DNA from: Bacteroidota bacterium
GTDB taxonomy: Bacteria; Bacteroidota; Bacteroidia; Flavobacteriales_C; GCA-002722245
Direction: 5' to 3'
NCBI GenBank assembly: GCA_026390935.1
Contig: JAPLEZ010000146.1
Span: 1 to 32,464 of the forward strand
Length of the DNA: 32,464 bases
The stretch's first letter is position 1; each line of letters opens with the position of its first letter. The position numbers and the translations under genes were made by a program. This document shows, piece by piece, positions 1-32,464 of the stretch. The notes below the pieces were generated by a model. The model made no database searches. It was not told where the DNA came from and saw nothing but the letters and a program-made list of their open reading frames with translations.

Positions 1-767
1 AATTTTGCAGGTTCTTCCAGCAAAGCCAAAGAAAGTAAATCAGTAGCAACTGCAACTGCAACTCCTTTTGAGTGCGCTGCGTCTACAAAGGGTTTGTAAT
101 TTTCAACTACTCCGTAAACGTTTGGATATTGCACCAAAGCACCGAAGAAAGTATCATCGATTTGGGTTGTTCTATAATCGCCTATAACCAGTTCAATGCC
201 TAAAACTTTAGTTCTTGCCTTTACAACATCAATCGTTTGAGGAAAGCATTTCTCATCAATAAAAAAAGTATTGGCATTTTTTTTCACGGCATCTCTGCTA
301 CGTGAATTCAGCAACATGATCATTGCTTCCGCTGCAGCAGTAGCTTCATCCAGCAATGATGCGTTGGCAATGTCCATACCTGTTAAATCCAAAACCATGG
401 TTTGGAAATTCAACAAAGCCTCCAGTCGGCCCTGTGCAATTTCAGCCTGATAAGGCGTGTAGGCAGTGTACCATCCCGGATTTTCAAAAACATTTCTCAA
501 AATAACCGGCGGCGTAATGCAGCCATAGTAGCCCAATCCGATGTACGATTTGTACAATTTGTTTTTATTGGCAACAGCAGTGATGTGGTTGAGGTATTCA
601 AACTCACTCATTGCTGCCGGCAAATTCAGTTTTTTTGGCAAACGAATGTGTTGCGGAACAATGTTGTTCACTAAATCTTCGGTAGAGCTTGCCCCTGTAA
701 GTGCTAGCATTTCATTGATATCAGCGGATGCGGAACCAATGTGTCTTTGTTGGAAAGTTGTTGCCAT
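1..767 (-). CDS. gcvP: Glycine dehydrogenase (decarboxylating), P protein of the glycine cleavage system, N-terminal part
   Basis: This gene runs off the left edge, so only the first 255 residues are visible. The translation begins MATTFQQRHIGSASADINEM and contains YIGLGYYGCITPPVILRNV and NPGWYTAYTPYQAEIAQGRL, which are hallmark segments of the N-terminal domain of GcvP. The P protein binds pyridoxal phosphate, decarboxylates glycine and passes the aminomethyl group to the lipoylated H protein. The PLP lysine lies in the C-terminal half, outside the window; full-length family members are about 950 residues. The start at 767 gives the usual short lead before the RHIG-like motif. A TAnnTTTG-type -7 box lies on the minus strand at 792-799. 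Identity is secure. Confidence 0.95.
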   Translation of the reverse strand, partial: MATTFQQRHIGSASADINEMLALTGASSTEDLVNNIVPQHIRLPKKLNLPAAMSEFEYLNHITAVANKNKLYKSYIGLGYYGCITPPVILRNVFENPGWYTAYTPYQAEIAQGRLEALLNFQTMVLDLTGMDIANASLLDEATAAAEAMIMLLNSRSRDAVKKNANTFFIDEKCFPQTIDVVKARTKVLGIELVIGDYRTTQIDDTFFGALVQYPNVYGVVENYKPFVDAAHSKGVAVAVATDLLSLALLEEPAK

Positions 768-791
768 AAAACGGATTGTTGAATAAGGCTA

Positions 792-799
792 CAAAATTA
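792..799 (-). promoter_or_regulatory. Candidate Bacteroidota -7 box for gcvP
   Basis: The minus strand reads TAATTTTG, which fits TAnnTTTG, the -7 element of the Bacteroidota housekeeping sigma factor. It lies 25 bp upstream of the gcvP start. I see no clear -33 TTG at the right distance, so this rests on the -7 match and its position. Confidence 0.35.
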
Positions 800-870
800 A
801 GGCTTTTGTTTGTGAAAGGGCAGTAAATACCGAACTCTTTTACAAGTTTTTATTCACTGGCATTGTTTCT

Positions 871-878
871 TATATTTG
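871..878 (+). promoter_or_regulatory. Candidate -7 box for the small secreted protein gene
   Basis: TATATTTG fits TAnnTTTG and lies 17 bp upstream of the ATG at 896, which implies a very short leader. No good -33 element is evident. Confidence 0.4.
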
Positions 879-895
879 GCGTATAAACAAAGAGA

Positions 896-1516
896 ATGAA
901 AAAGATTGCCTTCCTTTTATTAACAATATTACTGACCACCGAATTTGTGGCTGCGCAAGACAAAGTTGAATTACTCAGTGGAAAGGTCAAAAAAGGTATT
1001 GTTGATCATGAAACCGCTGAATACATATATTTCAAAAAGAAGGAAGGTGGTCTTGTTACAAGAATCAGCAAGGAAAGAATTTTTAGAGTTTTAAAATCAT
1101 CGGGCGACACGATGTATGTTTACCGACAAGATACTTTGTTGGAAGATGATTACAGCATTGCACAAATTGAAAAGCACATTCAAGGTCAAAACGAGGCGCG
1201 CAAATATTACAAACCTTGGAAAGCTGCCGTTGGCGGATTTTGTGTTGGTGGGGCAAGTGGTGTTTTGCCTTTGTTTTATGCCTTTATGCCGCCAGGTGTG
1301 TACATGGCGCTAATTGGCACTTGGACTATCAACGAAGATAACTTCATCGCATCTGATGAAACATTATTGTCAGATGAATATTTTGTGAATGGTTATGAGC
1401 TAGCTGCTAGAGGAAAAAAAATGAGATATGCTTTGGTGGGAAGTGTAACTGGTTTAGCTACGGGGATGATGATTATGTATATTGTTTATCCTTATAGAGG
1501 ACCGAGTACTTGGTAG
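896..1516 (+). CDS. Hypothetical secreted/membrane protein with signal peptide
   Basis: I do not recognise this 206-residue protein. It starts with a clear signal sequence, MKKIAFLLLTILLTTEFVAA, probably cleaved before QDKVELL. Residues about 20-100 are hydrophilic and beta-rich, with the feel of small Bacteroidota envelope proteins that read 'GKVKKGIV...YIYFKKKEGG...RIxxxxIFRV'. Two hydrophobic stretches follow, at about 110-142 and 178-198, suggesting that the C-terminal half sits in a membrane. It is transcribed divergently from gcvP and converges with hemL. A -7 box lies just upstream at 871-878. Nothing indicates a specific function. Confidence 0.7.
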   Translation: MKKIAFLLLTILLTTEFVAAQDKVELLSGKVKKGIVDHETAEYIYFKKKEGGLVTRISKERIFRVLKSSGDTMYVYRQDTLLEDDYSIAQIEKHIQGQNEARKYYKPWKAAVGGFCVGGASGVLPLFYAFMPPGVYMALIGTWTINEDNFIASDETLLSDEYFVNGYELAARGKKMRYALVGSVTGLATGMMIMYIVYPYRGPSTW

Positions 1517-1522
1517 TATTCT

Positions 1523-1569
1523 TTACTTTTTTCTTGATAAAAAAGTAACAAAAAATCAAGAGCTAAGAG
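1523..1569. repeat. Intergenic repeat-like hairpin downstream of the hypothetical gene
   Basis: Seven bases after the stop at 1516 is an inverted repeat, TTACTTTTTT (1523-1532) with AAAAAAGTAA (1539-1548). CTTGAT in its loop (1533-1538) can alternatively pair with ATCAAG at 1555-1560. A second arm, GAGCTAAGAG (1560-1569), matches CTCTTAGCTC at 1607-1616. From memory, similar 'aaaaaagtaacaaaaaatcaag' strings occur between genes in many Bacteroidota genomes; I cannot confirm this here. It could act as a terminator for the plus-strand gene. Confidence 0.45.
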
Positions 1570-1671
1570 ATGCTGCCACCTCACGAAAAGCCTTTCACAC
1601 GCTCGCCTCTTAGCTCGGGCCTTCGCACGAAGTTAGCGCCCATTTCCGGTGTCCATTCCCTAGAGTCCGTT

Positions 1672-1707
1672 ATTGCTTTAATTTTTGTACTCAAAAATTA
1701 AAGCAAT
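1672..1707. terminator. Perfect 16-bp stem-loop between convergent genes, possible terminator
   Basis: ATTGCTTTAATTTTTG (1672-1687) is followed by a TACT loop and its exact reverse complement (1692-1707). It lies 20 bp beyond the hemL stop codon and between convergent transcripts, a typical place for a bidirectional terminator. The stem is AT-rich and there is no strong U-tract after it, so it is not a classical Rho-independent terminator. Confidence 0.4.
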
Positions 1708-1727
1708 CCCTTAAACAAAAATGAATC

Positions 1728-3017
1728 TTACTTCATCGCCTTTTTAATTCCTACTTTAAAAATCTCAATTGTCTTTTTAATGTCGGCCGTGCTGTGTGCT
1801 GCAGAAATGAATCCTACTTCGTAGCCTGATGGCCCGAGATAAATTCCTTTTTCCAATAAAAATTTGTGCAATATTCTAAAGTGCTTCATCGATTTAGGAT
1901 CAATGTCGGCGGCAGATTTAATGTCCTTGTTTGAAAATCTCAACCAGAAAATAGATCCTACAGAAACCATTTTAAATGCCAGTTTTTCCTTAATAGCAAA
2001 TTTGTTGATTTCATCGCACAACATTTTTGTTTTTGCTTCCAGTGCTTTGTAAAATCCTTTTTTCAAACATTCGCTCAATTGAGCTTTTCCGGCGCTCATC
2101 GCCACCGGATTTCCGGATAGTGTTCCGGCTTGGTAAACCGGACCGTCGGGAGCGATTTCTCTCATGATTTTTGCGTTCGATCCATAAGCACCCACCGGCA
2201 TTCCGCCACCAATAATTTTTCCGTAAGTGATGATGTCGGGTTTGATGTTGTATAGTCCGGCAGCACCTTCAAACCCTACACGGAATCCACTTATTACTTC
2301 GTCGAAAATTAATAGTGCATGGTGTTTTTTTGTGATTTCACGTAAGCCTTGTAAATATTCTTTTCCTTGCAGTAAGAGTCCGTTATTGGCCGGAACAGGT
2401 TCAATGATGATACAAGCAATTTGGTTGTAATGTGTGGCAAAAGCTTTTTCAACAGCATTTAAATCGTTCAATGGAAGCACAATGGTTTCATTCGCGAAAG
2501 CTTCGGGAACACCTGCCGATGAAGAGGTTCCTAAGGTAGCCAATCCTGATCCTGCCTTTACCAAAAGATGATCGGCGTGACCGTGATAACAGCCTTCAAA
2601 TTTTATGATTTTGTCTTTTCCGGTATACCCGCGAGCGAGGCGTATGGCCGACATTACCGCTTCGGTTCCTGAACTTACGAAACGCAATTTTTCAATGAAG
2701 CGATTGTTCTTGATGATCAATTCAGCCAATTCGTTTTCCTGCACTGTTGGCGCACCAAACGATAAACCGTTGGTCACCGATTTTTGCACTGCTTTCACCA
2801 CTGAAGTTGGCGCATGACCTAAAATTAGCGGACCCCATGAGCAGCAATAATCAATGAATTTATTTCCATCGATGTCATAAATTTTGGATCCCTTTCCTTT
2901 CGCAATAAATAGCGGGTCGCCATCTACCGAACCGAAAGCCCGCACAGGGGAATTCACTCCACCAGGAAAAAATGTTTTTGCTTTTTTAAATGCTGCTGCT
3001 GATTTTTTTGTTTTCAT
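1728..3017 (-). CDS. hemL: Glutamate-1-semialdehyde 2,1-aminomutase
   Basis: This is a PLP enzyme of the class III aminotransferase fold. It converts glutamate-1-semialdehyde to 5-aminolevulinate, the last step of the C5 route into haem. The 429 residues match the family's usual length. Visible marks are FPGGVNSPVRAF near the N-terminus, RFVSSGTEAVMSAIRLARGY at 112-131 (PLP phosphate pocket), FDEVISGFR at 238-246, and DIITYGKIIGGGMPVGAYG with the Schiff-base lysine at about K267. The start lies 8 bp after the stop of the MBL hydrolase gene, so it probably closes a four-gene transcript that begins at 5657. No other haem gene is adjacent. Confidence 0.96.
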   Translation of the reverse strand: MKTKKSAAAFKKAKTFFPGGVNSPVRAFGSVDGDPLFIAKGKGSKIYDIDGNKFIDYCCSWGPLILGHAPTSVVKAVQKSVTNGLSFGAPTVQENELAELIIKNNRFIEKLRFVSSGTEAVMSAIRLARGYTGKDKIIKFEGCYHGHADHLLVKAGSGLATLGTSSSAGVPEAFANETIVLPLNDLNAVEKAFATHYNQIACIIIEPVPANNGLLLQGKEYLQGLREITKKHHALLIFDEVISGFRVGFEGAAGLYNIKPDIITYGKIIGGGMPVGAYGSNAKIMREIAPDGPVYQAGTLSGNPVAMSAGKAQLSECLKKGFYKALEAKTKMLCDEINKFAIKEKLAFKMVSVGSIFWLRFSNKDIKSAADIDPKSMKHFRILHKFLLEKGIYLGPSGYEVGFISAAHSTADIKKTIEIFKVGIKKAMK

Positions 3018-3025
3018 GTGTAGCG

Positions 3026-3664
3026 TTATTTGACGAATGGATTGTTCTTTTTTTCGAAACCAATATTTGTTGAATCGCCGTGTCCAGGAAATACTTCGTA
3101 ACCATCGGGCAAGGTGAATAATTTTTCTTTGATGCTTTTTACCAAAATGTTCATGTCGCCAAAGGGCAAATCGGTGCGACCAACACTCATTTGAAAAAGA
3201 ACATCACCGCCAATGACAAAGCCATCTTCATGACTAACAAAAGCAAGATGTCCAGGCGCGTGTCCGGGAACAAATAGAATATCCAATTTTGATTTTCCAA
3301 AAGTAATCACGTCGCCTTCTTCCAGAAAAATTTCAATTTCGGGAGAAGGATTGCAATTGATGCCGTATTGTTTTCCCCATAGCGGAGAGCCTTGTAAAAT
3401 GGGCTTTTCCAACTTGTTGGCTTCTAACTTTAATTTGAATTTATCGGCTATCATTCCATTGCCTAAAATGTGATCAATGTGGCAATGTGTGTTGAGTAAA
3501 TGAACTGGTTTTAGGTTGTTGTCGCTGATAAATTTAAGCAGCATTTTTTCTTCGCTGCTGGTGTAGCAACCCGGATCAATGATGACACATTCTTTTGTTT
3601 CATCAAAAAGGATGTAGGTGTTTTCGTAAAAAGGATTGAAAGCGAAACCTTGAATTTGAATCAT
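3026..3664 (-). CDS. MBL-fold metallo-hydrolase (glyoxalase II-like)
   Basis: This 212-residue protein belongs to the metallo-beta-lactamase superfamily, in the single-domain glyoxalase II/YcbL-like group. The zinc motif THCHIDH has H60, H62, D64 and H65. Further ligands are expected in GHAPGHLAF, in GGDVLF and in the terminal FPGHGDST. It lacks the C-terminal helical substrate domain of classical GloB, so the substrate may be a different thioester or a persulfide; this is inference. It lies between the DUF2079 gene (37 bp gap) and hemL (8 bp gap) in an apparent operon. Family assignment is solid; substrate is unknown. Confidence 0.88.
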   Translation of the reverse strand: MIQIQGFAFNPFYENTYILFDETKECVIIDPGCYTSSEEKMLLKFISDNNLKPVHLLNTHCHIDHILGNGMIADKFKLKLEANKLEKPILQGSPLWGKQYGINCNPSPEIEIFLEEGDVITFGKSKLDILFVPGHAPGHLAFVSHEDGFVIGGDVLFQMSVGRTDLPFGDMNILVKSIKEKLFTLPDGYEVFPGHGDSTNIGFEKKNNPFVK

Positions 3665-3701
3665 GATGCAAATAAATTTTCAAGAGGTAAAAATAAGTAT
3701 T

Positions 3702-5189
3702 TCATTGGATGGAATGCTGTCTTTGCAAAACTAAAAACGTGTCTTTTTTCTCGTAGTATATTTTCCATTCTTTGCTCGATAATAATTTTTTTAATTTTTC
3801 ATCGTAGGCTTTTTGATCCAATGGATATTTGTTGGTTTCGGCGGTAAAAAGAAATATGAATTTCGCATTTCCTATATGTGGGTATAAATACACAGTATCG
3901 TGGTTGCACAAATGCGGTACCAGCATGTTTTGTGCACTAATGCTGGAGTTTTCGGGAATAGAATCTAAAATAGGTTGCAGGTCTTTTAGTGTTTGTATGG
4001 TTACGTAATGTCGTTTTTCGTAAAATTTTACAAGAGTAGGCTGATACCATATTGATTTGCGCTTGTCGAGAGATTTGAAGTTGAAAGCATGTGTACTTAT
4101 TGCAAGTACACTTACGAAAATAATTTGCTTTTTTATAGTATTGAAACGCAGCGCAGCATCTATAATAGCGAAACTTAAAATCGGTGCAAATTCAATGGAA
4201 TACTGATAATTAATTCCGTGTAAAAAGGGGTCATTCGACAAAAGATTTTGCGCATAAATGGGCAGCAGCATTATGAGGTAGTATGGTCGGAAAAGAATAG
4301 CCAGTCCGCCCGACGCCAACACCATCATATGCAATTCTCCTTTAATTCCGAAAGTATCAGGGTTGTTTGAAAAGCTCTCAAATAACAGAGAAAAAACATA
4401 GGCTGGTCGGGTAAACAGGGTAGCTATAATTTCGCTTAAAGAATTTCCTAAATGGCTGTATCGGTCTAAATGATTGGCGACAGGACCATTGCTTAATGAA
4501 GGCATAACGACTTTGATGATCAGCACAAAGTAAATCAGCACGAATACAACTATTGGAATTTCAAATTGGAAATATTTTTTAAAGTTTTTATAGCCGCCTT
4601 TGAACATCAATCCAATGAAAATAAATGCCAGCCAAAGGGCCATGTTTTCTTTTGAAATCAAAATTATAAAGGTGAAAAGCAACACCATTTTTTTGTTGCA
4701 TTTTTCGTAGTGGTACAAAAGCCAGGGCACAAACATGGCACCAACTACATTGTTGTGAAAATCATGGGCCAGTGCGGAATAGATCCCCCAGATTCCAAAA
4801 AATTGCACAAGCATAATAATGGGGAAATTTTTGTTTTCGCTTTTCAGTTGCGCATACTTATAAACGCCCCATCCCCCAAAAAGAACGGACGCAATTTGAA
4901 GGATCAAAAAAGTCCATGATCCAAAGAGATAATACAGCGGAGTATATAAAATGGTGATGGGTGAAAAATGATCGTTCAAAAAACTAAATTCTTTGCCTTC
5001 CAGCCATATGGTGCAATTCGGCATTTGGAATTTTGAGAGGTAATGAAGGATTTGATTGAAAACACCCAAATCTAAACCGAAGGTTCGCAGGTTATAGTGA
5101 TTGGGCAAAGAAATGGCAGAGAAAATAAGTCCGAAAAAAAGGAAAATGTAAATGACTAAACGTGATTTTTTGTGATTTACTTTTTCCAT
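3702..5189 (-). CDS. DUF2079 family polytopic membrane protein
   Basis: The 495-residue protein has about ten hydrophobic segments from residue ~10 to ~370, then a soluble C-terminal part. The N-terminal signature fits DUF2079: LRTFGLDLGVFNQILHYLS, then LNDHFSPITILYTPLYYLFG. DUF2079 proteins resemble GT-C membrane glycosyltransferases. The acidic residue in the DLG segment and the DHFSP motif sit where GT-C enzymes carry first-loop functional residues, so a lipid-linked sugar transferase role is possible but unproven. It starts 6 bp after the stop of the phosphatase-like gene and is probably cotranscribed with it. Confidence 0.8.
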   Translation of the reverse strand: MEKVNHKKSRLVIYIFLFFGLIFSAISLPNHYNLRTFGLDLGVFNQILHYLSKFQMPNCTIWLEGKEFSFLNDHFSPITILYTPLYYLFGSWTFLILQIASVLFGGWGVYKYAQLKSENKNFPIIMLVQFFGIWGIYSALAHDFHNNVVGAMFVPWLLYHYEKCNKKMVLLFTFIILISKENMALWLAFIFIGLMFKGGYKNFKKYFQFEIPIVVFVLIYFVLIIKVVMPSLSNGPVANHLDRYSHLGNSLSEIIATLFTRPAYVFSLLFESFSNNPDTFGIKGELHMMVLASGGLAILFRPYYLIMLLPIYAQNLLSNDPFLHGINYQYSIEFAPILSFAIIDAALRFNTIKKQIIFVSVLAISTHAFNFKSLDKRKSIWYQPTLVKFYEKRHYVTIQTLKDLQPILDSIPENSSISAQNMLVPHLCNHDTVYLYPHIGNAKFIFLFTAETNKYPLDQKAYDEKLKKLLSSKEWKIYYEKKDTFLVLQRQHSIQ

Positions 5190-5195
5190 GAGGGA

Positions 5196-5657
5196 TTAAA
5201 AGTAAGGAAAATTACTTTTGATAAATTCTATTGCTTCGTCAATGAACATTTGCCAGTTGTGATCGGGCATCCAGATGTTGGTAATGAAATTTTCTATTTC
5301 ACTTTCTTCTATTTTTTGGATAGAAAATAAGTAGAGTGCTGCAAAAACGGAAGCGCGATAATTGGCTGCACAGTGCACTAAAACTTTTTTATTTTCATTC
5401 TCTTTCATTTTTTCAAAGAAGAGGATGAAGTCGGGAATTGTAGGATTGTCAAATAATACAGGAATATGAAAATATTTGATATTGAGTTTTTCGACGAAAA
5501 ATTTTTCGTTTGGAAGAGAATAATCTTGATCAGATAATCCAAGATTTATGATGATAGAAAAATTTTCGTTCGCAATATTTTGTAGTTGAGCTTCGCTGGG
5601 TTGACCAGAGCAGGAGAGGGATTCGGAGACTTGGTGAAAATTGATAATGTCGGACAT
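5196..5657 (-). CDS. Protein tyrosine phosphatase-like protein (DUF442-type, CX4R motif)
   Basis: This 153-residue protein resembles the small phosphatase-like domain of the DUF442/beta-lactamase-hydrolase-like family. Near the N-terminus SESLSCSGQPSEAQLQNIA is typical of that group. IIINLGL follows, and the P-loop is VHCAANYRAS with C96 and R101. The Cys-Arg spacing is four rather than the canonical five residues of tyrosine phosphatases, as in other DUF442 proteins. An aspartate general acid is not obvious; the D70/D76 region is a candidate. It leads the presumed transcript through DUF2079, MBL hydrolase and hemL. Substrate is unknown. Confidence 0.75.
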   Translation of the reverse strand: MSDIINFHQVSESLSCSGQPSEAQLQNIANENFSIIINLGLSDQDYSLPNEKFFVEKLNIKYFHIPVLFDNPTIPDFILFFEKMKENENKKVLVHCAANYRASVFAALYLFSIQKIEESEIENFITNIWMPDHNWQMFIDEAIEFIKSNFPYF

Positions 5658-6022
5658 GATGTAAATTTAGGTATTCTTCTTCACGCTCGCTCCGTGAAGT
5701 TTTCAACTTCGCGGAATCTTTTCTTCAAGAATTTTTCTTGGTGAATAGAAAAGAAGCTGAAAGCTTCAAGAAAAGATTCCGTTAAGTTCGCTTCGCTAAA
5801 CTTAACGGAGGGGGGAGCATTTTTTCGGCATCGCTTCGTGAAGTTTAGCGAAGCTAACTTCGCGAAATAACGTATCTACTTGGAAGTTTTCAACTTCCTT
5901 TTTCTGAAAGAAAAAAAAATTAAGATTATTCGGGATGTTCCTCTTCGAGGAAAGAAGCTGAAAGCTTCTAAGTGCGTTTGTAAAATCACCAAGTTCGCTG
6001 CGCTAAACTTGGTGAGGCCGGG
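5658..6022. repeat. Gene-free spacer packed with short palindromes
   Basis: This 365-bp stretch has no credible gene and consists largely of inverted repeats. A 20-bp core, AAGTTCGCTTCGCTAAACTT, occurs at 5785-5804 and, with one change, at 5991-6010. An inverted one-mismatch copy lies at 5841-5860. Each has its own flanking stem: CCGTTAAGTT/AACTTAACGG (5780-5809), CGTGAAGTT/AACTTCGCG (5837-5864), CACCAAGTT/AACTTGGTG (5987-6014). Smaller hairpins include CTTCACG/CGTGAAG (5679-5699), GAAGTT-TTC-AACTTC (5696-5710, 5883-5897) and GAAGCT/AGCTTC (5753-5768, 5954-5968). A 14-bp pair, 5712-5725 with 5769-5782, encloses some of them. This looks like a REP-type or attenuator cluster. Confidence 0.75.
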
Positions 6023-6244
6023 TTATTTTATTTTCAGGAAATATCCTCTATATGAATAATCAGGATCGCTTAATTTCCATTTTTGTTGACATGTATCACA
6101 TTGATAAATATGTTCTTGGTTCTTAAATTCAATAAAATTCATTTTAGACCTTCCAAGTTTTTTAGTGAGAAGCGTGTCAAAAATTAACCAATCATTCTCA
6201 CTTGAAAATGATTGGTATTCATCAGTAAAACAATCACTACACAT
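6023..6244 (-). CDS. Small hypothetical protein with a zinc-ribbon-like pair of CxxC motifs
   Basis: This 73-residue protein has Cys pairs at C2/C5 (MCSDC) and C49/C52 (YQCDTCQQKW), a spacing that would fit a zinc ribbon. No enzymatic motif is present. The start lies 17 bp after the gpmI stop on the same strand, so it is probably cotranscribed with gpmI and the upstream histidine kinase. I do not recognise a named family. The paired Cys motifs and operon position favour a real gene over a chance frame. Confidence 0.65.
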   Translation of the reverse strand: MCSDCFTDEYQSFSSENDWLIFDTLLTKKLGRSKMNFIEFKNQEHIYQCDTCQQKWKLSDPDYSYRGYFLKIK

Positions 6245-6261
6245 TTTTAATCAAATAATTT

Positions 6262-7779
6262 TCACACCAACACTTCCCCCGTCATATCCTTCGGAATTTC
6301 CACCTCCATCATTTTCAAAATAGTTGGAGCGATATCTCCCAACTTTCCGTTTTTGATTTGTTTGTAATCCTTGTCGATTAAGAAACATGGAACAGGATTC
6401 GTTGTGTGAGCTGTATTCGGTGATCCATCAGCATTGATCACATAGTCAGCGTTACCGTGATCGGCGATGATGATGAATGAAAAACCTTGTTTTGATCCAC
6501 ATTCCACCACTTGTTTTACGCAAGAGTCAACAGTTTCAACTGCTTTAACTACCGCTTCGTAAACTCCGGTGTGGCCCACCATATCAGGGTTGGCGAAGTT
6601 TAAGCACATGAAGTCATCTACGCCTTTGTTCAGTTGTGCGCATACTTTATCTGTTAATTCTTGCGCACTCATTTCTGGTTGCAAATCATAGGTTGCAACT
6701 TTAGGTGAAGCAGCCATAATGCGGGTTTCTCCCTTGAAAGGTTCTTCTCTTCCGCCGGAGAAAAAGAAAGTAACGTGAGGATATTTTTCAGTTTCGGCAG
6801 CACGGATTTGATTTTTGCTGGCTTTCTCCAAAGCTTCTCCCATAGTCATGGTGAGATTGTCTTTTTCGTAAATTACATGTACCCCTTTGAAAGCCTCGTC
6901 GTAGCGAGCCATAGTAACATAATACAAATTCATTTTGTACATGTTTTGTTCGTGGAAATCTTGCTGACTCAAAGCCTGCGTGATTTCTCTGCAACGGTCG
7001 GTGCGGAAGTTAAAACAAATCACTACATCACCTTCTTTGATGGTGGCAGTTGCTTGTCCGGAAGCATTAGTAATTACAGTAGGTTTAACGAATTCATCGG
7101 TTTCATTTTTGGCATAAGAAGCTTTCATCGCTTCAACTGGATCAGCGAAATGTTCGCCTGTTCCATGCACCAATAAATCATAAGCCATTTTAACGCGTTC
7201 CCAACGTTTGTCGCGATCCATAGCGTAATATCTTCCGCACAAGGAAGCAATTTTCGCGTTTGTTTTTTTGATGTACTCTTGTAATTCTGTTACGTAACCC
7301 AATCCGCTTTTAGGATCCACATCACGTCCATCGGTAAAAGCATGAATAAATACGTCTTTTACACCTTCAGTGGTGGCCATGTCGCACAAAGCGTATAGGT
7401 GTTTTTGGGAAGAATGCACACCACCTTCGGAAATCAATCCTAATAAATGCACTGCTTTATTTTTGTCTTTGGCTTCTTTGAAAGCGGCTTTCAAAACAGG
7501 ATTGGAGAAAAAAGATTTGTCACGCACTGCAACATTGATTCTTACTAAGTCCTGGTACACAATGCGTCCGGCGCCAATATTTAAGTGACCCACTTCCGAG
7601 TTACCCATTTGTCCTTCAGGCAATCCAACTTCTTCGCCACTAGTGATCAATTCAGAGTTTGGGTGATTGGTATACAATGAATCCACAAATGGAGTATTCG
7701 CATTGAAAATAGCATCAGACTTGGTGTGATCGCCTTTTCCCCAGCCATCCATGATAATAAGAGCAACTTTTTTAGACAT
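6262..7779 (-). CDS. gpmI: 2,3-bisphosphoglycerate-independent phosphoglycerate mutase
   Basis: This enzyme interconverts 3- and 2-phosphoglycerate in glycolysis/gluconeogenesis. It belongs to the alkaline phosphatase superfamily and uses two Mn2+ ions. The 505 residues match the family length of about 510. The N-terminal IIMDGWG contains metal ligand D11, and GNSEVGHLNIGAGR contains the phosphorylated serine S61. HAFTDGRDVDP, GRYYAMDRDKRWER, FNFRTDR, FFFSGGREEPF and the C-terminal IADHGNAD plus NTAHTTNPVP are also present. It starts 12 bp after the histidine kinase stop, so the two genes are likely transcribed together. Confidence 0.97.
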   Translation of the reverse strand: MSKKVALIIMDGWGKGDHTKSDAIFNANTPFVDSLYTNHPNSELITSGEEVGLPEGQMGNSEVGHLNIGAGRIVYQDLVRINVAVRDKSFFSNPVLKAAFKEAKDKNKAVHLLGLISEGGVHSSQKHLYALCDMATTEGVKDVFIHAFTDGRDVDPKSGLGYVTELQEYIKKTNAKIASLCGRYYAMDRDKRWERVKMAYDLLVHGTGEHFADPVEAMKASYAKNETDEFVKPTVITNASGQATATIKEGDVVICFNFRTDRCREITQALSQQDFHEQNMYKMNLYYVTMARYDEAFKGVHVIYEKDNLTMTMGEALEKASKNQIRAAETEKYPHVTFFFSGGREEPFKGETRIMAASPKVATYDLQPEMSAQELTDKVCAQLNKGVDDFMCLNFANPDMVGHTGVYEAVVKAVETVDSCVKQVVECGSKQGFSFIIIADHGNADYVINADGSPNTAHTTNPVPCFLIDKDYKQIKNGKLGDIAPTILKMMEVEIPKDMTGEVLV

Positions 7780-7791
7780 ATATTTTAGTTT

Positions 7792-8706
7792 TTATTGTAT
7801 CGGAAATTGAATCGTAAATATAGCACCTTTAGGAGAATTATCATGCACATCAATGCTGCCATTGTGCAATTCCACCAGATTTTTCACAATGAATAATCCC
7901 AGTCCGGTGCCTTTATTTTTTCGAGTGTTTTCATTGCCTACGCGGTAAAACTTTCGAAAAATATTTTCTTTCTCTTCATTGGGAATCCCTTCTCCTTCGT
8001 CGGAAATAGTTAAAACAATACTACTGTTTTTGTTTTCAAGTGAGATGCAAATTTCACTTCCTTGGTCGGAATATTTAGCGGCGTTTTCCAGCAAATTGAT
8101 GACAATTGAAGATAAACCCATTTCATCGCCTAGTAAGGTGAAATCATCAGAAGTGCTGTGTGAAAATGAAAATTTGTGATTTTTCAAAAATCCGTTTTGA
8201 TTGCGTTGCAGCGTATCGGCGATGATTTTTTTAAAAGAAATCTTTTCTTTCTGAAGAATGAACAATTGCTCTTCAATTTTGGTGGCCAGCAAAATATTTT
8301 CCACCATTTGGTTGAGGCGGTCGGCGTTTTCCACACCTTTATTAGAAAGGTCTTTCACTTGCTCTGGTTCTAATTTTCGGGAGGCGATGGTTTGCCATAA
8401 CAACTTAATGGAGGCAATGGGAGTTTTTAGTTCATGAGTAATAGCCATCAAGAAGTTGCGCTGCTGATTGCTCACTGCAATTTCTTTTTTGAAGGCGCGA
8501 TAGGTGATGAAAAATCCGAACAGCAAAAGCACAATAAAAACAGATCCTTCACCAATCAGCATCCAAAATTTTCTTTCGAGTTCAGCGCCATGGTAAACCT
8601 CTTTATACAAGTTCCATGTGTTGTTGAGCCACCATATACTTTGTAATAAAATATAGCAAAGCAGCACTGAAAAAATAACTATCGGATGTTTGGATATTTT
8701 ATTCAT
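7792..8706 (-). CDS. Orphan membrane sensor histidine kinase
   Basis: This 304-residue kinase has two transmembrane segments (about 9-28 and 51-70) flanking a short extracytoplasmic loop. A dimerisation/phosphoacceptor domain follows, with H91 in MAITHELKTPIASIKLL. The ATPase domain has an N-box at NLLENAAKYS (N208), a G1 box at DEGEG (236-240) and a G2 box at GTGLGL (about 267-272). All catalytic elements look intact. No response regulator gene is next to it, so its partner is elsewhere. It lies 12 bp upstream of gpmI. The short periplasmic loop suggests that it senses the membrane or a partner protein. Confidence 0.9.
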   Translation of the reverse strand: MNKISKHPIVIFSVLLCYILLQSIWWLNNTWNLYKEVYHGAELERKFWMLIGEGSVFIVLLLFGFFITYRAFKKEIAVSNQQRNFLMAITHELKTPIASIKLLWQTIASRKLEPEQVKDLSNKGVENADRLNQMVENILLATKIEEQLFILQKEKISFKKIIADTLQRNQNGFLKNHKFSFSHSTSDDFTLLGDEMGLSSIVINLLENAAKYSDQGSEICISLENKNSSIVLTISDEGEGIPNEEKENIFRKFYRVGNENTRKNKGTGLGLFIVKNLVELHNGSIDVHDNSPKGAIFTIQFPIQ

Positions 8707-8751
8707 GAATTTTTGCTTGCGCCGTGAAATTAGAGAACAAGTTGGTGATCA

Positions 8752-8759
8752 CAAAACTA
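8752..8759 (-). promoter_or_regulatory. Candidate -7 box for the histidine kinase-gpmI transcript
   Basis: On the minus strand this reads TAGTTTTG (TAnnTTTG), 45 bp upstream of the kinase start. It sits eight bases from the oppositely oriented box for the methyltransferase gene. Confidence 0.4.
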
Positions 8760-8766
8760 TTTGTTT

Positions 8767-8774
8767 TACATTTG
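8767..8774 (+). promoter_or_regulatory. Candidate -7 box for the methyltransferase gene
   Basis: TACATTTG fits TAnnTTTG and lies 23 bp upstream of the ATG at 8798. A GTTG at 8741-8744 could be a -33 element, with a rather long 22-bp spacer. The position favours the 8798 start over upstream in-frame starts, which would precede the promoter. Confidence 0.45.
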
Positions 8775-8797
8775 TCCACACACCAAAGAGGACTGAC

Positions 8798-9409
8798 ATG
8801 AATTTCATAACGCAGCTTAGAAGATACCGATGGATAGTAACTGGAAGATGGAAAATCCGTCGTCAGATTCTTGCCGCTAAAAACAAAGGCTCTATTAAAA
8901 TTGTTGTAGGCTCAGGTTATACAGATTTTGAAGGGTGGATTGGCACCGACTTACCTCATTTTAATATTTTGAAAAAAGAAGACTGGCAGTATTTTTTTGA
9001 AGGATGCACCATAGATAATTTATTGGCAGAGCATGTTTTTGAGCATTTAACCCAAGAACAAAGTAAGCTAGCTTTGGAATTAGCTGCTCCTTTTGTGAAA
9101 AAAGGTGGAGTTTTTCGCATTGCAGTTCCAGATGGATTTAATCCTGATCCAACTTATATTGAATACGTTAGACCGGGCGGTAATGGTGACGGAGCTGATG
9201 ATCATAAAATTTTATGGACGTACAAAACCCTTTCTCAAACCGGAGAAGCTGCTGGATATAAAGCCGAGTTAAAGGAGCATTATACAGAAGAAGGGAAATT
9301 GATGGAAGGTGAGCTTTCTGACGACAGAGGAATTATTTTGCGATGCAGGGATAAAAGTGAGCATCAATTTTCTAAAAGATCTTTGATTGTTGATTTTGTG
9401 AAGGGATAA
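8798..9409 (+). CDS. Predicted SAM-dependent methyltransferase (COG4627-like)
   Basis: The 203-residue protein has a compact class I methyltransferase core. IKIVVGSGYTDFEGWIGTD holds the glycine-rich SAM loop and the acidic residue after strand 2. LLAEHVFEHL is the motif that follows strand 4 in methyltransferases acting in cell-surface polysaccharide or small-molecule pathways, and GGVFRIAVPDGF follows strand 5. The pattern resembles COG4627, a family often near glycan genes; the substrate cannot be told. The open frame continues upstream to a TTG at 8690, but ATG 8798 is preferred. It has an AGAGGA purine run upstream and follows the -7 box. It is divergent from the histidine kinase. Confidence 0.8.
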   Translation: MNFITQLRRYRWIVTGRWKIRRQILAAKNKGSIKIVVGSGYTDFEGWIGTDLPHFNILKKEDWQYFFEGCTIDNLLAEHVFEHLTQEQSKLALELAAPFVKKGGVFRIAVPDGFNPDPTYIEYVRPGGNGDGADDHKILWTYKTLSQTGEAAGYKAELKEHYTEEGKLMEGELSDDRGIILRCRDKSEHQFSKRSLIVDFVKG

Positions 9410-9452
9410 TATTGATCTTTTAGAGAGAGAGGCTTTGTATTAGCAGAATGGC

Positions 9453-9460
9453 TACTTTTG
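9453..9460 (+). promoter_or_regulatory. Candidate -7 box for the T9SS cargo gene
   Basis: TACTTTTG fits TAnnTTTG and lies 18 bp upstream of ATG 9479. A TTTG at 9434-9437 is a possible but close-spaced -33 element (15 bp). Confidence 0.45.
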
Positions 9461-9478
9461 TGTCAAATACGTCTAATT

Positions 9479-12400
9479 ATGATACGGTTTCTTCTTTCTT
9501 TTTCGCTACTATTTCTATTTATCCAAAGCAAAGCGCAAGTTACAACAGTTAATATTGATATACCTGATTTATTGGTAGCAACTCAATATTTTTTTGATGA
9601 AAATAAAGGCTTTGTAATTGGGAAATCTGTTTATGATCCGCAAACAAGCACTTCTTTAAAAACCAGTATACGTCGAACTACGGATGGCGGAATCTCTTTT
9701 GTAGAAGGAGGAAATGGTGATCAGTTTTTTGATGGCAGCTCCTTCAACAACATTACGTTTATTGATAGTCAGAAAGGTTTTATGGTTGGTAGTTATTCTT
9801 TTGCCCTCTGGAAAGCCGGTGCTATGATTTATAGCACATCCAATGGTGGATTAACGTGGTCAATTACAGAATATATTGGAGAAGGTCATTCGTTTTTATC
9901 CATTGATTTTCCTACTTACAGCGTTGGTTATATTTGTGGTTATGAGGGAGATATATACAAATCAACTAATTCTGGTTCGAGCTGGAGCAAGATGCCTTCT
10001 CCAACAACATTGGCGCTGGTTGATGTTAAGTTCAAAGATGAACTACATGGAGTTGTTGTAGGTCTTGGTGGAACGCTATATAAAACAAGTGATGGTGGAT
10101 CCAGTTGGCAGGATATCTCCTTTGGTAGTAGGGATAATTATTCAGTTGTATTAAAAAATGATTCAATAATTGTTGCATCTGAGGATGGGATTTTCATGTC
10201 TTTTGATGGAGGTAGTAACTGGCATGTTGCGGTAAAGTACAAATCATATCAGGTTGCAGATCTGGTAATAAATCAAAATACAGGAGAAATTTGGGCAGCC
10301 GGTGGATCTAAAGTTTATCGCAGTTCTACAGGGGAATTTTGGGAATATACCGATGTTCCAGGTATAGCGACTTCAATTTCATTAGTGCCTCAAAAGAACA
10401 TCGCTTATGTTTCCGATTTTCATGGAAAATTATATAAAATCCAGGATTTGTCCATGAAGATGGTTCCAGTCACAAGATTTGAAATGACCAAGTCTAATTA
10501 TTGTGCTTACGATAAAATTGAACTCTCGAATTTTAGTCCGAAAGGTGGTTCTTATAAATGGTATTACGATAATGTTTTGGTAGCTACTGATTATTCTCCG
10601 ACTATTTATGCTGATACCATGGGAGGAGATAAAAGCCTTCGCCTCACGTGCAACAACGACACTTATGAAAGTAGTTATAACATGCCTTTTTACGTTATGC
10701 CTATTCCAAAAATAAAAGACATTACAGTAAATGTTGCCAATGATACTTTTTGTTTTGGCAATTCTTTAACGCTTGATTTAAGCGCTTTGGAAACAATTGT
10801 TACTTATCAAGTTTTAATTGATGGCAGCCCTTATCATAGTTCATTCACCAATGTCACTTCCAAAACATTTACCATTCCCAATTTGCAGGGAGAGCCTAAA
10901 GTTCAGGTCAAGGCGCTCAAATCCACTTCCTGTGACACGGTGATTAAAATTTTCAATACTTCTACACCTATTAAAGTTTATGCTTTGCCTGCATTGAATT
11001 ACTCTTTTTCCTACGATAGTTTGGTGTGTTTGAAAGATACAGTTCATTTTTCTGGAAGTAATCTTAGTGCGGCATATGATTATCAGTTTAAAGCAATGGG
11101 CGGGGCTTATACTTTTTTCAGTGAGTTGAATGGTAAATCTTTTAATTACTTTTTCAAGGAAGGCCAACATAGTGATGCATTTTATATTGAGGTGAAGGAT
11201 AAAACTTCGGGATGCCTCAGTAAATCTAAAACGTATGCGGTGAAAGTTGACAGTGCGGTATCAAGGTTTTCTTTTAAGCAATCGTTTTATTTAGTTGGAG
11301 ATTCTGCGGAAGTGGTGAATACTTCGAATGCAGTAAATTTTGTTTGGACTACCAATGATGGTTTGTCTTCTCATGTGAAAAATCCAAAATTCAGTTTTTC
11401 ATCTACAGGCATTAAATCTTTGAAACTGTTTTGTACTTCCGGCATAGGATGCAAAGATTCCATTACTAAAAATATTACGATTACTGACCCACAGGTTTTT
11501 GATCCATCCAAGCAGTGTGATTCAATGAGTATTGCTCCAAGTCCATATTACAAGCAGGTGGAAATGGATTATACTGTTGATCAGTTTGGAAATAGATATG
11601 TAGTTTATGATTTAATAGTAAGTGGTCCGAGTACCTATTGCAGTTTTTTTAAATATGATAAAACAGGAAAAATAGTAGCGCAAGGTCATCTTTCGCCAGA
11701 ATACGGAACAGGAAAAGTAGCACATTATACGGGAATTGATGCCGATAACATGGGCAATATGTACGTTAGCGGAACATTCAATACAGATCAATATACTACG
11801 GGAGGGGTCTCCAAAACAGTTGCTACTGAAGAGAAACATGGCTTTTTAATTAAGTATGATGCGAATGGAAAATTTAAGTGGATCATATATTCACAAATTG
11901 AAAGAGGGTATTTGAACATGGTAGGAGCTACTGCTACAGACGTGAAAGTGTTGAATGACAATCGGATTTTTGTTGCCATGAAGGGAAGTTTCAATAGCAT
12001 TGTCAGCGCAAATAAATATGTTACCCCTCATGGTAATGTGCTTCATGGTAATGCGGATTCTCATATTAATATTTTAGAAGTGGATTCTACAGGAAAAATT
12101 GTAATGAATCATAAAGCATTTGAAATTACACCAAGTGTGTTTTATCCAAATTTCGGAGGTTCGTATAATATTGATCCGCAGTCGATAACTACCAATCCCT
12201 TCGTTGTTCCTAAAATGAAATTAAATAAGAAAACCAATACTATTACCATAACAGGAAGCTTCATAAAAAGTGTACAGTTTGGGTCAACTGTTTTAACTGC
12301 TGCGACCAATACAGTGGGGCATTATATTGCAACATTAAATGTTGATTTGTCGTGGCAGAATGCCTTTGTTTTGTATTCTATGGTTGGGCCAGGGTACAAT

Positions 12401-13942
12401 GGATATAGTGATACATATATTGATAGGCAGGACTTTCCAAGCTGGGATGTGGATGATGATGGAAATATTTATTACAATATCGATTGGAACAATATTTTCA
12501 CCAGCGGTTCGGCAGGGGTAAGCACAAAACTTGTTTTTGATGGTAAAGAAATATCGGCAATCAGTAAAAACATATTGGTGAAATTCAGTCCTTCAGGAAA
12601 AATTATTTGGTATAACGAAAATGAATTTTACCATTCTGCTTTCATCGCTAATTATAAAAATAAATTGTTTGTGGGTGGAACTTTCAATACGATTTACAAT
12701 TCCACCAATACACCTGTTGTAAAGACTTCGGATGGAAAATCTTTCGGTTTTCCTGCATCCGGTCGTGCTGATTGCTTTATCATGGAAGTAGATACTTCAG
12801 GAAAATATCAGTGGAGCAAAACGGTTTCTTCCAAAGATTATGACTGGATCTTTGATGCAGCGGCTTCACCTTGCGGACAATTGTCTTACCTCATTGAAAA
12901 AAATTCTGTGCATTCAATTTACGACTTGGACGATAATGGTAATTGTGGAAGTACCTGTGCATTTTTTAATAAAACCGCAAACGCAATTAATTCTTGTACC
13001 GGAAAGTCCCTTGACATGAAAATTTCTTCTTATGGATTGGATAGTGCATCAGTTTATTTGAGTTACTATGGCAGCACTAATTTTTATAAAAAAATAGCTT
13101 ATCATGGTTCATGGAACGTAAAGCTTCCCGATACCATTTCAGCTCCTTTTATTAAAGTTATTTTTTCGGCTTTGAGTAAATCAGATACCATCAAAGTGAA
13201 TTTATTTTCTTCACCTACATTGAATTTACCCGATACTGCCATAAGTTGCAGTCCTCTCTCGTATGCCTTTGTAAAAGGTCCAGTTGGTTACACTACCTAT
13301 GATTGGAGCGGCACTAATTTTTCGTCTACTTCAGATAATCTTATCACTACTACTCCAGGCTTTTATTCTTTAACTGTTACTAAAGGAAATTCCTGTTCTG
13401 CTACCGATAAAATGTATTTGATTATGTCGGATTATTCTTCAAAAAACATGGAGGTAAGTACCAGCGATTCTATTCTTTATAATTTCAAATATCTCGACAG
13501 TTTAAAGGTGAAATTTGCAGAATGGGATTTTGGCGATGGGACTCCACACTTGAAAGGAAGTTATAAAACTGCACACACATATAAAGATTCCGGAGAGTAT
13601 ATTTTGAAATTAAAAGTTGGAAATTTATGTGATACCGTGGAAATCGTGAATACTCTAAAGGTAAAGGCAAAGAATAAAGTTGGACTGCGAGAGGATTTAA
13701 CTACCTTGAATTCAATGCGTCTTTATCCAAATCCTTTTCAGGAAGAATTTGCTTTTATTATGAATGGCAATGAAAATATGACTTTAAAAATTACGAATGT
13801 AATCGGACAAGAGTTGCGGACATGTCAGACTACCGGAAATGTTAAAATCAATGTTGCGGATTTTGCAGATGGCATTTATTATCTGAGTGTATACTCAAAT
13901 AATAGCTTGATTAAAACGGAAAAGATTTTGAAAAGAAATTAA
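9479..13942 (+). CDS. Large T9SS-secreted protein with BNR/YCF48-like repeats, PKD domain and C-terminal sorting domain
   Basis: The 1487-residue protein begins with a signal peptide, MIRFLLSFSLLFLFIQSKAQ. The first ~330 residues carry Asp-box/YCF48-type repeats: TTDGGISF, TSNGGLTW, STNSGSSW, TSDGGSSW and SFDGGSNW, which indicate a beta-propeller. Ig-like segments follow. A second propeller-like region reads DxxGNxYV (DQFGNRYVVYD, DADNMGNMYVSGTF, DDDGNIYYNI). Near residue 1345-1400 a PKD domain shows EWDFGDGTPH and TYKDSGEY. The last ~80 residues form a type A sorting domain with LYPNPFQEEF, ITNVIGQEL and FADGIYYLSV, ending in KILKRN. T9SS therefore probably exports it to the surface. ATG 9479 is preferred to an upstream TTG. 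It converges with ispG one base after its stop. Confidence 0.92.
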   Translation: MIRFLLSFSLLFLFIQSKAQVTTVNIDIPDLLVATQYFFDENKGFVIGKSVYDPQTSTSLKTSIRRTTDGGISFVEGGNGDQFFDGSSFNNITFIDSQKGFMVGSYSFALWKAGAMIYSTSNGGLTWSITEYIGEGHSFLSIDFPTYSVGYICGYEGDIYKSTNSGSSWSKMPSPTTLALVDVKFKDELHGVVVGLGGTLYKTSDGGSSWQDISFGSRDNYSVVLKNDSIIVASEDGIFMSFDGGSNWHVAVKYKSYQVADLVINQNTGEIWAAGGSKVYRSSTGEFWEYTDVPGIATSISLVPQKNIAYVSDFHGKLYKIQDLSMKMVPVTRFEMTKSNYCAYDKIELSNFSPKGGSYKWYYDNVLVATDYSPTIYADTMGGDKSLRLTCNNDTYESSYNMPFYVMPIPKIKDITVNVANDTFCFGNSLTLDLSALETIVTYQVLIDGSPYHSSFTNVTSKTFTIPNLQGEPKVQVKALKSTSCDTVIKIFNTSTPIKVYALPALNYSFSYDSLVCLKDTVHFSGSNLSAAYDYQFKAMGGAYTFFSELNGKSFNYFFKEGQHSDAFYIEVKDKTSGCLSKSKTYAVKVDSAVSRFSFKQSFYLVGDSAEVVNTSNAVNFVWTTNDGLSSHVKNPKFSFSSTGIKSLKLFCTSGIGCKDSITKNITITDPQVFDPSKQCDSMSIAPSPYYKQVEMDYTVDQFGNRYVVYDLIVSGPSTYCSFFKYDKTGKIVAQGHLSPEYGTGKVAHYTGIDADNMGNMYVSGTFNTDQYTTGGVSKTVATEEKHGFLIKYDANGKFKWIIYSQIERGYLNMVGATATDVKVLNDNRIFVAMKGSFNSIVSANKYVTPHGNVLHGNADSHINILEVDSTGKIVMNHKAFEITPSVFYPNFGGSYNIDPQSITTNPFVVPKMKLNKKTNTITITGSFIKSVQFGSTVLTAATNTVGHYIATLNVDLSWQNAFVLYSMVGPGYNGYSDTYIDRQDFPSWDVDDDGNIYYNIDWNNIFTSGSAGVSTKLVFDGKEISAISKNILVKFSPSGKIIWYNENEFYHSAFIANYKNKLFVGGTFNTIYNSTNTPVVKTSDGKSFGFPASGRADCFIMEVDTSGKYQWSKTVSSKDYDWIFDAAASPCGQLSYLIEKNSVHSIYDLDDNGNCGSTCAFFNKTANAINSCTGKSLDMKISSYGLDSASVYLSYYGSTNFYKKIAYHGSWNVKLPDTISAPFIKVIFSALSKSDTIKVNLFSSPTLNLPDTAISCSPLSYAFVKGPVGYTTYDWSGTNFSSTSDNLITTTPGFYSLTVTKGNSCSATDKMYLIMSDYSSKNMEVSTSDSILYNFKYLDSLKVKFAEWDFGDGTPHLKGSYKTAHTYKDSGEYILKLKVGNLCDTVEIVNTLKVKAKNKVGLREDLTTLNSMRLYPNPFQEEFAFIMNGNENMTLKITNVIGQELRTCQTTGNVKINVADFADGIYYLSVYSNNSLIKTEKILKRN

Positions 13943-13943
13943 T

Positions 13944-15821
13944 TTATTTTTTCTCCACCCAATCCCCATTTTCCTTTATCAGCGCAATCAGCGCATCAAC
14001 TGCCAATTCTGAAGAAATTGATTTTTTCACTACTTCTTTTCCTTTGTACAAGGTGATTTTTCCAACGCCTGAGCCAACATAGCCGTAATCGGCATCGGCC
14101 ATTTCACCCGGACCATTTACGATACAACCCATGATCCCGATTTTCACACCTTTTAAATGATGTGTCACTGCGCGGATTTTCGCAGTGGTTTCTTGTAAAT
14201 CAAAAAGTGTTCTTCCGCATGACGGACAGGAAATATATTCGGTTTTTGAAATGCGCGTACGCGTGGCTTGCAGTATTCCAAATGCTTGTGAATTGCTTTG
14301 TGCCAAACTTATTTTCTCAGCTTTTATCCAAATTCCATCTCCTAGTCCATCTAACAATAATCCTCCAAAATCTGTTGCGCTATGCAGCTGGAAATTCTCA
14401 GGAGATAAAGATGAATAAGATCTTTTCAGAATAACAGGGAGAGTAATTTTTTGTTCCAGCAATTCATTGACAAAGGCACGTTGCTCAGCCAATCCATGCA
14501 AATTGTCGGTTTCGAGAACCAAGGTTGTGTTTTTTAAATTTTTGAGTGCAGGAATTTGAGCCAGATCTTTTGCATTGATTTTTAGGAAATCAGGATTTCC
14601 CGCAGCAGCAATGGAATAATGTCGGTCTTTTTTCTGCAAACTTTTTTCATTTTGAATAATGCCTAAAGTTCCAGGAATTTCAAAATTCACTTCATTGGCG
14701 CCCACAAAAATATAGTCGCAGGCCATATCGCCAATCGTCCATTTGTCGGTAGGAACAGAGTAAGTATAGCCTGCAGCAAATAAATTGGCTGGCTTTATTT
14801 CCTTCAAATCTGATAAATCGGCAATCACTATAGGCACCGATTTTCCTCCAATGTTATTGATTTCGGAAGAACTTCTTCTGTTGTATTCAAAAGGATTGAT
14901 GTGGTAGGATTTTATTGGAGCAAAGGCTTGATGTTTTTCTCTGCCACTGTATCTCTCAGCCAATGCTTTTGCAACAGGAGCTTCAAATTCAGGGTCTTCT
15001 GTCAATGACACACGAATGGTATCCCCCAGTCCGTCTTCCAGCAATGTGCCAATTCCCACCGCCGATTTTATTCTTCCATCTTCACCATCACCTGCTTCGG
15101 TAACGCCGAGATGCAAAGGGTAATTCATATTATTTTCTTTCATGGTAGCCACCAACAATCGATAAGCTTGCACCATGATTTGCGTGTTGCTGGCCTTCAT
15201 GGAAAGCACTATGTTGTGGTAGTTCAAATCTTCGCAGATGCGGAGAAATTCCATGGCCGATTCCACCATGCCCAGCGGACTGTCGCCGTAGCGACTCATA
15301 ATTCTATCTGATAAAGAACCGTGGTTCGTACCAATGCGCATGGCAGTTCCGTATTCCTTACATATTTTTACAAGAGGCGTAAATTTCTGACGGATACGCT
15401 CCAACTCTTTATTGTAGGCATCATCGGTGTACTCTATGTTTTCAAATTTCTTTTTGTCGGCATAATTCCCAGGATTCACGCGCACTTTCTCCACTATACG
15501 TGCTGCCAGCTCAGCCGCATTGGGTGTGTAATGAATGTCGGCAATCAATGGAACAGAATAACCTCTTACTTTTAATTCTTTTTTAATGTTGGCGAGGTTT
15601 TCGGCTTCTTTTATACTTGGGGCGGTAATGCGCACATATTCGCATCCTGCTTCTACCATGCGTATGGTTTGCTCAACGGTGGCAAGGGTATCCATGGTGT
15701 CGGTGGTGGTCATGGATTGTATTCTTATTGGATTTTTTCCACCTAAGGGAATGTCTCCTATTTTGACTTCACGCGTAAGCCAGCGTTCGTATTGTGTAAG
15801 ATTATTGGTGTATAAAGCCAT
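13944..15821 (-). CDS. ispG: 4-hydroxy-3-methylbut-2-en-1-yl diphosphate synthase (IspG/GcpE), long form
   Basis: IspG makes HMBPP from MEcPP in the MEP isoprenoid pathway, using a [4Fe-4S] cluster. The N-terminal TIM barrel begins at GGKNPIRIQSMTTTDTMDT and continues with PLIADIHYTP and VRVNPGNYADKKKFE. The C-terminal cluster domain has CPSCGR (C532, C535) and MGCIVNGPGEMADADYGYVG (C566, E573). The 625 residues far exceed the ~370 of E. coli IspG. The extra middle section (about 290-510) is the insert typical of Bacteroidota, Chlamydia and plant enzymes. Its start lies 19 bp from the left inverted repeat of the GxxExxY module, and no clear -7 box is visible for it. Confidence 0.96.
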   Translation of the reverse strand: MALYTNNLTQYERWLTREVKIGDIPLGGKNPIRIQSMTTTDTMDTLATVEQTIRMVEAGCEYVRITAPSIKEAENLANIKKELKVRGYSVPLIADIHYTPNAAELAARIVEKVRVNPGNYADKKKFENIEYTDDAYNKELERIRQKFTPLVKICKEYGTAMRIGTNHGSLSDRIMSRYGDSPLGMVESAMEFLRICEDLNYHNIVLSMKASNTQIMVQAYRLLVATMKENNMNYPLHLGVTEAGDGEDGRIKSAVGIGTLLEDGLGDTIRVSLTEDPEFEAPVAKALAERYSGREKHQAFAPIKSYHINPFEYNRRSSSEINNIGGKSVPIVIADLSDLKEIKPANLFAAGYTYSVPTDKWTIGDMACDYIFVGANEVNFEIPGTLGIIQNEKSLQKKDRHYSIAAAGNPDFLKINAKDLAQIPALKNLKNTTLVLETDNLHGLAEQRAFVNELLEQKITLPVILKRSYSSLSPENFQLHSATDFGGLLLDGLGDGIWIKAEKISLAQSNSQAFGILQATRTRISKTEYISCPSCGRTLFDLQETTAKIRAVTHHLKGVKIGIMGCIVNGPGEMADADYGYVGSGVGKITLYKGKEVVKKSISSELAVDALIALIKENGDWVEKK

Positions 15822-15835
15822 GGAGTAAAATTAGT

Positions 15836-15843
15836 TAAATTTG
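15836..15843 (+). promoter_or_regulatory. Candidate -7 box overlapping the left edge of the inverted-repeat module
   Basis: TAAATTTG fits TAnnTTTG. Its last three bases are the first three of the left inverted repeat, so the module boundary splits the box. It would drive the GxxExxY gene and, by read-through, the cysteine desulfurase. Confidence 0.4.
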
Positions 15844-15882
15844 TCTGAACCTTGATTCACTTGATTAAAAGATTAAAGGATG
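15841..15882. repeat. Left 42-bp inverted repeat of the GxxExxY module
   Basis: This arm begins TTGTCTGAACC and ends GATTAAAGGATG. It is the reverse complement of 16262-16303 with three mismatches (39 of 42). GATT recurs at 15854, 15863 and 15871, giving an 8-9 bp rhythm mirrored in the other arm. Its last three bases are the ATG of the GxxExxY gene. Confidence 0.93.
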
Positions 15883-16287
15883 TTGCACAAAGAAATAACA
15901 CAAAAAATTATCGGATGTGCTATGAAAGTTCATAGTACTTTAGGAAATGGATTTCAAGAAGTGATTTATCAACGAGCGTTAGCAATAGAGATAGAAGAAG
16001 CGGGTCTTTCTTTTATAAGGGAAATGGAAATGCCGATTTTTTATAAAGAACAGAATATTGGTGCCAGAAGAGTTGATTTTTTTGTGGAAGATTTGGTAAT
16101 GGTAGAATTGAAAGCAATTATCAAATTAGAAGACGTGCATTTAGCACAAGCAGCAAATTATTTGGAAGCATATAAGATCCAGATTGGATTATTGATTAAT
16201 TTTGGTTCAAAGCATCTCGAATTCAAAAGAGTTCATAACAATAAGTTGATTCAGGATCATGCATCCTTTAATCCTTCAATCAAGTGA
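15880..16287 (+). CDS. GxxExxY protein (PD-(D/E)XK nuclease-like fold)
   Basis: The 135-residue protein shows the naming motif at GFQEVIY (G24, E27, Y30). A PD-(D/E)XK-type core follows: RRVDFFVEDLVMVELKAI, with D66, E76 and K78 at the spacing of the metal-binding/catalytic triad. HLAQAANYLEAY (87-98) and IGLLINFGS (102-110) complete the conserved family pattern. The fold suggests DNA or RNA cleavage or binding, but no activity is known to me for this family. Its first codon is the end of the left 42-bp arm and its last nine codons and stop lie in the right arm. The following gene begins 3 bp later. Confidence 0.88.
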   Translation: MLHKEITQKIIGCAMKVHSTLGNGFQEVIYQRALAIEIEEAGLSFIREMEMPIFYKEQNIGARRVDFFVEDLVMVELKAIIKLEDVHLAQAANYLEAYKIQIGLLINFGSKHLEFKRVHNNKLIQDHASFNPSIK

Positions 16288-16303
16288 ATCATGGTTCAGA
16301 CAA
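16262..16303. repeat. Right 42-bp inverted repeat of the GxxExxY module
   Basis: This arm begins CATCCTTTAATC and ends GGTTCAGACAA, pairing with 15841-15882. It encodes the C-terminal HASFNPSIK and stop of the GxxExxY protein, and the first four codons (MVQT) of the cysteine desulfurase. Confidence 0.93.
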
Positions 16304-17385
16304 TCTATTTAGACTATAATTCCACCACACCCCTCGACTCCAAAGTACTGGAGGCCATGCTTCCATATTTCACCGAAGAGTTTGGCAATGCGGCAAGCAG
16401 CACGCACCGTTACGGCTGGGTGGCTAAAGATGCGGTGGAATGTGCCCGAAAACAAATTGCTGATTTGATTGGTGCTGAACCGGGCGAAATAATTTTTACA
16501 TCAGGAGCCACTGAATCCATTAACCTTTCCATTCAAGGCATTTACAATCTTTTTAAAAGAGAGAAAAATCATTTAATCACAGTTAGGACCGAGCACAAGG
16601 CGGTTTTAGATGTGCATGCTTTTTTGCAGAAGGAAGGTGCTGAAGTAACTTATTTGGGTGTGGATGCTGCCGGACAAATTGATTTGCTTGAATTGGAAAA
16701 TGCCATTACTGATAAAACCGCTTTGGTTTCGGTAATGCTTGCCAACAATGAAACCGGAGTGATTCAGGATATTCATAAAATTTCACAAATAGTTCATTCT
16801 AAAAGATCCATTTTATTTAGCGATGCTACTCAGGCAATAGGTAAAATGAAAGTGAACGTAAATGATTTGGGAATAGATGCAATGCCTTTGTCGGCTCATA
16901 AAATATATGGCCCCAAAGGCGTTGGAGCTCTTTATTTGAGAAGAAAAGCGCCGAGGGTTCGTTTGCAAAATCCTTTGCATACAGGAACAGCCAATGTGCC
17001 AGGAATAGTGGGATTGGGGAAAGCCTGTGAAATTTTAGAGATTGAAAAAGAAGGACAACGCTTGTCGACTTTAAAAACGGAATTGTTTCGGGGCTTGTCG
17101 GATTTGGGTTTCCTCAGCAATGTCCCTCTGGAAAATACTTTGAACAATACTTTGAATTTTCGTCATCCTGTTTTAAAAGCCAGTGATTTGCTGGTAAAAA
17201 CACGGGATCTGGCGTATTCATTGGGTTCGGCATGCAATTCTGCTGACCCTTCTCCCTCATATGTTTTATTGGCGATGGGTATGCACGAAAAAGAAATCAA
17301 AAACAGTTTTAGGATCAGTTTGGGTCGACATACCGCAAAGCAAGATCTTGCTTCGGTTCTGAAGATTTTTCATACCACGATATAA
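16291..17385 (+). CDS. Cysteine desulfurase, NifS/IscS type
   Basis: This is a PLP enzyme that removes sulfur from cysteine as an enzyme-bound persulfide for Fe-S clusters or thiolation. Of its 364 residues, IYLDYNSTTPLD marks the N-terminus, FTSGATESINLSI (69-81) the cofactor pocket, and LANNETGVIQD (150-160) the substrate region. SAHKIYGPKGVGALY holds PLP lysine K204, and SLGSACNSADPSPSYVLLAMG holds catalytic C315. It is a little shorter than IscS (~400). Nearby ispG is itself an Fe-S enzyme, but no IscU or regulator is adjacent. Its start codon lies inside the right inverted repeat. Residues MVQT are repeat-encoded and precede the usual IYLD start. Confidence 0.93.
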   Translation: MVQTIYLDYNSTTPLDSKVLEAMLPYFTEEFGNAASSTHRYGWVAKDAVECARKQIADLIGAEPGEIIFTSGATESINLSIQGIYNLFKREKNHLITVRTEHKAVLDVHAFLQKEGAEVTYLGVDAAGQIDLLELENAITDKTALVSVMLANNETGVIQDIHKISQIVHSKRSILFSDATQAIGKMKVNVNDLGIDAMPLSAHKIYGPKGVGALYLRRKAPRVRLQNPLHTGTANVPGIVGLGKACEILEIEKEGQRLSTLKTELFRGLSDLGFLSNVPLENTLNNTLNFRHPVLKASDLLVKTRDLAYSLGSACNSADPSPSYVLLAMGMHEKEIKNSFRISLGRHTAKQDLASVLKIFHTTI

Positions 17386-17389
17386 TTTC

Positions 17390-17397
17390 TATTTTTG
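17390..17397 (+). promoter_or_regulatory. Candidate -7 box for the YwqK/MORN-DUF3857 operon
   Basis: TATTTTTG fits TAnnTTTG and begins five bases after the desulfurase stop and 26 bases before ATG 17416. It favours ATG 17416 (or 17422) as the start over the TTG at 17395, which overlaps the box. Confidence 0.45.
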
Positions 17398-17415
17398 GGG
17401 AAACTCAATAACTGG

Positions 17416-20400
17416 ATGATCATGAGGATTTTTTTAAGTGCGTTATTTTTAGGTTCATTTCTACTTCCAACCTACGCGCAAAATAAGGTGTGGACAGATT
17501 CACGAGATCACTTGATTGAAGGCGTGTCATTGTTTACTGCTAACGAGTATGAGAAAGCCATAGCCGAATTCCAGGAGATTTCATCCAATGATACCAATTA
17601 CATTTTGGCACAGTTGGAGCAAGCGCTTTGCTATACAGAGCTGAAGAACGATTCTATGGTGGTGAAAATATGCCGGTCAGCTCTTCCTGTGGATAACAAA
17701 TGGGATCACTTATTTCGTCAGTATTTGATAGAAAGTTTGGTGCATCTTAAAAATGATGAGGCATACGAGCAAATTGCGATGGCCAAAAGGAAATACCCTT
17801 TCAACGAAGATTTTATTTTAGAAGAAGTGGTGGCCAATAATGCTTGGGAAAAATACGATCAAAGTATAGCTGTGCTTCAAAAGTTGATTCAACAAAATCC
17901 ATTCAATAGAAATGCACATTATTATTTGGGCAAAATAAAAGCTGATCAAGGTGACTATGTAAGAGCAACGATTTCATTGGAGACTTTTTTAATGATGTCG
18001 TCTGTCAACAACGCGAAAACAGCAGCAGCGCTACAAATCCTGAGTAATATTTTTAGTAATAAGCAGGAGGTTACCATCAAAAACGCTAAAAAAGACAAGC
18101 TGTTTAAGGATGCAGAAGAATTGATGGAATCTAAGCTTGCATTGAAGGCCGCTTATAAAACAGATGCTCCTTTGGATGATCCTATTGTTCGTCAGACGGA
18201 TGTATTGATAAAAAATCTGGAATTTAAAAAAGGCAGCAACGATTTCTGGATGGATTTTTATGTGCCTTTTTTAATTAAAGTAAAAGAAAAGGGGATGCTT
18301 CGCGGTTTCACCTATCAGTTTTTGTCTTTTCTGGATTACAAAGTAGTGCAGGATGGAGTGAAGAAATTCAAACCCGAAGTAGATAAATTCCTCACTTTTG
18401 CTTCTGAATATTTTGACGAAATACTTAATAAGGCACCCGTTACCGTGCAGGGAAAAACAGTTGTTTTGGATAAAGGCTATGAGGATGATTGTTTGGTTTC
18501 AATGGGCAAAAGGGATGGAGAAAAATATGTGGGCACTTGGTACTTCTTTTATCCTGAAGGTGCTTTGCAACAAATTCTTCATTATACCGACGCTGGTGTG
18601 AAGACCGATACCGTTTTTGATTATTATATTGATGGAAGGGTGAAGGACTGGTTCATTTATAAAAATGGAGTGGTAGAAGGAAGAAACATGGAATATTATC
18701 CCACTGGCGTATTGAAATCCGATTTGCTTTTTGTTGCCGATTCACTAGAAGGTCCACAAAAAATTTATTTTGCTAACGGTGCTCCAAAGGAAATCATGGA
18801 TTTTAAAAAAGGACAGCGCCATGGACCAGCCACAGAGTATACAAATACCGGCGAAATTGACATGGAGCTGAATTACAAAGAAGGTAGTTATGATGGCTTG
18901 CAAAAAGTTTATTTTCCTGGAAAGATTTTAAAAACAGATGTGTATTACAAAGATGGTGAGCGCGACGGCTTATTTATCTCTTACCACAAAAACGGAAAAT
19001 TATTTTCCAAAGGAAATTATAAAGCCGGAACTCCTGTTGGCAAATGGGAAGAGTTTTTTAGTAATGGTAAACCGCAAAGAGTTTACACGCTAAATGAAAA
19101 AGGGGACTACATTGATTCTTTAATGACTTACCATCACAATGGTCAGCTGGCAACGGTTACCCATTACAATGCAAAAGGACTAAAGGAGGGATTGGACATC
19201 AATTATTCTCCTTCAGGAAAATTAATGAGCATCTTCATTTACAAGAAAGATGCGATCAAATCTTGGAAATATTTTTCAGCCAATGGAAAGGAGCTCGCGG
19301 CAGGAACTAAAACTTTGACGAACTATAATGAATACGGTAACATAGATTCCAAAGGGCCAATTAAAAAGGGATTTCGTGTGGGGCGCTGGGAATTTTATTA
19401 TCCTAACGGAGAAATTTCAGCAATCGGCATGTACAACGATTTAGGTGAGCTGGAAGGGACCTATGAAGAATACTATAAAGGAGGAGTGATAAAAAGCAAA
19501 ACCACCTATCAAAAGGATCAATTCACTGGGCCTTACATTGCGTACTTCCCCAACGGAAAGGTGGAAACGGAGGGATGGTATGTTAACGGGCAGCATGTTG
19601 GAGAATGGACTTGGTACTACATCAACGGCAAACCGAAACAAAGAAATTATTATATAGATGACGAAGTGAACGGCATCATTGAAAATTGGAATCCGGATAG
19701 CACTTTGGATTATACCAGAAAATACGATGAGCATCTTTTTCAGTCTATTACCTATTATGATGCCAACAATAAAGAGAGGATAAAATTAGAAACCAAGCAT
19801 GGCAACGGCACTTTCAACTACGAAAGTGAAAATGCATTGATGGATGTGCATCGTACTTACAAATATGGTGTAATTGACGGGAAGGTCACCACAACCACGA
19901 AGAAGGGAACAGTGATACACGATGAAAATTATGTTCATGGTAATTTGCACGGAAAACAAGTTTATCGCTATGCAAACGGACAAGTTTTACGCGAGGTTGA
20001 ATACATCCACGACGACGAGCATGGTACATGGAAATATTATTTTGAAGATGGAACAATTTCACTGCTTCGTCATTATTCCTATGGTCAGCTTTCCGATTCT
20101 TCGGTTTGGTATTATCCTTCAGGAACTCCACGAGTAAAAGAGTATTACAATGATATGGGCCAGGTGACAGGTATTTTGACTTGGTATTTCGACAATGGGA
20201 AAGTGAAGAAAAAATCTAATTATGCTTTTGGAGAAAGAGACGGTTGGACCTATGATTACGATCCGGAAGGACGATTAATTTATTCACGTTGGTTTGAAAA
20301 TGGAAATGTGGTTTTTGCAAAAGGTTTGGCTGCCAATGGAAAAGACACGCTGACTTTCAATACTTACGAAAGATCAATGGATGTAACCGTTTACTACGAC

Positions 20401-20754
20401 AATGGTAAAGTAGCGCTTTCTGCTCATTATGAAAATGGCATGTTGCAAGGACCATGGCACAAATATTTTTACAATGGCAATGTGATGGAAGAAGATGTGA
20501 TGTTTCAAGATGAGTCCAATGGAGAAAGTACTGATTACTATAGCAATGGTAAAATCATGGACAAGGAAAATTCTTACATGGGGCAATTACAAGGCTTGCA
20601 ATTGTATTATTATGACAACGGACAATTGCGTGAAGAAGAAAGTGATTGTATAGGAATAAATGTTGGAGAGCATAAAGTGTACAATAAAATGGGAGTTTTA
20701 ATTGTTCATGAAGAATTCCGACAAGGGATGGTGATTAAAAATTATATTAAATAA
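17416..20754 (+). CDS. Secreted TPR protein with about 25 YwqK/MORN-variant repeats
   Basis: The 1112-residue protein starts with a signal sequence (MIMRIFLSALFLGSFLLPTYAQ). TPR-like helices span about 25-230 (LFTANEYEKAIAEFQEI, YDQSIAVLQKLIQ, YYLGKIKADQGDYVRA). From about 370 to the end it is a long array of ~25 units of the form G.W..YY.NG.....Y, for example GRWEFYYPNGEISAIGMY and GEWTWYYINGKPKQRNYY. These are MORN-variant (YwqK) repeats. Public annotation sometimes labels this family 'antitoxin', but no toxin gene is present. The size and signal peptide suggest a surface or periplasmic scaffold. The stop overlaps the next ATG by one base (TAATG), implying translational coupling. ATG 17422 is an equally good start. 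Confidence 0.85.
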   Translation: MIMRIFLSALFLGSFLLPTYAQNKVWTDSRDHLIEGVSLFTANEYEKAIAEFQEISSNDTNYILAQLEQALCYTELKNDSMVVKICRSALPVDNKWDHLFRQYLIESLVHLKNDEAYEQIAMAKRKYPFNEDFILEEVVANNAWEKYDQSIAVLQKLIQQNPFNRNAHYYLGKIKADQGDYVRATISLETFLMMSSVNNAKTAAALQILSNIFSNKQEVTIKNAKKDKLFKDAEELMESKLALKAAYKTDAPLDDPIVRQTDVLIKNLEFKKGSNDFWMDFYVPFLIKVKEKGMLRGFTYQFLSFLDYKVVQDGVKKFKPEVDKFLTFASEYFDEILNKAPVTVQGKTVVLDKGYEDDCLVSMGKRDGEKYVGTWYFFYPEGALQQILHYTDAGVKTDTVFDYYIDGRVKDWFIYKNGVVEGRNMEYYPTGVLKSDLLFVADSLEGPQKIYFANGAPKEIMDFKKGQRHGPATEYTNTGEIDMELNYKEGSYDGLQKVYFPGKILKTDVYYKDGERDGLFISYHKNGKLFSKGNYKAGTPVGKWEEFFSNGKPQRVYTLNEKGDYIDSLMTYHHNGQLATVTHYNAKGLKEGLDINYSPSGKLMSIFIYKKDAIKSWKYFSANGKELAAGTKTLTNYNEYGNIDSKGPIKKGFRVGRWEFYYPNGEISAIGMYNDLGELEGTYEEYYKGGVIKSKTTYQKDQFTGPYIAYFPNGKVETEGWYVNGQHVGEWTWYYINGKPKQRNYYIDDEVNGIIENWNPDSTLDYTRKYDEHLFQSITYYDANNKERIKLETKHGNGTFNYESENALMDVHRTYKYGVIDGKVTTTTKKGTVIHDENYVHGNLHGKQVYRYANGQVLREVEYIHDDEHGTWKYYFEDGTISLLRHYSYGQLSDSSVWYYPSGTPRVKEYYNDMGQVTGILTWYFDNGKVKKKSNYAFGERDGWTYDYDPEGRLIYSRWFENGNVVFAKGLAANGKDTLTFNTYERSMDVTVYYDNGKVALSAHYENGMLQGPWHKYFYNGNVMEEDVMFQDESNGESTDYYSNGKIMDKENSYMGQLQGLQLYYYDNGQLREEESDCIGINVGEHKVYNKMGVLIVHEEFRQGMVIKNYIK

Positions 20755-22685
20755 TGAAATCAATACTTAGCGCAGCATTATTTTTGGTTTTATGTACTTC
20801 ACTGTTTGCACAAAAAGTGAATTACGATTCTTTGCAGCTGAAATACCACGACGAATCTGCGGTGTACAGCGTTGATAAGGAAAACATGGTGGTGCAGCTC
20901 AATAAAGGAAAATTGAATATTTACTCGGATCACGTTTCTGAAATTTGGTTTTTGAAAGACAACGCGAAGTCGTATGCGGATAAGGCTATGTATTATTCAT
21001 ATTTCACGGCATTAAGAGGTATTAGTGCTTACTCACTTGTTCCAAAGGGCAAAGGAAAATTCTCTAAAGTAAAAGTAACTGAGTTTAGTACCAACAATGT
21101 GCTTTCTTCCAGTATTTTCTTTGATAGTAACAAGAAAAAATCATTCACTTTTCCTGCAGCTGAAAAGGGTGGTGCCGGTCACTTGGAATATCGTGAAGTA
21201 TACAACGATCCAAAATTTATTGGTGTGTTTTATTTCAATAGCTACATACCTGTTATGCATTCCGAGTTTTCTATTTCCTTCCCATCCAGTGTTAAAGTGG
21301 AATACAATTTAAAAAATACAGAACGCTATAAAATCTCTTTTTCAAAAACAGAAAAAAAGGGAGTGATCACTTACAAATGGGTGGCTAATGATATTGAATC
21401 ATATACTATTCCCGACAATGCTCCAGCATTCAGTTATTATGCGCCACACGTGATCGTTCGTATTTCTGAAGTGAAACATGAAAATGGTGAGGTGGAAAAA
21501 ATTCTTCCGGACGTAGATGCACTTTACAACTGGTATTACAGTTTGGTGGAAAAGGTGAACACCGAAAGCAATCCCGAATTGGAGCAGTTGGTGGATTCTT
21601 TAACCAATGGTGTAAAAGGCAATGATGAAAAAGCTCGCGCAATTTTTAATTGGGTACAAAGCAATGTGAAGTACGTGGCTTTTGAAGACGGTATGGGTGG
21701 TTTTGTACCTCGTGAAGCGCACATGGTTTGTCAACGCCGTTACGGTGATTGTAAAGACATGGCAAGCATTATTACTACCATGCTGAAATCGGCTGGATTG
21801 GAAGGACATCTCACCTGGATTGGCAGTAGAGATATTCCTTATGTGTACCATGATGTGCCAATGCCAATAGTAGACAATCATATGATTTCTGCTTATAAAA
21901 AGGAAGATGGTACTTACATCTTTTTGGATGCTACCGGATCGTACACTCCTTTTGGGTATCCAACATCTTTCATTCAGGGAAAAGAGGCGCTTATTGAAAA
22001 CGGAAAAGGAAAATACAACATAGTAAAGGTTCCTGAAATCCCGAAAGAAAAAAATCTTCGAAGAGACTCTGTGCATTTGCGCATTGAAGACAAAGTGCTT
22101 GTAGGAAATGGCATGATTGATTCACGTGGCTGCGATAAATTGAATTTCGTTTACCGCATGATCAATAAATCAAAAGATAAATATCCCGACATACTCAAAG
22201 AATATCTGAGCAAAGGAAACAACAAAATCGAGTTTCAAAAAGCAAATACAAAGGGCTTGGATAATCGTGATACAACTCTGGAAATAAAGTACGAATTTAA
22301 ATTGCCCGACTATGCCAAATTTGTTGGTGACGAGGTTTACGTTAACATGCATTTGGAAAAGGAATTGAAGGGAAGAACCATTGATATCGCCAAGAGAAAG
22401 GGAATTCCAATGGAGTGCGATTACAAATATATCGACAAAGAAATTGTGCGATTAGAAATTCCAAAGGGAATGAAATTAGAATATGTTCCAGCCGCTGTGG
22501 AATATAAAAATTCTTTGTTTGGATTTTCTATTTCATACACGGTTTTGAAGGATGAAGTTGTGTTGAATAAAGAAGTGTACATCGATTATCTTTTACTTAC
22601 TGAAGAAAATTTTGAAGCGTGGAATACCATGGTTAAAGAGCTTAACAAGGCTTACAACGAAGTAATCATTTTAAAAAAGAAATAA
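20754..22685 (+). CDS. DUF3857 and transglutaminase-like domain protein, catalytic triad intact
   Basis: The 643-residue secreted protein has a signal peptide (MKSILSAALFLVLCTSLFAQ), a DUF3857 region at about 45-230, and a transglutaminase-like papain-fold domain at about 280-400. The triad is complete: C333 in RYGDCKDMAS, H376 in VDNHMIS and D392 in YIFLDAT. A beta-rich C-terminal domain follows. Such proteins may act as peptidases, amidases or cross-linkers in the envelope; the substrate is unknown. Its ATG overlaps the stop of the YwqK-repeat gene, and a paralogue with a changed Cys follows 9 bp later, so the three probably act together. Confidence 0.88.
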   Translation: MKSILSAALFLVLCTSLFAQKVNYDSLQLKYHDESAVYSVDKENMVVQLNKGKLNIYSDHVSEIWFLKDNAKSYADKAMYYSYFTALRGISAYSLVPKGKGKFSKVKVTEFSTNNVLSSSIFFDSNKKKSFTFPAAEKGGAGHLEYREVYNDPKFIGVFYFNSYIPVMHSEFSISFPSSVKVEYNLKNTERYKISFSKTEKKGVITYKWVANDIESYTIPDNAPAFSYYAPHVIVRISEVKHENGEVEKILPDVDALYNWYYSLVEKVNTESNPELEQLVDSLTNGVKGNDEKARAIFNWVQSNVKYVAFEDGMGGFVPREAHMVCQRRYGDCKDMASIITTMLKSAGLEGHLTWIGSRDIPYVYHDVPMPIVDNHMISAYKKEDGTYIFLDATGSYTPFGYPTSFIQGKEALIENGKGKYNIVKVPEIPKEKNLRRDSVHLRIEDKVLVGNGMIDSRGCDKLNFVYRMINKSKDKYPDILKEYLSKGNNKIEFQKANTKGLDNRDTTLEIKYEFKLPDYAKFVGDEVYVNMHLEKELKGRTIDIAKRKGIPMECDYKYIDKEIVRLEIPKGMKLEYVPAAVEYKNSLFGFSISYTVLKDEVVLNKEVYIDYLLLTEENFEAWNTMVKELNKAYNEVIILKKK

Positions 22686-22694
22686 TTATCTAAT

Positions 22695-24674
22695 ATGAAA
22701 TACGCATTTTATTTTTTGTCGCTTTTATTTTTTCAGACTTTATCAGCACAGGAAGATCCTACAGAAATTGAATTAAAAAATTATGATTGGGAAATCAATC
22801 CTGTGCGCTCGGTGATCACAGCCGATGAAGCAAAATTTGAAGTGGTGTACACCAAGGATTTATTGGTGGTGGAATATATTTTATTGGGCGACACTCTTTT
22901 TGAATACAACACGTTGCATAAAAAAATTATGCTCAACACTGATGCTGGAGTGGACAATTTCAACAAAGTATATATTTCAACTTATCAGGGTCAGGAAGTG
23001 ATGTTGTTGAAAGCGCGTTCAATTTCAAAAGATGGAAAAGTAACGGTGTTCGATAAAAGCAATATCAAGGAAGTAGAGAATTATGAAAATGCTGGGCCAT
23101 ACACGATCTTTGCGTTGGAAGGTGTTGAGGTAGGAAGTGAGGTGGAGTATGTTTACACCACAAGAGTAGTGCTTACCTCTTTGAATTATGATTCACGTGT
23201 TTTTCAAAATTCTTTCCCTGTAAAAAATTCGCATTTCGAATTGATTTATCCAAGTCATTTGCTCTTCACTTCAAAATCTTACAACGGTTTACCAGAGCCG
23301 GTTTTGGATACAACTAAAGACGGAAAAAACAAAATCACTATCGATGTTGCCTACATTCCGGCTGAGTCAAAAGACAAGTATTCACCTGGTAAAGCTGCTT
23401 TGCAGCGCTTGGAATACAAGTACAATAAAAACAAACTGAACAGCAAAGGAGAGGTGCACACTTGGGACGATGCAGCAAAAAACTATTACAAAAGTTTGTA
23501 CGAAGGTCGAGATGAAAAAATTTATAAAAAGGAAGTGAAGGCAGCTAAAAAGCTTCTAAAATCATTGAAATTAAAGGATCTTCCTGAGGAGGAGCAGATC
23601 AGAAAAATTGAAGATTACATTAAAACGAATATCGGTATCACCGAAGAGGATGCTTCGCATTATGTGTTTGATATGATTAAAAAGAAGTCGGCCACTTATT
23701 TCGGTATGGCTCGACTTTTTGCTATTGTTTTGAATGAAAGTGGTATTGATCATCAGCTGGTGATGACTTGCAACAGAATGAATACACCTTTTGATGGTGA
23801 ATTTCAAACATGGCATTATCTTCAAAAATTCTTGATGTATTTTCCAAAATACAACAAATATATTTCTCCGATTGATGTGCTTTATCGTTACGGTTTGGTG
23901 CCAAGTGATTATGCTTACACTGATGGTATGTTTGTCAAATTAATTCGATTGGGTGATATTAAAAGTCCGGTGGCAAGAGTCGGATTTATTGACGGTCCGG
24001 ATGCAGAATTGAACTACGACAATCTCGACATGACTGCTAATTTTGGCGACGATTTTTCAACTTGTAAACTCGATATCAAGAGAGAAATTTTGGGCTATGA
24101 ATCTGTGTCTTTTCAAGCTATAGTGAAATATCTGAAGTTTGATCAAAAGGAAGAATTGGCGGGTAATTTATTGAAATACGCTGGTGAGGATGCAGAGGTG
24201 TTGGAGCACTTTTTTGGTGCTGAAAAGGAAGGTGACATTTTTAAAAATCCTTTTATTCTTAACGGAAAAGTTCAAGTGAATTCTTTGTTGGAAAAAGCGG
24301 GAAGCAAATATATTTTTAATATCGGAAATACTATTGGTCGACAAGAAGAAATGTACCAAGAGAAGGCTCGCGAAACTGATATTGAGTTGGATTACCCACA
24401 CTCTTATTTGCGAACAATTAAATTCACTGTTCCTGAAGGTTATGTTGTAAAAAACATTGATGATTTGAAGATGGATGTTTTTGCTGAAGAAGATGGCAAA
24501 CGCATCATGACTTTTACCGTCACTTATGTGAAAGAAGGAAATACTTATACTGTAACAGTGGAGGAGTATTACAAAAGAATAAAATTGCCAAAAACGCAAA
24601 TCGACATTTTCAGAAAGGTGATCAATGCCGCTGCCGATTTCAATAAAAAGCAATTGATCTTAGAGAAACAATGA
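22695..24674 (+). CDS. DUF3857 protein with degenerate transglutaminase domain (Cys replaced by Tyr)
   Basis: The 659-residue paralogue of the preceding gene also has a signal peptide (MKYAFYFLSLLFFQTLSAQ) and a DUF3857 region (about 45-230). The transglutaminase-like section runs from about 290 to 400. By alignment, GDCKDMASI of the neighbour corresponds to ATYFGMARL here, so nucleophile C333 becomes Y335. The His (H374, TWHYL) and Asp (D394, SPIDV) positions are kept. It should therefore be catalytically dead as a transglutaminase/protease and may serve as a partner or binding protein. The gap to the upstream gene is 9 bp. A large hairpin follows the stop. Confidence 0.82.
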   Translation: MKYAFYFLSLLFFQTLSAQEDPTEIELKNYDWEINPVRSVITADEAKFEVVYTKDLLVVEYILLGDTLFEYNTLHKKIMLNTDAGVDNFNKVYISTYQGQEVMLLKARSISKDGKVTVFDKSNIKEVENYENAGPYTIFALEGVEVGSEVEYVYTTRVVLTSLNYDSRVFQNSFPVKNSHFELIYPSHLLFTSKSYNGLPEPVLDTTKDGKNKITIDVAYIPAESKDKYSPGKAALQRLEYKYNKNKLNSKGEVHTWDDAAKNYYKSLYEGRDEKIYKKEVKAAKKLLKSLKLKDLPEEEQIRKIEDYIKTNIGITEEDASHYVFDMIKKKSATYFGMARLFAIVLNESGIDHQLVMTCNRMNTPFDGEFQTWHYLQKFLMYFPKYNKYISPIDVLYRYGLVPSDYAYTDGMFVKLIRLGDIKSPVARVGFIDGPDAELNYDNLDMTANFGDDFSTCKLDIKREILGYESVSFQAIVKYLKFDQKEELAGNLLKYAGEDAEVLEHFFGAEKEGDIFKNPFILNGKVQVNSLLEKAGSKYIFNIGNTIGRQEEMYQEKARETDIELDYPHSYLRTIKFTVPEGYVVKNIDDLKMDVFAEEDGKRIMTFTVTYVKEGNTYTVTVEEYYKRIKLPKTQIDIFRKVINAAADFNKKQLILEKQ

Positions 24675-24707
24675 GTTCTTTTTTAGAAAATGTATAGCAG
24701 GTAATGC

Positions 24708-24832
24708 CTTCCCTCTCGGAGGAGAGGGGTGCGTTGGAAAGTGCGCAGGCAGGGAGATGGATTAATTTAATTGGGTCCATCTCCCTCCTCCCCGCGAAAA
24801 GGCTTTCACACCCCTCTCCTCCGAGAGGGAAG
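24708..24832. repeat. Nested perfect inverted repeat (24-bp outer, 10-bp inner stem)
   Basis: The outer arm at 24708-24731 (starts CTTCCCTCTCGGAGG) is the exact reverse complement of 24809-24832. Between them GGGAGATGGA (24752-24761) pairs with TCCATCTCCC (24776-24785) around an AT-rich loop. The arms are GC-richer than the surroundings. It lies between the DUF3857 gene and the cupin gene and could end or attenuate the upstream transcript, though no U-tract follows. It looks like a dispersed palindromic element. Confidence 0.85.
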
Positions 24833-24853
24833 CCCATGCCCGAAAAAAATCAT

Positions 24854-25345
24854 ATGATAAATTCATCAACTTACTGGATTCAAAAACTCCATCTTCAGGC
24901 ACACCCTGAAGGCGGCCATTTCAACGAAAATTATCGATCTGCAAAAATGCATGGCGATAGAAATATTGCCACCAGTATTTATTTTTTGCTGAAGGGTGGT
25001 GAAGTATCGCACTTGCACCGACTCACTTCCGATGAGTTGTGGTATTATCATTTCGGACAAGCTTTAAAAGTAACAGTGATTGACTTGGAGGGAAAATTAC
25101 ACGAATATTTCGTGGGCCCTGATTTAGATGCCGGACAGCAACTGCAACTCATTATTCCCGCTGGAAGCATCTTTGGGTCGGAAGTTGTTGGCGATAAAAA
25201 CAATTTTTCGCTAGTGGGCTGTATGGTAAGTCCGGGATTTGATTTCAGGGATTTCGAGCTATTTACCACGTCACAGCTTCTTAAAATGTACCCTCAGTAT
25301 CCTCAACAAATTAATCGCTTAACAAAGGAAAAGTATTTATATTAG
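24854..25345 (+). CDS. Cupin family protein (DUF985)
   Basis: This 163-residue single-domain cupin matches DUF985. STYWIQKLHLQAHPEGGHFNE is the diagnostic N-terminal segment, and SHLHRLTSDELWYYHFGQAL gives the first cupin motif with likely metal-binding His and Glu. IPAGSIFGSEV and SLVGCMVSPGFDFRDFEL form the second half. The biochemical role of DUF985 is not established to my knowledge. The open frame extends upstream through the 24-bp hairpin arm, and an ATG at 24836 is possible. ATG 24854, just before the conserved region, is preferred. The next gene starts 4 bp after its stop. Confidence 0.88.
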   Translation: MINSSTYWIQKLHLQAHPEGGHFNENYRSAKMHGDRNIATSIYFLLKGGEVSHLHRLTSDELWYYHFGQALKVTVIDLEGKLHEYFVGPDLDAGQQLQLIIPAGSIFGSEVVGDKNNFSLVGCMVSPGFDFRDFELFTTSQLLKMYPQYPQQINRLTKEKYLY

Positions 25346-25349
25346 TCAG

Positions 25350-28130
25350 ATGAAGATGCGTCTGCTTAGTTTACTACTATCTCTATATAGCTGTGTGGCT
25401 CTTGCGTTCACGCCAGCGATGTATACTTATACCACCAGCGAGTATGAAGTGCATCAGGAAAATTACAGTGCTGTTTTTGATGGCAATGGTCTTTTGTATG
25501 TGGCAAATGCCTATGCTGTATTGGAGTATGATGGTTACGAATGGAAAAAAATTCCTTTGCCCGATGGCAAGAGTCCGGTTTCCTTGTGTTATTTCGATAA
25601 CAAAGTGTTTATAGGTGGGAATGATGAATTCGGCTATATATCGCGCAATGCCACGGGCATTTCTACTTACCATTCTTTAGTGCATTTAGTGCCCGATGGC
25701 GACAAGAAACAAATTGGTTGGCTGGACCACTGTGTGGAAGCCAACGGCAAAATTTATTTTGGAAACTCTACTTCGATTTTTATTTATGATGGCACAGCAG
25801 TTACCGTGATGAAGCCTAGCAAAAGCGGAAAGTTTTTGGACATAGAAAATCAGGGCGGACAAATTCATCTTTTTGAAAAAGGTAGAGGATTGGGTGTTTT
25901 TGACAACACCAATATCGAATGGATGGCCGGAAATATTGCTCATCTCGATATTATAGGAATTGAAAAAGTGTCTTCTAAATTGTACTACTTATATGCTTCC
26001 GATGGGGTGTATAAATTTGATGGCTTGCATGCTGAACGCATGGAAAAAACAGCTTTTTTAAGCAAACAAGTTTTAACGCATGTGATTGCCGACGGCAGTA
26101 AAAAAGTACTTTGTACTGAATTGGGTGGAGTATATATTTTAGATGATCAGTTTGATTTGAAATTTCATTTTGATCAAACAAACAGTCAGCTCACCACCAA
26201 CTATGTTTATGCTGCTGCTGAAAATAAGCAAGGTGATTTGTGCTTTGCAACCGCCAACGGAATTACCTTATTGAATTTAAGTTCTTCAGTGACCAATGTT
26301 GATATAAGCTCGGCGTTGTACGGCGCGGGATATTCTTCTTTATTGGTTGGCGACACCATGTATTTGGGAACTTCACAAGGTTTGTTTTTTGCTCCGCATT
26401 GGAAGGCAAAGGGCGAGAAAAAGTTTGAAAAAATTCCTGAAGTGAAAGCCTATGTTTACGATATTCATTTGCAAAACGGAGCTTTGTTTTGCGGCAATCG
26501 CGCTGAGGTTTATCAAATTAAGGGAACGCAGGTGAAGGTGCTTTCACCAGAAAGCGGCAGAGGTGCTTGGGGCTTTCATTCAGTTCCAAATATGAAGGAT
26601 GTTTTTTTAGTCGGTACATATACTGGAATCGACGTTTATAAATTTGAAAATGGGGCATGGAAATTTTCAAATAAATTGGAAGGATATAATTGTCCGGGAA
26701 GAAATTTTGAATTTGATAGCGAAGGCAATATTTGGGTGGCTAGTGGCTTGGCCGGACTTTTTAAAATATCTGTAGATAAAGGCTATTCCAAGGTTTTGAA
26801 AAGTGAAGAATTTTGCGAAAAATTTAAGCACAAAAAAGATTATTTTATTGAACTCATCAAAAGCGGAAATACCATTTTAATTTCTTCTTACGATGGAATT
26901 TATAAAGTGGAGAATGGCACCTTGAAAAAGGATGAACAGCTAAACGCTTTGGGTTTGCCCTTTGAACGCATTCGTAAAATCAATGACAATTTAATTTACA
27001 CGGTTCAAAAGAGAATGCCTGTGGTATTGCAAAAAACCGACGAAGGTTTTGTGATCGACAGCGCTCATATTCTCAACAACATAAGAGTGGAATTGATTGG
27101 TAATTCCGAGTTAATTGATCAGTTTTCGCATCAAGAATATATTGTGGGAACGCCCGATGGATTTATCATTGCCAACAACGCCAGCTCAAAACAATACTAC
27201 GGAAAAATCAGTTTCAGAAAAATTCAAAACATTTTTTCTGATAGTTTGATCAGCACTGAAAATCCATTGTCATTCGACAACAACAATATCCGATTTACTT
27301 TTTCTTATTCTCCGCTGGAAAGATTTTATTCTTTGGAATGGTACGCTATGCTTGAAGAAGATGGAAAGGGTGTTTGGCAAAAAATTGACAAAACACATTT
27401 CAAGGAATTTTCCAATTTAAAAGAAGGGGATTATACTTTCCGACTGAAAGTGGTTTGTCGATATACCACATTGGATGAAACAGCGGTCTCTTTTACCATT
27501 CTTCCGCCATGGTACAGAACTACATTGGCGAAAGTTATTTATTTTCTTCTGATAGTTGCTTTGGCCTATTTTATTTTCCGTTACAATCGTTTGCGCATGC
27601 AAAAACTGGAGATTAAAATGACCGAAGAAAAACAAAAAGAATTGATGGTTCAGGAAAAGGAATTTAAGGCTGAATTGCTCAAAAAAGAATTGCAAGAAAA
27701 GGAAACTGAAATGTCGTACATGGCACTCAACTACAGTCAGAAAAAAGATTTGTTGGAGCATGTAAGTGATAAGATGAACGATTTGCTCACCAAGCTGGAT
27801 GATCCTCGCGCATTGCGTGCCGAGATCAAAGGACTGGAATATTCACTCAACACTTCCGAAGGCGACGAAGAGAAGAAGTGGAATGAATTCCAAATCCTTT
27901 TCAATAAAGAACACAACGATTATTTAGATAAAATTAAGGCCATGGATCCTAAGATTAAAGAATCTATGTTGCTCATGTGTGTATACATTCGCATGGGAAA
28001 AAGCAATAAGGACATTTGTAATCTCATCAACATTTCTATCACTGCTTTGGATAAGCGTAAATCCCGTTTGAGAGAGAAATTCAACGTGGCGGAAGATGTG
28101 ACGTTGAATGAGTTTTTGAGGTTGTTATAG
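25350..28130 (+). CDS. One-component membrane regulator: propeller sensor, triple-tyrosine domain, TM, coiled coil, LuxR-type HTH (copy 1)
   Basis: The 926-residue protein has a signal peptide and then a long beta-propeller of two-component-regulator type (VLEYDGYEWKKIPLP, VFIGGNDEFGYI, WVASGLAGLFKI) to about 630. A Y_Y_Y-type Ig-like domain lies at about 640-720 (FTFSYSPLERFYSLEWYAML, LKEGDYTFRLKV). One membrane segment (about 727-746) is followed by a charged coiled coil (about 750-800). The C-terminal HTH at about 868-926 reads RMGKSNKDICNLINISITALDKRKSRLREKF. There is no kinase domain, so signal and DNA binding sit on one chain. Such proteins often regulate nearby outer-membrane genes. 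It is 4 bp from the cupin gene and has a tandem paralogue. Confidence 0.88.
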   Translation: MKMRLLSLLLSLYSCVALAFTPAMYTYTTSEYEVHQENYSAVFDGNGLLYVANAYAVLEYDGYEWKKIPLPDGKSPVSLCYFDNKVFIGGNDEFGYISRNATGISTYHSLVHLVPDGDKKQIGWLDHCVEANGKIYFGNSTSIFIYDGTAVTVMKPSKSGKFLDIENQGGQIHLFEKGRGLGVFDNTNIEWMAGNIAHLDIIGIEKVSSKLYYLYASDGVYKFDGLHAERMEKTAFLSKQVLTHVIADGSKKVLCTELGGVYILDDQFDLKFHFDQTNSQLTTNYVYAAAENKQGDLCFATANGITLLNLSSSVTNVDISSALYGAGYSSLLVGDTMYLGTSQGLFFAPHWKAKGEKKFEKIPEVKAYVYDIHLQNGALFCGNRAEVYQIKGTQVKVLSPESGRGAWGFHSVPNMKDVFLVGTYTGIDVYKFENGAWKFSNKLEGYNCPGRNFEFDSEGNIWVASGLAGLFKISVDKGYSKVLKSEEFCEKFKHKKDYFIELIKSGNTILISSYDGIYKVENGTLKKDEQLNALGLPFERIRKINDNLIYTVQKRMPVVLQKTDEGFVIDSAHILNNIRVELIGNSELIDQFSHQEYIVGTPDGFIIANNASSKQYYGKISFRKIQNIFSDSLISTENPLSFDNNNIRFTFSYSPLERFYSLEWYAMLEEDGKGVWQKIDKTHFKEFSNLKEGDYTFRLKVVCRYTTLDETAVSFTILPPWYRTTLAKVIYFLLIVALAYFIFRYNRLRMQKLEIKMTEEKQKELMVQEKEFKAELLKKELQEKETEMSYMALNYSQKKDLLEHVSDKMNDLLTKLDDPRALRAEIKGLEYSLNTSEGDEEKKWNEFQILFNKEHNDYLDKIKAMDPKIKESMLLMCVYIRMGKSNKDICNLINISITALDKRKSRLREKFNVAEDVTLNEFLRLL

Positions 28131-28147
28131 ATTCCTTCATTTTCCTT

Positions 28148-28155
28148 TATATTTG
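28148..28155 (+). promoter_or_regulatory. Candidate -7 box for the second regulator
   Basis: TATATTTG fits TAnnTTTG and lies in the 89-bp gap between the two regulators, 64 bp upstream of ATG 28220. A TTG at 28122-28124 is a possible -33 element at long spacing. If real, the two copies can be expressed separately. Confidence 0.35.
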
Positions 28156-28219
28156 CTTCACTGTTACAAACTAAGTATATTGCTTGTATCCTACACGGAA
28201 TATACATTTTAGATAAGCC

Positions 28220-31012
28220 ATGAAGTTAAAGTTATTAAGTTTAATTGCTTTATTAAATACCTGTTTAGCTTTTGCTTTCACGCCCGCTATTTATACCTAT
28301 ACCACTAAGGATTATGATGGTCGGCAAGACAATACCAGTGCTGTTTTTGATGGTGAGGGATTGTTGTATGTAGCCAATGCATACGGTGTGTTGGAGTACG
28401 ATGGGTACAAATGGATTAAAATTCAGTTGCCGGCAGGGAAGAGTCCGGTTTCACTATGTGTTCATGATAAAAAAATATTTGTAGGCGGAAATGATGAAAT
28501 AGGTTATGTGTCGCGCGATGCTGCCGGTGTTTCTTCCTATCATTCCTTATTGCCCTTGCTTGCCGATAGTTTGAAAAAACAAATTGGGTGGATGAACTAC
28601 TGCGTAGAATCTGCAGGCAAAATTTATTTCGTTACCGATCAGCGTATTTTTATTTACGACGGTAAAGCGGTGACAATGATGAAGCCGCGTGCCGGCGGTA
28701 AGTTTTCTTATTTGGGAAAACACAACGGACAGCTTTTTCTGTTTGAAAAAGGAAGAGGTTTGGCTGTTTATGAAAATGAAAATTTTAATTGGTTCCAAAG
28801 CGACATAAAGAATTTGGAGATACGCGGTGTTGAAAAAATGACATCCAAATTGTATTATTTGTACGCCACAGATGGTATATACAAGTTTGATGGCGTACAT
28901 GCCGAACGCATTGAAAAGACAGCGTTTTTGGCCAAGGAAGCTGTAAATAGAGTAGTTGCCGGAAAAGATCAAAAGGTGATTTGTACTGAGCTCGGCGGCG
29001 TGTATATTTTAGATGATCAGTTTGATGTTAAATTTCATTTTAACCAAAGTAACAGCCATCTCACCACTAACTATGTTTACGATGCCGCAGAGAATAAACA
29101 AGGCGATTTGTGTTTGGCTACCGACAATGGAATTTCTATTGTGAATTTGAGTTCGGCGGTTTCTAACATTGATATTTCTTCCAATTTGTACGGCGCAGGT
29201 TTGTCTTCTTTATTGCTTGGAGATACGATGTATTTAGGGACTTCACAGGGCTTGTTTTTTGCTCCGAACTGGAAGGCAAAGGGTGAGAAGAAGTTTGTGA
29301 AAATTCCGGGGGTGAAAGCCTTTGTGTACGATATTCACGTGCAAAATGGCGCCTTGTTTTGTGGCAATCGTTCTGATGTTTACAAAATTAATGGAGCTTC
29401 CGCCACCGTAATTTCTCCTGAGAGTTACAGAGGTGCCTGGGGAATACATTCGGTTCCCGGACGAAAGGATATGTTTTTGGTAGGAACTTATTCTGGAATT
29501 GATGTTTATCAGGTGATAGATTACGAGTGGGTTTTTTCACACAAGATGGAAGGCTATAATTCGCCGGCAATGAATTTGGAGTTGGATGCTGAAGGCAACA
29601 TTTGGGTGGCCAGCGGCTTGTCGGGATTTTTTAAACTACATGTCGACGATGATTTTTCTAAAGTGCTAGCTACTGAAGAGTTTTGCGCAAAGTTGAAAGA
29701 AAACAAAGACTATTTCATAGAACTCATCAAAGTGGAAAACGCAATTTATGTTTCATCACATAAAGGATTGTACAAGGTAGAGAAGGGAGATCTGGTAAAA
29801 GATGAGTACATGAATTCTTTAGGTTTGCCCTTTGAGCGCATTAGAAAAATCAACGATCAGCTCATTTATACCCTGCAAAACAAAACACCTATTCTGTTAA
29901 AAAAGGGAAATAGTGGTTTTGTTATTGACACTGCTCACATTTTAAACAATATCAATGCTGAGCTGATTGGTAATTCGGAGTTGATAGATAAAATTTCGCA
30001 GAATGATTTTCTGGCTGGAACTTCAGAAGGGTTTATAATAGCAAACAATGCTTCTCCTAAAAAATATTATGGCAATATTGCGGTAAGAAGAATTGAAAAT
30101 ATCTTTTCTGGAAAAGCCATTGAAATGCTTGCCGACAAAGGCATTGTGATCCCTTTCAGTGAAAATAACCTTCGCTTCACTTTTGCATATTCGCCCTTAG
30201 AAAGATTTTATGATGTTGAGTGGTATGTGATGTTGGAAGAAGATGGAAAGGGCCAATGGACCAAAGTTGAAAATGCACACGTTAAGGAGTTTTCCAACTT
30301 GCTGGAAGGGGATTATATTTTTCGCTTAAAAGTGGTTTGTCGCTACACTGCCTTGGATGAAACATCAGTGGCTTTTACTGTTTTGCCTCCTTGGTATAGA
30401 ACTACACTCGCTAAAATCATTTATTTCTTGTTGTTGCTCGGCGGTGCTTATCTTGCTTACCTGTATTCACAGCGTAAACTGGAGAAGGTAACCGATAAAA
30501 TGACTGAAGAAAAAGAACGCGAATTGCAAGAGCAAGGAGATGAGTTCAAAGCCGAGTTACTGAAAAAAGAATTGCAGGAAAAGGAAAATGAAATTTCCTT
30601 TATGGCTCTCAACTACAGTCAGAAACGCGAGTTGATGGAAAGCGTGAGCGATAAGCTAAACGATTTGTTGGGCAAGCTGGATGATCCTAGAGCGCTGCGA
30701 GTGGAAATAAAAGGGGTGATCAACTCACTCAATAATTCAGAAGGCGACGAAGAACTGAAATGGCAGGAATTCCAAATTCATTTCAATAAGGAGCACAATC
30801 ATTTTCTGGAAAAAATAAAGGAGATGGATCCTAAAATCAAGGAATCGGTTTTGCTCATGTGTACTTATATTCGAATGGGTAAAAGCAATAAAGACATTTG
30901 TAATTTGCTCAATATTTCTATCAATGCCTTGGATAAACGTAAATCGAGATTGAGGGAGAAGTTTAACATCCCCGAGGAGATTACCGTGAACGAATATTTG
31001 AGGCAATTGTAA
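28220..31012 (+). CDS. One-component membrane regulator, tandem paralogue (copy 2)
   Basis: The 930-residue protein has the same architecture as the preceding gene and aligns end to end. It has a signal peptide, propeller (VLEYDGYKWIKI, VGGNDEIGYVSRD), Y_Y_Y-type domain, TM at about 730-750, coiled coil (ELLKKELQEKENE) and HTH (RMGKSNKDICNLLNISINALDKRKSRLREKF). The DNA-recognition part is almost unchanged, whereas the coiled coil and parts of the propeller differ. A short insertion lies just before the Y_Y_Y-type domain (KAIEMLADKGIVIPF versus the shorter segment in copy 1). This suggests duplication with changed sensing and shared or overlapping DNA targets. Confidence 0.88.
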   Translation: MKLKLLSLIALLNTCLAFAFTPAIYTYTTKDYDGRQDNTSAVFDGEGLLYVANAYGVLEYDGYKWIKIQLPAGKSPVSLCVHDKKIFVGGNDEIGYVSRDAAGVSSYHSLLPLLADSLKKQIGWMNYCVESAGKIYFVTDQRIFIYDGKAVTMMKPRAGGKFSYLGKHNGQLFLFEKGRGLAVYENENFNWFQSDIKNLEIRGVEKMTSKLYYLYATDGIYKFDGVHAERIEKTAFLAKEAVNRVVAGKDQKVICTELGGVYILDDQFDVKFHFNQSNSHLTTNYVYDAAENKQGDLCLATDNGISIVNLSSAVSNIDISSNLYGAGLSSLLLGDTMYLGTSQGLFFAPNWKAKGEKKFVKIPGVKAFVYDIHVQNGALFCGNRSDVYKINGASATVISPESYRGAWGIHSVPGRKDMFLVGTYSGIDVYQVIDYEWVFSHKMEGYNSPAMNLELDAEGNIWVASGLSGFFKLHVDDDFSKVLATEEFCAKLKENKDYFIELIKVENAIYVSSHKGLYKVEKGDLVKDEYMNSLGLPFERIRKINDQLIYTLQNKTPILLKKGNSGFVIDTAHILNNINAELIGNSELIDKISQNDFLAGTSEGFIIANNASPKKYYGNIAVRRIENIFSGKAIEMLADKGIVIPFSENNLRFTFAYSPLERFYDVEWYVMLEEDGKGQWTKVENAHVKEFSNLLEGDYIFRLKVVCRYTALDETSVAFTVLPPWYRTTLAKIIYFLLLLGGAYLAYLYSQRKLEKVTDKMTEEKERELQEQGDEFKAELLKKELQEKENEISFMALNYSQKRELMESVSDKLNDLLGKLDDPRALRVEIKGVINSLNNSEGDEELKWQEFQIHFNKEHNHFLEKIKEMDPKIKESVLLMCTYIRMGKSNKDICNLLNISINALDKRKSRLREKFNIPEEITVNEYLRQL

Positions 31013-31155
31013 TTGCTCCCTTTTTCATGACCTTTTTTTAAAACCATTGGTAATCGGGCTTTATCCGACTGACAAAAACTTGACATGCGCTTCGGTGTAT
31101 TGTTATCCTTTGTTATAGCTGGTATATTCATAATACCTACAATTGAGTAACTGCT

Positions 31156-32337
31156 ATGAAAAAACTACTACTGATTATTTTTTTGGCTTCACTGTCTCTT
31201 CCTATTTCGGCCCAGTGGCCTGTTCATTTTGATTGTCCGCAATATCCATCTTATGCCTTTTTTGATAGAAGCTGTTTAATTAAAACCGCTGCGCCTTATG
31301 GCGAAATTCGTTTGCCTCAGGGTGGAGTAGATGGTTTGAATGAGGAGCGTCCCATGCATTTGAGCATTCCTACCAATAAACCAAGTTGGGCCTTAGGCAT
31401 CGCTCTGGCTTGGAACTACAATAGAAATATCATACAAAGAGTGGATCATCCAAAGATTTCTTATTGGATGGCCATCACCGGTCACGAAACAGGAATGGCC
31501 TGTGATTGCAGTGCGCAATGGCCTGCCAATCGTACGCCGTGGAATTCATTGAGTCCGGCTTTTAATGCCAAATGTTCCGAAGGATTGACGCAGCACGACG
31601 GCTGTTTTCAAATGGAAGAAGCCAATGCCTGGTGTGGCGATTTGAATCAAACCTGGCCTTGGAGATTCAAGCAGAATGAGCATCAGCAATTTATTTCCAA
31701 AGAGCATTTTTCAACGGCTTGTTTGGGCTTGGCTTACAGAAATATCCTCAATCATTATTTAATTGATTATGCCTGGGGAGTTGATATCTGGCCGATTATT
31801 ACGGCAACACAGGATCCTAATGCCTATGAGAAATTAATGGCATCGGGATGGAACAGTTGGGCTGCTGCGGTGCAGGATAATGTATCTGGAACGGCAGGTG
31901 GTGGACAAGGATTTAATATGTATACAGCAGGCGGACGTGCAGCGGCAATTGCCTCTTCCAACTGGGATTTAACAGCTACTTCCAGCAGGTATCCTGAAGT
32001 GATTGGCTGGACGATGAATGCATTAGAACAAAACACTACTTCTTCTTATTATCATTACAACAATCCGATAGTTACTTCCACTCCGGCCGGTAGCCAGAAT
32101 CACGTGGATTATGGTTATTACAATGCCAATATCACCTGGGCCGATGTGAGTCAGTTTATAAGCGAGGTTTTACCATTTTACAGCGAACTCACTCCTGCGC
32201 AAAATGCAATAACTACGGCCAATGAAATGGGTTGTTCACCCCATATGCTAGCGAACGCTGTGCGGTTATTGGCGTCATGCCGCATGTCAGGTTGCATGCG
32301 CAGCGATGACCACTCAGTCTGCGTCGAGAACCCATGA
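31156..32337 (+). CDS. Secreted Cys-rich hypothetical protein; 3' end runs into foreign-looking DNA
   Basis: The frame gives 393 residues, but only about the first 358 look native. A signal peptide (MKKLLLIIFLASLSLPISAQ) is followed by a Cys- and Trp-rich region with eight Cys before residue 200. MAITGHETG (E111) and DGCFQMEEA (about 148-156) vaguely recall the catalytic Glu and G-x-x-Q elements of lysozyme-like glycosidases, but this is weak. After NAITTANEM the codon use and GC change sharply. The last ~35 residues, ending VCVENP, are probably an artefact of a junction near 32230-32245. The native protein may be longer. I do not recognise a family. Confidence 0.6.
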   Translation: MKKLLLIIFLASLSLPISAQWPVHFDCPQYPSYAFFDRSCLIKTAAPYGEIRLPQGGVDGLNEERPMHLSIPTNKPSWALGIALAWNYNRNIIQRVDHPKISYWMAITGHETGMACDCSAQWPANRTPWNSLSPAFNAKCSEGLTQHDGCFQMEEANAWCGDLNQTWPWRFKQNEHQQFISKEHFSTACLGLAYRNILNHYLIDYAWGVDIWPIITATQDPNAYEKLMASGWNSWAAAVQDNVSGTAGGGQGFNMYTAGGRAAAIASSNWDLTATSSRYPEVIGWTMNALEQNTTSSYYHYNNPIVTSTPAGSQNHVDYGYYNANITWADVSQFISEVLPFYSELTPAQNAITTANEMGCSPHMLANAVRLLASCRMSGCMRSDDHSVCVENP

Positions 32338-32464
32338 ATATCCATCTGCTCTCCATTGAAGACGCCCTGAAGCAGGTGAACTCGCGCCCGCTAATTTCAG
32401 CGATCACCGATCACGCTGAAATCGAGATCGCCTTTGCCGGCCTCAACTCCGGAACGCATGGCGG
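32240..32464. other. Compositionally foreign terminal segment, possible chimeric join
   Basis: The last ~225 bp are about 56% GC by direct count over 32281-32460, far above the neighbouring genes. They use GC-rich codons (CTG, GCC, CGC) rarely seen upstream. The change is abrupt and interrupts an otherwise intact secreted-protein gene. An assembly join, contaminating read or recent insertion edge would all fit. Confidence 0.6.
32334..32464 (+). CDS. Partial unknown coding region in the foreign tail
   Basis: From ATG 32334 an open frame runs off the right edge, giving 43 residues beginning MNIHLLSIEDALKQVNSR and continuing with HAEIEIAFAGLNSGTHG. Codon choice is GC-rich and regular, consistent with real coding in a GC-rich organism. 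The ATG overlaps the stop of the upstream frame (ATGA). I do not recognise the protein. Confidence 0.4.
   Translation, partial: MNIHLLSIEDALKQVNSRPLISAITDHAEIEIAFAGLNSGTHG

Follow-up and report, generated by a model that had tools for sequence, protein, structure and literature searches.

The window, the whole 32,464-nucleotide stretch of contig JAPLEZ010000146.1 analysed here, belongs to a Bacteroidota genome (G000) of 3,755,448 bases in 155 contigs, which we compared with related genomes, among them G002, G003 and G004. A Por_Secre_tail domain, together with the transposase relatives from outside the genus, points to this phylum. Its spacer at 5658-6022 is flanked on one side by a phosphatase-like gene and on the other by a 73-aa ORF followed by the gene for 2,3-bisphosphoglycerate-independent phosphoglycerate mutase (iPGM; 6262-7779, minus strand). 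The first of these neighbours (5196-5657, minus strand) encodes a dual-specificity-phosphatase-like protein of 153 aa with 86% identity to its counterpart in G002 and 77% to that in G004, its Pfam matches all falling under the curated cut-offs. The 73-aa ORF (6023-6244, minus strand), for which a Pfam search returned no family above cut-off, touches with its stop codon the right end of one of the elements described below. Its slot is occupied by a different ORF of 141 aa in G002, with no match between the two, and by a third ORF in G004, the latter judged by eye. Both flanks of the spacer lie on the minus strand, and placing it between two minus-strand operons, as the original prediction did, is a fair description of the order of the genes only. 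Elsewhere in the window, a gene for a DUF2079 membrane protein (3702-5189) has no counterpart at that place in G002, in which 21 bp separate the flanking genes, and a 625-aa protein encoded at 13944-15821 matches GcpE in two stretches; GcpE also exists in a long form that carries an insert.

A 20-bp core had been noticed three times in the spacer, once inverted. All three places are present, but the match is exact only at 5784-5803 (+) and is one base off at 5841-5860 (-), which reads AAGTTAGCTTCGCTAAACTT, and at 5991-6010 (+), which reads AAGTTCGCTGCGCTAAACTT. Of the compensating outer stems ascribed to these copies, CCGTT/AACGG and CACC/GGTG pair perfectly, and CGTG/CGCG includes one G-T wobble on the plus strand, equivalent to a C-A mismatch on the other. 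The short-loop palindrome reported alongside them is real, spans 5691-5715, and has a wobble as in the CGTG/CGCG stem. What had been missed is the larger unit: the cores form the outermost hairpins in a pair of elements with inverted ends, which we call A and B.

Element A, a non-autonomous copy of what we define below as subfamily I, occupies 198 bp (5827-6024), with its L end on the left and its R end on the right. Against R1, a covariance model of the end module, the two ends score 101.9 bits (5827-5918, minus strand) and 93.2 bits (5935-6024, plus strand). The L end contains three hairpins, of which the outer one carries the core at 5841-5860 and the foot ATCGCTTCG, and the middle one, GGAAGTTTTCAACTTCC, lies at 5882-5898; the R end has hairpins at 5938-5952, 5954-5968, and 5986-6015, the outermost holding the core at 5991-6010 within an outer stem TCACC/GGTGA. 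Element B, a non-autonomous copy of subfamily II of ~135 bp (about 5683-5817), has a short-loop end on the left and a core-bearing end on the right. Its right half (5731-5817, plus strand) scores 65.4 bits with R1, and its left half (5683-5755, minus strand) is a weak match of only 19.3 bits (E 0.09). From left to right, B presents a short-loop outer hairpin, TCCGTGAAGTTTTCAACTTCGCGGA, at 5691-5715, an inner hairpin, GAAGCTGAAAGCTTC, at 5753-5767, and a core-bearing outer hairpin at 5778-5809 that encloses the exact core (5784-5803) in the stem CCGTT/AACGG. This layout is that of a longer, transposase-containing unit on another contig, C106.

Both elements belong to a dispersed family. With up to two mismatches allowed, the core has 33 matches in the 3.76-Mb genome, compared with 0 for the reversed pattern, so the dozens of genome-wide copies expected of a REP-like repeat are there and a core unique to this spacer is ruled out. 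R1 finds at least 85 matches at E <=0.01 in the same genome, a lower bound given that 150 of 3859 first-look candidates were scored. These matches fall on 38 contigs as 31 outward pairs and 23 singles, an arrangement that has the canonical REPIN trait of intergenic paired inverted palindromes, and for several of the "single" ends a search in smaller pieces brings out a weaker partner. Twenty-nine of the pairs span 141-254 bp; the other two, of 717 and 778 bp, each enclose a tnpA gene. R1 and the covariation test presented below were built on an alignment of 25 ends (A2), derived from a preceding one of 29 (A1) by leaving out the core-bearing end of element B of subfamily II (C42_5784), the tnpA unit's L end, and the ends C108_43018 and C122_13822, whose inner hairpins are odd. 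The core matches that lie outside A1 are L008, at a contig edge, L026 on C10, and three without loci.

Each end of an element consists of two to three short hairpins, the outermost being either the core or a short-loop version of it. Read from the outside in, an end module comprises the outer hairpin, a linker, and a hairpin GAAGCTGAAAGCTTC or GGAAGTTGAAAACTTCC, to which subfamily I ends add a variable hairpin with mostly a TTC or TGC loop. The two subfamilies are told apart by the sequence adjoining the core: subfamily I ends have TTTCGNN and AATCWCC next to it, and subfamily II ends have ATTCCGNN with either a long loop or a short GAA loop. In our reading of the end-type table, which disregards that its short-loop label also picks up the inner hairpin of subfamily I, the pairs whose two ends could both be assigned within one subfamily comprise 14 of L+R, 15 of long+short, and one of long+long (L221), with no L+L, R+R, or short+short combination; the other pairs in the table have an untyped end or mix subfamilies. 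Among 87 distinct ends, 72 outer-hairpin loops are 10-12-nt variants of (A)CGCTTCGCTA, 14 are GAA, and one is TTC. This set and a related one of 71 ends were defined by an exact AAGTT...AACTT with a nearby inner hairpin, and therefore favour well-formed copies. Past AACTT, conservation drops after about nine positions, the last six of which are GARGCG, and the outer foot, read inwards, is GC[CT]TC or GCTCC in 73 of the 87 ends. Only 7 of the 87 carry the canonical REP tag GT[AG]G in the 12 nt to either side of the hairpin core. As to genomic context, 48 of 49 elements are not spanned by an ORF of at least 55 aa, and the remaining one is spanned by a 63-aa ORF; this survey set aside three contig-edge groups (C13, C84:125, and C112), and ORFs in it and in the synteny surveys were chosen by length, with no gene caller. 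Other repeats share the genome with this family. The window has a further short palindromic repeat at 1668-1711 (the TTGCTTTAATTTTTGTACTCAAAAATTAAAGCAA region), with dozens of matches in G000 and its relatives, and a repeat of the form CTCCTTTTTCAAAGGAGGAAG ... GTTAGCTGGCATTTCCTGAA lies beside elements at L204 (3600-3700 and 4150-4420) and L197 (1790-1880), where by eye it truncates the R end of one element.

Three genes matching Y1_Tnp (PF01797) were found in the genome, and two of them sit inside units bounded by the ends of one subfamily each. tnpA I (C135:300-845, minus strand) lies between an R end (208-300) and an L end (893-985), and tnpA II, the gene on C106 (L035:2066-2617), lies between a long-loop and a short-loop subfamily II end. 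G000 thus has one tnpA gene per subfamily, and G003 has up to four matches, some of them partial. The two proteins score 104.7 and 103.5 bits against NF047646 (REP_Tyr_transpos; cut-off 80) and 22 and 21.8 bits against the IS200-family profile NF033573, below its cut-off of 55. The REP-associated tyrosine transposase (RAYT) that the original prediction had raised for this genome is therefore present, and within units that have the same ends as the spacer elements. The third Y1 gene (G000:C118:708-1037, L036) reaches 69.3 bits with NF047646, below the cut-off of 80.

The proteins, of 181 and 183 aa, retain the residues of the active site. In an alignment of 16 sequences that includes both, His62, the second histidine of the HUH motif, and Tyr143 are invariant, and His60 is nearly so. 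The predicted structure of TnpA I (pLDDT 90.2) has as its best Foldseek match 4er8 (E 8.3e-9), the E. coli TnpA-REP with a REP hairpin, on which it superimposes with a Z score of 16.0 and an rmsd of 2.3 over 141 residues, whereas IS200/IS605 transposases give Z scores of 11.6 and lower. A single-sequence search of solved structures returned no match; a profile search did. In sequence motifs, TnpA II has NHVH, WQ, and YIHNNP, and TnpA I departs from these once, with YIHDNP. Subclass 2.6 of the RAYTs, equivalent to group 5 of Bertels, is described by NH[LIV]H, WQ, YIH[QN]NP, and a length of ~179 aa (PMC6006769), and judged by their motifs both proteins appear to fit it.

Within the taxonomic family, R1 matches occur in 5/5 genomes of the genus to which G000 belongs (G000 included) and in 0/5 of the sister genus, and relatives of tnpA have the same distribution; completeness is no more than 77% and 74% for two of the five from the sister genus, and the co-occurrence of elements and tnpA amounts to one phylogenetic contrast. 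At the window spacer, element A is present in G002 (88% identical) without B, and G004 lacks A but shares the right half of B (92% identical over 77 bases). Copies A and B therefore come and go separately, although the absence of B in G002 may be a loss, since G004 has part of it. We obtained no empty site that is clean and has defined junctions, and the apparent one (G002, L197) retains an element fragment by eye.

The transposase genes differ in how far they can be followed. G002 carries tnpA I at the corresponding locus (93% identity over 515 bp), with the YceI side in common, and the dN/dS of the gene between G000 and G002 is 0.03 over 126 aligned codons. The alignment stops at codon 126, and from there to the end of the contig (L166, G002:C10, from ~3070) the G002 DNA is unrelated, which means either an interrupted gene copy or a misassembled contig end. 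For tnpA II, none of its neighbours turned up next to the relatives' genes at the loci examined. Outside the genus, tnpA relatives were collected at 15 loci, one of which, 97% identical over 126 aa, is probably from the genus itself. Ten of these loci (L077-L086) have a complete ORF and both flanks, and seven of the ten have an inverted flank match of at least 11 bp, a count made with no shuffle control; the others have broken ORFs (L087 and L088), reach contig ends (L075 and L076), or give a short match (L089). The longest inverted match, of 35 bp, is at L082, where the hairpin loop is again CGCTGCGCT. One common design in Bacteroidota and Balneolaceae relatives would fit these data, without being proved by them.

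We consider it very likely that the spacer contains a pair of neighbouring mobile elements, non-coding and with paired ends, from two related subfamilies, for which longer units with the same ends encode a TnpA-REP (RAYT), and that these TnpA-REP proteins are what mobilises them. The best reading is that A and B are REPIN/MITE-like non-autonomous elements of two subclass-2.6-type REPtrons (RAYT group 5), and the window copies were probably moved by a REP-type tyrosine transposase encoded elsewhere in the genome.

The pairing of the stems bears on this reading and on one of its rivals. Among the 25 R1 ends, 92.0% of cells pair, compared with 85.2 in shuffled alignments, and both partners vary in 10 of the 27 pairs, giving 50 double-change cells against 13.2 when shuffled, in a test that ignores relatedness among the ends. 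Sliding the partners by one to three columns brings the double-change cells down to 4-9. Further pair types show no excess (18 against 17.0 shuffled) in the same ends. Immediately outside AAGTT/AACTT, the next two base pairs make up 140 cells in 70 of the 71 ends of G000 and G002, the remaining end having been binned elsewhere under a faulty label. Of these cells, 117 are Watson-Crick, whereas 10,000 shuffles, which also ignore relatedness, average 57.4 with a maximum of 77. The claim of different but self-complementary flanks thus extends to the family, in that outer-stem pairing is kept through changes on both sides. As the outer stems vary but stay paired and the long loops vary little, the outer stem seems, on these alignments, to matter as structure and the core as sequence.

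Covariation alone does not tell selection on folding from the "correction" of quasi-palindromes by template switching, a known mutational mechanism in which imperfect stems are mended at replication with no selection on the fold. Compensated stems of this origin would account for outer base pairs that vary in sequence and mostly remain paired, and the short-loop ends of subfamily II (14 of 87, loop GAA) are perfect palindromes, as correction would leave them. The other ends, however, are asymmetric, with loops of 10-12 nt in 72 of 87, features that correction is expected to even out, and 23 of the 140 outer cells are still non-Watson-Crick. We regard template switching as an unlikely source of the compensated stems.

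A different function for the hairpins would be in RNA, as bidirectional terminators or 3'-UTR stabilisers that persist long after mobility was lost. Six terminator-like sites fall in 5600-6300 where 0.4 are expected; ORF sides that adjoin elements within 160 bp are 3' ends in 96 of 135 cases and 5' ends in 39; and 5 of 11 junctions with elements are convergent, compared with 16 of 141 without (p 0.008). Nonetheless, a T-rich stretch lies outward of the outer hairpin in only 3 of 87 ends and inward in 8 of 87, and the window neighbours are all on one strand, so that terminators there would cut the presumed operon. Maintenance as RNA also leaves unexplained the paired-end units, the tnpA genes within the same ends, and the presence/absence differences among relatives, and we hold it to be distinctly improbable as the main reason for the hairpins; they may have a side role in RNA, though not a general one. 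An Rfam search of the window found no family above its gathering score, and matches at lax thresholds were all below their family scores, which excludes those families as an explanation.

The more ambitious proposal is that the elements act as attC-type folded sites at which a transposase gains, loses, or swaps the small adjoining genes. It would make of TnpA-REP and its two hairpin-end types a cassette system, RAYT-linked and based on folded DNA, that shuffles small lineage-specific genes in fixed slots, an analogue of integron cassettes with no integrase. The window suggested it, as the ORFs in the slot differ between G000 and G002, with stop codons that touch or nearly touch the R end, and the third ORF in G004 lies ~12 bp from the end of the B hairpin stretch by eye. 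Several other shared sites also have different ORFs in one slot. Between the tnpA unit and the shared flank, G002 lacks two blocks of C135 that each combine an element and an ORF, and it has other DNA farther along.

In one pipeline covering 166 conserved gene pairs, at least 250 bp of non-conserved DNA is present in 10 of 11 element junctions, compared with 33 of 141 element-free ones (p 1.2e-5) and with 33 of 75 element-free ones whose spacers measure 40 bp or more (p 0.007). The contrast fades against element-free spacers of at least 100 bp (33 of 55, p 0.08). Length turnover behaves similarly: 6 of 11 junctions with elements exceed the 25 of 141 for all element-free junctions (p 0.01) but not the 25 of 75 for spacers of at least 40 bp (p 0.19) or the 25 of 55 for those of at least 100 bp (p 0.74). 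A smaller, earlier run had given 3 of 7 against 14 of 77 (p 0.14), and the first impression of turnover at ~11 of 13 sites does not clearly survive the element-free control. Moreover, no small ORF lies beside elements at two non-orthologous loci (135 sides of 78 merged elements in G000 and G002), which rules out dispersed homologous cassettes. We give very little credence to the gain, loss, or swapping of adjoining genes at such sites, and equally little to the wider integron-like system. Between two elements, at L034:992-1327, lies a small ankyrin-repeat ORF that belongs to a block G002 lacks at this place. Lastly, an ordinary MITE of a DDE transposase with terminal inverted repeats, which short, paired, inverted ends, intergenic position, and middling copy number might call to mind, is extremely unlikely, given that the gene in both long units is a Y1 HUH transposase and that the ends are multi-hairpin and of two types.

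Returning to mobilisation by TnpA-REP, the working model is as follows. Each element presents inverted end modules whose outward limit is an AAGTT...AACTT hairpin with a GCYTC/GCTCC-like foot, the outer hairpin being bulged and longer-looped in subfamily I and at one subfamily II end, and a perfect short-loop palindrome at the other. This hairpin, folded in single-stranded DNA, is most likely what the TnpA-REP proteins recognise; they would then cut next to its foot with the HUH/tyrosine active site, most likely mobilising the DNA between two ends of different type. By extension, we infer that the proteins of these two units moved both window copies.

Among known systems, the closest are the REPtrons of subclass 2.6, whose structures in Bacteroidetes are called "atypical" and are without GT[AG]G (PMC6006769). 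The protein signature is very similar (NHVH, WQ, YIH-NP, and ~180 aa) and the phylum is the same; the 81 residues from His62 to Tyr143 compare with a median of 82 between the motifs in subclass 2.6; and in both cases the genes are flanked by atypical structures without GT[AG]G that have copies elsewhere in the genome (PMC6006769). Unlike subclass 2.6 as described there, the ends seen here are modules of two to three hairpins, of two types and with a GCYTC-like foot; the text of PMC6006769 gives no end anatomy for its structures, and its supplement (Table S1) may record some. The kind of system is thus already known, and its paired, different-ended, multi-hairpin, and mostly non-GTAG anatomy is a variant for which we found no description in the literature, supplements aside.

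The elements also resemble the REPs, REPINs, and BIMEs of gammaproteobacteria in being inverted palindrome pairs, mostly intergenic, with a cognate RAYT (PMC2817692, PMC3686654, PMC6006769), and palindromes preserved in modified REP copies have been read as suggesting selection for complementary mutations (PMC2817692). Classic REPs, as those sources describe them, have GT(A/G)G directly adjoining a palindrome (PMC2817692, PMC3686654), whereas the ends here are longer, multi-hairpin, and mostly untagged, and the tnpA gene lies inside a unit with the same two ends. The original prediction of REP-like elements selected for folding is accordingly supported by the copies, the RAYT, and the pairing, but these are not canonical REPs, and the unit is a pair of ends, not a single palindrome. 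With IS200/IS605 elements such as IS608 and ISDra2, they share the Y1 HUH transposase fold and folded left and right ends, but the transposases are below the IS200 cut-off, and tnpA I occupies one locus in two species whose versions of the protein differ at few amino acids. TIRtrons, or TIRYTs, likewise place a RAYT-type gene between long inverted repeats unrelated to GTAG REPs, some of the repeats being self-complementary and some forming repeat families (PMC3733652), but only 2 of the 87 ends here, one of them in the tnpA II unit, have in the 30 nt beyond the hairpin the motif GGGGWSAS that some of the TIRs share (PMC3733652).

RAYT transposases are widespread, and subclass 2.6 is their Bacteroidetes branch, whose DNA partners the text of PMC6006769 calls only "atypical". 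The elements described here give such a partner a defined form: paired hairpin ends that differ from each other, a candidate tag at the foot, and natural variants in which stem changes are compensated. RAYTs look domesticated, and the benefit they bring to the host is still uncharacterised (PMC6006769); if small-gene turnover proves to be due to the elements, it could supply that missing benefit. The natural variants are ready-made substrates for binding and cleavage assays that ask whether the stem sequence matters or pairing alone.

What the first reader, a model, noticed from the sequence alone, without database searches (positions are those of the whole stretch)
17416..24674. Coupled envelope operon: YwqK/MORN-repeat scaffold with two DUF3857 proteins
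The 1-bp TAATG overlap and a 9-bp gap indicate tight co-expression of a ~110-kDa-plus repeat protein with an active and an inactive transglutaminase-like protein. YwqK repeats are loosely labelled antitoxin, but this context points to a secreted assembly, possibly one where the repeat array is a substrate or scaffold for cross-linking. It is a plausible undescribed system.
Basis: inference. Interest (0 to 1): 0.6.

Follow-up and report, generated by a model that had tools for sequence, protein, structure and literature searches.

The report
Conserved enzyme, pseudoenzyme and repeat-scaffold operon
Three neighbouring genes encode exported proteins (a long repeat protein about 1,100 residues long, an intact cysteine enzyme and a dead copy of that enzyme); they stay together in this order in about two dozen families of Bacteroidota and look like an undescribed machine of the cell envelope whose job is still unknown.

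Summary
17416-20754, 20754-22685 and 22695-24674 (+) encode a Sec-exported TPR plus MORN_2/YwqK-repeat protein (1112 aa), a DUF3857/transglutaminase-fold protein with an intact Cys-His-Asp triad (TgA) and a homologue that has lost all three residues (TgI). The three-gene order recurs in 24 of 68 families sampled in the class, and where both MORN and TgA occur they are adjacent in 39 of 39 genomes (co-occurrence Fisher p = 7e-30), while flanking genes change from genus to genus. TgA keeps the triad in 37/37 orthologues and TgI in 0/37; active and inactive copies fall in separate clades. The repeat array is nearly fixed in length (714 +/- 8 residues, less than one repeat), and each repeat resembles its positional counterpart best. 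Other family members fuse a TPR solenoid to an active DUF3857-transglutaminase domain, suggesting physical coupling. 'The array is the cross-linking substrate' is not supported: array-less pairs and pair-less arrays exist, and no Gln or Lys in the array is strongly conserved. Best reading: a periplasmic cysteine hydrolase with a dedicated pseudoenzyme partner, organised by a fixed-length TPR/beta-ladder scaffold. Substrate unknown. No description was found in the literature searched.

The parts
17416..20754 (+). TPR-MORN protein (1112 aa, 128.9 kDa precursor): signal peptide, TPR alpha-solenoid (about residues 29-340), then about 30 MORN_2/YwqK repeats forming a continuous beta-hairpin ladder (about 341-1111)
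   Evidence: Pfam MORN_2 E 1e-52; AlphaFold2 model pLDDT 88, pTM 0.75; array 714 +/- 8 aa across 37 orthologues; signal-peptide-like start in 37/37
20754..22685 (+). TgA: DUF3857 beta-sandwich, transglutaminase-fold domain with intact Cys333-His376-Asp392, DUF3858-like C terminus; predicted active enzyme
   Evidence: Pfam; triad 37/37; profile match to PDB 3kd4 E 2e-10
22695..24674 (+). TgI: same fold, catalytic Cys, His and Asp all lost; predicted pseudoenzyme partner with its own invariant residues (R108, K310, R398, G548, Q550, Y554, R573, E624, Y626, N644)
   Evidence: AlphaFold2 pLDDT 89.5, best PDB fold match 3kd4, TM 0.67 on target length; hhalign to TgA over 622 columns, probability 99.9
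16291..17385 (+). NifS-like cysteine desulfurase, 30 bp upstream; probably in the same transcript here but linked only within the genus, so not part of the conserved module
24842..25345 (+). Cupin_5 (DUF985) protein downstream; linked only within the genus, so not part of the conserved module; start inferred from orthologue lengths

Best explanation
The three genes encode one exported, most likely periplasmic, protein module. TgA is a cysteine enzyme of the transglutaminase-like superfamily, more likely a hydrolase (protease or amidase) than a cross-linker. TgI is an ancient inactive paralogue that acts as its dedicated partner, binding substrate and/or gating the active site. The third protein is an adaptor: its TPR solenoid holds the enzyme pair, and its fixed-length beta-ladder of about 30 individually conserved repeats gives an extended docking surface for a client or for an envelope structure. 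Shown here: domain content, triad retained or lost, conserved gene order and co-occurrence, ancient active/inactive split, near-fixed array length with positional orthology of repeats, and TPR-to-enzyme fusions elsewhere. Inferred: periplasmic location, complex formation, hydrolytic chemistry and the adaptor role. Unknown: the substrate.
For: Order MORN-TgA-TgI on one strand with tiny gaps in 36 completely recovered loci plus the window; 39/39 adjacency and Fisher p = 7e-30 for co-occurrence in 247 genomes; flanking genes not conserved beyond genus-level groups. Triad: 149 active proteins CHD or CHE, 133 inactive ones without the catalytic Cys, in separate fully supported clades (149 versus 122 and 11). 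Array length SD 8 aa for a repeat of about 24 aa; identity 28% in register versus 18% one repeat out. ~1,250-aa exported proteins fuse a TPR solenoid to an active DUF3857-transglutaminase domain, triad intact in 14/14. Signal-peptide-like N termini and no lipobox in the three families; no type IX secretion tail. Fold support: 3kd4 for TgI; MORN1, OspA and Rhs/teneurin-type beta-ladders, local only, for the array. Literature leads: superfamily members carry out proteolysis as well as transamidation (PMC4866520); MORN/YwqK and TPR proteins co-purify with the envelope proteins FtsX and EnvC in Fusobacterium (PMC5915739).
Against: No direct evidence of interaction or catalysis. MORN is dispensable in some lineages (L037, a clade of 17) and occurs without the pair in five genomes. 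TgI is not detected next to TgA in a few loci where it could have been (L072, L078, L174). One relative keeps the TPR part with only a few repeats (L209, 438 aa). Tandem paralogues can stay adjacent through shared regulation alone. Signal peptides were judged by pattern, not by a trained predictor. The co-occurrence p value ignores relatedness of the genomes.
Confidence: 0.5

Rival explanations
1. One reading: TgA is a true transglutaminase that cross-links the MORN array (or proteins docked on it) into an envelope polymer.
For: Transglutaminase fold with an intact Cys-His-Asp triad; repeat proteins are plausible cross-linking substrates; adjacency.
Against: The pair persists without the array (clean loss in L037; clade of 17) and the array without the pair (5 genomes). 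Best Lys column in the array 25/37 and no conserved Gln in it; the well-conserved Lys248, Gln260 and Gln22 lie outside the array. The array is nearly constant in length.
Confidence: 0.12
2. The genes are merely co-regulated: three envelope proteins needed under the same condition, without forming a complex.
For: Modular losses: pair without MORN, MORN without pair, TgA alone in a few loci.
Against: 39/39 adjacency over 24 families despite changing surroundings, constant gene order, TPR-enzyme fusions elsewhere, long co-retention of active and inactive paralogues.
Confidence: 0.2
3. YwqK-type toxin-antitoxin or immunity system, as the database name for the repeats suggests.
For: Plasmid records name similar repeat proteins 'toxin-antitoxin system YwqK family antitoxin'.
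Against: All three proteins carry export signals, no toxin-like neighbour is conserved, and full-length plasmid or phage copies are nearly absent.
Confidence: 0.03
4. TgI is not a partner of TgA but a scaffold or ligand-binding protein in its own right; pairing is a relic of tandem duplication.
For: TgI conserves its own set of residues unlike TgA's; the solved relative 3kd4 also appears to lack the catalytic Cys (YGTPLE against YGDCKD).
Against: Retention side by side in most lineages, including divergent pairs and triplets (L104-L129).
Confidence: 0.15

Closest known systems
PDB 3kd4, 'putative protease' BDI_1141 of Parabacteroides distasonis (DUF3857 structure)
   Same: Same DUF3857 beta-sandwich plus transglutaminase-like core as TgA and TgI (profile E 2e-10; fold match)
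   Different: Only 13% identical to TgI; a single structure without a described function; its sequence aligns YGTPLE to the YGDCKD motif, so it looks catalytically dead like TgI; no MORN partner described
Transglutaminase-like cysteine protease superfamily (LapG, vasohibins, Transglut_core PF01841)
   Same: Cys-His-Asp/Glu triad and core fold in TgA; periplasmic members such as LapG are proteases (PMC4866520)
   Different: DUF3857 and C-terminal beta domains, the pseudoenzyme partner and the repeat scaffold are not part of those systems as I know them
MORN repeat proteins (MORN1, PDB 6t4r, 6t69, 6t6q)
   Same: Short glycine-rich repeats forming an antiparallel beta-hairpin ladder (PMC7725318)
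   Different: Eukaryotic, about 15 repeats; here exported, about 30 repeats, TPR domain in front, nearly fixed length
LIC20035 family adhesin (NF033566, MORN-repeat protein)
   Same: Bacterial MORN_2-type repeats
   Different: 113 bits against a cut-off of 250; no TPR-enzyme operon
Rhs/teneurin YD-repeat shells
   Same: Local resemblance of a long beta-ribbon (E 1e-17 to 1e-13)
   Different: TM-score about 0.1, i.e. no shared overall shape; TPR domain instead of an Rhs core, no toxin domain

Membership tests
DUF3857 (PF12969) | DUF3857 domain above the curated cut-off | tested here: met
   TgA 38.4 and TgI 48.8 bits against a cut-off of 24.6
Transglutaminase-like cysteine enzyme | Cys-His-Asp/Glu triad in TgA | tested here: met
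   C333, H376, D392 in 37/37; 149/149 CHD or CHE in the wider set
Transglutaminase-like cysteine enzyme | Cys-His-Asp/Glu triad in TgI | tested here: not met
   No catalytic Cys in any of 133 inactive relatives: homologue, not an enzyme of this type
Protein cross-linking transglutaminase | Amine transfer to Gln; conserved acceptor/donor sites in the proposed substrate | tested here: inconclusive
   Activity not testable with these tools; no strongly conserved Gln or Lys in the array
MORN_2 / YwqK repeat protein | Tandem MORN_2 repeats over the cut-off | tested here: met
   170 bits against a cut-off of 29.6; about 30 hairpins in the model
YwqK toxin-antitoxin system | Cognate toxin gene next to the antitoxin | tested here: not met
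   No recurrent neighbour other than TgA/TgI across the loci; flanking families are genus-level
LIC20035 adhesin | Score over the NCBIfam cut-off | tested here: not met
   113.4 bits against 250
Type IX secreted cargo | C-terminal secretion tail | tested here: not met
   No such family hit in the three proteins; SprA is in 240/247 genomes, so its presence says nothing
Periplasmic Sec-exported protein | Cleavable signal peptide, no lipobox, no transmembrane helix | tested here: met
   Pattern-based: 37/37, 35/37 and 37/37 signal-like, 0 lipoboxes; the location itself was not tested

The most novel reading that the evidence does not exclude
A phylum-wide, undescribed envelope-processing machine of Bacteroidota in which an active cysteine enzyme works with an obligate pseudoenzyme twin, positioned by a molecular ruler: a TPR head and a beta-ladder of a set number of repeats, each repeat kept in its own place, so that length and position on the ladder matter for what is processed.
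Probability: 0.28. Interest if true: 0.75.

Novelty: new variant of a known kind. Interest (0 to 1): 0.55.

Why it matters
DUF3857 proteins are widespread in Bacteroidota but functionally undescribed (one passing mention in the literature searched). Showing that they come as an active/inactive pair, that the reference structure seems to be an inactive one, and that a large branch travels with a nearly fixed-length TPR-MORN scaffold turns an unnamed domain into a testable envelope system. It also gives a concrete function to look for behind the misleading 'YwqK antitoxin' label.

Tried and rejected
Correlation with type IX secretion: SprA is in 240 of 247 genomes, so it carries no information. 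Plasmid or phage carriage: one diverged TgA on a 1.6-Mb Persicobacter replicon, other weak matches, and one 4.5-kb unannotated faecal 'phage' record; nothing pointing to a mobile system. Single-sequence PDB searches found nothing; profiles were needed (against 68-70). Rhs/teneurin matches of the array model were rejected as membership because TM-scores are about 0.1. Consensus promoters and terminators are not clearly above shuffled background. Literature: no paper on this operon. A mirror-tree test with a control for species phylogeny was not possible with the sequences in hand.

Full report
What is there. The window lies in a 3.76-Mb Bacteroidota assembly (G000, contig 42). A congener in the same search corresponds to a contig titled 'Flavobacteriales bacterium isolate nzgw151' (L130). 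Three genes on + follow one another: a 1112-aa repeat protein (17416-20754), TgA (643 aa, 20754-22685) and TgI (659 aa, 22695-24674), with a 1-bp TAATG overlap and a 9-bp gap. Pfam gives MORN_2 repeats with a weak TPR signal, DUF3857 plus Transglut_core, and DUF3857 plus a sub-threshold Transglut_core. All three start with a signal-peptide-like segment and lack a lipobox; no transmembrane helix is apparent and no type IX secretion tail was found.

Structures. An AlphaFold2 model of the repeat protein from 33 orthologues (pLDDT 88, pTM 0.75) shows a helical TPR solenoid (about residues 29-340) followed by a ladder of beta-hairpins to the C terminus, about 30 repeats. PDB matches are local: Rhs/teneurin ribbons, engineered OspA and eukaryotic MORN1, all with low overall TM-scores. 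The TgI model (pLDDT 89.5) matches 3kd4, the DUF3857 structure, best by far. TgA and TgI are homologous over their full length (hhalign 622 columns, probability 99.9, 14% identity).

Active and inactive. TgA has Cys333, His376 and Asp392 in 37 of 37 orthologues; TgI has none of the three in the window and lacks the Cys in every orthologue. Over 282 DUF3857-type proteins collected, 149 are CHD or CHE and 133 lack the catalytic Cys. On a tree the active ones form one clade and the inactive ones two (122 and 11), all fully supported after midpoint rooting. Distant pairs and triplets in other lineages repeat the pattern of one active next to one or two inactive copies. The profile alignment to 3kd4 puts YGTPLE where active members have YGDCKD, so the solved 'putative protease' seems to be inactive too (alignment-based, not checked against its coordinates).

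Conservation of the neighbourhood. A class-level search with TgA over 247 genomes, fetched neighbourhoods and ORF-level gene order gave 36 complete MORN-TgA-TgI loci besides the window, all on one strand; 32 of 36 have both gaps at 30 bp or less. Full-length MORN orthologues occur in 44 genomes, TgA orthologues in 50, both in 39, in 24 of 68 families; odds ratio 136, Fisher p = 7e-30 (relatedness of genomes not corrected for). In the 39 genomes with both, MORN lies directly upstream of TgA in every one (in G184 this was read at a contig edge). A scan of named genomes extends this to Hymenobacter, Niastella, Mucilaginibacter, Flavobacterium, Aquimarina, Chitinophaga, Carboxylicivirga and others. 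Flanking genes differ between lineages: NifS, cupin and propeller-type regulators in this genus, other genes in the sister genus and elsewhere; no flanking family is found in more than 11 loci, and the recurrent ones are mostly of one genus or closely related group.

The array. In 37 triads the array between fixed anchor glycines is 714 +/- 8 residues (range 703-731), the TPR part 320 +/- 3; 86 full-length proteins are 1076-1169 aa. Repeats compared in register are 28% identical, one repeat out of register 18%, two out 14%; the order holds when Gly, Tyr, Asn and Trp are left out (20, 14, 12%). So the number of repeats is nearly fixed and each repeat has its own identity. Other MORN_2 ORFs in the same genome are 169-581 aa.

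Exceptions that limit the claim. The pair occurs without MORN in a clade of 17 and in scattered loci with ample upstream sequence; in the congener L037 NifS and TgA are 72 bp apart with nothing between. MORN occurs alone in five genomes (G045, G084, G117, G148, G203). TgI was not found next to TgA in L072, L078 and L174. In L209 the TPR part is followed by only a few repeats. So the parts can work apart, and the array cannot be the only substrate.

Evidence for physical coupling. A separate family of about 1,250 aa in other Bacteroidia fuses a TPR solenoid to a DUF3857-transglutaminase domain with the triad intact in 14 of 14. TPR domains are promiscuous, so this is suggestive only.

Mechanism. 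Best reading: an exported, probably periplasmic, cysteine hydrolase with a dedicated pseudoenzyme partner, held by a TPR-MORN adaptor whose nearly fixed-length ladder docks a client or structure. Shown: sequence, predicted fold, conservation and architecture. Inferred: complex, location, chemistry, adaptor role. Cross-linking of the array is disfavoured: no Gln or Lys in the array is strongly conserved (best Lys 25/37) and array and enzyme occur apart. Superfamily members elsewhere include proteases and transglutaminases (PMC4866520). A weak lead to cell-wall biology is that MORN/YwqK and TPR proteins co-purify with FtsX and EnvC in Fusobacterium nucleatum (PMC5915739).

Novelty. No paper in the library searched describes the operon; DUF3857 is mentioned in one paper only. 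The library lacks most subscription journals and preprints, so absence there is not proof. The component families are known, the combination is not described as far as I could find, so I file it as a new variant of a known kind.

Noticed in passing
window 24708-24842: Imperfect palindromic element of about 130 bp between TgI and the cupin gene; roughly 40 copies in the genome (78 matches counting both orientations). It resembles a MITE or REP-type element and makes the mechanical cupin ORF about 50 aa too long.
   Followed up: partly
window 25350-28130 and 28220-31012: Two tandem similar proteins of about 930 aa with weak propeller/Y_Y_Y and response-regulator-type C-terminal matches, probably membrane-bound regulators; conserved next to the operon only within the genus.
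   Followed up: no
L233-L246: Family of ~1,250-aa exported TPR-DUF3857-transglutaminase fusions, all with an intact triad.
   Followed up: partly
PDB 3kd4 (BDI_1141), no window coordinates: The reference structure of DUF3857, named a putative protease, aligns YGTPLE to the catalytic YGDCKD motif and so appears to be catalytically inactive.
   Followed up: partly
L121-L129: Distant DUF3857 pairs and triplets with one active and one or two inactive copies, gene order varying: the active/inactive pairing may be a general rule of the family.
   Followed up: partly
G088:C46, G166:C33, G200:C111 (L231, L232): A separate single-gene family of MORN proteins of about 570-580 aa resembling the middle of the array.
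   Followed up: no
own genome: About a dozen other MORN_2 ORFs (169-581 aa) and two SprA-type genes in the same genome.
   Followed up: no
window 9458-13942: Large 1494-aa ORF starting at TTG upstream of the ispG gene; parts of it give weak local matches to ORFs in several related loci; not identified.
   Followed up: no
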